A stretch of DNA of 64,000 nt from Bolinopsis microptera (Eukaryota > Ctenophora > Tentaculata > Lobata > Bolinopsidae): the NCBI RefSeq assembly GCF_026151205.1, contig NC_087073.1, positions 7,089,001-7,153,000 on the forward strand, written 5' to 3'. The translations under genes and the position numbers were made by a program. Below are positions 1 to 64,000 of the stretch, one piece after another. Position 1 is the first letter of the stretch. Each line of letters begins with the position of its first letter. The notes under the pieces were generated by a model. The model did not search any database, was not told the DNA's origin, and saw only the letters and a program-made list of their open reading frames with translations.

Positions 1-92
1 ATGACTTACTCTTAATTATGACTGTTTACTATTACATTGATTAGTACTATTACATTAATTACTACTTTTACATTGATCACTACTATAATTAT

Positions 93-1326
93 ATTGATTA
101 CCTTCGTATCATTTTACACTCTTTCTGCACATATTTTTAAAGATTTGCAGACAGAGTAAAAACGAAATTTACTTAACCAGTTTACATCAAATACGTGGAA
201 CTACATAAATATTAATGTCGTATGTTGCACAAAACAGCCCTGCAAGCTTATTGTGTCCGTCTAGTGAATATAGATAATTCGGACCTCGCAACGAAAAATC
301 GCCTATCCGTATGTTTTTCAGCTTGTTGATATGGTCACGTCTCTAAACATTTTCTGGTTTAACATCTCGGAGGACTTCCTCAACGGCTATTTCTGACAAA
401 TATCATATTTATTAATGTTTTAGTTCGTACTAATCCTCCATTTAATTATCCAGAAATATTCAAAGGGAAGACCATCGAGTTGTTACTGTTATTATTCTGT
501 TGTGTTAAAGATTTGCTTGCGCAAGTTAACAATAATTATCTAATAGTTTTCAACTTTAGCTTAGTATGGCTGCAACGGCTCTGTAACCAAGGGAATCATT
601 GCTTTCCGTCAATATCAGCTCTACGTATCCTCTAAGGTTCACTTTGTCCGCTTATCTGGTCTTTTCGATTCCGAAATGTTTAAGCATTCTAAAAGAAAAT
701 CTGATAAAACTAAAAGGTAACAACTATTTACATCAAGGCTGGGGCTGACTGTGAGTGTAACCTAGATAATAGCACCTAGAGAGCATTTTCAAGATAATAA
801 TTAAGGTTACTAAACAGTCAAACCATAGTTAAATTATTTCATCGATCACTGTTGTGTGTAAGATTTTGAGTAATTAACAGTATCGAAACTTATTTACAAG
901 GAAAAAAGAGAATACGGAGCCACTTTCTGGTGGTATTATCTTCTCGTTCAAATAATAAAATTTATATTCAATTTATACTCAATTTATAAAATCTTATCCT
1001 GGGATCATATGGCAATTTTTCTGAACATCTTTTTAAAGATTTGCAGACAAACGAAGAATGGTCCTTTTCTTCCCTTGCCCCGTGGCTGTGTCATGTTGTT
1101 TAGCAACAAAAAAAACGTGTGTAAATCATCTTCAGCTAAGACCATCAAGAGCCGATGTTGAAGCTCTTGTATGCATCTGGCTTACTCCCCCTTACATGCG
1201 GAAGAGTCACTTTCAGCTCTTCTAATTATACTGATAATTATATTGATTACCTTCGTATCTATCATTTGACACTCTTTCTGAACTTACTTAACCAGTTCAC
1301 ATTAAATACTTGCAGTGGAACTACGG
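93..1326. repeat. AT-rich stretch bounded by direct repeats
   Basis: No convincing gene is seen here. About 130 bases near 93-220 recur in diverged form at about 1230-1326: both carry ATTGATTACCTTCGTATC, a CACTCTTTCTG block and TTAACCAGTTYACAT followed by GTGGAACTA. A short block TTTTTAAAGATTTGCAGACA occurs at about 133 and again at about 1031. The first 60 bases of the window also recur at about 16876-16935. The pattern suggests a dispersed repeat or internally duplicated element whose ends I cannot define. Confidence 0.5.
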
Positions 1327-1551
1327 AGTCACACCTGAGATGGAGACAGTGAATTCCTGTTTAATCTTCAGTAAAGTTCGTATATTTCGGATATTTGGCA
1401 GTCTTACAAAACCAGATTTTAAGATATTATCAATCAATACAACCTGCAATACTGTTATCTTTCTGTTAGCGTGTAAGCATGGTGTACCTTTCTTTTAACA
1501 GCCTGGTCATGGTCAGGATGTTGTATCTTCATCAGAATGAAAGAAACACTT

Positions 1552-1626
1552 TTAAAAGTTGTAAAATACAAATAATTGTAATGCATTTGCATTACTTTAC
1601 AATTATTTGTATTTTACAACTTTTAA
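1552..1626. repeat. Short perfect inverted repeat (hairpin)
   Basis: Two 30-base arms (1552-1581 and 1597-1626) are exact reverse complements around a 15-base loop. The arms contain TTGTAAAATACAAATAATTG and its complement. There is no T-tract terminator context and no recognisable flanking duplication. It may be a tiny MITE or a chance foldback, and would extrude as a cruciform or fold in RNA. Confidence 0.8.
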
Positions 1627-2163
1627 TCATTTTAATATATATTGTCTTTAAAGGAAAATCTCACTCTTTTTAATGAATGATAATAATTTAAAGGATTTTA
1701 TCTTGAAAAGGTCATTAATTGTAACAACTGGAAATCCAGTGTTCAGTGAATGAAGCTCTAGAATGAGTGGTAACAGCACTTGCTGTTTGAAGTCAACATC
1801 ATTTGCCTTGTTCTTCAAAAATAACAGAGGACACAGGATTGCTTTGCGACGTACATATTCAGGCATTTCATTGACAATCACCTGGAGCAATTAAGATAAG
1901 GTTCGTATTTGTGGCTTACATATAATATTAGATATTTTGATTAGAAGTTAATAAACCCATGATTGTGTATAATCATGATGGTACAAATACCCCCTAAATT
2001 ACCCTTAAATAACCTGGAGTGGATACAATGAATTGCTGGCGGATTTTGAGGTTTCTACTCCATCTATGTTGATACTAAGGGTCAGCAAATTGTACTTAGA
2101 ATCGAACTTTTCTGCACCATCCATAGATTTTAGTTCCTGGTACCTGGGATAAACTATTAAGAT
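1627..2163. other. No clear gene; one exon-like frame
   Basis: An 80-codon minus-strand frame (1648-1890) includes the piece MPEYVRRKAILC followed by a leucine-rich stretch. It might be a decayed exon, but I do not recognise it and the splice signals are not decisive. The rest is AT-rich without visible structure. Confidence 0.25.
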
Positions 2164-2440
2164 TCATTTTTCTGAAATCCCGAAATCCAAAGTTAGCGCT
2201 TCGTAGCGTGATATGAGAAATGGGCAAATTTTGCGAAACAAATGCACGTTTTCTTCTGGTTCTAAATGGCATCTAGAACAGATATCTGAATGTGTCTTCT
2301 TTATCTTAAATAAAAATGAGTACAGAGGGGCTCTATTTGATAGAATGTTGGCAAGTTTATGGAGATCTGCTGTTGTCATTTTCGTTAGGTTGGATGATGA
2401 TTCAATCTTGTGGAGGGAGACTACTAGCTTCTGTAGTTTA
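2164..2440 (-). pseudogene. LINE C-terminal fragment with zinc-ribbon motif
   Basis: The minus-strand frame keeps a Cys-Cys...His...Cys motif (CSRCHLEPEENVHLFRKIC) preceded by SNRAPLYSFLFKI. This arrangement is typical of the tail of RNase-H-bearing non-LTR retrotransposons of the I/Jockey type, where a C-x2-C-x(8-9)-H-x(3-5)-C ribbon follows RT and RNase H. No RT core is attached; the frame reaches about 20 codons upstream of its first Met and then degenerates. I read it as an isolated relic. A non-transposon zinc exon is the alternative. Confidence 0.4.
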
Positions 2441-2544
2441 TTGGTGGAAGGTGATGCTTCGAATGATGCTTTACTTTGGGCGAAAGACCAACTTTTGATT
2501 TTGGTTTTGAAGATGGAGTACGGAACGGGGGACAGGAAGGGGAC

Positions 2545-3917
2545 GTAGGTGGAGGCTGGGAGGGGAGGGGGGATTAAAGGAGGCGCTCAATCTTGGGAGC
2601 GTGATCGAGGAAGAACCCTTAAGCCCTTAGATCATGGCCTCATGGGCGCCTGGGCAAACTCGGCCCATGGCTTCCAACAACCATATCGTTACAAAAGATG
2701 GTAACCGATTGTAGGGTTGAGGAATGCGTCTTAAAGCCAGCCAATCAGCGAATATTTCCCTGGTGCGAGAACATTGAACGCTAGAACATTACTTGATTAA
2801 ACGACTCGTAAATTGATAACGAAGTTTACATTAGTTTAGTTTACTGACTACACAAAATCGGATGTATTGAGTTTTGAAAATATTTATAATAAAAAATATT
2901 AATTCTCTACTTAAACAATTTCTATTATCTCTCAGAAAAAGATGCTCTTGATGGAGTAAAAGAAGCTGTCCCTATTTTGCAGCTTCTTATTTTTAGTATA
3001 AAATAGTTTACCCTCTGATGGCGCAATATGGACTCCCTCTCCGTAAGAGTCATTCTACATTCGCACTCTTTCATTGATTGTGTGGTTAATCTTGTCCCGC
3101 AATCAACCTGCTTCAAATGTACCTTCACATTCCATCTTCTAGTCGATGTGAAGGAACATTTTGGGCCTTGAAATTCTTTCCCTCTGTTTAATTTAATAGG
3201 AACCAGCAAGCTAATATCAGTTCTTTCAGATGTCACCTGAGATCTATCTCTAAAAAACTGATCTGCATATAAATTGTCTGATTAATGATCAGATCAGTCA
3301 ACTTGATCGATACTCTATGGATGTTTATCTTTCGACTGAATGGTTTTACTGCACTCATCGATTGCCACAAATTCACCTAGTTTCCAGCATTCCTCAGCAA
3401 TTGTATTTTAATATTGACGGTTAGTCTGCTTTTATCAGGAATGCGTTGATCAACTTTCTCCTGGGAAATCTCTCACAAACTTGTTGAACCACACTCCGGC
3501 CGATAACACCATATTGGCCTCATCCATGCTTAGTGTGGGCCGATAAAACAAACCTGGCCTCAAGTATACTCTATGCATACTTGTCGGTGGCAGTATTCTC
3601 CATTCTTGTGGCACAAATTTCCTTGCACACTTTTTGGGGGACGTGTACGTAACACGCAGACATTAAGTTTGTAAGCGTTTTAATTTTGATCAACACGCGG
3701 TCGGCCGCGCACCCGCGCAAATTGATGATCACACGGTGGAAAATATTGGCCATTTCGCAAATCAGAAGTACTTGAGACCAGAATTGCCGGATAATCGCGC
3801 TGCAAATTTCCCAAACTTTTCCAAAATATCACTTGAAATCATGGCCAACTGTCAACAAAACTCGGCAAATATTAACAGGACAATACCAACTTCCACATAT
3901 ACCACTGTGAAGTAATA
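2545..3917. other. Intergenic stretch without an assignable gene
   Basis: A purine-rich patch lies at about 2515-2580. A 103-codon minus-strand frame (2925-3236) is somewhat protein-like but unrecognised. Between 3495 and 3570 there are imperfect inverted GGCC-containing words (GGCCGATAACACC, GGGCCGATAAAACA). Nothing here is supported well enough to call a gene. Confidence 0.3.
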
Positions 3918-3919
3918 TA

Positions 3920-4530
3920 CCTTACAAGACATATTTATGTGGATCATAATTCTGGGGATCGGAATTATGGGGGGACGAAAATATGGGGATTTTTTTCAGA
4001 AATCCCCAAATTTCGTACCCCAAATTAAATTTTCGCATTTTCACGCTAAATTATTTCAGAGAAATCAAAATCAGTTTTTGATGGAATTTTTTTAAATCGT
4101 GAAAAACTAAATTAATTAAAAATCATTCTCTTCTTTAAATCGTCTTCATCGTCGTCTCTTTCACCTTGAGTCTGCTCACCGGTGTAGTCCCAGGTGTATG
4201 CCTCCCTCAACAGGGGTTTGAGCTTGTCAATTAAGTCTCCCCTACTCTTGAATGTGAGACTAAGTTTGACTTCTAACCCTCCAGAGGGTATCGGCGATTT
4301 TTATACTAAGTAACTTTCTATTTACCTGAGAAATGCGTATCCTTGTCTCACAAAACACGTAAAACAACTTATTTGACAAATTCACCTCAAATTAGCCCTA
4401 TTTAAGCCAATTACATACAAATTAATGTGTGGGATTTTGGAATGGCGGCCACAATTTTGGTAGTACGAAAATATGGGGATTTTTTCCAAAAATCCCCAAA
4501 TTTCGTACCATATAAATATGTCTTGTAAGG
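3920..4530. mobile_element. 611-bp MITE with TA target duplication
   Basis: The ends are inverted copies, CCTTACAAGACATATTTAT on the left and its complement on the right (TATAAATATGTCTTGTAAGG), flanked on both sides by the dinucleotide TA (3918-3919 and 4531-4532). Inside each end is a similar hairpin built from AAAATATGGGGATTTTT and AAATCCCCAAATTTCGTAC. No transposase is encoded. TA duplication with short inverted repeats is the habit of Tc1/mariner-type non-autonomous elements, which is my inference for its class. Confidence 0.75.
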
Positions 4531-4778
4531 TAGACATAGTTGATAAGTTGATAACACGATCCTCCAAATAATATGAGCCAACATAATTTTTATTTAACAC
4601 TCACTCGACAAATTCTGTCCAGCGACTGATATCGATGGTGTTGCTACATCTATGCACTTTGCCAATCGTCCAGCCTCACACATTATACATAAGTCTGAAA
4701 TGTAAATGTGTGTTGAGGCAGATAATTGTAAAACGTTAAAAAGTGAATTATTAAATAAGTAGCTTAGAAGCAGTTAGT

Positions 4779-5021
4779 CTATTTTAGATAACCAGCGAAA
4801 CCACAATTTGTGTAGAACATCAAATATGAAGTGACAAGTGTCCACAAACCTGTGCAGCTCTCTTGCTTGTGGGTTTCGGTACGATAACTGTTAAGACTCA
4901 TCACACATTGTAATATGGAGTTTACAAAGCACGTGTTTCCAGTGTTCTTTAGACCAGGCGGTCTAGTCGAAATCTGGTAAGGGTGTTTCATGAGATGAAT
5001 GGATACGTTATTATCTTCCAT
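4779..5021 (-). pseudogene. Ubiquitin-specific protease Cys-box exon
   Basis: The minus-strand frame contains RPPGLKNTGNTCFVNSILQC, the Cys box of ubiquitin-specific proteases (USP/UCH family, peptidase C19): G-L-x-N-x-G-N-T-C-F-x-N-S, with the nucleophilic cysteine at about residue 32. USPs hydrolyse isopeptide bonds of ubiquitin conjugates. A possible splice donor (CAG|GTTTGT) follows SCT after the box, so the real exon may be shorter than the open frame. I found no His box (GHY-type) on the same strand downstream, nor the finger or palm segments, so this is a first catalytic exon of a gene lying mostly outside, or a fragment captured or stranded among transposons. Homology of the box is firm; whether it is expressed is unknown. 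Confidence 0.7.
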
Positions 5022-6331
5022 AAGTTTGTTTAATGGTACATGCGTCGAAGAGTATATTAGAAATAAGAAAGCTTAACGGAGCGTAAAGATTTTTACATTA
5101 TTAGCACATGCTAACACTTCTATAAAATCTTGCTTATGAATATAGACGACTGTCTAAGAATATGGCTGCTTAGATATAAAGCAATATATTAAATGGATCA
5201 TTCGAGCATGCGTTGGGAATACCAAAGAATAGGAAACTTTATTTCAGCGGCTAATTGTAGACCAAAAGATGCTTCAGCGCTACAACTATATACAATGATA
5301 CCGTATCTTCAGTGTACTTCAGTTATTAATTTATCGGATCTGTATAGCACATTGGTAGCAACTCCCACTACCAAGTTACTAAAGGATTCGATCCATCTCT
5401 TTGCACGTTTCAACCAATCCCAGCAGCAACTTACACTGCCGAGAAGGTATCAGTGCTTAGTTGGGGTAAAATCCAATGGGGAGTTCTGAAAAGCAAGAAA
5501 CCCGTGTTATCACTTAAAGGTAGAGGGGAGTACCACCATCTGGAGTGGCCATATTGATTTATTGATATATGAAGGTATCGAACACGTCTATGAGGAAGAA
5601 TATGATAAGGAAATAACATTAAAATCAACTATAATATTAATAACATATTAATCATTAACCTGTCTCATATTCAAGGGGGAACCGAACAATTGTTTGCAGG
5701 TCTGACATGACCGGCTTCCCTATTCGTCTGGATATTAATTCAATATTATGATATTATTACTATAACATTAACAATATATTATGTAAAAGGTTAAAAATAA
5801 TTCAGATTAGGTTAAAAACCTAGGAGCATAGGAGATATATATTACATTATGTAGCAAGAAAACTGTCGATAAAACAGACAGGATGAAACGTCTTACTTCT
5901 GATCGGCGTGAAGGAGTTTGACCCCAGTTGGAACGTGCAACAGAAAGTTGAACCAAATTTCGCTGCCGACTATCAATGATTAGTTGAGGTGTGAATGGCA
6001 TGGTATGCTAACTAATGATTGGTGCATGACGGTTAATGTTTTATGATTATTTATGATTGATTATTCATCGAATAATAAGTACCCTCTGAATACCAACATT
6101 ACATTTTTATGTAAAGAAAATTTCGATGCAATGAAGAAACGACCAAAGTTCTAGTTAAATCATGTTAACTGTTAAGTTAAGTTCTAGTTAAATTATGTTA
6201 AGTGCTTATTTAAAATCCTTATACAAATCAATTGATATATTTTTTAAGGTTTTTCGAATCAATAATTATACTTTTAACCAATTAATTTCACGAAAGGCAG
6301 ATCAAATTTTACATTTTATAAAGATATATAC
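5022..6331. other. AT-rich spacer without an assignable gene
   Basis: Open frames of 60-100 codons on both strands (for example 5193-5489 plus) have no recognisable motif or splice context. Short AGTTAA/GTTAAG-type words repeat between 6150 and 6210. Confidence 0.3.
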
Positions 6332-6530
6332 CTTGAAAATCACGTCCATGTTTCGCTGATGGTCAGGAGCCTCTGTGTACACAAACATAGCGTGGGCATA
6401 GGAGCTGTTGCAATTAGGTTGATTTAGGACATTGATCGCAACTTTTGTCGACTTCATGTCTGCATCGATAAAAATTTTTGTGTAAATCTTTTTATCGCTC
6501 CCGATTTGTAACTGTCCTGCAACATTAACT
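6332..6530 (-). other. Unidentified exon ending at a splice donor
   Basis: On the minus strand one uninterrupted frame of about 66 codons ends VIFK followed directly by GTATAT. Possible acceptors (TTGCAG at 6520-6517 or CGGCAG slightly upstream) precede it. The peptide includes KIYTKIFIDADMKSTKVAIN and YAHAMFVYTEAPDH, has balanced composition and is free of stops, which is unlike the surrounding AT-rich noise. I do not recognise the family. Another stop-free fragment upstream (6684-6851) could belong to the same gene. Confidence 0.4.
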
Positions 6531-6683
6531 GCCGATTTTGGTCAGCTGATAAAAACTTAATTCATAAACAAGACAACCTCTATCCTAATGTTACTACTAT
6601 GACGAACAGAAATAGAGAAAACTTAATCACCTTCTCATTTTTGGGTCTTATCTCTAATCCTAAAGGCTTTGACACCTTTCAGA

Positions 6684-6851
6684 CAACAAACATTTAGTCA
6701 TGTGACTGCCCTGGAAATATAACCGAGAGTACAGCCAAAACGGATCACCAGGGAGCCGGTTATGTGGCTCACCAGCAGTTCCTACTGGGTCATTTTCGTA
6801 AGTGCCATAATACAGGATGGCATTTTTGTCTCTGTAGCTCTGGCTACCGAC
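6684..6851 (-). other. Unidentified exon-like frame
   Basis: A stop-free minus-strand frame contains KNAILYYGTYENDPVGTAG and PGDPFWLYSRLYF, a protein-like composition rich in Tyr, Pro and Gly. Splice borders are not clear. It may be a neighbouring exon of the frame at 6332-6530, but phase continuity cannot be shown. Confidence 0.3.
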
Positions 6852-7341
6852 CTCTGCTGCTAAAATCGCTTTAGGATGTGATAGATGGGAAGTTTAGGCA
6901 TACTCTCTGGTATGGAAGCTTGAACTACCTGTGAGGCGACTTCTGTGAACAGTGCTTTACTGTAAAATTTTTATAGGAACCCTCCCCTAGTTCGAGACCA
7001 TTATCGGGGACAAAGATCAACCAATTTGATCAAATGGGGGCGGAGACTGTTCGAGTATCGTTCAGAGTAACTGGTGGTTGTAGTAAAATATCAAAATGTT
7101 GATCAGGTGGAAGCTGAGGGCTAAAAAACATGTAGTCCCATTTTTTATTCATCACCCGTTATAAGACTCTTCAACTGCTTTTATCTCTTTCTCTGATTCT
7201 AATTTGATATCAAATTGCTTCAGCATAGGTCGCAGATTGTTACGAACATTGGATGTCCCCGTGTTCGCTGGAAAGTTTATCAATATGAGAATCTGCCTTA
7301 CTCATGATATGTTAGTTCGGTATTCATATCTATGTTTTATA

Positions 7342-7752
7342 TCAACAGTTAGAATTTAAACTCAAGCACTCACACTCTGCTTTGAACATGGCAACATGAA
7401 GAGCGTCAATCGGTTCTATACTCTTTACTCCAGTAGAGGCACTGATGTATTGACGTTCTTCTTTTGATAACGAATTTATCTCAGCTGTTCTTATTCGTTT
7501 CGTTACCATATCGATCTCATGTTCGGGACATTTCGAACAACTTGATTCAGCCTGCAAACAGTGCATCCATTATTTATTTCACCACCATCACCATTTCTGG
7601 TTGATCAATAAGCAATCTGGTCTGCACATTATTACAGATTAAAAATAACCTGATAACACTATTTAGGATAGATACCAGATGCTCCTTTGTGGTACGTTCA
7701 GTTCTTTTCTCACCATTGCAGACAACGCAAGGGCACTGTTTCATGATACGAT
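7342..7752 (-). pseudogene. Two Cys-rich exons, probable transposon gene relic
   Basis: On the minus strand, an upstream frame (about 7640-7752) begins MKQCPCVVCNGEKRTERTT, a C-x-C-x2-C knuckle followed by a Thr/Arg stretch. A downstream frame (about 7342-7560), following a candidate AG acceptor, carries SSCSKCPEHEIDMVTKR and ends in AECECLSLNSNC. Such short zinc-knuckle exons are common at the N-terminus of multi-exon DNA-transposon proteins in invertebrates. That assignment is inference; no transposase core is attached. Confidence 0.35.
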
Positions 7753-8129
7753 CTAAAATATGAATTTTACTTGAATTTGATTACCGTGCCTCTAAGTTTC
7801 ATGCAACAAGAGTTAAGTAACTTCCGAAGACAAATGAAAATACTTTTTTGGAATCATTCGCTAGTGTACGATAATTACAGAAATACATCAATACACCACC
7901 CACCCCAAGCCGCGTGGAGGCTGATAGACCGTTTGGGGCTTTGACAGATAAATACATTGCAGTTCAGGGAAATTAGATGTTAATATGTTGTAAAATTCAG
8001 TTCTGATTATCAATGAGCGTGAAAACTGCCTGCAAGTTCTGGGTATTTATCTGTCACTTTTTACATTACACTATACATTAAATACATTACACATTAGATC
8101 ATACATTATACATTATACATCGATTCATA

Positions 8130-8238
8130 GTTACAAGTTCAGTGAAAAGTTTAGTTGAAAGTTTAATTACAAGTTTAGTTAAAAGTTTAGTTGAAAGTTT
8201 AATTGAAAGTTTAATTACAAGTTTAGTTGAAAGTTTAA
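8130..8238. repeat. Short imperfect tandem repeat (about 12-bp unit)
   Basis: Nine or so variants of AGTTTAATTGAA / AGTTTAGTTGAA follow each other up to the TTAA that borders the fold-back element. Just upstream (8065-8120) lies a second simple stretch based on ATTACAYATTA/ATACATTA. Both look like slippage repeats at an insertion hotspot. Confidence 0.7.
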
Positions 8239-9600
8239 GGGGGGGGGGGGGGCCAATGGATATTTTTTTGTGAAACTTGATTTCGAGATAGCAGTTGACC
8301 AACAAACTAAGACCAGTGACCGAACTTTTGAGGGGGTCCCGGACCCCAACCGCCAAACGGTGCGCGCAGGGCAGCCACGCCCATATTTGGTCCAAATTAG
8401 GCCCAATTTAGCCAAATACCCTGAACATGCCCAAATCCAAGATTTATAGTGCTCTACTTGTAGCTAGTAGTCTCCTGAACTCGTATATGAAATTTCATCA
8501 AGATTGGACGAAAAATGACTGAGTTATGAGCCAAAAACCATATGCCCATATTTGGGCATACGGAGTAAATTTGGTAGATTTCGTCCCATAAATTGGTCAA
8601 TTATCAATATTTTTGAATGAAACTTACTTTATATGAAAGGTAAGCCTAAACTACATATTATCTGTAAGTTATAGCTTTATATCTGTTTAAATGTGGATAC
8701 TAAGGCGAAAAAACCACAAAAAATGAACTAAACTGCCCATATCTCGGTTCGCGATATTCGCGGAATTGATCTCATTAAAATTGTAACAACTCAATTAGTT
8801 TTCAAAATTTTTGCATGAAATTTTCGGAATCGACTCGAAATCGCATTTCCACCTTATTTTAAATACGGATTTTTGATTTAGGCCTCCAAAAAAATTTGGC
8901 GGCCAAATTCCAAAATTATCTCACAAAAATTCAGAATTTGGCCGCCAAATTTTTTTGGAGGCCTAAATCAAAAATCCGTATTTAAAATAAGGTGGAAATG
9001 CGATTTCGAGTCGATTCCGAAAATTTCATGCAAAAATTTTGAAAACTGATTGAGTTGTTACAATTTTAATGAGATCAATTCCGCAAATATCGCGAACCGA
9101 GATATGGGCAATTTAGTTCATTTTTTGTGGTTTTTTCGCCTTAGTATCCACATTTAAACAGATATAAAGCTATAACTTACAGATAATATGTAGTTTAGGC
9201 TTACCTTTCATATAAAGTAAGTTTCATTCAAAAATATTGATATTTGACCAATTTATGGGACGAAATCTACCAAATTTGGTGCGTATGCCCAAATATGGGC
9301 ATATGGTTTTTGGCTCATAACTCAGTCATTTTTTGTCCAATCTTGATGAAATTTCATATACGAGTTCAGGAGACCACTAGCTACAAGTAGAGCACCATAA
9401 ATCTTGGATTTGGGCATGTTCAGGGTATTTGGCTAAATTGGGCCTAATTTGGACCAAATATGGGCGTGGCTGCCATGCGCGCACCGTTTGGCGGTTGGGG
9501 TCCGGGACCCCCTCAAAAGTTCGGTCACTGGTCTTAGTTTGTTGGTCAATTGCTATCTCGAAGTCAAGTTTCACAAAAAAATACCCATTGGCCCCCCCCC
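8239..9600. mobile_element. 1.36-kb fold-back element flanked by TTAA
   Basis: Two arms of about 665 bases are near-perfect reverse complements around a 25-base loop (8910-8934). The left end is a run of 14 G after TTAA (8235-8238); the right end is a run of 9 C before TTAA (9601-9604). Both arms carry CTCCAAAAAAATTTGGCGG-type sequence near the centre and a GGTCCGGGACCCC-like block towards the ends. It encodes no enzyme; the apparent frames are antisense mirrors of each other. TTAA duplication is the signature of piggyBac-type integration, so I infer a non-autonomous TTAA element mobilised in trans. A homologous arm with the same TTAA-G(n) junction starts at 63620, showing a dispersed family. 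Confidence 0.85.
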
Positions 9601-9645
9601 TTAATTGCAAAATGATGATGAATCTTCTCAGAGAACACAATAAAT

Positions 9646-10935
9646 CTATCTAAAATCTTTGAAACTGAAAGTTTTCTTGGCTGATTCTCTAGCCCTTTTC
9701 TGGGCCGCCTGTCTCACCCGGCTCTCAATAATGGATTCGGGTCCAAAACAATCGCTCGAACTGAAAGTGAAAATCAGTTGTTAATGATAGCAGAAAGTGT
9801 GCATTGCGCTCTTGTTAATCATCATTCTTACTTGCTCAAACATCTAGAAACAAAACGCAAAAAGTTTCTTATAATGACTTCTCACCTTGAGGCGTACGAG
9901 GCTTGTGAGGCGACTCTCGACCTCGGTGACGGTCTGACCTCGAGAGTCGGGAGGGCCGAGGAGCTAGCAAACTCCCACTGTGGTGTAAATATCACTGCCG
10001 TACTGAAATAAAGTTACAAATCAAGATTTAACTGTCGGGTGAATTCTTCCCAATGAGTATGAAAAGAGATGAGAAAACAATATTGGAACATGTAGAAATA
10101 TTATCAATCAGTCTTACCTCCTTCCCCTCCTTTCAGCCACTTGGGACTGAACTCGTGAGCTCAGCCTGACGCAACTCTACTTGGTGCCTCATTGAGGCGG
10201 TCTCGCAATCCTAATTAGAAGTTGGTGGATGTAGTCATCACAATTATGAGGAAAATACGTGGCAGTTAGAATAAGTATAATACCAAATATGTGGTGGTAA
10301 TTGAGAAACGAGACCTCACCTTACAAGACAGAGCGTGTATGGGATCCGTTTGGGTCCCTGAGCTGGTGCTCTGCTGCGGCTCCTGATCCAGCTTTCTTCT
10401 CTTCAGCCGGTGTTTCTCGTCGGCTGCGTATTTTTTCATCCACAGCCGCACCTCCCGGCATTGTGCTTGGGTAACAGCACTCTCTGCAATATTTTGTCTT
10501 ATGGGCAGTTTCTCAAGTCACCGAATCAAGCTCAAATATAACGTATTGACTTGGTAGATTACCATACATTAATTTGACCTACAAAATTAATCAAGTGTGT
10601 TAGAGCCAAACTCATTATGTAATTTCTTACCCTCGATATAGCAGAACTTGGCGATGGCCTGCCTGATCCCTGTCTCCTTCAGCCCGGGGTACCGTGCTCG
10701 AAAGTGTCTGAAATTATGATTCAATAAAATCGGATTGAATTAGTGATTATTAGTTTCTCAACGGATAAAATCTTTTTATTAAAGTGTTGTTCAAAATGAA
10801 ATTTTTTGATGATATGCTATGTTTGAATATTCATAATTGAGGTAAGATAACTCACTGCCAGCATTTCCCCCTGATCTCATTTGAGACAAACGCCATCTTA
10901 GGACTCGAGTAGAGTGAGAACTCCTCAGACAACAT
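9646..10935 (-). CDS. Spliced gene, coiled-coil/basic protein, unrecognised
   Basis: Three exons join in perfect phase with consensus borders: exon 1 10935-10856 (starts MLSEEFSLYSSPKMAF, donor GTGAGT), exon 2 10707-10631 (HFRARYPGLKETGIRQ, acceptor TTTCAG, donor GTAAGA), exon 3 10483-10320 (acceptor TTGCAG, donor GTGAGG) with a basic stretch MKKYAADEKHRLKRRKLDQE and then Ser/Thr-rich GTQTD. Further exon candidates with good borders follow: 10210-10118, 10002-9886 (GQTVTEVESRLTSLVRLK, coiled-coil-like) and a last exon 9760-9646 (RVRQAAQKRARESAKKTF, stop TAG). The phases of exons 4-6 do not all agree with exon 3: each frame meets a stop in exon 4. So either splice sites differ or the 3' half is decaying. 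The basic patch could be a nuclear signal. The family is not recognised; it may be a transposon-encoded accessory protein rather than a host gene. Confidence 0.55.
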
Positions 10936-11474
10936 GAAGTACATTCCACATATTTTAGGTTTGATCTTAAATTCTGTAACGATACACCGCGAAATACTAC
11001 ATCTCCCTTTTTTACCTCAATACCGTTACAAACATGCGTCTATTCCTGCTGTAACAGCCAACAAGCATGTCAAGTATCTGCCAAATTTATGTTTGTTCAT
11101 CGTGTTTGTATTAAGACACGTATAATTCCTCATTAAATAATAAATATCTTCACCATACCAGCTCTTGCAGACTTGTGTCCTCCAATACTCGAGCAGTGCT
11201 ACTCCACCAAGCCTCTTCCTGTTCTACATTCTCCCACTTTCCTTGAACGAGGTTCATTTATCAACCTCTGCAAGACTCAAGAAGTACAACAATAATCTTA
11301 TATTATAATTATATCATTTTGCTTTCATTTTACTTTGATAAGATATTGTCGTGCTTTCAGTTCGTACATTTTTACAACTCTGTCCTCGTCGTTTCGATAG
11401 TGGTTTGTCGTGTGAAGTGATGTGATGTCCAGGCTTTTCTGGAGCTTTCGAACTGGCCAGACTGTATCCTTTTT

Positions 11475-12007
11475 TAATCTCTTTGATTGTACAAATTACA
11501 AATTATTGAGTATTTATCATCAAATAAAATCAAATAAGGAGAATATAAAATATTAAAAACTTTTAGCAATAATAACAATCACATTGTCGAGGAATAGTTT
11601 CCTCGTCCTCTACATCATACCATGATACTTCACCCGATGCCTCTTCTATCATACTCTTGTATGATGATTCTGATGAGCTGGCATTGTTATTTGAGCTAGA
11701 GGAGCTCATTGTCTGCTTTTGTGACCCCTTGTACAAGACAACTTCCATGGTCCCACTATCAGCTCTCATGCCTGTCCTGGGGATCTCACTGTTGTACTTG
11801 TCGTTTTTAGTCACGAGATCCCCAAGATCACGGAGGTCAAAGAGTTTAGTTTTTATATTTTGGCCCGCCTTCTTCTTCAGAAGTGATGTTGTGATTATGA
11901 TATGATGTGATATATAATTTTGAATCTTTTTGATTGTACAAATTAAAAATTATTGAGTATTTATCATCAAATAAAATCGAATAAGGAGAATATGAAATAT
12001 TAAAAAC
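11475..12007. repeat. Direct duplication around an exon-like frame
   Basis: About 85 bases (TTTGATTGTACAAATTA... to ...AATATTAAAAACT) occur at 11475-11560 and again at 11923-12007, roughly 446 bases apart; the downstream copy continues into CGTCCTCTACATCATAC, also found at about 11600. This is a tandem duplication with a later deletion in one copy. It brackets the Ser/Asn-rich frame at 11563-11890. Confidence 0.75.
11563..11890 (-). other. Acidic, Ser/Asn-rich exon-like frame
   Basis: A stop-free minus-strand frame reads through KLFDLRDLGDLVTKND, a MEVVLYKGSQKQTM stretch, a Ser/Asn run, then MIEEASGEVSWYDVEDEETI and ends RQCDCYYC before a stop. Low-complexity Ser plus acidic residues suggests a disordered linker. 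A possible acceptor (CTGAAG) lies at the upstream end. The family is unknown. Confidence 0.35.
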
Positions 12008-12033
12008 TCGTCCTCTACATCATACAAAAAAGT

Positions 12034-12060
12034 AATTACGTACTATATGTGAACGACCCC
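12034..12060. mobile_element. Solo end of the GGTCGTTCACATATTACGTAA MITE family
   Basis: The sequence TTACGTACTATATGTGAACGACCCC followed by TAA matches the right terminus of the 158-bp MITE at 62160-62317, which also has a 3-bp TTA/TAA border. Only one end is present, so this is a truncated copy. Confidence 0.6.
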
Positions 12061-12109
12061 TAAGAGGAATTTATAGACTATATTAAAATTTAATTTATAG
12101 ACTATATTA

Positions 12110-12583
12110 AATTCATACCACGAGGACTGCAGGGGTCTGTAGCTTTATTATCATCTTCTTTACTTTGTTTACAACTAGCTTTACGCCGCTCTGTTCGAAA
12201 ATTGAGTGTTTGACGACTAGTGCCAAAACGTGAAGGAAACAAGATATCCAGTCCACATCAGTGAAAGCTCATCTCATATTTGCTGCGGTGTCTGAAACAA
12301 TGCAGTGGAGTCTGTCTACTGAGAGTCCCCACTTTTCCAGCACAAAGACAACCCTGCCTTTTATTGATTCTCCAGTATGTGACTCATTATTTAAAGGAAG
12401 ACATCTCAAAACCAACATTTTCCTAACAAAATCTCCAGTAATAAAATGTACTGCAAGTCCTAAATAAGAGTCTAATGCGAGAGAAGACCACACATCACAG
12501 GTCACGGAATAGTGTCCTTCTTTCAAAGCAATTGAGAGGGACTCAAATAGCTCTTTCTGAACCTCTCTATACAATTTCGGCAT
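12110..12583 (-). pseudogene. hAT-superfamily transposase core, broken
   Basis: The upstream frame contains YSVTCDVWSSLALDSYLGLA, then VLRCLPLNNESHTGESI and LHCIVSDTAANMR, the RNase-H-like core of hAT (ZBED-type) transposases with the first catalytic Asp in the CDVWSS block and the second in VSDTAANM. After a stop, the frame resumes DVDWISCFLHVLALVVKHSI, matching the W-x-x-C-x-x-H-x-L-x-L block that follows in hAT enzymes. The BED finger and C-terminal dimerisation region are absent here; a separate hAT C-terminus lies at 61243-61542. The in-frame stop and short length mean it is not functional. Confidence 0.75.
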
Positions 12584-13189
12584 TAGAGTCGTCCTGACAA
12601 CCTTTAATTATATGATACAACCCTTCGTGTACATGCACACTAGTAACGACGCCATTCCACTCAAACTTTATCATACCCATGACGGCATGACTGTGCTACA
12701 GTGTGTAAATGCGTGAATGTGAGTGAATTATTAAATTATATGAACTTTTGTAGGAAATTATAAAATTGATGAATAAATAATATAATGGAGACTTTGAATA
12801 GCTTTGAAAGTTTGAATAGTGTCCAGATCATGGAATTACAGTTAAACTACAGAACTGATTAAGTAATAAATTAATAAGAATGCAAGTGTGTACGTTAAAC
12901 TATACATAAAATGTCAACATATTAAATTTACTGTACATGTAACACTGTAACATTAAATTCAATTCAAAAAAGCAAAATCTAACAATTTTACTTGCAAGTG
13001 TAAAGTTAATAGTAAATTAACCTCGATAAGTACCATGCCTCCATACCACCAACATACTGTTTTTATATCGAAACTTACAAATTAGAAATATACATATATA
13101 TAATATGTAGGTTTTCTCGTCATTCTGATTACATATTAACTTACTATATTATACCTTTATACTCAAGGTTACATTAAAGGCAAATGTAA
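12584..13189. other. AT-rich spacer
   Basis: I see no gene, repeat unit or hairpin of note in this stretch. Confidence 0.4.
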
Positions 13190-13716
13190 ATATTTGGAGG
13201 ATTCTTCCAACAGCACAAAGTTCGGGAGCTCCAACTCGATCGGCATCTTGTTTTTCAACGCCTCAACAACTGCCGTGTTATTATGGCTCCTCTTGAAATG
13301 TGTATACAATTACAGGGGTCCAAAGGACGCCCACTCGGACAGTGAAACGTCTTTGCCACATAAGGGGCATACGGCCACTACTGGATTTAGGACATTGTAA
13401 TCCGTCCCAAATGTGGCCGATTTTTCATCAACGCTTTCCTAAAGAAAGGCGTCAAGCAGCTAGCGTCCATGTGTGCCATCGCCTTCAGTCTTTTCCCCCG
13501 CAACTGACACTTTGAAACCTGTCTTTTATTGGTTCTGTACACTGTTATTTCTTCCCTGTTCGGCACCTCATCCTTGAATCCAGACAGAGCGGGTAAGTTT
13601 GTTGATATCCAGAACTTGGTGCCAAATTCAATTCTTAACTTACAGCCTCGGAAGTTGCACTGAGAACTCTTCTCAGATTTAAGATAAATTCTTTGGTTGT
13701 CTGCCCATACAGCCAA
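13190..13716 (-). pseudogene. Broken gene pieces with CPLC zinc knuckle
   Basis: Minus-strand fragments in shifting frames: RIEFGTKFWISTNLPALSGF, then MAHMDASCLTPFFRKALMKN, then a frame with VAVCPLCGKDVSLSEWASFG, then NNTAVVEALKNKMPIELELP. The C-x2-C knuckle and the frame changes between otherwise protein-like segments indicate a decayed multi-exon protein, probably related to the relic at 14.1-15.3 kb. The family is not recognised. Confidence 0.4.
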
Positions 13717-14098
13717 GGGACTAAACCATTTCCCTTTCTTTCATTAACCTTGTTGTGGACACTATATACCAGAGGACTACAATAGTTTACCGTGCTTGAC
13801 ATTATCGACTGAACATTTGAATTATGAATAGTTATTATTAAATGCAATGTAAATTAAACAGAAGCTTGGACCAAGAGATCGATAAACGTATTTATTCTAA
13901 TTACTTAATTATTACAATCTGCAATGTACTGTAAAGCGATTATCTCAAAATCTTAATTTTTTGGACTTTAAAATCTATCTCCTCATACATTTTTTGAACT
14001 AAACCCTTCATACTTGGCAGGTATAAATTTTGATTTAGGCCTCAGAAGTCAAATTGCTTACATTTATGTTTCATTACTCGATTCGCAAAACGGGAAAA

Positions 14099-15245
14099 CA
14101 GCTATAACTGTATATTAGTATTTCCTCTGAATTGTAAAATCATAATTATAATAAATTACATGTGCTAATTACCGATTCTTGTATTGGGAACTGGGGCCGT
14201 CGGTAATCACATACGCGGTCGATACTCGACCCTTGTACTTATCCAGTAATCCAGATGTGAAGTGGAGCACTGTGTCCGCTTTTGTGATCCTTCGAATATA
14301 TCGTAAAATATCTCCATCACCTTCCAGTTATCGCCAGTCTGGGGAGTAACATTAAAATCTTGAACAGGTGAAAAACATTTCTTTATATTTCGTAATTACG
14401 CATCTTGTCAAATTTGCAAATAGAATTAAACTGCAGGACGTTCACCCAGCATTTCCCCGCCACTGTGTGGAAACTAAAGCTCTTGTTCCTTAATTCCGTC
14501 AGCTTCTCCACCATCTCTTTCGTGGTTTTGAGATAGATGATGTGTTGTTTCTTTTGTCGACTCCAATGCGGTGGTTGAGTTATCAGCTATAACTGTATAT
14601 TTGTATTTCCTCTGAATTGTAAAATCATAATTGTAATAAATTACATGTGTTAATTACCGATTCTTGTATTGGGAACTGGGGCCGTCGGTAATCACATCCG
14701 CGGTCGTACTTGATCCTTGTACTTATCCAGTAATCCAGATGTGAAGTGGAGCACTGTGTCCGCTGTCTTTTGTGATCCTTCGTATATATCGTAAAATATC
14801 TCCATCACCTTCCAGTTATCGCCAGTCTGGGGAGTAACATTAAAATCTTGAACAGGTGAACAATATTTCGTTATATCACTCCTCTCGACCAGGGTCGATG
14901 TCTGCCTTGTGTGAAGGACCCGGTGTCGGATCACGCGCCTGAGCGCCTCCTTCGGCACCCGAACAAGTCTTCTTCCACCCTCTGTCCAGGTGCAGCTTCT
15001 GCAAGTTTGTTTGAAATCTGCACACATGCACGAGATGTGTGGCCCAAAAGAACATCTGCTGGTTCTTTATATGGCGAGGTACCTCCAGTCCTTCAGATGA
15101 CTGATGAGACGCTTAACATGTACCCGGGCCCAGACATACATACATACATACATACCCGGGCCCTGCTCACTTCTTTGATCATATCACAGTCCTCTTCCGT
15201 AAACTGCTTCTTCCCCGCCAGTCCGGGCGGCATATTGACAGTCAC
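14099..15245 (-). pseudogene. Decayed DDE-like protein relic, internally duplicated
   Basis: Minus-strand exon pieces in order: VTVNMPPGLAGKKQFTEED (about 15160-15245); MCADFKQTCRSCTWTEGGRR with a C-x5-C-x2-C cluster; PQTGDNWKVMEIFYDIYEGS; and VITDGPSSQYKNR ending at GTAATT, a donor-like site. A further piece (about 14400-14580) reads PHWSRQKKQHIIYLKTTKEM and SFSFHTVAGKCWVNVLQF. The D-G-P-x-x-Q-Y motif preceded by hydrophobic residues recalls the catalytic-Asp strand of a DDE-type transposase family common in invertebrate genomes, but I cannot name the superfamily. A segment of about 290 bases (14099-14390) is repeated at 14585-14870, so the relic underwent a tandem duplication of about 486 bases. 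Confidence 0.45.
15121..15163. repeat. (CATA)n flanked by CCCGGGCCC repeats
   Basis: TACCCGGGCCC occurs at 15121-15131 and 15153-15163 around a run of CATA units. The GC-rich words are themselves largely self-complementary, so the segment can pair with itself. Confidence 0.7.
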
Positions 15246-15769
15246 GCCTGCAAGTTACCATTTTTATCATAGTAAATTAAACTGTAACCGACTCAGTTCA
15301 CGGTAGTGAATTAATTAAAATGGAAGCCGTATGTTAGACATGTACTGTGGCTTGTTATTCGGACAAGTGGGGGGAGGGGGGGGGGCACATCTCTTTACGT
15401 TTTCGAGTACCATATTAAATGAAATTGAGATTACACATAATTAAGATATTGATCGAAAGATGGATAAAAGAAATATATATTGATGGATATAAAAGAAAGG
15501 GAAAGAAGAAAAAATATTGATAAAATAATGCCCATTCCTTTAATACACTCTTAGTATTACATAATTAGTAATTACATTGAACTTGTTTAAGTTAGGGTTA
15601 TGATATTCAGGTGTATACACCATATTTGTGGTTATGTACCAAGAAATTATATATACTATTACTAACTATAACAAATACAGCCTTCAGCAGGAGGAAAATT
15701 TGAAACATGTACATGTGGTTCTGAGACCTGACATCATCATCGTCTCCATTAATAATTAATATGAAAAAT

Positions 15770-15965
15770 TACTATTGAGGAGTGGGCATCTTTTAGGTGA
15801 TTCTTCCTTAGGTACGTGGAGAACTTCTCCGTCAGGGACCATTCTTGGTTCTTGCTGGTGGGTCCCAGCAGGTTCATGAGCGCGTACACCATGGTGATGG
15901 AACAGGACTTGTTTGTGCCAAAAAATGAGGAGTTGTAGCTCTCTACTACGAACTTGCGTACCTCT
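15770..15965 (-). other. Unidentified exon-like frame
   Basis: A stop-free minus-strand frame of about 64 codons includes VRKFVVESYNSSFFGTNKSC, TMVYALMNLLGPTSKNQEW and FSTYLRKNHLKDAHSS. Composition and length look like a real exon of an alpha-helical domain. No family assignment; possibly part of the broken protein downstream (14.1-15.2 kb). Confidence 0.35.
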
Positions 15966-15999
15966 GTAATATTAACGGTTGTTTTACATAGTTAGATTA

Positions 16000-17150
16000 G
16001 TTTACTATCATGTTGGGTTGAACTGCCAGGGGTAGGGACCGGCGGAATCAGGGTCACAGGACTTGGTTGTTCTCCATCTGAGACCTGTGTGATGACTCAC
16101 ACGGATTGTGTTGTGACTGTTTGGGTGGAAACTGCAACTGTCTGTGTTAAGACTGTTGCTGTGAGGACTGTCCTGAAATTTTAAGAACTGAGTTGTATGC
16201 GTATGCATGATTTATAATGAATTAGACTATGCATACTTTATTTTTCTTGCTTACATCAATAGTTAGTCCAGCAGCACAAAGACAGGTAAGTTTGATATAC
16301 AAAGATTTTACTGAAGCATGACCTGAACTTGGACATTACTGCAGCATATAATAATGTTTGCTCAAATTTTAGTTTGAGCAACCTTCACACAATGCAAAAA
16401 AGCAGCTAACAATAGCTACTCCATCCTTTGGGTAAACTTGCTGTAACGTGCTAAAGGTAGGTACTTTAGGTCTCTTGCAAAATGCACTTTACTTTTCTTG
16501 CAAAATTATTTGTCGCTACTGCCCCCATTTCAACCGGTTACTTGTCATTGCTACAAAAGGTAAACCTGGTTAGAAGTCCGTCGCAGAAAAGGAAATAAAG
16601 GTAAATTAACAGTCCAAATCGGGGATCCTCCTCCTTACTAAATCAAGCTCCGATGAATCTCTACAAGTGTACTTTCCTTATGAGTATTTGTCAGCTCAGT
16701 TTTTCTGTTGAATTAGCTTAAGTGCCAACAGTCTCTATATTATATAACTATAAAAATTATAACTTCAAGCTATCAATGTTAATAAATATAATTTTCTTAC
16801 CTAACAGATTTTTGTTGGCAATTTGGCCATCTCACATTTATAATCAATTAATTACTTAAATATTTTTAGAATTATGATAAACTCTTAATTATGACCGTTT
16901 ACTATTACATTGATTAGTAATATTACATTAATTAATTAATGGGTTGCCGGCGCTCTGGGGTAAGGATTGCCCCTCGGCCTCGGGCAGTCCCTTATAATTT
17001 ACCCAGGTTTTTTGCATCTGAAATTAATTATTCCATTAGCTTAAATATTGTATCTTTGATTTGTTTTGTATAAACATTCTGGTTAGACATCGGTCACCTC
17101 AACTTGCAATGGTGAATGGTAGAATATAAACATAAAAACGGACTAGAATT
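16000..17150. other. Mostly non-coding; repeat of the window start
   Basis: The stretch 16876-16935 repeats the first 60 bases of the window. Near 16950-17010 a G+C island (GGGTAAGGATTGCCCCTCGG) can pair GGGTAA with TTACCC. A minus-strand His/Ser/Thr-rich frame at 16008-16208 is probably spurious. Confidence 0.35.
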
Positions 17151-17268
17151 AGTCATTACAACAAACTTACCGGTGACAGGTTCGTGGTCTTCGTGGTCCC
17201 CCTCTCCCACCTCTCCCTCTAACAGTTATTGTCAGTTGTCACCGTACAATTATTAAATTCCTTTTAAA

Positions 17269-17585
17269 TGTTTCTTCTATAGGACTCACAGAAACTAAAC
17301 ATATAGCTCATCAGTTGTTCCATCCTCCTTTTTAGCTTTTGTCTCACTCTTATTTAGCATGTAGACTTCTTTCACCTTGGCTCCCCCGCAAGTGATAAAT
17401 AGCCCCAACTTCCTAGTATCATCTGTCTCTCCCAGCCCCATCCCCATAAGGTAGAACTCGAGATCCTCGACCCATTCCTCATAATTCTGTCCCTCAGCAA
17501 ATACTCTCATACCCACGTGTGCCATCTTTTTACCTCGTCGCCAATAATGTATCTTCTATAGGACTCACAGAAACTAAACATATAG
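17269..17585 (-). mobile_element. LTR-retrotransposon remnant with gag start
   Basis: The minus-strand frame 17525-17295 begins MAHVGMRVFAEGQNYEEWVE and continues LEFYLMGMGLGETDD, resembling the N-terminus of Ty3/gypsy-type gag. Directly upstream is ATTGGCGACGAGGTAAAAAG, a leader/primer-site-like sequence seen in many invertebrate Ty3-type elements. A 38-base sequence (ATGTATCTTCTATAGGACTC...) occurs on both sides (17548-17585 and 17269-17306, one mismatch), which I read as the terminal part of the LTR: one copy before the primer site, the other fused to the truncated gag by an internal deletion. Protease and RT are missing. Confidence 0.6.
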
Positions 17586-17899
17586 CCCAAAGCTGAACCC
17601 CTGAAGTTAATAAGTTAATAAGTTAGTACAATACAATACTTTATATTTTAATAGTTCAGTGTTTAGTTTTAGTGTTAATATTATTCACTAAGTTCAAACT
17701 TAGTACTTAGATTAGCCAGGTGGAAGGCTTACAAATCACAATTTTTTATTTTTCCTATACGTGACTGTTGATCTGCTCTACACGATGCAGACTCTGCCTA
17801 GTGCCTGTGTTATTAAGTTAGGATTATGATATTCAGGTGTATACCTCATATTCGTGGTTACCAAGAAATTATATATATAATACTATAACAAATACAGCT

Positions 17900-18288
17900 T
17901 CAAGCTATTAATACGAAACGAAACACTGTACTTACTATTAATAAATATAATCTAATTAACATTAATATTACCAATAGAATCTTAGAATCACAATTTTTGT
18001 CAGCTGCTGTTTTCAAAAGTTGAATCAGTTCGGGAATCCTTACTACAGGCCGTTTCTTCGTTACCTCGATAACAACCAAATAAATTATCGTTCTATAACA
18101 ATATAAAAATGTGTCAATCAAAGACAAAAACAATTTTCGAAAGCTTAATAAAAACCTTAAAATGGTTTTATCTGACAATGATCTTTAATTTAGAATACAA
18201 AAACAATATGATTACCAACTTGCACTTACACACATTACACATATACATACTATGGTAGAAGCCTTAGGTCACAACAACTACGAGGTCA
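17900..18288. other. AT-rich stretch with an exon-like piece
   Basis: On the minus strand, KKRPVVRIPELIQLLKTAAD sits in an open frame (17900-18178) whose remainder is hydrophobic AT-rich translation. It might be a short exon ending near a GTAATA, but I cannot support a gene. Confidence 0.25.
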
Positions 18289-18520
18289 AAACTTCCAAAT
18301 CAGTACCCCACTTACAAATACAAGTAAAATAACAACTATTGCAGGGGCACCTTTTGTAAGTACATCCCCAATATAGTTCCTCTCTGCTTCGTCCTCCGTA
18401 CTTTCGGTATCTGCAGTTTTTAAATCTTTACAAGAAACAGTGATCTCAATAGAACCCCCCTCGTCCAAATTGAGAGGGGTCGTGGAATTTGAACATTTGT
18501 CAGCGACCTCGCATCCTAAA
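18286..18520 (-). other. Membrane-anchor terminal exon, unrecognised gene
   Basis: After the acceptor-like TTTTAG at about 18521, a stop-free frame begins CEVADKCSNSTTPLNLDEGG, has a likely N-glycosylation site (NST) and an acidic stretch DTESTEDEAERN, then a hydrophobic segment APAIVVILLVFVSGVLIWKF and a stop. This reads as a short extracellular juxtamembrane region plus one transmembrane helix with no cytoplasmic tail. A GTAAGT within the helix codons could act as an alternative donor that extends the protein. The upstream exon is not found in a compatible phase. It may be the last exon of a real membrane protein or a stranded copy. Confidence 0.4.
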
Positions 18521-18944
18521 AGATAAATACAATTACAATAATTATATCATGTTATCAATAGTTATACATGTGTAATGTGTAAACGGCTTTGTCGATGTTT
18601 CACTTGATACAGCATAAGGCTTAAAATGTGTTTTATAGCTGATAGTTGATGAAATATTTATTTTTTAACAACTCCTGGGTTATAACAATTACTCTTGATC
18701 TTACCTTGAAACTGTACTTTGCATGTTCATCCTGGAAGAACTGATGTCACTGCTAAAGTGTACCGTTATAATGCAGTGTTGGAAGTGAGCTTGGAGAAGT
18801 ACTGCAATGAATGAACACATAGTAAAGCGGTTATGTTGAGTGAAGTGAATAAAATACAGTATGATAATAATCCTAGCGCCGCTGCGCTTTCAGCCTTGCC
18901 CTTGATTAGGCCTTGAATGTGACGGTAGTTGGGAGGGGGGGCCT

Positions 18945-18962
18945 GGGGGGGGGGGGGGGGGG
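18945..18962. repeat. Run of 18 G
   Basis: A homopolymer G run follows GGGAGGGGGGGCCT; such runs also mark the edge of the TTAA fold-back family at 8239 and 63620, but here no TTAA or matching arm follows. Confidence 0.9.
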
Positions 18963-19253
18963 TTTCGACATTGGAGGTGAGGTGAATCCGTAAACTTGAG
19001 TTGGCCATCCTTCTTTTTCAATGGTACTCCTCGTGACCACTCAGTTGTGCCACCAAATAACCAACACACTTGACAATAAGCAAGATTTAAGGAGGGTGAA
19101 AAACACAACCCTTGTTCCCTTACTCCGCATAACTGCTTAACTTACACACAAACTTTTACTACAAATCCTAATGAAATACTAAACTACAATACAGTCAGTC
19201 CCTACTGAAACTGGCTTCCCACATTATACTGTACAGGTGACCTGACTCTTGAC

Positions 19254-21150
19254 CTAAGAAAGATATAAAAGATAAATAAAAAAGATAAAAGATAGATAAA
19301 CGAAAGATATATGATAGATATAAAAGAAGAAAAGATAGATAAAAAAGATAAAATATAGATAAACGAAAGATATATGATAGATATAATTTAAGGTAAAAGA
19401 TAGATAAAAAGGTAAAAGATAGATAAACGAAAGATATATCATAGATATGAAAGATAGATAAAAAAAGATAAAAGATAGATAGAAGAAAGATATATGATGG
19501 GTATAAAAGAAAGGTAAAAAAGAATAAAGATAGATAAAAGAATGCCCATTCCTTTAATACACACTTTGTATTACATTGAACTTGTTTAAGTTAGGGTTAT
19601 GATATTCAGGTGTATACGCCATATTTGTGGTTATGTACCAAGAAATTATATATATAGATATCACCGCAGCCTTGAGGGCGGTACTAAATATTGCTCGCGC
19701 GTGCCACTAATGCCACTAATTAGATGATCATTTACTAAGTTTTATAAACCACAGGCGTAGGTTGACCTTGGAGTGCTCTGAGGAATCTGTGTGGAGGGGA
19801 TCAAGTCTGATATTCTAACATCAAAGTTTCCGGGGCAGAGTTCAATGATCAAGCACGTCAAAGGCTTTACTGTAATCGAGCAGGAGCAGTAGGGAAATTT
19901 GTTTCTTATTCAGAGAGTGTAGTATAGAATTTTGGGCATTGAGCAGTGCATGTTCACACGATCTTCCTGGCCGAAATCGGTATTGATTTTCGAAAAGAGA
20001 ATCGTTCTTATCTAAAAATTCTAAAACACGAGCATGCATAAGTTTCTTATAAATTTTCGAGAATGATCCCAAAAGAGAGATCGGCCTATAATTAGCTACT
20101 TCCAATTTTGAACCACCTTTGTGGATAGGAACAACTTTCGCAGTTTTTAGAGCATTTGGGAAGGTATCACTGGAGAAAAAAAATAACTTCTTGCGGTTGC
20201 ATGCCGCCTCAAGCCAGGGTAAGATCCAAGGCTTTGGGTCAGCTCTTTCGAATTTTCTTCTCGAACTGTCACGCTTCAGGAGGTATGCAGTATTGTAGTG
20301 TTTCATGTACGTTTGATAGATGGAATTGTATTGTTCATCAGCGCACGTTGAGGAGGTAGCATCATCCCAGGTCTCACTTACAATAAGCTCTTTGAATTTA
20401 GCATGATTAGCTTCGTTAAATACGCGGGCTTCTAATTTCAAGCTAGTGTTGTTGTTCTTTACACGTTGACTACGGAATCGCTCGTTCAAACTAGGTGTGG
20501 CTCCTAAACTAATGGTCGTGCTAACCGCGAGATGATCTGACATATCCAACGTCACGATATTACAACTAATAACGTTGGTCACGTGATTAGTAAACACGTG
20601 ATCAATAAGCGTTGCACTGTGGTCAGTTACCCTGGTAGGCTTGGAGACAGTCTGAAATGCAGACACTGCCTGAAAAACGAGTTTCGAAAAGTCGAAAATC
20701 AATTGAATAAATTTATAACGAGGTTCGTGAATATCGAATGTCAGGAAATAAAAAGTCAATGAATGTACGAATAACTCTCTAAGCTAATAACTCCTGAGGA
20801 GCAGGTCTTTAAAGATTCGACATCAAAAAAACTATGAGCAGTAAGATTTGAAATTACCCCTCTGTTCCACTTCAGCTGATCCGTTTGTTGTTTGGTTTCC
20901 CTTGCTCCAACTCACTGTAGCTTATGCTGTTAATCCCGTGACTTAACAGGTGACTCTTGACCTAAAAAAGATAAAAGATAGATAAAAAAGAAAGATAAAA
21001 GATAGATAAAAAAGAAAGATAAAAGATAGATAAAAGATATTAGATAAAAGATAAATAAAAGATAGAAATAAAATATGATAAAATATAGATAGAAGATAGA
21101 TAAATGATAGATAAAAGATATATAGTAGGTAGATAAAAGATAGATGAATG
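19254..21150. repeat. GATA/AAAGATAGATAAA simple-repeat tracts flanking a LINE relic
   Basis: Two tracts built from AAAGATAGATAA (about 19254-19550 and 20950-21150) start with the same lead sequence, GTGACTCTTGACCTAARAAAG (about 19243 with an extra CT, and 20948). They sit on either side of the LINE remnant at 19842-20759 in the same orientation. A weaker related tract lies at 15440-15540. The tracts explain the long Ile/Tyr/Leu frames on the minus strand, which are not genes. Confidence 0.8.
19842..20759 (-). pseudogene. CR1-group LINE ORF2 fragment with internal deletion
   Basis: The minus-strand frame reads the end of the APE endonuclease (ATLIDHVFTNH and DMSDHLAVSTTIS, the IDH and SDH blocks), the linker ADPKPWILPWLEAACNRKK, then jumps directly to the RT fingers (VVPIHKGGSKLEVANYRPIS, FRPGRSCEHALL, LLLLDYSKAFDVLDH) before a stop. 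Compared with the intact ORF2 at 33680-37339, about 180 residues between KKLF and the SSDTFPNALK block are missing, the N-terminus is gone and the frame stops before the YADD catalytic box. It is a dead copy of a related but distinct subfamily. Confidence 0.85.
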
Positions 21151-22490
21151 ATAATCTTGGTGCATTGATTAAACCACGACCATGCCTGATGTCAGAATCA
21201 ATGATAAACATATTTACCAAAACGTTATTCACGTTTACACATTGTACAGTTTCTTTCTATTTCTCAAGTAGTCTATCTATACTCCTCCGTCTTTATCCAC
21301 ATTTTCCTCCTTCTATTGAGATAGCATCTCTAGTTTCTACTTCTCCAGCTCCTGTCGAATCACATATCAGTCTGCTTAAGAAGACAAGATTTGACACCAC
21401 ACGAGCACATTTATGTGTTTAACTACACCGATCATAAGTGACTATTACACGCCCTAACTTGCTGTAGTATTTCAACATTAACATTATATACAACACTCTC
21501 GATTGCAAGCTGATTCAGCTTGGACAATACCAGCCAAGCAGATTAATGCCTTCTCTCGCAAAAACTTCGTCTGTGTACCACTCCTACTATTCTCTTTGTG
21601 AAGCATGTCGGCCACCAACTCTTGTAGACACAATCATCTTCATTTCCAAAAAAGCACTCCCCACATGACACTGGCAGGGTGACCATTCTACATGCTCCAC
21701 CTTCATGACTTTAGCTGCAGCAGTTTGGTTGGAAATACCATCTCCGAGAAACAAAGTCTTTCATATTCAGAACAACTCGATTCAGGGATTGCTAGCGACT
21801 TTGAATCAGACATTCCATTTCGAAAAGATTTAAGTAAGCATAAGTTGAACAATAAACTTTCAATGTGTTAATGAAAGTGCGTTGGAATTATATCCACCAG
21901 CGGGCTATATTTTGTCTTCTGACCGCTCGCAGCCCGATGTAACAAGACACAGTGCGCATCCAGCCCGCTTAAAATACAGCACGCGAGCAGATAACACTTA
22001 ACGTGGCAAGTAACAATACAGCCCGGAGCACTTTTACTTTCAAACAAATTTTTGGGGCCTAAACTATTAAACTTTAACTATTACAAGACACGTACACCAT
22101 ATTTATGTCACTAACACTACATCTTAATGGTTCCCACGGCTCAAGGAATGCACTATATCACTTATCGGCCTCAGTCCCTATACCACGCAGTGCAATATGA
22201 TTGGCTGACATTGAACACGTGACGTGTTACCATGGTTGCAACAATTAGTGGCTACTTTAAGTCTAGAGTTGATGTTTATACAGTATACACCATACACGCT
22301 CCATTGTTTATTTCAACTGATTTCCATTTCCATAATTGCTGAAGCTATTTCGAGTAATAATTCTTGAAATTTTAGGCCGGAATTTTACGTGTAATTCTAT
22401 TGTGTTCCCGAAAGAAATTTGCCCTGTTTTTGTTTTGAAACTATACCGTCTATCACTAATATTAATGTTATGAATTTTATCTTTTACTCA
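21151..22490. other. No gene seen
   Basis: Frames here are short and lack motifs. I see no strong repeat or hairpin between the GATA tract and the TA microsatellite. Confidence 0.4.
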
Positions 22491-22498
22491 ACGTAAAA

Positions 22499-22520
22499 TA
22501 TATATATATATATATATATT
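22499..22520. repeat. (TA)n microsatellite
   Basis: An uninterrupted alternating TA run of about 22 bases. Confidence 0.9.
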
Positions 22521-22984
22521 CAATGTCCCTTCGTGCTTCGTTATCTTGAGCTCTCTTGGTAACTGCAGATGGCATTCAGTTTATAGTTACACAGTTGTTA
22601 AAGTTATGGCGAGCACTCTTTTTGATAGTTTAAGCTGAATTTATTGTTCGACCGGCCCTACACACTGTGTACTGACTAACTCTCATTGTACATCTGACGT
22701 GTTGTCATGGTAACAGGAATTCTGTGTTACTTGTAGTAAGGATTGACGGAGATACACAATTTTTAATCTATGTTAATGATTAACATGCCGTTGAATGTTC
22801 ATCAATATGGTTGGTGTGTAATACCATTATAGAACGTGGGATTTCAATTCTTCTATTGTGTTATATAATCAGTAATGTTGCCCTGTTCTGCATCTTACAC
22901 CAAAGGCTAAAGCATGATTTTCTATTAAATTTGCAGCTTTAGTTCGAAATCTTTACTTCTATTTGCTATGATTGTTAAAAACTG

Positions 22985-23200
22985 TAAAGCGCCCGCTCAT
23001 GGATATACACGATATCATTCCTTGCCATGAGGGCGGAACTATCGTATAGCACTTGGGCCCGTTGGGCCCTCCGTGCTATACGAAAATATCTCCGCCTCGG
23101 GCTGGCGCCCTCGTGGAGATATAAAATATTGCACGCGCACGCGCGTGCAATATTTAGTACCGCCCTCAAGGCTGCGGTGATATCTATATATATTATTATT
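22985..23200. repeat. Multi-hairpin (branched palindrome) element
   Basis: A GC-rich island nests several inverted repeats: CGTATAGCAC/GTGCTATACG with an inner GGGCCC pair; ATCTCC...GGAGAT; ATATTGCACGCGC/GCGCGTGCAATAT; and an outer stem GATATCA...AGGGCGG with CCGCCCT...TGATATC. The whole could fold as a branched cruciform. The outer arm (TACCGCCCTCAAGGCTGCGG) has an inverted partner at 19658-19710, showing that the element or its arm is dispersed. The 64-codon minus-strand frame across it is a by-product of the hairpins. Confidence 0.7.
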
Positions 23201-23271
23201 TAATCCATCTCGAGGTAGTTAGTACTCCAACTTCTTGAACTAAGTGGATACCTAAATCAAAACATTACCTC

Positions 23272-23436
23272 CTTCTTTTTTTGGGGTTGTTCGTGACGAC
23301 TCCATTCCTCTTTCTTTTCCAGGGAAAGGTTGTCCGATATGAGGGAGTCTCGTAACTCCCTGTTCATAATCCTCATCTACTCTCTCTATGAACACAAGGT
23401 TTCGGTATTTTGCTTGGTTATATCGAATCCGTACCT
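23272..23436 (-). other. Unidentified exon with clean splice borders
   Basis: After an AG acceptor, a minus-strand frame of about 56 codons reads VRIRYNQAKYRNLVFIERVD, EDYEQGVTRLPHIGQPFPGK and ends KKEG at GTAATG. It is stop-free with a balanced composition. Possible further pieces lie downstream at 23609-23872 (FSSDVSSSTTGKRRMVPRKT in one frame). The family is unrecognised; probably a mobile-element or host exon. Confidence 0.35.
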
Positions 23437-24075
23437 GAAAGTTTTATATTTTACATTTATTATATATAAAACAAAGTGTAAACACAACGCTGCTATATAA
23501 TCTTTCTCTAAAGAAACAGTCAACAGAATTATAAAACTTGCATTCTACGTCAATTTGCTCTGTCAAAAGCAATTTCCAAAGCAATTTCCAAAGCAATTTT
23601 ATATTTAACTAAATAAAAAGATAAAAAGAAGGACAGTCTTGCGTCCGGTCCCTCCTGTTAGCTTCTATTAATTTAAAAACGAAAATGTCCCTTGTTTGTA
23701 TCTTAGCGGCGGGGCTAATGACACCTTTATTCTTAGGGTTTATCTTCTTGTGATCATTCTTCATAGTACCTTTCTTCAAGGGTCTTCCTTGGAACCATTC
23801 GTCTTTTTCCAGTGGTAGAACTGGACACATCTGATGAAAATGTTTTCCTTTGATCACCCCCAATTGCATCAACGAATAGAGGGGCTGAATTAGCTTTCAT
23901 GACTGAGAAAAGGATGTTAGTTCAAGGAATATAGAGCAGGCATGATATGAAGATGGAAATGGCGCATTTACCATATTTGGGCCTAAAATTGCCATTTTCT
24001 GCCCAAGTATGATGAAATGCACTGCATAACGTAATTTGTTGCAGATGGATACCATCCTGTTAAACAAATTAAAAT

Positions 24076-25045
24076 CTAAAAGCAACATAATACAATAGTA
24101 GTTGTCTTCTTTAGAGAAAAGGAGAAAATTTTAACAAATCTAATACATTCTTTCTTACACATTTCACCTAATAAATATTTAAACTTGTGCATATTCCTAA
24201 TATGTGTAAGATTACTTGCCTTTCTAGGAATAAGTGAGAAGAAATTTATCTTAACAGCAGGAAAAACCTGTTTTGTTAGGATTAAAAGATCACTAATATC
24301 TTCAAATATACGTTTAATATTAGAATCTAGAAGCAAATTTTCGACATCATTTCCCCCAACTTGAAGAAAAACGGTTGAGACACTTGAGGTGTTGTATTGT
24401 TTGGCAGTCTTTTCAACTTCATCGTATATATCACATGCGTGCGCTCCAGGCCGGCAGACTACTTTAAGGTTTCTTCTACGCTTGGAAAGTGTGTCTATTT
24501 TCAGGCTCTTGAGTAGGGAGCTGCCAAACACAAATGTGTCAGGGTATGTGGCATCTTTGGTAGTGATGGCTTCAAGGGGGTATGAGGTTCTTAAGAAAGT
24601 TGTGGGGAGAAGAGGTAAATGGGGGATAAGAGATAACAGCAGGTTCTGCGATAAGGGCTTCTTTTGGTGGCAGCAGACATCGGAAGGTGACTCTGTACCG
24701 GACTCCTCTTTCATTCTTTACTTCTTTGTCTCCAGCATGCAATGTGTTTCGTGGTAATATAATTGCTGGAAGCCAGGGAGCATCGTAAATATGCTCTGGG
24801 GAGTAAAAGTGAAGTACTTGACGGAATTCGTTTTGTCCAGGGAGATATTGATTTTCTGAGTTGCACCAATAGAGAGTGTTGAGATTGGTGCGTCTGGATC
24901 AAGGCATTATTCATCATCTTTATGCAGAGGAAGATGACATACATCGGTGCTGTACCTGTTAACTAACATGGAGTTTAGCCCCTCACTGGTGGTCGACCTC
25001 CCACTGTGAAGCTTCTGTTGTACCCCTGTATAGTACAAACTAATT
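24076..25045 (-). pseudogene. Decayed LINE ORF1: AlkB-like dioxygenase plus SGNH hydrolase
   Basis: The upstream part (about 25015-24715) reads EGLNSMLVNRYSTDV, then LPLHKDDE (HxD iron ligands), PISTLSIGATQKI, SIFTMLPGFQQLYYHETH (distal His), and after one frameshift ERGVRYRVTFR (the paired Arg of AlkB-type 2OG-Fe(II) dioxygenases). A TAA also interrupts it after the DDE. The open frame 24714-24076 continues with an SGNH/GDSL hydrolase: FVFGSSLLKSLKID (block I), VSTVFLQVGGNDVENLL (GxND block III), ending before the Asp-x-x-His block. The order AlkB then SGNH matches the intact ORF1 at 38168-39760, although the sequences have diverged strongly. This is a broken copy of the same kind of LINE ORF1; no attached ORF2 was seen. 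Confidence 0.75.
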
Positions 25046-25502
25046 AAAGTAATCAAGGCCAGGTGTGGCCAAGGTTTGAACGTAATAAAACGACTATCTG
25101 TACAATCAACTTATTTATTGGTTTTTTTCACATGTGGAGCACAAGCCGAGACTCTTGTTAGCGAACTTTATGTGGAACATGACAACATGAAAGAAGAAGA
25201 CATCACTGTCACGATCCCTCTCTACACCACCATATATCACCCCACCCTCAGCCCACTCCTTACTCCTTTTAAACATCTCTCTCGCTCCATCACTATCCCT
25301 CCACTCGAGCCTACATAATTAGCCTGAAATTTGTATTAAGTATTAGATTAACACTTTTTCATATAAAATGTGACATGGAATAGTAAAATACGACTCATTC
25401 TTGAAAAATGAAAGAAAGGAAGAAAATGAAATGCAGGTACTCACGTTGCAATTTTCACAAGGTTCTGGATCTTCTTAACCATTCGCTGTTCTGACGTTGC
25501 AT
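25046..25502. other. No supported gene
   Basis: A plus-strand 80-codon frame (25076-25318) has a hydrophobic start, but it abuts the LINE relic and has no splice or family support. The rest is unremarkable. Confidence 0.3.
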
Positions 25503-25823
25503 TTATTGCAGTAACTTTGTTATATTATCTCCACTCTGGTTTACCAAATGATAGACTTCATTGCTATGATAGACTTCAATGCTAATCCTCCAATGACAGA
25601 GGCTGAAATATAATGGTTGGCATAATACATAATACATAATGTAATACATACAAACAAACTTGTAGTCCGGATTCTTGTAGAACTTGACAGAAGAGACCAC
25701 TGTACCGTTCCTCCTTTTCTGATATAAAACCGTCAGCCGCTCAGCTAATTTCTTGGAGAGTTCACTGCCGTTACTACCGAGTTTCTCTAAAATGAATCTG
25801 ATCGAATCCTCAGCCTTTGACAA
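25503..25823 (-). pseudogene. Exon-like frame, possible transposon gene relic
   Basis: The N-terminal half (SKAEDSIRFILEKLGSNGSE, LAERLTVLYQKRRNGTVVSS, VKFYKNPDYK) is protein-like and helical; the C-terminal half is AT-rich translation of non-coding DNA. The RRNG...LL/VKFYKNP pattern recalls a short helix found near the C-terminus of some hAT-like transposon proteins (RR..DL..L..YL.NP), but this is a weak resemblance. Confidence 0.3.
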
Positions 25824-25859
25824 GTTCTAACTTCTCTTACACAAGATTCCTGTGATCAC

Positions 25860-26470
25860 TTGACATTTTTTATTTATCGGACAAGTTTATAAGACAAGTA
25901 AGCAGTGAAGTGTAAAAGTAATACGATCAACTGTTGATTACTATTTAATTGATTCAAATTACAGTATTACTTTTAAGTTTTAACTCCACTTCAAACTTTT
26001 CAATGAAACGAGAAGTTTTCAATGAAACGAAAAGTTTTATTTTGCATTCCTTTAATCATCACATAAAATAAGAGCTTAAACCACGAATTAGTCAGCTAGA
26101 CGTAAACTTGGGGAAAGATTCTTTATTTAAAAAACTTTATTTGGTTGTTAGTATTTTTATCATGGTAAGTGGTTGAATTTAGGGGAATTTAGTGAGACAG
26201 GGTCAGTTTCTCTATTGTCTTAAAAAAATTTATACTTTACAGTAGGCAATGCTGAGTGTCAGGAATGAAGGACCAAAACGCTTGGGGCTAACAATGGCCC
26301 ATTCACAAACCACTTCAGACATGGCAATGATGTCATTTATGCTTAATTCGTCTGAAACTGACCCTACTGACCCTTCTGCACTTTTGATTTTTAAGCCTTA
26401 CCTTGAAGGGTGACAAACATCGGATGATATCATGAACTGTCTGCTAGTCTGTTTCAGTGAGTTTTAAGTT
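25860..26470. other. No gene seen
   Basis: AT-rich DNA with short duplications (GAAACGARAAGTTTT at about 26004-26038). No supported coding frame. Confidence 0.4.
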
Positions 26471-26476
26471 GTCCAG

Positions 26477-27540
26477 GGGGTCCTTTCCGAAACGGTACTG
26501 AAGTCAAAAATGGTACTTAAGTAAAAAGTTAAGCAAAAAGTATTTTCGAAATGAGACTTAAGTGCAAAAACTTAAGTCATATTTCGCACTTAAGTATTTT
26601 TACTTAAGTAGAGAATTTTACCTAAGTACGTACTTAAGTGCGGTATTTATCACTTAAAATGTAAGTATGGTCTAGAGGTTACTTAAGTGCCTAAATTGTA
26701 ACTCTAACTCAAAATATTAAAAGTAAAACAAGTTTTTGAAAGGTTGCAAACTAATAGTATAATTACAGAATTATTTTCTCCCTAAGCGGATAACCACTGT
26801 CGCCTATCAGCCATCCAGTGTAGCCGCGGTTTAACTGGGAGCAAATTGTGCTATTGTTCCATATCGTGCTGTCGTGTACCGAACCGGGCCACTTCACTGT
26901 GCATGACGTGATTTCCTGATTCATCGAGCATATCAGCTGTACGTTAATCGAATGATATCCTTTGCGATTCACATAAATCTCCTCGTTTGATTATTATTTG
27001 AGTTCCATCAATTGCACCAAGACAACTTGGGAATTGACCATAGTCCCAGAAACCATCCTTAATAAGACTTAGTCTGCTCGAATCGTCAACTGTCAGAAAC
27101 TGCACAAAATATCATTTAATGCTTTTGATACCCGAACAATTATTTTATAAATGGATGATGGTGCTATCCCATAGTTCGATAATGTGAAGAGTTTGTAGGG
27201 AACTCCCAGAACCAAAGAAACTAAGCGCTACTTTTTCAGCACAACAAGAGACGCGTTCAATAAACTGTAAAATCTCAAACAGAACGCGCATCACGATTGT
27301 ACAAATGGTCAGAGTTTTAGTGCGAGTCTTAGCGCGGCTTTCACACGTGCACTTAAGTTGCACTTGAGTTGATTTTTGAACGCGACTTAAGTACATTTTT
27401 GTACTTAAGTCTCAAACTTGAAACAGAATAAGTAAACTTTGGGAAATACATAAGTAGAGTTTCGGAAACACTTTCACTAATTCTACTTAAGTCGACCATA
27501 CACATAAGTGCCACTTAAGCGTTTTTTCGGAAAGGACCCC
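26477..27540. mobile_element. PIF/Harbinger element, about 1.06 kb, degraded
   Basis: The termini are inverted: GGGGTCCTTTCCGAAAC on the left and its complement (TTCGGAAAGGACCCC) on the right, each bordered by CAG (26474-26476 and 27541-27543), a 3-bp target duplication as used by PIF/Harbinger and relatives. Both subterminal regions carry many copies of the palindrome ACTTAAGT, plausible transposase-binding sites. Inside on the minus strand lies a Harbinger transposase fragment. A second enzyme gene (the Myb-like partner) is not seen, so this is an internally deleted or eroded copy. Confidence 0.75.
26763..27130 (-). pseudogene. Harbinger (HARBI1-like) DDE transposase fragment
   Basis: The frame reads MNRKGYHSINVQLICSMNQE, VKWPGSVHDSTIWNN, GWLIGDSGYPLREK, matching the DDE_4 transposase of PIF/Harbinger: the N-R-K-G-x-H-S-x-N-V-Q strand, the second catalytic Asp in GDSGYPL and the K-W-P-G-S-V-H-D-S block. 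Just upstream in another frame is DYGQFPSCLGAIDGTQIII with the first catalytic Asp (G-A-I-D-G-T), separated by a one-base frameshift. The third acidic residue and C-terminus are missing. HARBI1-type genes descend from this family, but here the frame is broken and lies within its transposon ends. Confidence 0.85.
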
Positions 27541-27589
27541 CAGGTCAAGATCCAACAAAAGTTTGGGGCGTGAAAAACCAGGCTCAAGT

Positions 27590-28080
27590 GTCTTATAATC
27601 GCTGATTAAATCCATTGCCTCTTCCTCTCTTCGCACAGAAATCTATTCTTCTTCTTAGCAGGACTGCCGCCTGCTATCCACGTAACTCGTATGAAACTCC
27701 ATTGAGAAAAATCATTGAATACATTTAAAAAATTTATGTTTATTTTTAATCGTATTAAATCACATGTTAGCTGATTCCAAACAGTGTCCGCAGTTACTTA
27801 GGTTTACAATAATTTGTAACAGCTACATGTAGATAACTAATATTAAAATAGGGCAAACTAATAAGACTTACAATTAACAATGTTTTTAACAAGAAATTGT
27901 ACTAAATTATAAAACGGTTTTTGATAGATCTGACGAATGCTTGATGCTCGAGTATGGCGAACCCAAAACAGCCTGGCTCTTACTAAAAGTATAATGCCAA
28001 ACCACTACCAGTGAAACTTTATATTAAAAAAGCGTTTTTGTATTTAAATTATATGTTTGCAGGCCGGAATAGCTTCTTCT
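27590..28080. other. Spacer with a fragment of the triplicated gene
   Basis: At 27600-27690 a diverged copy of GCTGATTAAATYCATTG followed by TTCGCACAGAAATCTAT matches the 3' exon of the zinc-motif repeat at 31735-31800, so this is a fourth, truncated copy. The rest is AT-rich without gene support. Confidence 0.5.
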
Positions 28081-28084
28081 CAAT

Positions 28085-28375
28085 TCAAATACAGTCTGTA
28101 AGGATACTATCAAGCCAATCATTCCCAATTTTACTTAAATGAAGCCCATCCAATTCCAAATCTCCGCCAAATAAGTCCTTCACAGTACCTTTTATAAACA
28201 TGGCTTCTCGAAGGCTAACAAAAGATATAACTGAACTAGGAAACCGTACTTTCATGACCTTTAGTGTAAAATCCCGGATGATCACATTCAGCTTCTTGAT
28301 AAACATATTTGATGACATAATGCTAACATTAACTTGTGGTATACCTAGCTCTAGTAAGGAGCATATGATTATCAT
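28085..28375 (-). pseudogene. C-terminal piece of an SGNH-hydrolase ORF1
   Basis: The frame ends FGGDLELDGLHLSKIGNDWL, the D-x-x-H block V of SGNH/GDSL hydrolases (the same DGLHL motif as in the intact ORF1 at 38168-39760), preceded by KLNVIIRDFTLKVMKVRFPS. The N-terminal blocks are absent. In CR1-group LINEs an esterase of this kind is encoded by ORF1. The piece lies upstream, on the minus strand, of the ORF1 relic at 24.1-25.0 kb, so it is a separate copy or the result of a rearrangement. Confidence 0.6.
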
Positions 28376-28495
28376 CAGGATATCAAGTAACTATAAATGT
28401 TATATTATATATATTATATGTTATAGGTTCGAAATCTTCCAATTATACAATGTCTTTTAAATAACCTGGAGCGTCATCATGGTAGCAGACTTTTG

Positions 28496-28573
28496 AGTCT
28501 TGACGTCATTTCCCATGGAACCTTGTCTTTGGTAGGACGATTTTGGTGATGACGATGTTTGTGCTGAAATAAT
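28496..28573. repeat. Inverted copy of a 75-bp block at 32968-33040
   Basis: GACGTCATTTCCCATGGAAC and the following AAAGAC/GTAGGACGATTTTG block recur in reverse orientation at 32968-33040, 4.4 kb away, with few differences. It may be one end of a dispersed repeat. Confidence 0.7.
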
Positions 28574-28816
28574 GTGGTATTCTAAGACTCTCGGAAATTA
28601 TTCTACCTAGCAATGGAATACATGCAAATAGTTGGTTCAATTTGAGGAGACGAGAACTAAGAAAAGGCATAACTTCAAGATGCTTAAAATTTTGAAAGAA
28701 AAGTCGCTAAGGCAAAATCAGATAGCATCCTGCTGGCGTTGCTAGAGAGTTCCTCTTCTCCACTCTCAATTTGTCTGGCATGGGGGTGGGGTGGCATCAT
28801 GTAGGGTGGGGTGACA

Positions 28817-29230
28817 TCATCTTTGGTGGACTGGTGTGTTCAGTGTTGCTGGTTTGACAGTCCTTCGCTTTACTGTGCCCTTCGTCTTATCTTTGTCCGA
28901 ATCCTCAGCTATCTCCACATCCGTATTGCTGCTCCCTTGTAGGTGCACCGACATGTTGAGCAGCTCCCTGCTCAGAAGAGTTTCTTTGGAGGCAAAACCC
29001 AGCCACGCCCTTGTGAGGGGACAGTCTATCTTCGCTCCTTTGTTGTCTCTCCATTGGATAAGGGCCTTTACCTGTTCCTTTGTTGATTTCAAGATCAGCA
29101 GGGTCTCCTTTAGTCTCCTCACAAAGATTGGAGGTCGGTATAGTTCCAGCAAGTCCAGGTCTGCTATTGCACCCAGTGTGTACTGGACAATTTTGTTGAC
29201 GTGGGGGAGATTGTTGTTAAAATGGTTGTT
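28817..29230 (-). other. Open reading frame or exon, unrecognised
   Basis: A stop-free minus-strand frame of about 135 codons runs NKIVQYTLGAIADLDLLELY, RPPIFVRRLKETLLILKSTK, a helical KEQVKALIQWRDNKGAKI, then ELLNMSVHLQGSSNTDVEIA and an acidic-basic tail DKDKTKGTVKRRTVKP. It is the longest frame here outside the transposon enzymes that looks like ordinary protein. No motif allows a family call; it could be a single-exon ORF of a mobile element, since it sits just downstream of the RT gene at 29477-31261 on the same strand. Confidence 0.4.
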
Positions 29231-29476
29231 AGAATTGCTGATTCAAACAGATCAGTCGTTGTTTACTTAAGAACAATTTATTTCAATCACAGTTATACCG
29301 ATACATTGAAATTCTTTCAAAGATAACAATACACTTTAATACATGTCTCGGCTACTTTCATAATAAGTACTACTGCTTATTTATTATATTAAATCAAAGT
29401 TCTAAACAAGGGATAGTTTAAAAAACAACGCCCAAGTCTAATCTTTCCCTAAAACAAAAACTAAAAATTAAAAACT

Positions 29477-31261
29477 TCATTGCAATTTCCGCCAATATCT
29501 CTTGTCATAACTCAAATTACGGAGATAATGCAGGTCAAAGATATTATTTAAATAAAGATTTCTTTTACATAAATCATGCACAATCAGCGAGAATAGATTG
29601 CTTTGGGGTCTTCCTCTTCTCCCTGGTAAGTCCAGTGTATTGATGGCAAAAATGAGGGAAGAAAACGCTGGTCCGTCAATAGGACCCCGCAAAACATGTC
29701 CTAACATTCTCCACCGACTACGGGCCACTTTTTCTGACAATGGTTCAGCATTGCAGCGTTTATACAAGTTTTTGTTGGAGATGACTCCTGGGTACTTTAT
29801 ATTCAAAATAGTGCGAAGATGTCTGCGGTGAACAACATCTAGTTTTTCAAGGAATATTTTGGGGACGGCCCAACAGGATGAGTTGTACATAAGAACCGAT
29901 ACGACCAAAGCATTATACAGTATTAGACGTTTGTTTAGGGGCAGTTTATCACTCCAGGCCTTCTTGTAATTGTTAAAGGCAGCATATCCCAGGTTTATGC
30001 GACGCTGAATATCAGCTTTGCTACACAAGACGGACCCTAGAGTGATACTTTTCCTCCATGCTTCATTCCCCGACACTAATTTTCCATCACTGTCGACTTC
30101 ACCCGTACTAGCTAAATAAACATGAGTGAAGTCCGTTTTGTCTTCATTGACAAAGAGGTTCCATTTCTCGAGTATAGCTGTTGCCTGGGGCAAAATAGCT
30201 CTCAAGTTGTCTTCCTCTTCATCATTGAAGTCAACATCATCAGCATATTCAGTGTCAAGTGGAAGGCCAGCAATAGTAATCGGGGGGATCGGCCTATCTA
30301 AACTGATTGTTATAGTCCATCTAAGTTCATTCAAAGCACCAGCCAAGACAAGGGTGAACAGACAGCCGGATAGACAGTCACCTTGGAAAGCTCCAAGGAG
30401 ACTTAAAAACTCGGCTGAAAGAACTCCATTTACCTTCACCCGTAGCTTTGTGTTGGACAACAACAACCGGACAATCCTCAGCTCATCCTCAGTACAGCCA
30501 CACAGTTTCAGGAGTTCAAGAATCGTAGTGCGTTTGATCGTGTCAAATGCACTAGACATATCAATGCCCATGCGATGATACTCCCATTTCTTTCTTTGGA
30601 CAACTGACAGTAGAACTCGCTGACACCAAACAATATCAGCACAAGAACGAGCGCGTTTATATGCGCACTGCCATGGACCAGTGAAGGCGTTCACTTTTTC
30701 TTCTATCCTTTTAAGAGTAGCCATAGACAGAATTTTTCTGGCTGCATTGGACAAGGTGAGTGGACGTAAATTCTTCAGAGGACCAATAGGTTTTTTTGGC
30801 TTCTGTAAGGGTGTTATAGTAGCCTCTCCAATGGAAATGGGGAAAGTATGTGTCTCGAAACAACTGTTGATGATTCCAGCATAATGTTCATGGACTGTAC
30901 TATTAGAGTACTTAATTAGCTCGTTGGGTATTCCATCGGGACCATTTGCCCTCCCATTTTTCAAGCTAGAGGTGGCTGCATGTATTTCAACTCCAGTAAA
31001 AGGGACATTGAAAGCACGTGGTAGTCCCTCAAAAGGCTCGAGAGGTTGCTCATTGCGAGTCAGCTGTTTTTCGAGATAGTCTCTAACAACAGAAGCTTTC
31101 ATGTCGTCAGATGCAATCAAACAGCCATTTTCATCATGAACACCAATCGAGTTATTAGGTGGTTTACTTTTCTGATGATGTCTTACTGCTTCAAACATTT
31201 TTCTGGAATGGTTTGTGTTAGTAATATCACTATAGGTCTGATCAGCTTGAGCAGACCTCAC
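29477..31261 (-). CDS. Non-LTR reverse transcriptase, 5'-truncated ORF
   Basis: The 594-residue frame carries RT blocks in order: NGRANGPDGIPNELIKY, PLKNLRPLTLSNAARKILS, GIDMSSAFDTIKRTTILELL (block A, catalytic Asp), LLGAFQGDCLSGCLFTLVLA (block B), the catalytic box YADD at about residues 339-342, and then VPKIFLEKLDVVHRRHLRTI and RWRMLGHVLRG, a thumb/C-terminal arrangement common in RTE-like and related LINE proteins. The endonuclease domain is absent and the frame starts after stops, so the copy is 5'-truncated. It uses target-primed reverse transcription in the intact element. The uninterrupted frame suggests recent insertion or selection. GAFQGD in place of the usual G-x-P-Q-G separates it from the CR1-type RTs in this window. 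Confidence 0.85.
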   Translation of the reverse strand: MRSAQADQTYSDITNTNHSRKMFEAVRHHQKSKPPNNSIGVHDENGCLIASDDMKASVVRDYLEKQLTRNEQPLEPFEGLPRAFNVPFTGVEIHAATSSLKNGRANGPDGIPNELIKYSNSTVHEHYAGIINSCFETHTFPISIGEATITPLQKPKKPIGPLKNLRPLTLSNAARKILSMATLKRIEEKVNAFTGPWQCAYKRARSCADIVWCQRVLLSVVQRKKWEYHRMGIDMSSAFDTIKRTTILELLKLCGCTEDELRIVRLLLSNTKLRVKVNGVLSAEFLSLLGAFQGDCLSGCLFTLVLAGALNELRWTITISLDRPIPPITIAGLPLDTEYADDVDFNDEEEDNLRAILPQATAILEKWNLFVNEDKTDFTHVYLASTGEVDSDGKLVSGNEAWRKSITLGSVLCSKADIQRRINLGYAAFNNYKKAWSDKLPLNKRLILYNALVVSVLMYNSSCWAVPKIFLEKLDVVHRRHLRTILNIKYPGVISNKNLYKRCNAEPLSEKVARSRWRMLGHVLRGPIDGPAFSSLIFAINTLDLPGRRGRPQSNLFSLIVHDLCKRNLYLNNIFDLHYLRNLSYDKRYWRKLQ

Positions 31262-31710
31262 TTCAACTAATCTTCAACTACTGCTTATAACTTTATAAGT
31301 ACTTTTAATTTAAACTACTTATAATGACTACTAATATTATTACTATAACTACTACTTCATAATAAGTACTAATTGTACAGAAGGTCTTTGCCAAGCTGCA
31401 ATAATTCTGTTGGACAGCTAACATCTTTTTATAATTTGCGTCGACTTCCTCTGGTACACTTAATCCAGTATGGCGAAGTTAGCTTCAATTGCCACCATTT
31501 CGACTTGCTGTAAACTGAATGAGAAGTTTGTTTACAATTTCGTCATAAAAACCATTTAAAGCTTGATTTTGTGAATGATCTATATCTGGTCTTACGACAA
31601 CACAAAATTGTTTGAGACTATGGCATAGTCTGAAATAAAATGTAAACTCTCAATATTACAGTTCTACATTTGAATGATCAAAATTGAAGATTTGAAAAAT
31701 ATTTCATATC
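31262..31710. other. AT-rich spacer upstream of the RT gene
   Basis: ACTAC/TACTT words repeat near 31290-31370. No endonuclease remnant of the LINE could be read here. Confidence 0.4.
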
Positions 31711-32960
31711 TTAATAATTAAACTCCAGTTTCTTCAAATAGCTGATTAAATTCATTGGCACTTCGCACAGAAATCTATCCTTCTTCTTATCAGGACTGAC
31801 ATCCACGTAAAGTCTAAACAGCTGATCTGGAATGATGTACACGTCCTTTTTCAGTAGCTTATAATATTCAAAAGCCCCAACGAAAGTGGATAATAACACG
31901 TGCGAATAAACCCTTATTAATTGTTATGAAGATATTTAAAACTATAACGCAATCAAAACAAACTTTTAAATCATGCTGCGAAGATCTTCAAGCTTCCCGA
32001 ACATAGCATTTAAATCCCCTCGGTGGATTTCTCAGTTTTTCTCTGGTCTTGTTGAGGAACCCAAGCAATGGACTAAAAAAAATAAAGAAAAAAATAAAGA
32101 AATCGCTGAAAAGACACATGCTGAGTCAATGTCTCATAACAATTGTCTCTCTATCTTATTGACCGGACGGCCCTGGTTCGTCCTCTGAAGCTGAGTCGTC
32201 TGACTCGCTGAAACTATCTATAATTTGAATAGTATCCAATATCTCTACTGAAGTTTCTTCGATCTGAAAAAATGTAAGTTATCACTCGAAGTATCAAGAT
32301 TCCCCTACTAAAGCCTAACAAAGCCTCTCCAATTAGGAGTTACTACTTATAAATTGTTGAGCAAGTGCAGCCTTCAGGCGTGACTCAAACTTCACAGCAG
32401 CAGTGGGACGGTGATTTCTTGTCCAGTTTTTTGTCTGGACCTTGGACATGTTTGATGGTGGCTGGAGGCTGGCTGGCTCCAGCTTTGCACCATGTTTGGG
32501 TCTGCCGCTCTTTGTTGAGATTCGAAGAACTTTTTCAACGTTCCTGCTTTCATTTCATTACTGCGTTTCTCTAGCAATCGCATTTGTTTTGCTTTGTTGC
32601 TAGCATTCTTCCTCTTACATTCCAAATTCGTACAGCAGCCATCGTGGGATTCGAGGACATCTTCCGCGGTGCTCTTGGTACATATCCTGCATACCCTGAG
32701 CGATGCTGGATCAAACTCAGGAAATTCCATTTCGGGATTGTTCATTTTGCTGGAAAATAGTGTTATTAGAATTAGAATTAGAATCAAATTCACGTGCAGC
32801 AATACAATGATAATAATAAATAATTTTATTACCAAAAATATCCCCGATCGAAAAATAATGATGACCCTGTCATGGTATAATATATAATTTAAAGAATTCC
32901 CCGTTACACACAAGACTGCAATAATTTAAATGCTCATTCGTGGATTCCGAAGGAATAAAT
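31711..32960 (-). repeat. Copy A of a small multi-exon zinc-motif gene
   Basis: Three exon-like pieces on the minus strand: a zinc-motif exon (32745-32392); an acidic exon after TTTTTTCAG at about 32263-32165 (TIQIIDSFSESDDSASEDEP then GPSGQ and stop); and a last piece at 31899-31711 (GAFEYYKLLKKDVYIIPDQL, FRLYVDVSPDKKKDRF). Close copies lie at 40014-40905 (B) and 43920-44960 (C), and part of the same unit at 33036-33072. The high identity, including introns, marks a recently duplicated gene or mobile element. No terminal repeats or transposase were recognised. Confidence 0.7.
32392..32745 (-). CDS. Zinc-motif exon, copy A
   Basis: After the acceptor TTTTCCAG an ATG opens MNNPEMEFPEFDPASLRVCR. 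The Cys pattern C-x2-C-x13-14-C-x4-C (CRICTKSTAEDVLESHDGCC then TNLECKRK) suggests a small zinc knuckle. A basic helical stretch follows (ASNKAKQMRLLEKRSNEMK) and then a Gln/Ser-rich tail. Compared with copy C, copies A and B carry extra bases near the end that change the tail to KTGQEITVPLLL and a stop. The upstream Leu/Ile-rich part of the open frame is intron. The function is unknown. Confidence 0.5.
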   Translation of the reverse strand: MNNPEMEFPEFDPASLRVCRICTKSTAEDVLESHDGCCTNLECKRKNASNKAKQMRLLEKRSNEMKAGTLKKFFESQQRAADPNMVQSWSQPASSHHQTCPRSRQKTGQEITVPLLL

Positions 32961-33679
32961 ATTTCAGCACAAACATCATCATCAACAAAATCGTCCTACC
33001 AAAGACACGGTTCCATGGGAAATGACGTCATTTCCCAAACTTTTAAATCATGCTGCGAAGATCTTCAAGCTTTGTTTGTTTGTTTGGGGACTGGTTTGTA
33101 AGCCAGCCAATGTTTACGAATATAATATTAATAACTTTATTACATAATCATAAATATATATCATAAATAGATCAAATCTGAAACACAAATTTGCACGCAG
33201 TTAATAAATTTATTAAAAAAGAAAATGAAAAAAAAAGTTTATTGATAAAAACAAAATATGGAGCACTCTGTGCTTCCAACAGCCTTTCAGACTCGCGCTA
33301 AGTTTGTTAGGGACTGATTTAGGATATCGTAGATAATGCTATGCCATGCCATTAGTTTGGATATGTAGTGTTTGTGATTGTTGAAATAAATTAATTACGG
33401 TTTGTGCTGATAGGAAAATAGTGATAGTGGGGAATGTGGCAGTGTAAATATGGACCTGGAATTTAGGATGTGTGGCTTATCCATTAATATTAGTTGCCGC
33501 TAGTCTGTGATCAGTTTGTTCTGGTTTTTTTGTGTGCAAATATATATTCATAGTTTATTTTTGTAATATTATATAATATGTAGTACTTAATAATAACCAT
33601 ATGACTAATAACTGATTTACTAATTAACTAATTAACTAATTCACTAAACTGATATAATGACCGTTGTGTCCAGTAACTT

Positions 33680-36600
33680 TCAGACACGTTGTGACCTTCT
33701 TAGACCTGGAATATTATGTAATAAGAAACTGGGCCACGTGTCATCGTCATTTTCACTCTGCAGGTTCAAGAGCATGCGTTTTGTAGCCGATTTAAAAAGG
33801 TTTATGGAAAAAAGTGTTGGTAGGGTGCTTACATTTGCATTTACAGCATAAATTGAGAGTAAAGGTCCTTTGAAGAACATCGAAGATCTGAAATGTGTGG
33901 TGTTGTACTCGGCTAACCAGGATGCTGCAGTCACGTGATCTGAGTTTGCAGTGGGTGCATTTTCTGGGATAGTCATACAGATTTGTTGAGGGACTGAGCT
34001 GCGGAAATGTTTGATTCGGTGCATGAGAATTAGTGTGTTTTTTACAATAACACTGTGCACCGTGAGTATACCATTGTTATTGAAAAATTGTTTTGTGTGT
34101 TCTGGCAGTCGACCGTCTTTGTAAAAGTAATTAATGTGACCTGGCATTACTGCCCTGATACCCTGTTTTTGTCGTGAGAAGAGTGATTCAATGTGATTTT
34201 TTGCTGCAAACCCCCATACAATTGAACAGAAGTTTAAATGCGATTGAACAAAACTTTGATATATCTGTAGCCTTATTTGAATCGATAGGTGACGTTTTAT
34301 TTTATACATAATTCCTACATACCGCATCATTTTTGATCTAACAGCTGCTATATGCTTAGACCATGTTAGTTTATCATCCATTATAACGCCAAGGAACCGT
34401 GCTTCCCTTTTACGTTCTAATTGTGTGTCTGCAATATGAATATTTGGAGTATTATCAGTATTTCTAACACCGAAAAGCATATAGCAGGTCTTTTTTAGAT
34501 TAAGTGCAAGTCCATTACAGTCAACCCAGCGTACAAACTCGTGGGAGAATTGGTTGAATTTTTGTATAACATCGTTTGCATTTTTGCCTTTTATTATGAT
34601 GTTTGCATCATCAGCGTAGAGTATAAACTTTATCATACTGTTGATATTTGGCATATCATTGATGTAGATTAGGAATAACAAAGGTCCCATAATACTGCCC
34701 TGTGGAACTCCGTATGTAATAGGTTTAAGAGCTGATTTAATACCATTCAAACATACATATTGCTGACGTGTGCTCAGGTAGGATTTAAACCATTGCAAAG
34801 CTTGCCCACGGATTCCATAGTGCTGGAGTTTGTCAATCAATACATCATGAGACAAAACGTCAAAAGCTTTACTAAAGTCGACTAGGAGTAATAGAGCAAC
34901 TTCCTTTTTGGCAAGGGAATTCAGAATCGTGTGTTGAGCATCCAAAAGAGCATGCTCACAGGATCGGCCTGGCCGGAAGCCATATTGCCCTTCAAAGAGC
35001 GAGCCTTTCTTGTCAAGGAAGTCCATTACTCTATTATGCATAAGTTTTTCATACAATTTGGAAAAGGTGCACAGCAAAGATATGGGTCGATAGTTAGTGG
35101 CGTCGGATTTGCTGCCTCCTTTGTGAATTGGTATAACTTTAGCTATTTTGAGAGATGATGGGAAGATACCTTGACTAAATGATGTGTTAATGATTATGGA
35201 CAAGACTTTACAGAAGGAGGGGCAGTCTTTTACCATTTTTAGGGGTTCAATTTTAGTGTCTTGAGTGGATTTATTCTTAAGCTTGCTAATAATTTGTTCA
35301 ACTTCACTTTCGGTAGTTGGTCTTACGAACATAGACTGCGAAGCTGGGCTGCTAAGGTAATGTTTAAAACCCCCTGGATCGAATACAGTACGCGCGCTGA
35401 TCGCATCTTTGATTTTTGTGGCAATGTTGGAGAAGTAAGAGTTAAAGTGCTCAGCTACATCACTGTCACTATTTATGATATTTCCGTCGGCGTTTTGGAG
35501 TTTAATTTTGTTATGAGATTTAGATTTTCTGCCAAGTAGAGTGTTGATCAGCTGCCATTGTTTCTTTGAACAATCTTTATACTTATCAAATTGTGTTTTG
35601 TAGTATTTGTCTTTTGCCTTATTGACGTGCTTGTCGCAGAATGCCTTATGCTTTTTGTAAGCCTTGTAGTTTTCCTCCGTTGGGTCCACTATTTTGGCAT
35701 GGAATAATTTGTTTTTACGAGCACATGCAATTTCAAGCCAGGGTAGCATAAAAGGTTTGGGGTCCTGCCTTTCACATTTGCGGCGCACATGATTGGTTTT
35801 CACTGGGTATGCCTCATCATAATGCTGACCGTATATTTCAATAAATTTGTTATATTGTTCATCAGCACAATTTTCACGTGTGACTTCCTCCCACATTTCG
35901 GATCCAATTAATTCTATAAATTTAAGGTTGTTCGACTCGTTAAACATACGTTTTTCAACATTCATTCCATGGTCGACTCTGTGTCGTTTGTTTCTACTCC
36001 CTGCAATGTGGCTGTATTGCCCAAGTGAGATAGTAACAAGAGTGGCTAGATGATCAGACAGGTCAACAGTAAGAACATTGCAGCTGTGTGTGTGTTGTAC
36101 ATTATTGCTGTAAACATGATCTATAAGAGTGGCACTGTGATCAGTGATACGTGTGGGACGTGAGACTAGCTGAAAGAAACCGTATTTGGTCATAGTTTCA
36201 ATCAAATTTTGACAGTGTTTGTCAGTATCATAATGTGTAAGATCTACATTGAAGTCACCGACTAATATAGTATGTTTTCTCGAGTGCCTTTCCATGCCGT
36301 GTAATAGGGAGTCAATGAGTTTGTTAAAATTATCAGGATTTTTTGATGCTGGTGACCGATATATATTGACGATTATCTTTGTTTTGTTAAAGCCTTTGCA
36401 GTTATGGAGTTTTACCAACATGAATTCACCACTCTTGTCTGTCACATCAAAGTTTTGGGGAAAGAATTTTTCAATATTTTCAGACTCGCATACGCGCGTA
36501 TTGATATAAATTGCTAAACCCCCACCACGACCAGAACTACGTATTGGATCTCGTAACAGTGGTTCATAAAATCCCTCAAGCACTAGGTCATTAATACCAT

Positions 36601-37339
36601 TAGGAAGCTTATCCTGCAAGAGATTAGTCTCGTTAAAACAAAGGACATCATACTTCGAGTACGTGAATATATCTTCTCTTAATTTGTTTACGTTTTTAAG
36701 AAGTCCCCGTATGTTTAAGGTAAATATCTTAAGATCACATGCTCCTGACGAACTTACATTGGTCGGCTCCATGTAATTGCAGCTAACTAAAATATCAGAA
36801 ATCTCATTCCAATATTCGAGTTCCTGATCTTGGTCAATTGTATTTCCTATTTCGTTAATCAACTGATAGCGATCGTAGGGATTGTGGATTATGCCGGTGT
36901 GAGTATGTGTATGTAATGAGTATAGCTGATAGCAATGTACATAGTATCCCGGGATCATATTTTCACAGCAATTTCTGCATCCTAAAAAGTCGGAGTGACA
37001 TTTGGTATGTACTTTAGATTCGCACCAGTGGCAGGTTTTCAGGTTGGCGGGGGAGTAAATCCAGCCATTACAGCATGTGCATTGAACTTTAAATTTAGGA
37101 CCTATGACGGGCCCTTGTCTCGGTGGCTTTGCCGAGGGGCATGCATTTACTGGTAAGGCGCTGGAAATACAGTCATAACATATCCAGGCAGAGCCAGAAT
37201 CTGCAATTATTTTTGCCTCAGACTTAGATAACTTCATGCATTTCATATGTTTTATTTTGTCGCAGTGACTGCAAATTAGGAACGAACGTGCTTTAGGAAT
37301 ACGTGTATTACATTTGTTGCAACGCTGAGATTCGTTCAT
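33680..37339 (-). CDS. LINE ORF2: PHD fingers, APE endonuclease, reverse transcriptase
   Basis: The frame has 1219 residues. Residues about 7-57 form a PHD-like finger (CNKC...CSHCDKIKHMKC...CYDC); a second Cys cluster lies at about 86-125 (CTCC, CHWC, CRNCC). The APE endonuclease runs about 200-430: LKIFTLNIRGLL, DVLCFNETNLL (catalytic Glu), HTILVGDFNVDL, ATLIDHVYSNN and DLSDHLAT. RT follows at about 720-1000: NYRPISLL, YGFRPGRSCEHALL, LLLVDFSKAFDVLSHD, YGVPQGSIMGPLLFLIYIND and the catalytic YADD at 908-911, then FLGVIMDDKLTWSKH. There is no RNase H. PHD-type fingers in CR1-like proteins are known from published work on these LINEs. All catalytic residues that I can check are present. The protein nicks target DNA and reverse transcribes the element RNA in the nucleus. 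Confidence 0.92.
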   Translation of the reverse strand: MNESQRCNKCNTRIPKARSFLICSHCDKIKHMKCMKLSKSEAKIIADSGSAWICYDCISSALPVNACPSAKPPRQGPVIGPKFKVQCTCCNGWIYSPANLKTCHWCESKVHTKCHSDFLGCRNCCENMIPGYYVHCYQLYSLHTHTHTGIIHNPYDRYQLINEIGNTIDQDQELEYWNEISDILVSCNYMEPTNVSSSGACDLKIFTLNIRGLLKNVNKLREDIFTYSKYDVLCFNETNLLQDKLPNGINDLVLEGFYEPLLRDPIRSSGRGGGLAIYINTRVCESENIEKFFPQNFDVTDKSGEFMLVKLHNCKGFNKTKIIVNIYRSPASKNPDNFNKLIDSLLHGMERHSRKHTILVGDFNVDLTHYDTDKHCQNLIETMTKYGFFQLVSRPTRITDHSATLIDHVYSNNVQHTHSCNVLTVDLSDHLATLVTISLGQYSHIAGSRNKRHRVDHGMNVEKRMFNESNNLKFIELIGSEMWEEVTRENCADEQYNKFIEIYGQHYDEAYPVKTNHVRRKCERQDPKPFMLPWLEIACARKNKLFHAKIVDPTEENYKAYKKHKAFCDKHVNKAKDKYYKTQFDKYKDCSKKQWQLINTLLGRKSKSHNKIKLQNADGNIINSDSDVAEHFNSYFSNIATKIKDAISARTVFDPGGFKHYLSSPASQSMFVRPTTESEVEQIISKLKNKSTQDTKIEPLKMVKDCPSFCKVLSIIINTSFSQGIFPSSLKIAKVIPIHKGGSKSDATNYRPISLLCTFSKLYEKLMHNRVMDFLDKKGSLFEGQYGFRPGRSCEHALLDAQHTILNSLAKKEVALLLLVDFSKAFDVLSHDVLIDKLQHYGIRGQALQWFKSYLSTRQQYVCLNGIKSALKPITYGVPQGSIMGPLLFLIYINDMPNINSMIKFILYADDANIIIKGKNANDVIQKFNQFSHEFVRWVDCNGLALNLKKTCYMLFGVRNTDNTPNIHIADTQLERKREARFLGVIMDDKLTWSKHIAAVRSKMMRYVGIMYKIKRHLSIQIRLQIYQSFVQSHLNFCSIVWGFAAKNHIESLFSRQKQGIRAVMPGHINYFYKDGRLPEHTKQFFNNNGILTVHSVIVKNTLILMHRIKHFRSSVPQQICMTIPENAPTANSDHVTAASWLAEYNTTHFRSSMFFKGPLLSIYAVNANVSTLPTLFSINLFKSATKRMLLNLQSENDDDTWPSFLLHNIPGLRRSQRV

Positions 37340-38167
37340 AGAACTATGAGATAATGTATTATATTCGTTAGTATTATAGTTATATTATGATATATTTAAG
37401 AGAGTATAGACTTACTATTAATACAGAATATGATAATAATAACGTGACCTAGTCAGATACTTCTAACGAAGACTTTCAGTCCTGTGTGTAGAAAGTACCG
37501 TGACTTATCTACAGTAATTAAGTAAACTTCACCTTTACCTTTATGATTGACCTTTAACTTCTCTTCTATTACTTGATGGCAGCAGCTCACCGTGCATGAG
37601 CCTAATTTCCATATGTACAGTAATGTATGTGTCGAATGTTCAGAGTCAAATGTACAGAGTCAAATGTACAGATCAGTCAAATGTACAGAGTCAGATGTAC
37701 AGTAATGTGTGATGTATGTATAATGAGTACTGTGTAAATATCTGTGTAGATATCGTGTAAATATTGCGTCGTCGTTGTCTGAGTACGGCATGAGGTTAGG
37801 AATTAGATAATATGAAATTGTTATGATGTAGGGACGTGGACTATTATCAAGCAGGGTTTATTTCGCGTTTTGCTGATAAGGTGTGATAGATAAGGTGAGA
37901 AGGTAGGGAATCTGGATAAGGGAAAAGTTCATTTAAGTAGTTGATTGTATTATGTGCTTATGTGCTTTGTGCTTTGAATTTGATTTAAGTTTCTAATTTT
38001 GATTTGAAATGACGGAAAATTTGGTAATATAGTAATAGTTTGTTCAAATAAGTTACGTTTGTTTGATTAATGAAATTGTTTGCGACTCAGCGCGAGTCTG
38101 GAAAGTTGTTCAGGATTCGATATTTTTGTCATGATAATTTGACATTAAGATATAAAATACGTCGTGC

Positions 38168-39760
38168 TCAGGTGCCAAAGTGGCCAGAGATTGGATAAGA
38201 TATCATACGTTTAAAGTGCTCACGTAGAGGTAGGGGTCCACGCCTGAACCCCAGTCCAATGAGCACACAGTTTACCCAGCAATCTGATAATACACTCTGT
38301 CCAATATAGTTAAGATGTAGACCGTCACGAGCGAGGTGAGCGAGACTAAAACTTGAGTTGTCGAAGAGTCTGAAGTTGTCATGGTGAAGGGAGCACTTAA
38401 ACATGAGTTCATTAAGGTACTGGATAATGTCGTTGTGGGTGTTGAATCGGTCAGCATGTATCGATAGTGGACTGACTGCATCGAATAAGAACATAGTGCG
38501 CGGGAACTGTTCTATGAAACTTCTGATGTGATTATGCAGCAGGACGGCACTCGCTCTGTTTTTCTGGATATCGTTTATGCCAGCACTTATGAGTACAATG
38601 TCGGCTTGCTGAATCGATTCCCGGTGTTCCTTTAAGTCGCGGAGGAAAAATAAGTTTTCCCGGAACGCTATGACAGGTGAACGAAATTGAGAACAGTCAA
38701 AATTACAGTTTTTGCTGTCAGACAGTATCAGCACTCGTTTGGTCTGGTTCACTTTATGATGGGGTAGAGGTCGCAACTGATGGCTGCTAGATTTTCTGGA
38801 ATGTGCCGAGGCCAACTGTCTAAAGGTTAAGCTGATTCGAGGACCTTCAAAATCCGCCTGAGTTTGCGGAGGAACAGCATGGTCAAAAAGGTCCTGCGAT
38901 TTTCGCGTCATAGTGTAACAGTCGCCGTGTTGAACTGTCACGGTTTCATCGCGATACTCGCCTGGAGGACGTCTACGAAAAACTAAATCCCTTTTACCCC
39001 CCAGGGAAATGGTAAGTATAGTGCTGTCGGGTACTATACACGATTCATCATCGGAATGAGGAGGTATACACGAGACGTGTGATTCATATTTGGTGATCAT
39101 GCAGCTATTGAAATCCTTATAGTTGATGTTGTTGGTCTTGCACACATCATCAACTGCTACAAGTATTTCAGCAAGGTACGTCTCAGGGTCTAATTGCTTT
39201 GCCCTGTGGTACCCTCCTAAATACTTGTAAGGAGCATCGCCAAAATATGCAACCTTTCTATTCGAGAAAACTTTATCATAGGTTAATTCAGAGTCCAATC
39301 TCTTAAAGTCAAACCTCTTCAGCTGGTCACCAGTTTCGAGCTTGGAGAAGGGCTGTTCCACAGTCTGGACCGGTGTTGGTGGTGCAGGTATTTCGGGGAG
39401 GGTGGTTGTAGGTTGAGTAGGAGGGTGAGCAGAATGGTCACGTAGAGACTGGACAAGGGACTGTGCTTCACTAACGGTGTTCTGGAGGCCGGTCATCGCA
39501 TCAGTGGACGATCTCGAAAAAATTTGAGTTAGAGAGATAAGTTTGTCAGTAGTTTCGGTTAATGTAGAGGTACACTTATGACTGTCAAGAATGTGTGCAC
39601 GTAGCATTTTCTGCTTGGATTGCTTGCATAACTGAAGGTCATCTTCAGTCGCTCCAAAGAGCAGCAATTCACGGTCGAGTTGAGGTACAATGAGTTTATC
39701 GACCAATTCCAAACAGGTTGCAGTTGAGAAACAAAACGGGCGTTCCGTCGATTCAGTCAT
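38168..39760 (-). CDS. LINE ORF1: AlkB-like 2OG-Fe(II) dioxygenase fused to SGNH hydrolase
   Basis: The frame has 530 residues. Residues 1-110 are helical (a probable oligomerisation region), followed by a Pro/Thr linker (111-135). Residues about 150-316 match AlkB-type dioxygenases: VAYFGDAPYKYLGGYH, MITKYESHVSCIPPHSDDES with HxD ligands H235/D237, STILTISLGGKRDLVFRRR, distal His H294 in DLFDHAVPP, and the Arg pair R308/R314 in RISLTFR. Residues about 340-490 are an SGNH/GDSL hydrolase: VLILSDSKNC (Ser349), ISAGINDIQ (N396/D397), ARDGLHLNYIG (D479/H482). Esterase-type ORF1 is known in CR1-like LINEs; AlkB demethylases repair alkylated bases in DNA or RNA and occur in some plant RNA viruses. 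An inferred role is removing methyl lesions or marks from element RNA or its cDNA. All visible catalytic residues are intact. Confidence 0.88.
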   Translation of the reverse strand: MTESTERPFCFSTATCLELVDKLIVPQLDRELLLFGATEDDLQLCKQSKQKMLRAHILDSHKCTSTLTETTDKLISLTQIFSRSSTDAMTGLQNTVSEAQSLVQSLRDHSAHPPTQPTTTLPEIPAPPTPVQTVEQPFSKLETGDQLKRFDFKRLDSELTYDKVFSNRKVAYFGDAPYKYLGGYHRAKQLDPETYLAEILVAVDDVCKTNNINYKDFNSCMITKYESHVSCIPPHSDDESCIVPDSTILTISLGGKRDLVFRRRPPGEYRDETVTVQHGDCYTMTRKSQDLFDHAVPPQTQADFEGPRISLTFRQLASAHSRKSSSHQLRPLPHHKVNQTKRVLILSDSKNCNFDCSQFRSPVIAFRENLFFLRDLKEHRESIQQADIVLISAGINDIQKNRASAVLLHNHIRSFIEQFPRTMFLFDAVSPLSIHADRFNTHNDIIQYLNELMFKCSLHHDNFRLFDNSSFSLAHLARDGLHLNYIGQSVLSDCWVNCVLIGLGFRRGPLPLREHFKRMISYPISGHFGT

Positions 39761-40013
39761 GTAGAAAGGTAAACTTACGCTTCAAGGAGGGCTACGGTGG
39801 ACTTATGTGGAAGGAGGGGCCCAATTAAATTGGGGCCACCGAGCCTAGGGGTCTCTGTTATCTGTAGTGTTGTAGTCAGTGTGCGTAGTATTTGCGTTTA
39901 AGCCACGTCACGATGAGCTGCTGCACTGTCGGCTTATCTATTTAGCAGCAAGACTAGATAACAACATAATGTAATAAAATGTTTGAGAAGTGAATAAAAT
40001 GTTTGAGAAGCTT

Positions 40014-40905
40014 CCCGAACATAGCATTTAAATCCCCTCGGTGGATTTCTCAGTTTTCCTCTGGTCTTGTTGAAGACCCCAAGCAATGGACTAAAAAGAA
40101 ATAAAGAAAAAATAAAGAAATCGCTGAAAAGACACATGCTGAGTCAATGTCTCATAACAATTGTCTCTCTATCTTAAAATACTATTGACCAGGACGGCCC
40201 TGGTTCCTCCTCTGAAGCTGAGTCGTCTGACTCGCTGAAACTATCTATTTGAATAGTGTCCAATATCTCTCCTGAAGTTTCTTCGATCTGAAAAAATGTA
40301 AGTTATCACTCGAAGTATCAAGATTCCCCTACTAAAGCCTAACAAAGACTCGCCCAGATTGGGCTCTCCAATGAGGAGTTACTACTTATAAATTGTTGAG
40401 CAAGTGCAGCCTTCAGGCGTGACTCTAACTTCACAGCAGCAGTGGGACGGTGATTTCTTGTCCAGTTTTTTGTCTGGACCTTGGACATGTTCGATGGTGG
40501 CTGGAGGCTGGCTGGCTCCAGCTTTGCACCATGTTTGGGTCTGCCGCTCTTTGTTGAGATTCGAAGAACTTTTTCAACGCTCCTGCTTTCATCTCATTAC
40601 TGCGTTTCTCTAGCAATCGCATTTGTTTTGCTTTGTTGCTAGCATTCTTCCTCTTACATTCCAAATTCGTACAGCTGCCATCGTGGGATTCGAGGACGTC
40701 TTCCGCGGTGCTCTTGGTACATATCCTGCATACCCTGAGCGATGCTGGATCAAACTCAGGAAATTCCATTTCGGGATTGTCCATTGTGCTGGAAAATAGT
40801 GTTATTAGAATTAGAATTAGAATCAAATTTACGCGCAGCAATACAATAATAGTAAATAATTTTATTACCTAACATATCCCCGATCGTCATGATATCTCTA
40901 TTATA
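40014..40905 (-). repeat. Copy B of the zinc-motif gene, split by the LINE
   Basis: The sequence starts CCCGAACATAGCATTTAAAT immediately after the LINE target duplication and continues like copies A and C. The adjoining 5' 37 bases of the same repeat (ACTTTTAAATCATGCTGCGA...) lie at 33036-33072 on the other side of the LINE. It contains the acidic exon (about 40190-40288) and the zinc-motif exon (40784-40431). Confidence 0.8.
40431..40784 (-). CDS. Zinc-motif exon, copy B
   Basis: The frame starts MDNPEMEFPEFDPASLRVCR and has the same Cys pattern as copy A (CRICTKSTAEDVLESHDGSC, with the second-cluster C replaced by S at one position) and the same basic helix. It ends KTGQEITVPLLL like copy A. 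The upstream pyrimidine-rich TTTTCCAG acceptor is conserved. The function is unknown; near identity to the other copies shows recent duplication. Confidence 0.5.
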   Translation of the reverse strand: MDNPEMEFPEFDPASLRVCRICTKSTAEDVLESHDGSCTNLECKRKNASNKAKQMRLLEKRSNEMKAGALKKFFESQQRAADPNMVQSWSQPASSHHRTCPRSRQKTGQEITVPLLL

Positions 40906-41279
40906 ATTCAGAGAATTATTTCTGTAGAATGTCTGTCTGTACGACCGCCCACGTGCAAATTACATTAAAATAGGAATTAAGGTAACAACCAAAAGGTTCC
41001 ATTGCAACGGTGTTTTAATGCACACATGCACGTGCAAAGATTGTTTTAACGTCATTTTGATCGGTTTTGTGGTAATTACGTTGTGTTTAAAGTGTTTTAT
41101 ATTTAAATCGGCTGTATCTTCGGTTGAGATGGATATTTTTTGATGTGATTAAAACTTTCTTTCAAAGAATACTACTAGCTTCGTCCCTGTTGCCACGGGC
41201 TTTCTAGTTATTTTATAAATAAAGCCGAGTCTTACTTTTTATTGACAATGATAATCATAATTACCTCCAGATTAGTTTG
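40906..41279. other. Spacer without a supported gene
   Basis: No coding frame or repeat of note was seen between copy B and the next exon-like block. Confidence 0.4.
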
Positions 41280-42135
41280 TCTGAATACGAGACCTTAAGG
41301 GGTTCGTTTTTACTCCCTTAGATACAGACTTCACATCAGGGAATGTCTGATAACTTGCTGTTGCTGCTGATGGAGTCCGGGGTTGCTGGTTCTGTGCTAA
41401 GACAGTGACCTCCTGTCTCAAGGAGCTCAACTCTTTCATCACGTCGGTCATTCACTGAAAATGAAATTAATCACATTTTTAATTGGTAATCATTATAACA
41501 CTTTGCATCAAAAACTTTGATAATTAATATATTAATTATCAAAGTTTTTGATGCAAATATTATAATATAGTATTGATGACAATGAACATGAAACTTCTAA
41601 TAGGTAATAAGGAACAATTTTTACTGTTTGCTGGGATCCTGGAGGCTCTGTGTTTACCCCTGGGGTTACTGAAGGTATTACTGATGGTAATCACGCCAGA
41701 GGGGCCAGCTACAGAGGTAAAGTCTGCTGTTGGAGGAGTAGGGAGGATGGCGGTGGCTGTAGAACTAGCGCCAGAGGGCCCAGCTGTAGGGCTGAGGGGG
41801 GCTGCAGCAGAGGGCCCAGCTGTAGGGCTGAGGGGGGCTGCAGCAGAGGGCCCAGCTGGAGTATTGTGGGCGGCAGAGGGCGGAGCTGTAGGACTGAGGC
41901 CTCTAAGGGGGGCTGCAGCAGAGGGCCCAGCTGGAGGATTGTGGGCGGCAGAGGGCGGAGCTGTATGACTGAGGCCTCTAAGGGGGGCTGCGACAGAGGC
42001 CCCAGCTGGAGGACTAGGGGGGGGGGCAGGAAGAGGTGGTGAGGGAGGGTCTGGGACAGATGGCAAGCTGGGGCCTGCCCTCATGTAGGCAAAGATGGGT
42101 TGTGCTGATGCCCCAATTGAGCTCATCAGCAGCAA
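41280..42135 (-). other. Exon-like frames: Pro/Ala-rich repeat and coiled coil
   Basis: On the minus strand, 42135-41560 reads LLLMSSIGASAQPIFAYMRA, then a run of Pro and imperfect repeats of AGPSAAAPLRGLSPTAPPSA (about 30-45-base DNA repeats), then PSGVITISNTFSNPRGKHR. Downstream, 41451-41285 reads MTDVMKELSSLRQEVTVLAQ, a heptad-type coiled coil, then SVSKGVKTNPLRSRIQTN. They may be exons of one gene between copies B and C of the zinc-motif repeat. The Pro-rich repeat also opens frames on the plus strand (41573-42042), which I take as shadows. The family is unknown. Confidence 0.4.
41502..41557. repeat. Perfect 56-bp palindrome
   Basis: The sequence reads identically on both strands around a centre at 41529/41530 (TAATTAATATATTAATTA core, outer TTTGCATCAAAAACTTTGA). 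There is no spacer, so it can extrude as a cruciform. It lies in the gap between two exon-like frames. Confidence 0.85.
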
Positions 42136-42179
42136 TTTGGACTCAATCCACTGTACCGTAGGAGGATTGCTTGTCCTTC

Positions 42180-43920
42180 TGAAGATAATCTAGGTTTGAT
42201 CATAGTAGAAGATCTATCAAAACTCTTGTATGGAACTGTATAAATTGATAAAAGAAAGTTTTTATTATATAATACATTATACTGACTTAGGCCTAGCAAA
42301 ATAATACATTATCACAATGACTTACCGATGCTTGGCTATATGGGGTTCCCTATTTTTCCAGGGGAATCCTGTTCCTTGTCTTCCTTTAAAACAACAGATC
42401 GAACAATAATACTGGATTCTTGGCATGACTATAAAAGAAAATATTATATTATAGTAATATTCTATTATAGTATTTATAGTAATTAAGAAATCACTAAATA
42501 TGCAAAATCACTATTACAGTAATGGATGTTATGTGTTTATTGTAATCAATCAATTAATCAATGAATAATGACACAAAAATCATCACACGTCATAAGGAAT
42601 ATTTCTACAAAAATTAAAAATTTGAATAAAATAAATATTCAGATCTGTACAGTATACTCTTAGACCCAGTAATAAATATTTGCCCAATTTATATACTTTC
42701 CACTACTATATAAGTTAATAAAACGTTTCTTTGCAACGTGTGAATTCCACCGAAGATATTCAATATGATTTTCTTTATTATAGCACAATTCATTCCGTCA
42801 ATTCTTCCTAAAACTTCATCAGAGACATACCAAAAATAACCACATTGACAGATTTCTTTGAAATCATATCTTTCTTAAATCATATTAGTCCAACTTTAAA
42901 ACTTAAAACTGTCTTAGAATTTTTGACATCTGGTAGTCCCTACATTAGACGGCCAATCCATTGGTATGTACGCGGCCTTACCCAGGCCTGTAATAAATGG
43001 GGAGTCCCTCTTAGGACGACCAGTGCTAGACACTGTTTACTACTGACTGAATGGAGACCTACTTTACTCTTTGGATTGGTAGAACCTGTCTGGTTACATG
43101 AGCATTGGAGCTAGTAATATATAATTTAAAGAATTCTTCGTTACACACAAGACTGCAATAATTTAAATGCTCATTCGTGCATTCCAAAGGAATAAATATA
43201 CAAGTATAAGTTGGACATAGATTGTATGACCTCGCTGCGCTGAAACTATACAGTGTTAAAGTTCGAACAATGGATTGTATAGTAAATTATCATTTTTTTT
43301 CTTCGGAGAACATGAGAAAGAAAGAATAAAGAATAAGGAATAAATCCTGTCCGTTTAAAATACTTCCATCACGGTATATTTAGATAATTCTTAACGTTTG
43401 TTAAATTGTTTAATAATTTTGAATTGTTTAATGATTTCTACGATACATTAATCAAGTACATTTATCGGATCATAGCCTTACAAACAGTTAAAAGGCAACT
43501 TAAATTAAAATTATAAAGTGTCTACCCTCAAGGTGTCTTCACATAACTCTACTTCAGTGATAATTACAGAACAACAATTAGAAGTTAGCACCTGCACCCC
43601 TCCCGAGAGAGAGACCACCGTGTCACAAGAAACACGTTAAAACTAAAATTAAAATTTAAGCTTGTCTTTTAATTCATAGTGTTATTTATATTATCGTTTA
43701 TGTTATTATTATATCGGATCTTAATAGAAATAGGCGGTATCGACTGTTTAAGCATCAAACCTTGCAATTGGTAATTAAAGGCGTAGAAATTGTTATATCT
43801 GCTAGGGTAGGTAGCCATTTTTGAAATAAAAACATGACATGAAGAAAAGCGGAAGAGCCTTACTCACTTTGGAGTACTCACTCACATAGTGTATTCTTCA
43901 TAACTTAAGAAATAGTTTAA
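42180..43920. other. Spacer; left member of a 410-bp duplication
   Basis: About 43110-43530 (from ATATATAATTTAAAGAATTC to AGGCAACTTAAATTAAAATT) recurs at 44972-45385, about 1.86 kb apart in direct orientation; a shorter piece also recurs at 32880-32960. A plus-strand 89-codon frame at 42845-43114 has a protein-like stretch (IHWYVRGLTQACNKWGVPLR) but no recognised family. Otherwise nothing is seen. Confidence 0.6.
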
Positions 43921-44960
43921 AAGCTGATCTGGAGTGATGTACACGTCCTTTTTCAGTAGCTTATAATATTCATAAGCCCCAACGAAAGCGGATAATACCA
44001 CACAAATAAACTCTTATTAATTGTTATGAAGATATTTAAAACTATAACGTAATCAAAACAAACTTTTAAATCATGCGGCGAAGATCTTCAAGCTTCCCGA
44101 ACATACCATTTAAATCCCCTCAGTGGATTTCTCAGTTTTCCTCTGGTCTTGTTGAAGACCCCAAGCAATGGACTAAAAAGAAATAAAGAAAAAATAAAGA
44201 AATCGCTGGAAAGACACATGCTGATTCAATGTCTCATAACACTTGTCTCTCTATCTTATTGACCGGACGGCCCTGGTTCCTCCTCTGAAGCTGAGTCGTC
44301 TGACTCGTTGAAACTATATATTTGAATAGTATCCAATATCTCTCCTGAAGTTTCTTCGATCTGAAAAAATGTAAGTAAAAGTTATCACTCGAAGTATCAA
44401 GATTCCCCTACTAAAGCCTAACAAAGACTCGCCCAGATTGGGCTCTCCAATGAGGAGTTACTACTTATAAATTGTTGAGCAAGTGCAGCCTTCAGGCGTG
44501 ACTCTAACTTCACAGCAGTTTGTTGTCTGGACCTTGGACATGTTCGATGGTGGCTGGAGACTGGCTGGCTCCAGCTTTGCACCATGTTTGGTTCTGCCGC
44601 TCTTTGTTGAGATTCGAAGAACTTTTTCAACGCTCCTGCTTTCATCTCCTTACTGCGTTTCTCTAGCAATCGCATTTGTTTTGCTTTGTTGCTAGCATTC
44701 TTCCTCTTACATTCCAAATTCGTACAGCAGCTATCGTGGGATTCGAGGACATCTTCCGCGGTGCTCTTGGTACATATCCTGCATGCCCTGAGCGATGCTG
44801 GATCAAACTCAGGAAATTCCATTTCGGGATTGTCCATTGTGCTGGAATATAGTGTTATTAGAATTAGAATTAGAATCAAATTCACGTGCAGCAATACAAT
44901 AATAATAGTAAATAATTTTATTACCTAACATATCCCCGATCGAAAATTAATGACGACCCC
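43920..44960 (-). repeat. Copy C of the zinc-motif gene
   Basis: The unit contains the last-exon remnant (about 43925-44000), an acidic exon (about 44265-44362) and the zinc-motif exon (44837-44418). It is bracketed by the 410-bp direct repeat described at 43110 and 44972, which suggests that the copy arose or moved as part of a segmental duplication. Confidence 0.75.
44418..44837 (-). CDS. Zinc-motif exon, copy C (longest tail)
   Basis: The frame starts MDNPEMEFPEFDPASLRACR, has the C-x2-C...C-x4-C pattern and the basic helix, and, unlike copies A and B, continues in frame through TAVKLESRLKAALAQQFISS to SPIWASLC and a stop. Copies A and B have about 31 extra bases at this point. Copy C may show the ancestral tail, or A and B may show an insertion. 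Confidence 0.5.
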   Translation of the reverse strand: MDNPEMEFPEFDPASLRACRICTKSTAEDVLESHDSCCTNLECKRKNASNKAKQMRLLEKRSKEMKAGALKKFFESQQRAAEPNMVQSWSQPVSSHHRTCPRSRQQTAVKLESRLKAALAQQFISSNSSLESPIWASLC

Positions 44961-45384
44961 GGACCCCGTCATGATGTAATATATAATTTAAAGAATTCTT
45001 CGTTACACACAAGACTGCAATAATTTAAATGCTCATTCGTGCATTCCAAAGGAATAAATATACAAGTATAAGTTGGACTCATTTACATAGATTGTATGAC
45101 CTCGCTGCGCTGAAACTGTACAGTGGTAAAGTTCGAACAATGGATTGTATAGTAAATTATCATTTTTTTCTTCGCAGAACATGAGAAAGAAAGAATAAAG
45201 AATAAGGAATAAATCCTGTCCGTTTAAAATACTTTCATCACGGTAAATTTAGATAATTCTTAACGTTTGTTAAATTGTTTAATAATCTTAAATTGTTTAA
45301 TAATTTCTACGATACATTAATCAAGTACATTTATCGGATCATAGCCTTACAAACAGTTAAAAGGCAACTTAAATTAAAATTATA

Positions 45385-46345
45385 ATTTTACTTTTTAAGG
45401 AGTGTAGGTAGTCATTAAGAAGAAGGGAGATCAGGATCAGGAGAGTAGGATTTTGTGGAAGCAGCCTCGACCTCAATCCCAAAATACCCACTGGCCTATA
45501 GTGCTGCAACTCGGTGAGGAGACTGTGGAGTCCTGGACCAATAACCCGTGAGATGGCAGACATTGAGAACACTCCCTTGGACCTAACTGTAAAGGAGCAT
45601 TCCGGGAAAGTGTCTGTTGAAATCCGTATAACAGCTCTTGATCGGAAAGCTGCCGATGCAGAAACAGGACTCATGGGTGCTTTTTGTGATCTGTGCTACA
45701 TGTCCTCTGACGATGCGCACGATCTGGGGAAATTGGAAGAGGAGTTGATGATGAGTAAAATGTTCGAGGGGACAAAGGTGCTTGCTGCTACTTATACTCT
45801 CTTCAAGTAAAAGGGTGTTGTTCCAACGAAGCCAGGAAATTGGAACACTCGCTTTGGTGTGGTCAGGGAACCCACTGTGGAGAAAGAAGTGGAATCCACC
45901 CAAGTCTTGCATCTGCTGTTACGTGGTTCAGATTGGATTTTGAAAGTCTGTTATCATGAAATAGCTGGAGTAAACCATTGGTTGGAGGCTTCAAACAAGA
46001 GAGACTTGGCTTTCATCAAGCAGGCAAAAGCTGATGTGCAGCAACATTTTAAGGAGACGACAGGGCTAAAGGTAGCCTTTCCTGACTCTGCAGGAAAGGG
46101 AGGGACAACAACAATTGGGAATGTCTGTCGACGGTTGTTGTATGACAGGGAGACAAGGGAGACTCTATTGGAGTTAGTTCCAGAGAAGAACAGGGACATA
46201 CTGAGGAGGATCATCGTCAGAGTGGCAGTGGCTTTGAGAGTAGTGAGTTCCAAGAATGAGTTGAGAAAGTTATGGAGTTTGTTTAATAGAGAAACCTACA
46301 AACTCATTCTCACCACCTACCCTCTCCCTAAGGTAAGAATTTTCC
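45385..46345 (+). pseudogene. RAG1/Transib-like transposase relic, first copy
   Basis: From about 45553 the frame reads MADIENTPLDLTVKEHSGKV, a C-x2-C knuckle in GAFCDLCYMSSDDAHD, a TAA stop at 45808, then NWNTRFGVVREPTVEKEVES, VLHLLLRGSDWILKVCYHEI and a helical insertion region with FPDSAGKGGTTTIGNVCRRL and LLELVPEKNRDILRRIIVRV, ending FNRETYKLILTTYPLPK. The same order (zinc knuckle, helical insert, N-x-x-R-x-L, (L/I)-(V/I)-P-(E/S)) is found in the RAG1/Transib-type DDE transposases between the second Asp and the catalytic Glu. A GTAAGA...TTTCAG pair at 46331-46405 could be an intron. A second, better preserved copy of the same segment starts at about 47062. CMC/Chapaev-type enzymes share the C-terminal logic and are the main alternative. 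Confidence 0.55.
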
Positions 46346-46429
46346 CATCTATTCACTGTTCTATTCGGTTTTCAGTCATTTTTTTTCCTCTTCGTATAAT
46401 TTCAGACGGAGACTAAAAATCCTACATTG

Positions 46430-46920
46430 ACGTTTTTGGGATCTATGGTATCTGCAAGCATTGCATAGACAACAAACAGAAGTTCATTAACCTCGCGAAT
46501 GCATCCTTCACTGAGTGGGTTAAGAGTGAGAGCTACACTGATTGGTGTGAGTCATACATCGATAAAGTAAAGTGGTTTTCAAACGTGACTGCATCAATCA
46601 CATAGCTAAGAACTTTAGAAAGGACTTGGAGAGCCTAAGTAAATCGGGATTGAAAGTGGAGGGCTTGAGGGGCATTACCCGGTGCAAGAATGGGCTAGGA
46701 CAGATGGCCATAACCCGTCTTGGCAAAAGGTATAGGCAGGTTCTGTTTGAGGGCAAGTTGTCCCCAAACAGTTCTGAAGTAGAGATTGCACGTGGAGTTG
46801 GTAGACTGAGCACAAGTCTCTTTGCTGTTCTGTACCTTTCCACGTGCATAGATGATCCGGATCCTACCAGCCGCCACCAATTCTGTCCGGAGGGGAAGGA
46901 CTTCTGAGGGGTCTTCTGAC
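46430..46920 (+). pseudogene. Mutator-like transposase fragment
   Basis: A frame reads GICKHCIDNKQKFINLANAS and WVKSESYTDWCESYIDKVK, then after a one-base shift VVFKRDCINHIAKNFRKDLE, ITRCKNGLGQMAITRLGKRY and ends SRHQFCPEGKDF. The D/E-C-(I/V)-N-H-(I/V)-x-K block followed by a helical region and H-x-x-C-P-x-G is characteristic of a Mutator-like transposase domain widespread in animals. It lies between two copies of the RAG1-like segment on the same strand, so the stretch is a mosaic of two transposase families or an unusual composite gene. Confidence 0.5.
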
Positions 46921-47061
46921 AGGTCTTGGTGGAGCATACCGCCTAGTGTGCACAGTTGATCAAGACAGTGCCTGTGGGAGAACTGCCACTTATAGCTGAA
47001 CCGCACACCAGGTAGCACTGCAGTTACAGATTTCTTCTACATAAATAGATCTCCACAGACA

Positions 47062-47648
47062 ACAAAAGCTCTGTACCAAGCCCATGTTGATGAGAGTGGA
47101 GAGGTTAAGAGAAAGAGAGGAGACTACTCAACCAGGATGGGGCTCACTCAAGAACCCATAGTAGATGAGGATTTAAACAGTGTCAGCCCTTTACACAGTG
47201 TGATGAGAACTTTTTCTTTTGTTTTGCTCCTCCTCTATTATCTGAGAAGTGGCATTTTCATGTGGACAGAGTCATCTTTGCAAATGGGGCGGTCATATCG
47301 TTTCTTCGCCCAAGCTAAGACTGAGGCCAAGGAGCTTGTAAAAACACGCACTGGCATAACCATGGATGCTGCTGATTCAACAGGAAAGGGTGGCAATACC
47401 AACAAAGGGGATGTGTGTCAGCGGTTAATGACTGAACACAAGGATGTCCTCGTCGAATGTGTCCCTGAAGTATTCCGTGAGTCATTCAAGGAACTTATTG
47501 ATCGGCTTTGGGTGTGTATAAAAGTATACACAGGTACATCTAAGGTCAATGTCGATGAGTACAAGAAGTTCTGTATCGAAACATACGAGTTCCTGTTGGA
47601 TAATTTCAGCAATACCAACCGCTGGATTTCAATATCCCCAACTTTACA
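47062..47648 (+). pseudogene. RAG1/Transib-like transposase relic, second copy (5' part)
   Basis: The frame reads GEVKRKRGDYSTRMGLTQEP, SPLHSVMRTFSFVLLLLYYL, then MDAADSTGKGGNTNKGDVCQ, VLVECVPEVFRESFKELIDR, KVNVDEYKKFCIETYEFLLD and breaks at SISPTL, where a LINE has inserted. It aligns along its length with the first copy at 45.8-46.3 kb. The continuation is found beyond the LINE at 50209 and again beyond the TTAA element at 54302. The frame is open from 47137, so decay is mainly due to insertions. Confidence 0.6.
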
Positions 47649-50208
47649 AGAAAACAACAATTTCAAGAAAACAACAATTTTATTTAGTATCAATTAAAGC
47701 AGACAAAAGTATATTTTCTATATATATAACTAGCACGAACTTTAGATCAGATATCTTAGGGGACTTGGAGTAGCAAGAGATTGACTAGAAGGTATATACC
47801 TTTTACAAAGATACGTCGAGAAGAATCCAGGGTGATACAGGATCGGAGAGTGCAGACCAAAAGTTTACGCACCCACCTTTGCCTCCTGAGTTCTTGGTTG
47901 GATAGAAATTTAAGCAAACTTGGTCGTTTATACTCCAAGTCCCTTTCTTAAAAGAAGTAGTATTAACTATGTCTAGAGTTAGCTTCGTTCAATAATAACA
48001 ATATCAATATAATCAATATCAATACCAGATAAACCTACCGAATAAATTATTAAATATCAATCAATTAATTCATTCCGATAAAAAATTTTATAAATTTAGA
48101 TATTTAGTATCTAAAAACATTACAACAGATGGTTAAAAAGCGCCCAAAATCGATTTGAAAGATTTTCTGTCTATAGTACAATCATGATAGTAATAGTAAG
48201 TGTGCGCCGCTGCAATTAGACTTGATTACTGCAATTTAAAATTGTTTGGAGTCCAAGTATCTTTTAAGTCAGCTGCCTGTGCTTGTATTAATAGTGCTTT
48301 TGTTCTCAGTTTTATCAAGCTAATGGACGTTTCTAAGCAATTGCTTGAAGTTAAAATTTTTTTATGAACAGCGTTCCAAAGCTTGGCTGCATTAAACAAA
48401 AAGGTATTTGATTTATTTAGGAGAATAACCGTGAGACTCGTTGCACGGTTTGAAATGTTGATAGTCTCATAAAGGGAGTATGGGCAGTGGTACTTGATAA
48501 TCTTAGAAAATTCTAAGATGCAGTGATATTTGTACAAGTTTTGAGCCGTAAGTATTTTTAATCTATTAAAAATGGGTTTTGTATGTTCCTTTTCAAAGTG
48601 TTTATGGTCTAGTTTTTGCATACCGTATGGTCTAGTACGTGCACATGTTGATTGTTTATCTAAATATGAGTCAAGGTCGCCAAAAAGGATCCTTATACAG
48701 TGCTTCTGTGTGATGAAAAGACTATCATTGGACCGTTCTTTGAGGACAACACCCCACACACTTATACCGTAACTGAGATGTGATTCAAAAAGAGCATTAT
48801 ATATTTTCAAATATAGTTCAGAAGGTATCGAGTGCCGAATTCTGCAGATTGCACCAGTCATAGATCGCAGTTTTTTACGGATGTAGTGCATGTGGGCAAT
48901 CCAGTTTAGCTTACTATCTATAACAACACCTAAGAATTTGGTATCCTTGACTTTAGTAATAACCTTACCATTGATGAATATTGATCTAGATTCATCTAGC
49001 AGGATAGCAAATGGTCTGGTCCGTGCACAGGTGTCATCATATTCAGAGGCAGGTTTAAAATGTATGTAGCAGCATTTGGACATGTTGATATGAAGTAGAT
49101 TACATTTCATGTAAATCGAGACATGTTTAAGTACTAAGTTGGCTTTTTTGTATGTTGCTTCTCTAGATGGTCCTGACATGAAGATATTAGTGTCATCAGC
49201 ATAAAGTACAAATTTCACCTCACTGTCTGAAAAGCAGTTTACTATATCGTTCATATACAATAGGAAGAGTAACGGCCCTAGAATTGACCCTTGTGGTACC
49301 CCAAATTTCACGTCCATTGTTTCTGATGGTACATCGTTATACATAACATACTGCTTTCTGTTAGTCAAATAGCTTTTTAGTAAGGTAAGTGCTGTGCCCC
49401 TAATACCGTAGGAATTTAATTTGCATAAAAGAATATCGTGATCAAGGGTGTCGAAGGCTTTGCTCAAGTCAATGAATATCCCTAGGACATGTTTATTGCT
49501 TGCCAGAGACTTAGTAACGGAGTCTATAGATTTGTGTAGAGCATGGGTGGTAGAATGGCCTTTTCTAAATCCAAACTGTGAGTCTGTTAGTACACCTTTA
49601 GATGTGAAGAAATTATAGAGGCGTTTATAAATAACCTTCTCGAAGATCTTTCCAAATAAAGGTAATATTGATACAGGCCGATCATTTTCAATGCATTCTT
49701 TATTGTCTTTCTTGTAAATAGGAATAACTTTACCAGTTTTAAAAATACTTGGGAATGTACCACTTTGTATACATGTGTTGTAAAGCCTAGCCAAAGTACC
49801 TGCAATGAGTTTTGCCGGTTTTTTTACAACAACTACAGGTATGTCACTGGCCTTACCATTTTGAAAATCTCGGATCACCTCTATAATTTCTTCTTCATTA
49901 GTTTCTTCCAGGTATATGGAGTCAGATACCGAATTAGACATAAACTGAGCAAATGATTCTACTGGTTCCAGAGAAATACTATTGTTTGACAGTACATTTT
50001 TATTGAGATTACTTGCAAGAGATGTAAAATATTCACAGAATTTGTTAGCAATTATTCGTCTGCAAGTAACTCTCTGGCCATCTATGACAAAATCGTCTTT
50101 ACATCTAGATATATTTTTGCCACGGAGTTCATTTATAATTTCCCAGGTCTTTTTTGAGTTCATGCTGTACTTCTCGAATTTTTGAGTATAGCACACATAC
50201 ATTCTCTC
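47649..50208 (-). mobile_element. 5'-truncated CR1-group LINE inside the RAG1-like relic
   Basis: On the minus strand the copy starts abruptly at about 50208 in the RT N-terminal region and ends at about 47649 with two tandem units of TTGTTGTTTTCTTGAAA, a 3' microsatellite tail as in CR1/L2-type elements. The flanks on both sides are transposase codons (SISPTL before, LAHFWEII after). No clear target duplication is visible; a few codons of target appear lost. Confidence 0.8.
48226..50202 (-). CDS. LINE reverse transcriptase, 5'-truncated
   Basis: The frame has 658 residues with no endonuclease. RT blocks: NGKASDIPVVVVKKPAKLIA, GKVIPIYKKDNKECIENDRP, QFGFRKGHSTTHALHKSID, GIFIDLSKAFDTLDHDILL, FGVPQGSILGPLLFLLYMND and the catalytic YADD at about residues 334-337, then TKFLGVVIDSKLNWIAHMHY. 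A long thumb/C-terminal region follows (CARTRPYGMQKLDHKHFEKE). The reading frame is complete to its stop, so the insertion is fairly recent. It is a different subfamily from the AlkB-LINE at 33-40 kb: block B is FGVPQGSILGP in both, but the C-termini differ. Confidence 0.9.
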   Translation of the reverse strand: MYVCYTQKFEKYSMNSKKTWEIINELRGKNISRCKDDFVIDGQRVTCRRIIANKFCEYFTSLASNLNKNVLSNNSISLEPVESFAQFMSNSVSDSIYLEETNEEEIIEVIRDFQNGKASDIPVVVVKKPAKLIAGTLARLYNTCIQSGTFPSIFKTGKVIPIYKKDNKECIENDRPVSILPLFGKIFEKVIYKRLYNFFTSKGVLTDSQFGFRKGHSTTHALHKSIDSVTKSLASNKHVLGIFIDLSKAFDTLDHDILLCKLNSYGIRGTALTLLKSYLTNRKQYVMYNDVPSETMDVKFGVPQGSILGPLLFLLYMNDIVNCFSDSEVKFVLYADDTNIFMSGPSREATYKKANLVLKHVSIYMKCNLLHINMSKCCYIHFKPASEYDDTCARTRPFAILLDESRSIFINGKVITKVKDTKFLGVVIDSKLNWIAHMHYIRKKLRSMTGAICRIRHSIPSELYLKIYNALFESHLSYGISVWGVVLKERSNDSLFITQKHCIRILFGDLDSYLDKQSTCARTRPYGMQKLDHKHFEKEHTKPIFNRLKILTAQNLYKYHCILEFSKIIKYHCPYSLYETINISNRATSLTVILLNKSNTFLFNAAKLWNAVHKKILTSSNCLETSISLIKLRTKALLIQAQAADLKDTWTPNNFKLQ

Positions 50209-50258
50209 TTAGCTCACTTCTGGGAGATTATCTCAGCCAATGACGGAGTCAGACTTAA
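50209..50258 (+). pseudogene. RAG1-like relic, middle piece
   Basis: Between the LINE end and the TTAA element, 50 bases read LAHFWEIISANDGVRL in the plus frame, the block that follows the ISPTLHK motif in this transposase family (LAHSWE-type). The last bases are the TTAA target (50255-50258). The peptide continues in frame at 54302-54305. Confidence 0.65.
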
Positions 50259-50387
50259 CCCATATCAACCCAACCACTCTAAACATTCGAATTTTTTGAT
50301 GAAATTTGGTGTCCTGCGTCCTAACGGGCTATCTTAGATATTGCAACAGTGATTTAAAAAAATTGTGTTTTGCTTATGACATTTTTA

Positions 50388-50511
50388 ACCCGTCCATTTA
50401 AAAGGACAGTGAATTCTGTCCCGTCCTTTAAAAAGGACAGTGTTTGGAAAAATTACTTAACGTCCTTTATAAAGGACAGCATTGCAAATAACTGTCATTT
50501 TAAAAGGACGG
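50388..50511. repeat. Subterminal palindromes GTCCTTTTAAAAGGAC, left cluster
   Basis: Four variants follow each other (about 50391, 50422, 50461, 50493): GTCC(A/T)TTTAAAAGGAC, GTCCTTTAAAAAGGAC, GTCCTTTATAAAGGAC and GTCATTTTAAAAGGAC, separated by about 15-20 bases. Each is a near-perfect palindrome. A matching cluster lies on the other side of the minisatellite. Confidence 0.85.
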
Positions 50512-50570
50512 CTTTCAATTTTTAATATCATTGAAATACAGAAGTAATTTTCCGCGAAAACATTTAATGA

Positions 50571-53551
50571 ATTGTGGGGTGTTAGGGAAGCTAGAGAGCC
50601 AGGGAGGTGTAGTACTGGATTGAGGGGTGTTAGGGAGGCTGAAGGGAGGGGTACTACTGGATTGTGGGGTGTTAGGGAGGCTGGAGGGAGGGGTAGTACT
50701 GGATTGTGGGGTGTTAGGGAGGCTGGAAGGAGGGGTGGTACAGGATTTTGGGGTGTTAGGGAGGCTAGAGAGCCAGGGAGGTGTAGTACTGGATTGTGGG
50801 GTGTTAGGGAGGCTGGAGGGAGAGGTAGTACTGGATTGTGTGGTGTTAGGGAGGCTATAAGGAGGGGTAGTACTGGATTGTGGGGTGATCGGGAGGCTGG
50901 AAGGAGGGGTAGTACTGGATTGTGGGGTGTTGGGGAGGCTAGAGAGCCAGGGAGGGGTAGTACTGGATTGTGGTGTGTTAGGGAGGCTGGAGGGAGAGGT
51001 AGTACTGGATTGTGGGGTGTTAGGGAGGCTGGAAGGAGGGGTAACCAGATTGTGGGTTGTTAGGGAAGCTGGAAGGAGGGGTAGTACTGGATTGTGGGGT
51101 GTTAGGGAGGCTGGAAGGAGGGGTGGTACAGGATTTTGTGGTGTTAGGGAGGCTGGAAGGAGGGGTGGTAATGGATTGTTGGGTGTTAGGGAGGCTGGAA
51201 GGAGGGGTAGTACTGGATTGTGGGGTGTTAGGGAGGCTGGAAGGAGGGGTGGTACAGGATTTTGGGGTGTTAGGGAGGCTGGAAGGAGGGGTAACCAGAT
51301 TGTGGGGTGTTAGGGAGGCTGAAGGGAGGGGTACTACTGGATTGTGGGGTGTTAGGGAGGCTGGAGGGAGGGGTAGTACTGGATTGTGGGGTGTTAGGGA
51401 GGCTGGAAGGAGGGGTGGTACAGGATTTTGGGGTGTTAGGGAGGCTAGAGAGCCAGGGAGGTGTAGTACTGGATTGTGGGGTGTTAGGGAGGCTGGAGGG
51501 AGAGGTAGTACTGGATTGTGGGGTGTTAGGGAGGCTGGAAGGAGGAGAAGTACTGGATTGTGGGGTGATCGGGAGGCTGGAAGGAGGGGTAGTACTGGAT
51601 TGTGGGGTGTTGGGGAGGCTAGAGAGCCAGGGAGGGGTAGTACTGGATTGTGGGGTGTTAGGGAGGCTGGAGGGAGAGGTAGTACTGGATTGTGGGGTGT
51701 TAGGGAGGCTGGAAGGAGGGGTAACCAGATTGTGGGGTGTTAGGGAAGCTGGAAGGAGGGATAGTACTGGATTGTGGGGTGTTAGGGAGGCTGGAAGGAG
51801 GGGTGGTAATGGATTGTTTGGTGTTAGGGAGGTTGGAAGGAGGGGTAGTACTGGATTGTGGGGTGTTAGGGAGGCTGGAAGGAGGGGTAGTACTGGATTG
51901 TGGGGTGTTAGGGAGGCTGGAAGGAGGGGTGGTACAGGATTTTGGGGTGTTAGGGAGGCTGGAAGGAGGGGTAACCAGATTGTGGGGTGTTAGGGAAGCT
52001 GGAAGGAGGGATAGTACTGGATTGTGGGGTGTTAGGGAGGCTGGAAGGAGGGGTGGTAATGGATTGTTTGGTGTTAGGGAGGTTGGAAGGAGGGGTAGTA
52101 CTGGATTGTGGGGTGTTAGGGAGGCTGGAAGGAGGGGTAGTACTGGATTGTGGGGTGTTAGGGAGGCTGGAAGGAGGGGTAGTACTGGATTGTAGGGTGT
52201 TAGGGAGGCTGGAGGGAGGGTGGTAATGGATTGTTGGGTGTTAGGGAGGCTGGAAGGAGGGGTAGTACTGGATTGTGGGGTGTTAGGGAGGCTGGAAGGA
52301 GGGGTAGTACTGGATTCTGGGGTGTTAGGGAGGCTGGAAGGAGGGGTGGTACAGGATTTTGGGGTGTTAGGGAGGCTGGAAGGAGGGGTAACCAGATTGT
52401 GGGGTGTTAGGGAGGCTGAAGGGAGAGGTACTACTGGATTGTTGGGTGTTAGGGAGGCTGGAGGGAGGGGTGGTAATGGATTGTTGGGTGTTAGGGAGGC
52501 TGGAAGGAGGGGTGGTACAGGATTTTGGGGTGTTAGGGAGGCTGGAAGGAGGGGTAACCAGATTGTGGGGTGTTAGGGAGGCTGAAGGGAGGGGTACTAC
52601 TGGATTGTGGGGTGTTAGGGAGGCTGGAGGGAGGGGTGGTAATGGATTGTTGGGTGTTAGGGAGGCTGGAAGGAGGGGTAGTACTGGATTGTGGGGTGTT
52701 AGGGAGGCTGGAAGGAGGGGTAACCAGATTGTGGGGTGTTAGGGAGGCTGGAAGGAGGGGTGGTACAGGATTTTGGAGTGTTATGGAGGCTAGAGGGCCT
52801 GGGAGGTGTGGTAATGGATTTTTGGTGTGTTGGGGAGGCTAGAGGGAGGGGTGGTAATGGATTGTTGTGTGGGGTGTTAGGGAAGCTGGTAGGAGGGGTA
52901 GTACTGGATTGTGGAGTGTTAGGGAGGCTGGAAGGAGGGGTGGTACTGGATTGTGGGGTGTTAGGGAGACTGGAAGGAGGGGTCCAGTACAGGATTTTGG
53001 GGTGTTATGGAGCCTAGAAGGCCAGGGAGGGGTGGTAATGGATTGTTGGGTGTTAGGGAAGCTGGAAGGAGGGGTACTACTGGATTGTGGGGTGTTAGTG
53101 AGGCTGGAAGGAGGGGTAGTACTGGATTGTGGGGAGTAAGGGAGGCTGGAAAGTGGAAGGAGGGGTGATACTAGATTGTTGGGTGTTAGGGAGGCTGGAA
53201 GGAGGGATGGTACAGGATTTTGGGGTGTTATGGAGGCCATAGGGGATGGGGGGGTGCTAATGGATTGTTGGGTGTTAGGGAGGCTGGAAGGAGGGGTGGT
53301 ACTGGATTGTGGGGTGTTAGGGAGACTGGAAGGAGGGGTCCAGTACAGGATTTTGGGGTGTTATGGAGGCTAGAGGGCCAGGGAGGGGTGGTAATGGATT
53401 GTTGGGTGTTAGGGAAGCTGGAAGGAGGGGTAGCACTGGATTGTGGGGTGTTAGGGAGGCTGGAAGGAGGGGTATTACTGGATTGTGGGGTATTAGGGAG
53501 GCTGGAAGGAGGGGTATTACTGGATTGTGGGGTATTAGGGAGGCTGGAAGG
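50571..53551. repeat. 42-bp minisatellite, about 70 units, with higher-order structure
   Basis: The unit is close to GTGGGGTGTTAGGGAGGCTG followed by GAAGGAGGGGTAGTACTGGATT (42 bases). Variants with TAACCAGATT are 2 bases shorter; variants with AGAGAGCCAGGGAGG are longer. The short TAACCAG variant recurs at 51044, 51294, 51724, 51974, 52391, 52557 and 52723, giving spacings of 250, 430, 250, 417, 166 and 166: higher-order blocks of 680, 250 and 166 bases. Because 42 is divisible by 3, long frames (up to 228 codons of a GVREAGRRGSTGLW-type repeat) open on both strands; I do not consider them genes. G runs suit G-quadruplex formation on the plus strand. Confidence 0.95.
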
Positions 53552-53844
53552 ACCGTAAATAATTTATTCCAGTGTATAACGATGGCTTTCCGGTGAAAGC
53601 AATTACTGGCCAACCTGTAGGCTCATCACAAGACAGCACCTGCACAAGGCTGTCTTCAACACATGGCTGCACTCGCAGAGTGGAACACCGCCATCCACTG
53701 AGGAGTGGCCACTAGAATACGAGGTGGCCACACCTTAGCTTGTTTGCTGAAGAAGGAAAGCTATCCAGACTTATCAGTTATGCTAAAATATATCACTGTG
53801 GTTGAAATGTCCTTCAAACGTAGAATCATGTCATCTCAAATAGG

Positions 53845-53953
53845 CGTCCTTTTAAAAGGACACCCTTCAAAAATACTGTCCTTTTAAAAGGACGTAATTT
53901 AAAAAGGACAGCGTTCACAGAAACACTGTCCTTTTCAAAGGACACCCAAAATC
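53845..53953. repeat. Subterminal palindromes GTCCTTTTAAAAGGAC, right cluster
   Basis: Perfect copies at about 53846 and 53878, a half-site near 53900 and a variant GTCCTTTTCAAAGGAC at about 53938; one more (CCGTCCTTTTAAAAGGCCC) sits at about 54268, near the right terminus. Together with the left cluster they frame the minisatellite. Confidence 0.85.
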
Positions 53954-54301
53954 TACTTCATTTAATTCAATTTAAAGAAAGTCAGTATACCCCATGTCAG
54001 GGTTTATTGAATAGACAATCATTGGGGCAATTTATAGTATCCAAAGTTTTGATTTGCCAGGACTTAAAATTTTTCAAATTTTGCCTGAATTGAGCGACAT
54101 TTGAAAGTACAATTTTTGACCATGTTTGGCTCTAGCCCATGAATTCTTTGACGGTCTAGATATTTTCAAAACATTGTCAAGTTACCTAGAAGACCTTTTC
54201 CCAACTAATACAGAAAACCAAATTAAAAAATATAAATACCTTCCGAAATTACACTGGTATTTAAAAGCCGTCCTTTTAAAAGGCCCATGGGTGAATATGG
54301 G

Positions 54302-54544
54302 TTAAGGAATATACAGAGGGCGGCCTGAAAAACAGTAATAAGTTTCTGAGATTCTACATAACTCGGCTCTCCAGGAAAAACTCCCAAAGCTCCAATCTGT
54401 ATGATTGTATAACACGTCTTTGGTTAAGGGGAGATCCTGCTATCAGGGGCAGCAAACCTACTTCAAGAGTCTACAAGAAGAAAGTAAGCGAACCGCAGAG
54501 GAGTTTCGTTGACCATCATCTGGAAAAACTTCTTGAAATGTAAA
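54302..54544 (+). pseudogene. RAG1/Transib-like relic, C-terminal piece
   Basis: The plus frame reads KEYTEGGLKNSNKFLRFYIT, then RLSRKNSQSSNLYDCITRLW, LRGDPAIRG, a basic VYKKKVSEPQ and a stop after LEKLLEM. This is the E-x-x-N-K helix block of RAG1/Transib-type DDE enzymes, followed by the conserved R-K...L.RLW..SDP-type segment. At the position of the catalytic Glu (E-x-x-N-K; E962 in vertebrate RAG1) the relic has Lys in LKNSNK, so even with the insertions removed the enzyme would be inactive. It is in frame with 50209-50258 across one TTAA. Confidence 0.65.
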
Positions 54545-55150
54545 TAATTGTTGTATGCTTGATAAATGTTACTTATTTGTTTATTTATTTATTTATTAAT
54601 TCTATTGATATGTTTAATCACATTACTTTATTCTCTGTCACATTACTATACTCTCTAAGATATTTTTATTGCTTGATTCAAATTAAAAATAATTTTCATA
54701 ATCTCATTGAAAATTTGTCACAAATTTGTAATATTCTGCTAAAATTGTCTGGAATTTGTAAAAAGCAACGTGTAAGGACGCCTGTAGCTCTCTGAAAGTG
54801 GTTTTAAACGTTTTCTTGGGCAAAAATACTTAGGGGTCAGCTTTCTCAATAGAATTTGTCTAATAAATTTTGAAATTAGGGTTAATTTATTGGAAAACGA
54901 CGCACCGCGAAGGATTTTTTCGATTTTTGATGCCAGGAAGCTTTTTCAGAATTTTTTTTTCAAAATGGCTTCCATAGGCTTCGGTAATTTTTTTATATGT
55001 TCTGCAAAACATATTAGGCTATCGAAATAACATAACAGCTTGTTATCCAATTCTATCCGATTTTTTGTTTGAGCCCTTTGGTGCAAAAAAAAATCAAAAC
55101 GACAATTTGGAGGTGAAATTTTAGGCCCAGACCTTATAATTGGGTAAGAA
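54545..55150. other. AT-rich spacer after the transposase relic
   Basis: Contains (TTTA)n at about 54578-54598 and several T runs near 54940-55000. No gene is seen. Confidence 0.4.
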
Positions 55151-55335
55151 AAATCTGAAAAAGCACTCAGTAATGAGTGCTGGGTTGAGGTTATTCACTA
55201 CTATTTTTAGAGAAGGAGCTTTCATGAGCGACCCATTCTTTTCTATGAGCTCGTGTAGCTCTTTTAGGGTGGACTGTCTGCCCAGCTTGTTCACCTCGAT
55301 TACTAAATTACGATGAATGTATTTCTCAGAACATT
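55150..55335 (-). other. Unidentified exon-like frame
   Basis: A stop-free minus-strand frame of about 60 codons reads KYIHRNLVIEVNKLGRQSTL, KELHELIEKNGSLMKAPSLK and IVVNNLNPALITECF. Helical, balanced composition; protein-like. No family recognised. Possibly an exon of the same gene as the pieces at 55.86-56.09 kb. Confidence 0.4.
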
Positions 55336-55739
55336 TAAAAGTTCTCAGGTATCAGCTGCAGATCTTTTCTTGCTTGTTGACTCTCTTCTTTCTCATCTCT
55401 TTCTTTCTCATCTCCTCATGATTAGGTAACTCTTTACCCTTCTGACCTTCTGCTTCAAATTGTTTCTTCTTTGATGGGGAACATATTCTACATATATTAC
55501 AAATTAACAGGGGGCTTCTTTGACTTTTAAGTTTAAATTGTTACAATTATTGCTTTTCCTGACAATTTTATTGAAATAAGATAATATTCTTCTCTGTTTT
55601 ATATTTACCTCGGTTAACATTAAAGTTTATAATAAAACATATAAAAAGTTAGTTATGTTATAACAAATATGTAATAATTATGTTGTTCCTTCTTCTTCAC
55701 CTTCTTACATTATATTAATACAATTAATAATCTTATAAC

Positions 55740-56694
55740 ACATAGTGACCATTGTTACATCAGATTCAAAGTAACACTTACTAGTCTCTTTCCTCCTGTA
55801 GTGGGATGGCACGGTGGGGAATTTCTTCAAGTGATTGATTACTGTTTCCTTTATCTCTTCTTATTACAGTAAAGGTCTAAAAGAGGTAAATTTTATCAGT
55901 TTTACTTGATATCTGAACGATTGTGCAATCCAACACTTTATGTTTAGACCCTGGTTTATTATGTTTCTCTTGAAATCGGCAGTGAGGACGACGTCCCTAA
56001 ACAGCTCCTTGTCCGCTCCTTGTCTGTTGGGTACTCCTTTATCGATAACAGCTGCAAGGTCTCCATGGTATCCTCTGAAATTCATCAAAAATTAACTCCA
56101 CGAATGTGTATGTGCTATGTCATGTGTATACTGTGCGAGTGTTTTTTTGTGAGTGAGAGCTATGAATTATGATATAGCCAAAAGGTGGTAGAGTGAATAG
56201 TGATAACTGATGATCATGATATTGTCTAATGAGTTAAAAACTTTAAAAGTACACGACGCACAGAGCACACACTTCTGACATTGGTCCAAGCACACAATTG
56301 TCACGGCCTTTTCATATCAGCGGACTTTCCCAGTGTGTATTTGTACTGTATTAGTATAGGTAGTTATTGAATATATATCTTAATTCTAAACATCTGATAG
56401 CAGTTGAGATCGGTTTTTTAGACGAATCAAAATAAAATTAGATTGCAACTTTGCAAGAAGAATCATGATTCTATACTATGTTACAACACATAGTGACCAT
56501 TGTTACATCAGATTCAAAGTAACACTTACTAGTCTCTTTCCTCCTGTAGTGGGATGGCACGGTGGGGAATTTCTTCTAGTGATTGATTACTGTTTCCTTC
56601 ATCTCTTCTTATTACAGTAAAGGTCTGAAAAGAGGTAAATTTTATCAGTTTTACCTGATATCTGAACGATTGTGCAATCCAACACTTTATGTTT
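55740..56694. repeat. Direct duplication of about 207 bp with exon-like content
   Basis: 55740-55946 (ACACATAGTGACCATTGTTA to ACACTTTATGTTT) recurs at 56488-56694, 748 bases apart. A third piece, TGATATCTGAACGATAGTGC, is at 63511. On the minus strand the block encodes VLDCTIVQI(S)GKTDKIYLF in one frame in the second copy, and the first copy extends upstream into GYHGDLAAVIDKGVPNRQGA and DKELFRDVVLTADFKRNIIN. A decayed multi-exon gene or element is likely; the family is unknown. Confidence 0.65.
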
Positions 56695-56699
56695 CCCGC

Positions 56700-57530
56700 T
56701 AAATTGGGCACTTAATACTTTGACATCTTGAGTGATGATACATTTTTTTGACTTTTTAAGTATTGGAAAATATTCATCGTGGTTAAAGATGCGATTTTTG
56801 TGGAGGAGATATTTGACTGTCATCTTCTCTAGTATATTTTCTGTCTCTGTTGTGTCTACCCTAGCAGTTCTCTTGCTTGGTTTTTGCTTGCTCTTTTTGC
56901 CTGTGTACGTTTCTTCTACAATCTCGAATAAACATAGAGTGCTAGAGTGTGTACGTTTCCTCTACAACATCAAACACGTATAACTAAAAAAACAAAAAAT
57001 AAACCTCAAATACATAGAACTAAACAAGAAAATTGGCCAAGGAGTCAGCACATTCATCTTTGAATGTTTCACATGTCCCAGTGCAGAACTATTTGTGTCC
57101 CGCTAAAGTGGGCTCTTTGTATTTCAATTTTTTTTTCTTCTTGAAACGGGTCTATTTCAGATAGACCTCTCGTGGGTCCGACAAGTCAAAAACGAAAGTC
57201 TCCATTATAAATAATTGTCTTGCTCGTGACTAACAATGCTGGACTTAATATTGGTCTTTCGTTTTCAACTGCTTTGGAGTTCTTTCATACTTCCATCGCG
57301 ATTAGTCTCTTTAAGAAAGAAAACTGGACCTGTTGGCCCATAAATATAATAAAATGTATTTTTATGATTCTCTACAGATCAATAGTTCGTTAGATCGTTG
57401 ACTTCTTTAGGTAGAATTGATAATGAGTGTTTATATCAACTGTAGAATGACTATAGACATAAAACCTGGACATAAATCCTGGGCTAAGATAAGTATGGTT
57501 AATATAAGATTATATACTCATTAATCATTA
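56700..57530. other. Spacer without a supported gene
   Basis: GTGTACGTTTCYTCTACAA occurs twice (about 56903 and 56950), a small direct repeat. Frames here lack motifs. Confidence 0.35.
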
Positions 57531-57532
57531 TA

Positions 57533-57790
57533 TTACGTAACATCAAAATATACAAAAGACTTGTCCTCGTAAGGCCTGCGTTTCTTGGTGTCTCGGATCT
57601 CAGTAAATAAACCTTTTCTTGAAATTTGTTGTTTTCTTGATCGTTCTTCTAAATCATCTTTGACGATATGTGATGCTACGTGAGTTCGCATTTGAAGTTG
57701 TGGGATCTTATTAGAGCATAATTTGCACGGAAGCTTGTCATTATCGTGAGGTGCTGGTGCGGCACTGAGGAAGACTCCCATGTCCATCAT
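57533..57790 (-). pseudogene. Zinc-finger exon (CxLC...H...H), transposon-type
   Basis: The frame includes LPCKLCSNKIPQLQMRTHVA followed by SHIVKDDLEE, a C-x2-C-x10-H-x4-H finger of the type found in multi-exon mobile-element proteins of invertebrates (C-x-x-C-...-(M/L)-R-x-H-V-x-x-H-I). The remainder is basic (RKQQISRKGLF). No partner exons are connected with confidence. Confidence 0.4.
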
Positions 57791-58119
57791 GAGGCTTTTG
57801 TCAAATGCAATTAATGGTCACTTTTATTTCTCTGACATTTCTAATCTGGTCCTAAGATGAGAAGTACGTATCATACCTGGCTTTTACGGTCAAATTAAAA
57901 GTACGGACAAGTACCGGTGTACGTTTCAGTGTAATTTTACAAAATTGCGAATTTTCTAATACTCTCCTCACTATTACCAATTCTTCCTTTTCCTCCTTTC
58001 TTTATATTTAAATCCTTTTATCCATTTTTTGCACACGAAGGAAAGTAAAAATAAACACTTCAACTTAGAGTAGGAAGTTAAAAAACAAAGTATAAATCAA
58101 AACATACAACAATAAATTA

Positions 58120-59363
58120 TTAAGAACTCTCAGGGGATCCGAGGTTCTTCTGGAAAGTTCTTAGGAGGCGGGGCCGGGGTAATGGGGAATGAAAGGTGGG
58201 GGTACTGGGTGATGAAGGACTGTCTTGATACGAGTATCCTGGCGGGGGTTGGGTATCCATACGCTCCCATTGATTTGTCGTCTGGAGCTCTGCTGTCTGC
58301 ATAATACTCAATCTCTACTCTGAGATCCCGGATATCTCTGCCCTCCTCAGCCTCTTTTTAATAGACTCCAACTCTCTTATATCATCTCCGTATGCAGCCG
58401 ACAGTGCAGTCACTGCTTTCACAAGATCTCTCGAGTTGGACATGAAGAATCTGAAGGAGGGTGTAAGGGTTAGGACAAGATATGAAAAGAAATCACTTCT
58501 TTTCATATTTTGTGATAATGTTTCCCACACTAGCTTTTATTAGTTCAATAAAGTGAGAACTTACTGATCTGTACCAACATTTATTAGGCAAGACCCCAAA
58601 CATTTCTTCCCCGGGTACCCCACCAACGACAAGCGGTCCTCTTTCAGAAGCACGTTCTTGCCGCCAAGGTAGTGGAGGCTGTCCCCTACCTTTCCATCAA
58701 AGTAAAGCCCTGCACGAAAGTTCAAATTAAGTTTACACTAATACTTACTCATTACTCAAATATATATTTTTGAACTCTAAATAATATAATGAAATACGCA
58801 ATCAAACAGATTTGTCTTACCCTCAACTGTTAGATCTTGCACCGACAAAAAGGCACTCCTCCTTCGCTTATTTGTTGCCAAATGCAACTGACCTTCTGTT
58901 GCCTCCCTGTACAGTCCTTGCTGAGCAGTCATGTCACGAAGAATATGAATCATCGTGGTATTGCTAACCCCATGCCTCATCATGGATCCAGCGACCATAT
59001 CGACAGCAGGGTTAGTCTCCAACTCTCTGTCCCGCCTATTTGGTGTCCAATCTTACTCTGTTGGGTCCTATAGAAGAATAAATTATTTATTATGTAGCCT
59101 TGATCCTAGCTAAATGTCACGTGATGAATCACCTATTGTATAACGTGACGTTTTACTTACCATCTATTATAGCTAGGATATTAACAATACGAGCTTATAA
59201 TTATTATTGTGCTGACAGGGATGAGACCACTGAAACTTACGCAGCATGACTCCTGGGACGATTCATCCACGATAGCGAATTCATAGTTGAACTGTCGATC
59301 TGTCTGGTCCATATCCTCTACTTCTAGTTCTAATTCGGCCGGTCCTGCTTCATTTCCACCCAT
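58120..59363 (-). pseudogene. Four-exon spliced gene with two in-frame stops
   Basis: Exons 59363-59241 (MGGNEAGPAELELEVEDMDQ, acidic; donor GTAAGT), 59067-58821 (DMVAGSMMRHGVSNTTMIHI, then QGLYREATEGQLHLATNKRR; donor GTAAGA), 58709-58565 (LYFDGKVGDSLHYLGGKNVL; acceptor TGCAG, donor GTAAGT) and 58450-58315 (FFMSNSRDLVKAVTALSAAY; acceptor CTTCAG) join with phases 0, 1 and 2, all consistent. The only breaks are a TAA at codon 5 of exon 2 (59055-59053) and a TAG at 58317-58315, after which the same frame continues 64 codons through a Pro-rich tail (MDTQPPPGYSYQDSPSSPST). The D-G-K...D-R-L...G-K-K-x-L-G block resembles part of a domain seen in hAT-like mobile-element proteins, a weak match. Either a young pseudogene, alternative acceptors, or a shorter protein starting in exon 2. 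Confidence 0.55.
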
Positions 59364-59559
59364 AAATAATGTATTATTGAATTTATATTAGAGAACACTT
59401 TCATATATCAATAAATAGGCGTCGCCTATTAGGCGAATAATAGTTTCGGAAAAGATAAATCCGAATAATCGAAATTTCCGACATAATATTACATCAATCG
59501 ATCTATTCGGGATTGCTGATCATAATTCATAGGCTACCTACCGTTCTTCATTTGTACTT

Positions 59560-59985
59560 GTAACGACAGGCTGGAGGTCTTCTGTCGTCAACCGGGATTC
59601 CTCTGCTACGATCCCACTGCTTCGCTGGGATCCCACTGCTTCGCTGAAATTTATTTATTTCAAATTTTACCCAAATTTACCTTCCTATCGGAAGGCTACG
59701 TCCGTCTGGTGACTAACGTCTATTGGGGTCCCTCCGGTTGTAGGTGAAACAGGGTACGGGCACTTGGCATGGGCTAGTGCTCCTTACCCTCCGGAGGATA
59801 AAGCCTTGTGAGCGACGTTTTCCCGTAGGAAAACTGTCATAATGCTCGGTCTCGGGAGAGCACCACCCATGCCTAGGTGATCTCCCGGGCGCTCTTTTAG
59901 AACAGGCTGCCCCCTGTCTTTTCTAGTGAGCAGACAGGAACCTACCGGGCATACCTGAGCACCTAGTATCTCTTAACCAGATCTA
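59560..59985. other. GC-rich, hairpin-dense segment, unassigned
   Basis: Starts with two tandem units of ATCCCACTGCTTCGCTG, then contains several short hairpins: CTTCC(TATC)GGAAG, CCCTCCGGAGG, GTTTTCCCGTAGGAAAAC and GCTCGGTCTCGGGAGAGC. Base composition differs sharply from the AT-rich surroundings. No coding frame. It could be a structured-RNA-derived repeat or the leader of a mobile element; no family recognised. Confidence 0.4.
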
Positions 59986-60784
59986 TGATTTCTTTTATTT
60001 GCCTGTGTCTTTGCGAAATGAATTTTGTTATGTAAGTATTAATTGTACATTAGTGGTTTAGGATGTCATGTTACTTCAGCATTCTATATTTCTCGTTGGA
60101 TGGTTTCATAACTTCATCGTTGCATTACTTAGATAATGATATGCGAGAACTATCTCTTTATTATGTTCAGATATGGGGAAACTTGGGAATTTGTAAATTC
60201 TTGTAAACTTACGATCTGGTCCGTTAATGTTGCACGGTATCTGTCAAAGTCTGCCTTCTCCAAAACACACATTGCTTCTGAGTAAATAAATACTGTGTGT
60301 ATTTCCTCTAGGTGATTGTTTCTTACTAGCGAGGCGCTCCTCTCATGTCTCTATGCCGGGGTAAGTGGATCACTTGTTTTCCTCTTCCTACCTGGATTGT
60401 GCCCCGGGGTTCTATTCCTTTTAGCCATATCTGGGTAGATTACAATGACGGTATCTGATAAAGAATGTGGTACTGACCTTTAGAGAGTGATGACTGTACG
60501 TACGGAAAATATCATTTTCAAATCTATTCAATTATCAATTGTGCCCAGTCTGCATTGTGCATCAAAGCAAAAACCATTCTCAATTATTCATTACAGGACA
60601 AATATATTATTTATTTCAAAATGCAGTAGTGAAGTCAGAATTTAAAGTGTAAAAACGAGTATTATATTTATATTGCCTTATTGGTAATGTTGATAGGTGA
60701 AAATTCTGTTTTTCCTCCACTAGCGAGCTCAACAAATAAAACAAGCAGTTAATCACACAAAAATATTCTCGATGGTCTACATCG
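59986..60784. other. Spacer without a supported gene
   Basis: No coding frame, repeat or hairpin of note. Confidence 0.4.
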
Positions 60785-60931
60785 ATGGTCTATGCGGAGC
60801 AGATTTGTAAAATGATAAGAGATCAAGACCCTAACGGACATATCAAGTGGGAGATTTATTTCCCAGAACCTGGAAATTTTGTACCGTTCTTAGACACGGA
60901 AGTCAAGATTGATCCAGATCAAGGATGGTAA
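60785..60931 (+). pseudogene. Penelope-like RT fragment (tentative)
   Basis: A 48-codon plus-strand frame reads MVYAEQICKMIRDQDPNGHI and KWEIYFPEPGNFVPFLDTEV followed by KID and a stop. The (L/V)-P-F-L-D-x-x-(V/I)-x-(I/R) strand following an F-P-E block is the post-palm motif of Penelope-like reverse transcriptases. The expected R-K-P-T-H block is not in frame; a later frame on the same strand (60932-61147) may be its decayed continuation. Confidence 0.4.
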
Positions 60932-61242
60932 ATGCGTTTTGGGGATACTATGCATACGTATTTCCCGATGATAAATTACGTATTTCAAATTTCTGTGCGT
61001 TCAAAAAGTGATAAAAACTGTGTGCTTTGTATGCGCAATAACAGGATTTTGGCGGCATATGCACGTGCTATGCGCGCAGTTGGTGAAACCCTATCAAAAT
61101 CGAAGGGGATGCAGGTGAAATGTCTAAAACTTCGCATTTACAATTGAAGTATAAAAAGCTAAAAAACATAATAACTGCCTGTATCTCTCGTCCCTGTAAG
61201 TGTAACAAATTGAGCAAGTCCGTGTTAATCCGGTTTCAAAAT

Positions 61243-61542
61243 TCAAGCAACAGAGACTTGTGATCCTAGTCTGCGAATATTGTAATAAATAAAAATGCAC
61301 TGGAACTGGGTCTCGGGTGAAAGTCTATTCCTCAAGGGAGGCATAACTGCTTTATAACCTGAGAAGCTCTGCTCTGCAGCAGACTGACTGATTGGTTGGT
61401 TCAGCATAAGAATAGCAAGTCGCTGCAGCGTTTTCATTCGAGCACCGTAAAATCTCCAAAACGACTTAACTTTGTTACTGTTTGCTTCTCCGGGGGGCTT
61501 CTCAGGTCTGCTGGCTTTAGGTAACGCCCACGTTTCAAACAC
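61243..61542 (-). pseudogene. hAT transposase C-terminal dimerisation region
   Basis: The frame reads FWRFYGARMKTLQRLAILML, then NQPISQSAAEQSFSGYKAVM, then RNRLSPETQFQCIFIYYNIR and a stop. This is the hAT C-terminal dimerisation block: W/F...L..LA...L..P.(S/T)...E..FS......RNRLSPE. No catalytic core is attached; the core fragment at 12110-12583 is far away and not demonstrably the same element. The frame has no stop within the domain. Confidence 0.8.
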
Positions 61543-62159
61543 TCCTGTAATTGTACAGAAATAACAGTTAAGTTAAATAACAGTCTCCAAGAATATGTGA
61601 GCAGAAGAAAGCAGATAGGTGATGTCGTCGTGAATTTCCTCCTAACACCTCTTCCCTCCTTCTTCTTCAACCTACTCCTCTTTACCCGTGATCTTATCCA
61701 TGTTCCTAAGATTATGTGAGTGAGACTATTATTTTTTCGTGAGTGACTTCAATCTCTGTTCTTACATTGTTATAGTTAAACAGTTAAACAGCACAAGATA
61801 TCTGAATGAGCTTACTTGTTGCATCACTCGCACAGTGGATAAAATTTCCAAACATCCAGATAAGTTTTTGTGTCTCAATCTCCTAATAGATATTTGTACT
61901 GTAGATTGTAGGACAATGATCTCTCGTATAGAAGTTACTGTAAAACTAGTAGGAAGGCAATTGGGACTAGCACCCACCTGAACACTTGCCAGAGTGTTGG
62001 TGAGAGCCATTATGGATATAATATAATTTCCGGGTGCAGGTGGTTTTGGTGCTTCAGGTGGTGCAGTTTTAACATTGAACCCTCTCTTTATTTTTATTTT
62101 TAAAGAGTTATAGTGGATCTAGTGATATTAATGTAATTTAATGTAATATTTTGGAATTA
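61543..62159. other. Spacer without a supported gene
   Basis: Antiparallel 80-codon frames at 61739-62010 overlap on both strands; neither has a motif. Ends at the MITE. Confidence 0.35.
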
Positions 62160-62317
62160 GGGTCGTTCACATATTACGTAATCAGCTGAGGGGGGGGGGG
62201 GGGCCGGGGGGTTCCGAATGATTATGGTTCCGAATGATTATGCTAATTTTGACACGATAGCTATGACCTGTAAAACTGTTCCTACAAATTATTACGTAAT
62301 AATATGTGAACGACCCC
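62160..62317. mobile_element. 158-bp MITE with TTA target duplication
   Basis: The termini are GGGTCGTTCACATATTACGT and its complement (TATGTGAACGACCCC), bordered by TTA at 62157-62159 and 62318-62320. A G-rich core and a short duplication (GGTTCCGAATGATTAT twice) lie inside. A 3-bp TTA/TAA duplication fits PIF/Harbinger or ISL2EU-type elements. A solo end of the family is at 12034-12060. Confidence 0.8.
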
Positions 62318-62385
62318 TTACATATAAGTTTGTGCCCCAAACTAGCATTGCTAATTATTGTTGATCAATGTAATGAAGTTATAGT

Positions 62386-62669
62386 TGCTGTGTATACACT
62401 AGAACAAGAGAGACACTTACTTTCCAGACATAAACCCCTAATAAATAAAATCAATTAGTACAGGAATATAACAAGATACAACACCCTTCCACGAAAGCTT
62501 CTTCCAATTGTTCCAACCAGCTGTTGAGATATGTGGCATTACCGCACCAGGGCTCTTTTCTCGTCGCCATTTGCTGTGTATACACTAGAACAAGAGAGAC
62601 ACTTACTTTCCAGACATAAACCCCTAATAAATAAAATCAATTAGTACAGGAATATAACAAGATACAACA
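62386..62669 (-). mobile_element. 284-bp TRIM with identical 98-bp LTRs
   Basis: Two direct repeats of 98 bases (62572-62669 and 62386-62483) are identical. Read on the minus strand each starts TGTTGTATCTTG and ends ATACACAGCA (TG...CA). After the 5' LTR comes AATGGCGACGAGAAAAGAG, matching the TGGCGACGAG primer-site/leader of the gag relic at 17.5 kb; just before the 3' LTR is GTGGAAGGG, a polypurine tract. The 88-base interior opens with ATGGCGACG and encodes a gag-like start (YLNSWLEQLEEAFVEG). Flanking 5-mers are ATTAT and ACTAT (one mismatch). This is the architecture of a terminal-repeat retrotransposon in miniature; identical LTRs imply recent insertion. Confidence 0.8.
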
Positions 62670-63228
62670 ATAATCGTTAGTAGCATTTAGTTAGGCGTAA
62701 GTAAGTACAAGCAGTAAGTAACACCAAGCAGTCGATAAGTTTTAAATTTAAATGCATGAGAATATAAACCAAAATGTGAAAGTAATTTAATATAGCGTTC
62801 GACAAAAAAACGGGCTCAACAACAAAAACAGGCTCAATTCAAATCGTTTTGTTAGTGTAGCGGTGCTGGGGCTGGGGTGCTGTGATGCATGTGCATGTGG
62901 CTGCTGGTGGGTGTTTCTTCCATCTGAAAGGTGATGTGGTTGTGACATATTATATACGAATGGTAAATGAAATTTTACATGAATCCATCTTTGAAATATT
63001 ATGTAAGATAATGTTATAATTACCAGCATACTTATTACTAAGTAAAGGCGCACACATAGCTTTAATATCTATTTTCGGTCTTTCCTCGGCCTCCTTCACT
63101 TTCTTGTCCTTCTTCTTATCATCCTTCACCTTCTTTTCCTCCTTCTTCTTCGCCTTGTTCACTTTCTTTCTCAAACAACTTTATCTATATTTTGTTATAC
63201 ATGTAGTAAAACATTAGCCTAGTTACCC

Positions 63229-63229
<1 letters not shown>
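62670..63229. other. Spacer with a Lys/Glu-rich minus-strand frame
   Basis: At 63174-62950 the minus strand reads MRKKVNKAKKKEEKKVKDDK in an AAG/GAA-rich stretch, possibly a low-complexity exon; a His/Gln-rich frame lies at 62787-63053. Neither has further support. Confidence 0.3.

Positions 63230-63269
<40 letters not shown>
63230..63269. repeat. Run of 40 C
   Basis: An uninterrupted homopolymer of 40 C follows AGTTACCCTC. The true length may differ, because such tracts are hard to sequence. Confidence 0.9.
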
Positions 63270-63271
<2 letters not shown>

Positions 63272-63505
63272 TGGCCTTAACTTAAATGGTGATTAAGAAG
63301 CCATTTTCTCAACATTTAGAATACTTAACAACCTTTTCTTTGTCAGTGTTTAGTCATGTGTACTGTGTAGTAATATTAAACGATTCAAAAGTCAAATTGT
63401 TATAAAACTTTTCTATAAGTTCATCATTTTATACATATTATCCACTTACCAGTTGCCCAATCCTTTGTCTTGGTCTGGAAAGTGGTAAATATAATTAGCT
63501 TTACC

Positions 63506-63545
63506 TGATATCTGAACGATAGTGCAATCCAACACTATATCACTA
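63506..63545. repeat. Third piece of the 55.7/56.5-kb duplication
   Basis: TACCTGATATCTGAACGATA then GTGCAATCCAACACT matches about 55908-55940 and 56655-56688. Confidence 0.7.
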
Positions 63546-63619
63546 TATGGGCAATTCCACGGTAAGGTTCCACTTGGTGAAAATGAAAAATGTTAAGATA
63601 GGCACCTAATTTTGGTTAA

Positions 63620-64000
63620 GGGGGGGGGGTTCACCCTGATTTTTTTGTGAAAATTAGTTTCGAGATAGCAGTTGACCAACAAACTAGGACCGGTGACCGA
63701 ACTTTTGAGGGGGTCCCGGACCCCAACCGCCAAACGGTGCCTGCGGGGCAGCCACGCCCATATTTGATCCAAATTAGGCCCAATTTAGCCAAATACCCTG
63801 AACATGCCCAAAACCCAGATTTTAGGTGCTCTACTTGTAGCTAGTGGTCCCCTGAACTCGTATATGAATTTTCATCAAGATTGGACAAAAAATGACTGAG
63901 TTATGAGCCAAAAACCATATGACCATATTTGGGCATACGCACCAAATTTGATCGATTTTGGCCCATAAATTGGTCAAATATCAATATTTTTGAATGAAAC
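63620..64000. mobile_element. Arm of the TTAA fold-back family, cut by window end
   Basis: After TTAA (63616-63619) comes a run of 10 G and then sequence homologous to the left arm of the element at 8239-9600 (TTTCGAGATAGCAGTTGACC, GGGGGTCCCGGACCCCAACC). The same TTAA-G(n) junction in an unrelated location supports the boundary call for the family. The second arm would lie beyond the window. Confidence 0.85.

Follow-up and report, generated by a model that had tools for sequence, protein, structure and literature searches.

From its sequence, the ORF1 protein (ORF1p) of a recently active two-ORF LINE in the ctenophore Bolinopsis microptera is almost certainly composed of three parts: a helix-rich N-terminus, then an AlkB dioxygenase of ALKBH2/3-like type, then an SGNH-like domain. 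The copy described here belongs to a family designated A and lies in the window, by which we mean the whole 64,000-nucleotide stretch of DNA analysed. Its features are:

33071..40010, minus strand: whole LINE copy, family A, ~6.94 kb (blastn of the window against 12 related stretches; flanks differ)
39761..40010, minus strand: 5' untranslated region, beginning with ~20-bp tandem monomers CTTCTCAAACATTTTATTCA (tandem repeat at 39973-40010; copy comparison)
38168..39760, minus strand: ORF1, 530 aa (open frame and Pfam)
39284..39760, minus strand: ORF1 residues 1-159, helix-rich N-terminus and proline-rich linker (low-confidence model; pN/pS 0.61)
38813..39283, minus strand: AlkB 2OG-Fe(II) dioxygenase domain, ORF1 residues 160-316, with H235, D237, E239, H294, R308 and R314 (profiles, motifs, copies)
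38261..38743, minus strand: SGNH-hydrolase-like domain, ORF1 residues 340-500, with S349, G394-x-N396-D397, D479 and H482 (weak profile, motifs)
33680..37339, minus strand: ORF2, 1219 aa (open frame and Pfam)
37169..37321, minus strand: N-terminal part of ORF2, a probable PHD-type zinc finger with a C4HC3 pattern seen by eye (Pfam 22.6 bits against a cut-off of 24)
36050..36721, minus strand: APE-type endonuclease (Exo_endo_phos) in ORF2 (Pfam)
34382..35110, minus strand: reverse transcriptase (RVT_1) in ORF2 (Pfam)
33071..33679, minus strand: 3' untranslated region, closed by a (CAAA)n tail after a short hairpin (CTGG..CCAG, by eye) (copy comparison)

The element ends follow from aligning the copy with 12 further stretches of this genome: copies that reach both sides break off near 40010 and 33071. 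Flanks differed between copies, as expected for a mobile element, and the number of 5' monomers varied from copy to copy. No target-site duplication longer than 9 bases was found in the eight copies tested, and Rfam returned nothing at gathering thresholds. ORF2 lies downstream of ORF1 at a spacing of 828 bp, and the order of ORF1 followed by an ORF2 with APE endonuclease and reverse transcriptase (RT) is that of APE-type two-ORF LINEs of the CR1/L2-like kind (Jockey superfamily).

A sequence-only reading of this DNA had proposed a single 530-residue frame at 38168..39760 and named it a LINE ORF1. The frame is present on the minus strand with 530 codons and a stop (the plus-strand reading of 38168-39760 is riddled with stops), and the ORF2 with APE endonuclease and RT downstream of it bears out the LINE assignment. 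The AlkB identity claimed for it was upheld by profile search: PF13532 (2OG-FeII_Oxy_2) matched residues 176-314 at 70.3 bits (E 3.2e-19), far over the curated cut-off of 31.2, and phmmer with ORF1 alone against solved structures returned human ALKBH2 (4e-9) and ALKBH3 (7e-8). The AlkB ligands it had listed (H235/D237/H294 and the R308/R314 pair) were all found, as were its SGNH blocks (S349, GIND within SAGIND with G394/N396, and D479/H482); both sets are kept in 10/10 family A copies. The proposed AlkB-SGNH fusion stands by profile for its AlkB half and in part for the other, where domain order and motifs were seen but the Lipase_GDSL_2 match to family A ORF1 (residues 384-488, 22.1 bits, E 2.3e-4) fell below the cut-off of 32.9. 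No block II glycine (oxyanion hole) was visible by eye in families A to I. Single-sequence AlphaFold models were poor, with a mean pLDDT of ~40 (38 for the AlkB-domain test, 40 for the SGNH-fold test). Foldseek with the SGNH-part model (pLDDT 40) gave no match at E 0.001, with GDSL enzymes among the weak hits. NCBIfam gave nothing against ORF1 at E up to 1.

The genome searched comprises 264,652,675 bases (~265 Mb) in 232 contigs. ORF1 as query gave at least 81 matches to it (best 81 of 788 candidates), with a stop listed in three of these 81. At least 10 are full-length copies, the window's included, that are 98-100% identical and all open; the further matches listed were full or near-full at ~55%, 45-48% and 28-32% identity, plus partial ones. 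Of 12 family A stretches, 11 have ORF2 sequence after ORF1 (the exception is L009, where none was found), unbroken over 1219 codons in eight and interrupted or deleted in three (L011, L012 and L020). A host AlkB gene or fragment that happens to lie beside a LINE, or a mis-assembly, was also considered, with nothing found in its favour. This artefact is refuted by the multi-copy evidence and has a negligible probability: ORF1 occurs as full copies at no fewer than 10 separate places, the 11 of 12 stretches carry the following ORF2, and a second lineage with the same domain order is present in the window.

Segregating sites were counted in 10 family A copies for ORF1 and nine for ORF2 (the window's included). 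The AlkB domain had 9 synonymous and 2 nonsynonymous sites (pN/pS 0.06) and the SGNH part 4 and 2 (0.13). Residues 1-159, with 4 synonymous and 8 nonsynonymous sites (0.61), were the least constrained part of ORF1. Values for whole ORF1 (23 and 15; 0.19) and ORF2 (36 and 28; 0.20, with 1219 codons open in nine copies) were similar, and no stops occurred in ORF1 (10 copies) or ORF2 (nine copies). On these small counts the AlkB domain looks to be under purifying selection, and the enzyme domains of ORF1 look at least as constrained as ORF2. Between families A and B, pN/pS was 0.27 for AlkB and 0.29 for SGNH with synonymous sites saturated; in between-family codon comparisons these sites were saturated or nearly so.

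Genome-wide searches with the individual domains extended the association. PF13532 gave at least 151 matches; the best 150 of 587 candidates were all above cut-off, 146 of them in frames 300 aa or longer and one with stops. With the AlkB domain as query, 150/150 scored candidates matched (best 150 of 754). These AlkB matches may include host ALKBH genes. From 116 SGNH matches 25 were picked, and 15 had a same-strand AlkB match within 1.5 kb among the matches listed; four more had one in the AlkB-domain search, and six lacked one among the matches listed. Same-strand AlkB matches were found 1-7.5 kb upstream of 28 of 150 RT matches (best 150 of 6502), versus 1, 1 and 1 in three controls; among the matches listed, the AlkB-to-RT distance of these 28 was mostly ~3.0-3.5 kb, and 27 of 150 AlkB matches had an RT downstream. 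No relatives were found in viral contigs (queries ORF1, ORF2 and the families A-I ORF1 alignment) or in further genome contigs (query the families A-I ORF1 alignment).

The same searches returned domains in other settings. AlkB domains at C10:16875843, C3:14441692, C12:8338315, C9:15868177, C12:2469580 and C9:11092850 lie inside frames of 2225-3388 aa. In the first of these (L049) the domain is flanked by tandem repeats, proline/serine/alanine-rich ones among them, and the 666 residues read contain no SGNH match. At C1:18539005-18539577 and C8:8269542-8270123, an SGNH part 45-49% identical to that of ORF1 occurs in frames of 986 and 1019 aa, with no AlkB match to either frame in the same search.

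The AlkB+SGNH order was found as open frames in all ten families aligned (A to J), a recurrence that argues against chance. Two alignments were used: A1, with nine ORF1 rows (families A to I), and A2, with 11 rows from the ten families, two of them from J. Family A ORF1 was 25-54% identical to the other rows of A1, and J was 19-23% identical to the others in A2. The AlkB residues H, D, E, H, R and R (HxDxE..H..RxxxxxR) are invariant in all 11 rows of A2. This bears on whether the AlkB fold serves ORF1p only as a nucleic-acid binder or a structural module. In favour, RNA binding is required of ORF1p, and at E up to 1 Pfam turns up no further RNA-binding domain there. Yet all iron and 2-oxoglutarate ligands are invariant across families that are 19-54% identical to the reference rows, and such ligands are not needed for binding alone; we regard a purely binding or structural role as decidedly improbable. 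PF13532 matched 9/11 family rows at E 0.01, as did Lipase_GDSL_2 (9/11). In families C and D there was no PF13532 match even at E 10, and a sub-threshold PF03171 match only. This we count against the enzymatic mechanism proposed below, despite the presence of all AlkB motifs in both families and 48-51% identity to the window's AlkB domain.

In the SGNH part, S349, G394, N396, D397 and H482 are invariant in 9/9 rows of families A to I. Families G, H and I have Asn in place of the block V Asp, so esterase activity may be lost there. The SGNH part closest to the canonical form is that of family J: PF00657 matches two members above its cut-off of 23.6 (24.6 and 23.8 bits), GGND and DGIH align with the family A motifs in A2, and SGAH is a candidate block II glycine motif. 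An invariant block I serine extending through family J was considered and withdrawn; A2 pairs a different J serine, and the candidate GSS of J was placed only by eye. A pairwise comparison brings the SGNH parts of J and A into register only in the block V region (E 3e-5), and family J may thus have captured its SGNH domain separately.

In gene trees and identities, ORF1 and ORF2 of two families point to different relatives, which suggests that the ORF1 module has passed between LINE lineages, with at least two exchanges. The ORF2 of family I shares 63% identity with F, against 40-43% with H and G, and clusters with F (support 92/97). Its ORF1 shares 43% with G and H, against 27% with F, and clusters with the first two (100/99). 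Family C ORF1 is 56% identical to D and grouped with it (88/91). Its ORF2 is 25-26% identical to A, B, E, F, G, H and I, 33% to D over 370 aa, and 39% to the N-terminal part of J ORF2. Branches were long for C in the ORF2 tree and for J in the ORF1 tree. Sub-threshold PHD matches at the start of ORF2 were seen in families B, G and H as well; families C, E, F and I gave none at E 0.05, with the frames analysed for E and I beginning late in ORF2.

Two other AlkB-carrying lineages have left fragments in the window:

24076..24984, minus strand: decayed family J ORF1, representing a second lineage with AlkB+SGNH (32.4 bits when the stop is written as X; 64% identical to an intact J ORF1 over 311 positions)
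19824..20657, minus strand: family I ORF2 fragment with an internal deletion, from a third lineage that carries AlkB (95% identical to L037)

The J remnant reads from 24984 to 24076 as an AlkB part broken by one stop and a change of frame, followed by a 213-aa SGNH-like frame with GSS, PGAH and GGND motifs. That the two fragments form one element was considered and rejected, one being family I (95%) and the other family J.

Elsewhere in the window, two other LINE RT frames (29477-31273 and 48229-50208, minus strand) are ~23% and 32% identical to ORF2 over the matched part, and a DDE_Tnp_4 transposase fragment lies at 26763-26990 (minus strand). Three copies of one repeat unit, ~90-94% identical (31811-32962, 40008-40886 and 43914-45061), contain a short conserved frame (MDNPEMEFPEF...) for which no Pfam match exceeded the cut-off, and the LINE lies between two of these copies. 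Positions 8244-9600 form a long palindrome that is almost perfect (97% self-inverted across 1357 bp), with a relative at the window edge (63639-64000), and 50571-53552 is a tandem repeat of ~70 copies of a 42-bp unit with extreme GC skew.

Enzymes of the AlkB type demethylate RNA and DNA in other organisms. The AlkB domain is assigned to the ALKBH2/ALKBH3-like subgroup by its best profile matches and by E239. Against solved structures the ORF1 family profile matched ALKBH3 (1e-26), ALKBH2 (1e-21), E. coli AlkB (3e-5), ALKBH8 (1e-4) and ALKBH7 (0.6), with no match to ALKBH5 or FTO at E up to 10. E239 is an acid placed four residues beyond the first His ligand; it is invariant in 11/11 rows, and we take it to stand at the same spacing from the His ligand as D135 of E. 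coli AlkB. D135 lies near N6 of the m1A target base; D135S has higher m1G activity, and D135I gains m6A activity (PMC7968990). The same source describes AlkB as removing m1A/m3C and restoring reverse transcription through blocking modifications, and ALKBH2 and ALKBH3 as also able to oxidise 5mC (PMC7968990). ALKBH2/3 likeness by sequence does not in itself fix the substrate, given that reported 5mC activity.

The main rival to a role in keeping the template clean is that the AlkB domain erases host silencing or surveillance marks, either m6A carried by element RNA or 6mA/5mC on newly made DNA copies. It has a precedent in the AlkB of orchid Ty3/gypsy elements, which demethylates m6A in vitro and for which a role in epitranscriptomic control was proposed (PMC9289625). 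It would also accord with the reported oxidation of 5mC by ALKBH2/3 (PMC7968990), and a PHD finger in ORF2 would hint at chromatin contact. Yet the family profile recovers ALKBH3 and ALKBH2, and at E up to 10 neither of the enzymes ALKBH5 and FTO, and E239 is invariant whereas loss of the acid (D135I) is what confers m6A activity on AlkB. In human cells, moreover, m6A is reported to help L1, and the eraser ALKBH5 to hinder it by lowering its mobility (PMC7873242), which speaks against a simple m6A-eraser role, though host biology may differ. We rate mark erasure as unlikely. The sequence-only reading had offered protection of RNA or cDNA from alkylation beside the erasure of silencing marks, and the predicted ALKBH2/3 kinship fits the former better.

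The best mechanism, which we consider evenly poised between right and wrong, is that a demethylase tethered to the ribonucleoprotein removes m1A/m3C-type blocks to reverse transcription. ORF1p would coat the element RNA, and its tethered AlkB domain would strip alkyl or methyl groups from the base-pairing face (m1A, m3C and similar) in that RNA, perhaps also clearing single-stranded cDNA. Such marks stall reverse transcription, and the tethered enzyme would keep the 6.9-kb template readable for target-primed reverse transcription. Because a LINE must copy its RNA end to end, clearing template blocks would be the simplest benefit of a demethylase in ORF1p. The SGNH part would act at lipids or membranes, as in known LINE esterases. 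The proposal draws on the AlkB profile match and ligands, the ten open copies at 98-100% identity, the constraint on AlkB, its ALKBH2/3 likeness, E239 and the AlkB-RT pairing. We know of no evidence of m1A or m3C on ctenophore LINE RNA. In known LINEs, ORF1p is presumed to package RNA and ORF2p handles DNA. An enzyme that guards the DNA stage or the host target site, repairing alkylated single-stranded cDNA or DNA at the nick, is thus improbable with AlkB placed in ORF1p, the presumed RNA packager, and not in the DNA-handling ORF2p.

The sequence-only reading knew of no well-described LINE with an AlkB+SGNH pair, and literature searches agreed. No description of AlkB in a LINE was found in open-licence PMC papers, a body of text with Repbase and most subscription papers outside it. 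The types I to V of LINE ORF1 set out in PMC4120745 comprise RRM, CCHC, coiled-coil/RRM/CTD, PHD and esterase forms, none of which that account describes with AlkB. AlkB being absent from these types, the AlkB+SGNH ORF1 is a new form of LINE ORF1 within the open-licence PMC literature searched. A close counterpart among them is the type IV esterase ORF1 of CR1/L2 LINEs such as zebrafish ZfL2-1, in which an N-terminal region and an SGNH-type domain likewise precede an APE/RT ORF2 (PMC3905857, PMC4120745). The ZfL2-1 esterase is reported to be hydrolytic and to bind phospholipids (PMC3905857). Type IV ORF1, however, is without AlkB ('alkb' and 'oxygenase' occur 0 times in the main texts of PMC3905857 and PMC4120745) and consists of a coiled coil followed by an esterase, whereas family A has AlkB between its N-terminus and the SGNH-like part and so falls outside that definition. 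The esterase type is moreover reported only from two exclusively vertebrate groups (PMC4120745). PHD-bearing CR1/L2 LINEs share with the ctenophore elements the APE endonuclease and the RT; some of their groups have a PHD at the start of ORF2, probable in family A, and exchange of ORF1 between lineages, suggested here, is reported for them as well (PMC4120745).

Other mobile elements with related enzymes differ in build. The sequence-only reading had named AlkB in plant RNA viruses; a closer precedent is the AlkB ORF of orchid (Phalaenopsis) Ty3/gypsy elements: a retrotransposon with an AlkB-superfamily dioxygenase whose metal and 2-oxoglutarate ligands are kept, its ALKBH5-like ORF being retained through several subfamilies (PMC9289625). 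That element is a plant LTR retrotransposon with AlkB in a separate extra ORF, of ALKBH5 type and with measured m6A activity (PMC9289625). In the ctenophore LINE, by contrast, AlkB lies inside ORF1p, is followed by an SGNH-like part, is of ALKBH2/3 type and is known from sequence alone. TET/JBP-bearing fungal transposons are likewise mobile elements with a 2OG-Fe(II) nucleic-acid dioxygenase, but the enzyme is TET/JBP rather than AlkB and the carriers are DNA transposons and Helitrons (PMC12730594). Human ALKBH3 and ALKBH2, the best profile matches among solved structures, share the HxDxE..H..RxxxxxR pattern but are stand-alone cellular enzymes, whereas here the fold is one domain of a retrotransposon protein.

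It is possible, at somewhat less than even probability, that these LINEs represent an AlkB-SGNH ORF1 type that is widespread in this ctenophore, has been shuffled between RT lineages and is the first transposon-encoded template cleaner of ALKBH2/3 type, repairing base methylation that blocks RT and so letting it copy the template in full. LINEs would then be shown to encode a nucleic-acid repair or demethylation enzyme of their own, and the described ORF1 types would gain an enzymatic one. It makes testable whether base methylation of retrotransposon RNA limits reverse transcription and whether elements fight it. Comb jellies, which one study is said to support as sister to other animals, would appear to harbour an unusual retroelement world, to which the 150 or more AlkB-domain matches above the Pfam cut-off in one genome point.
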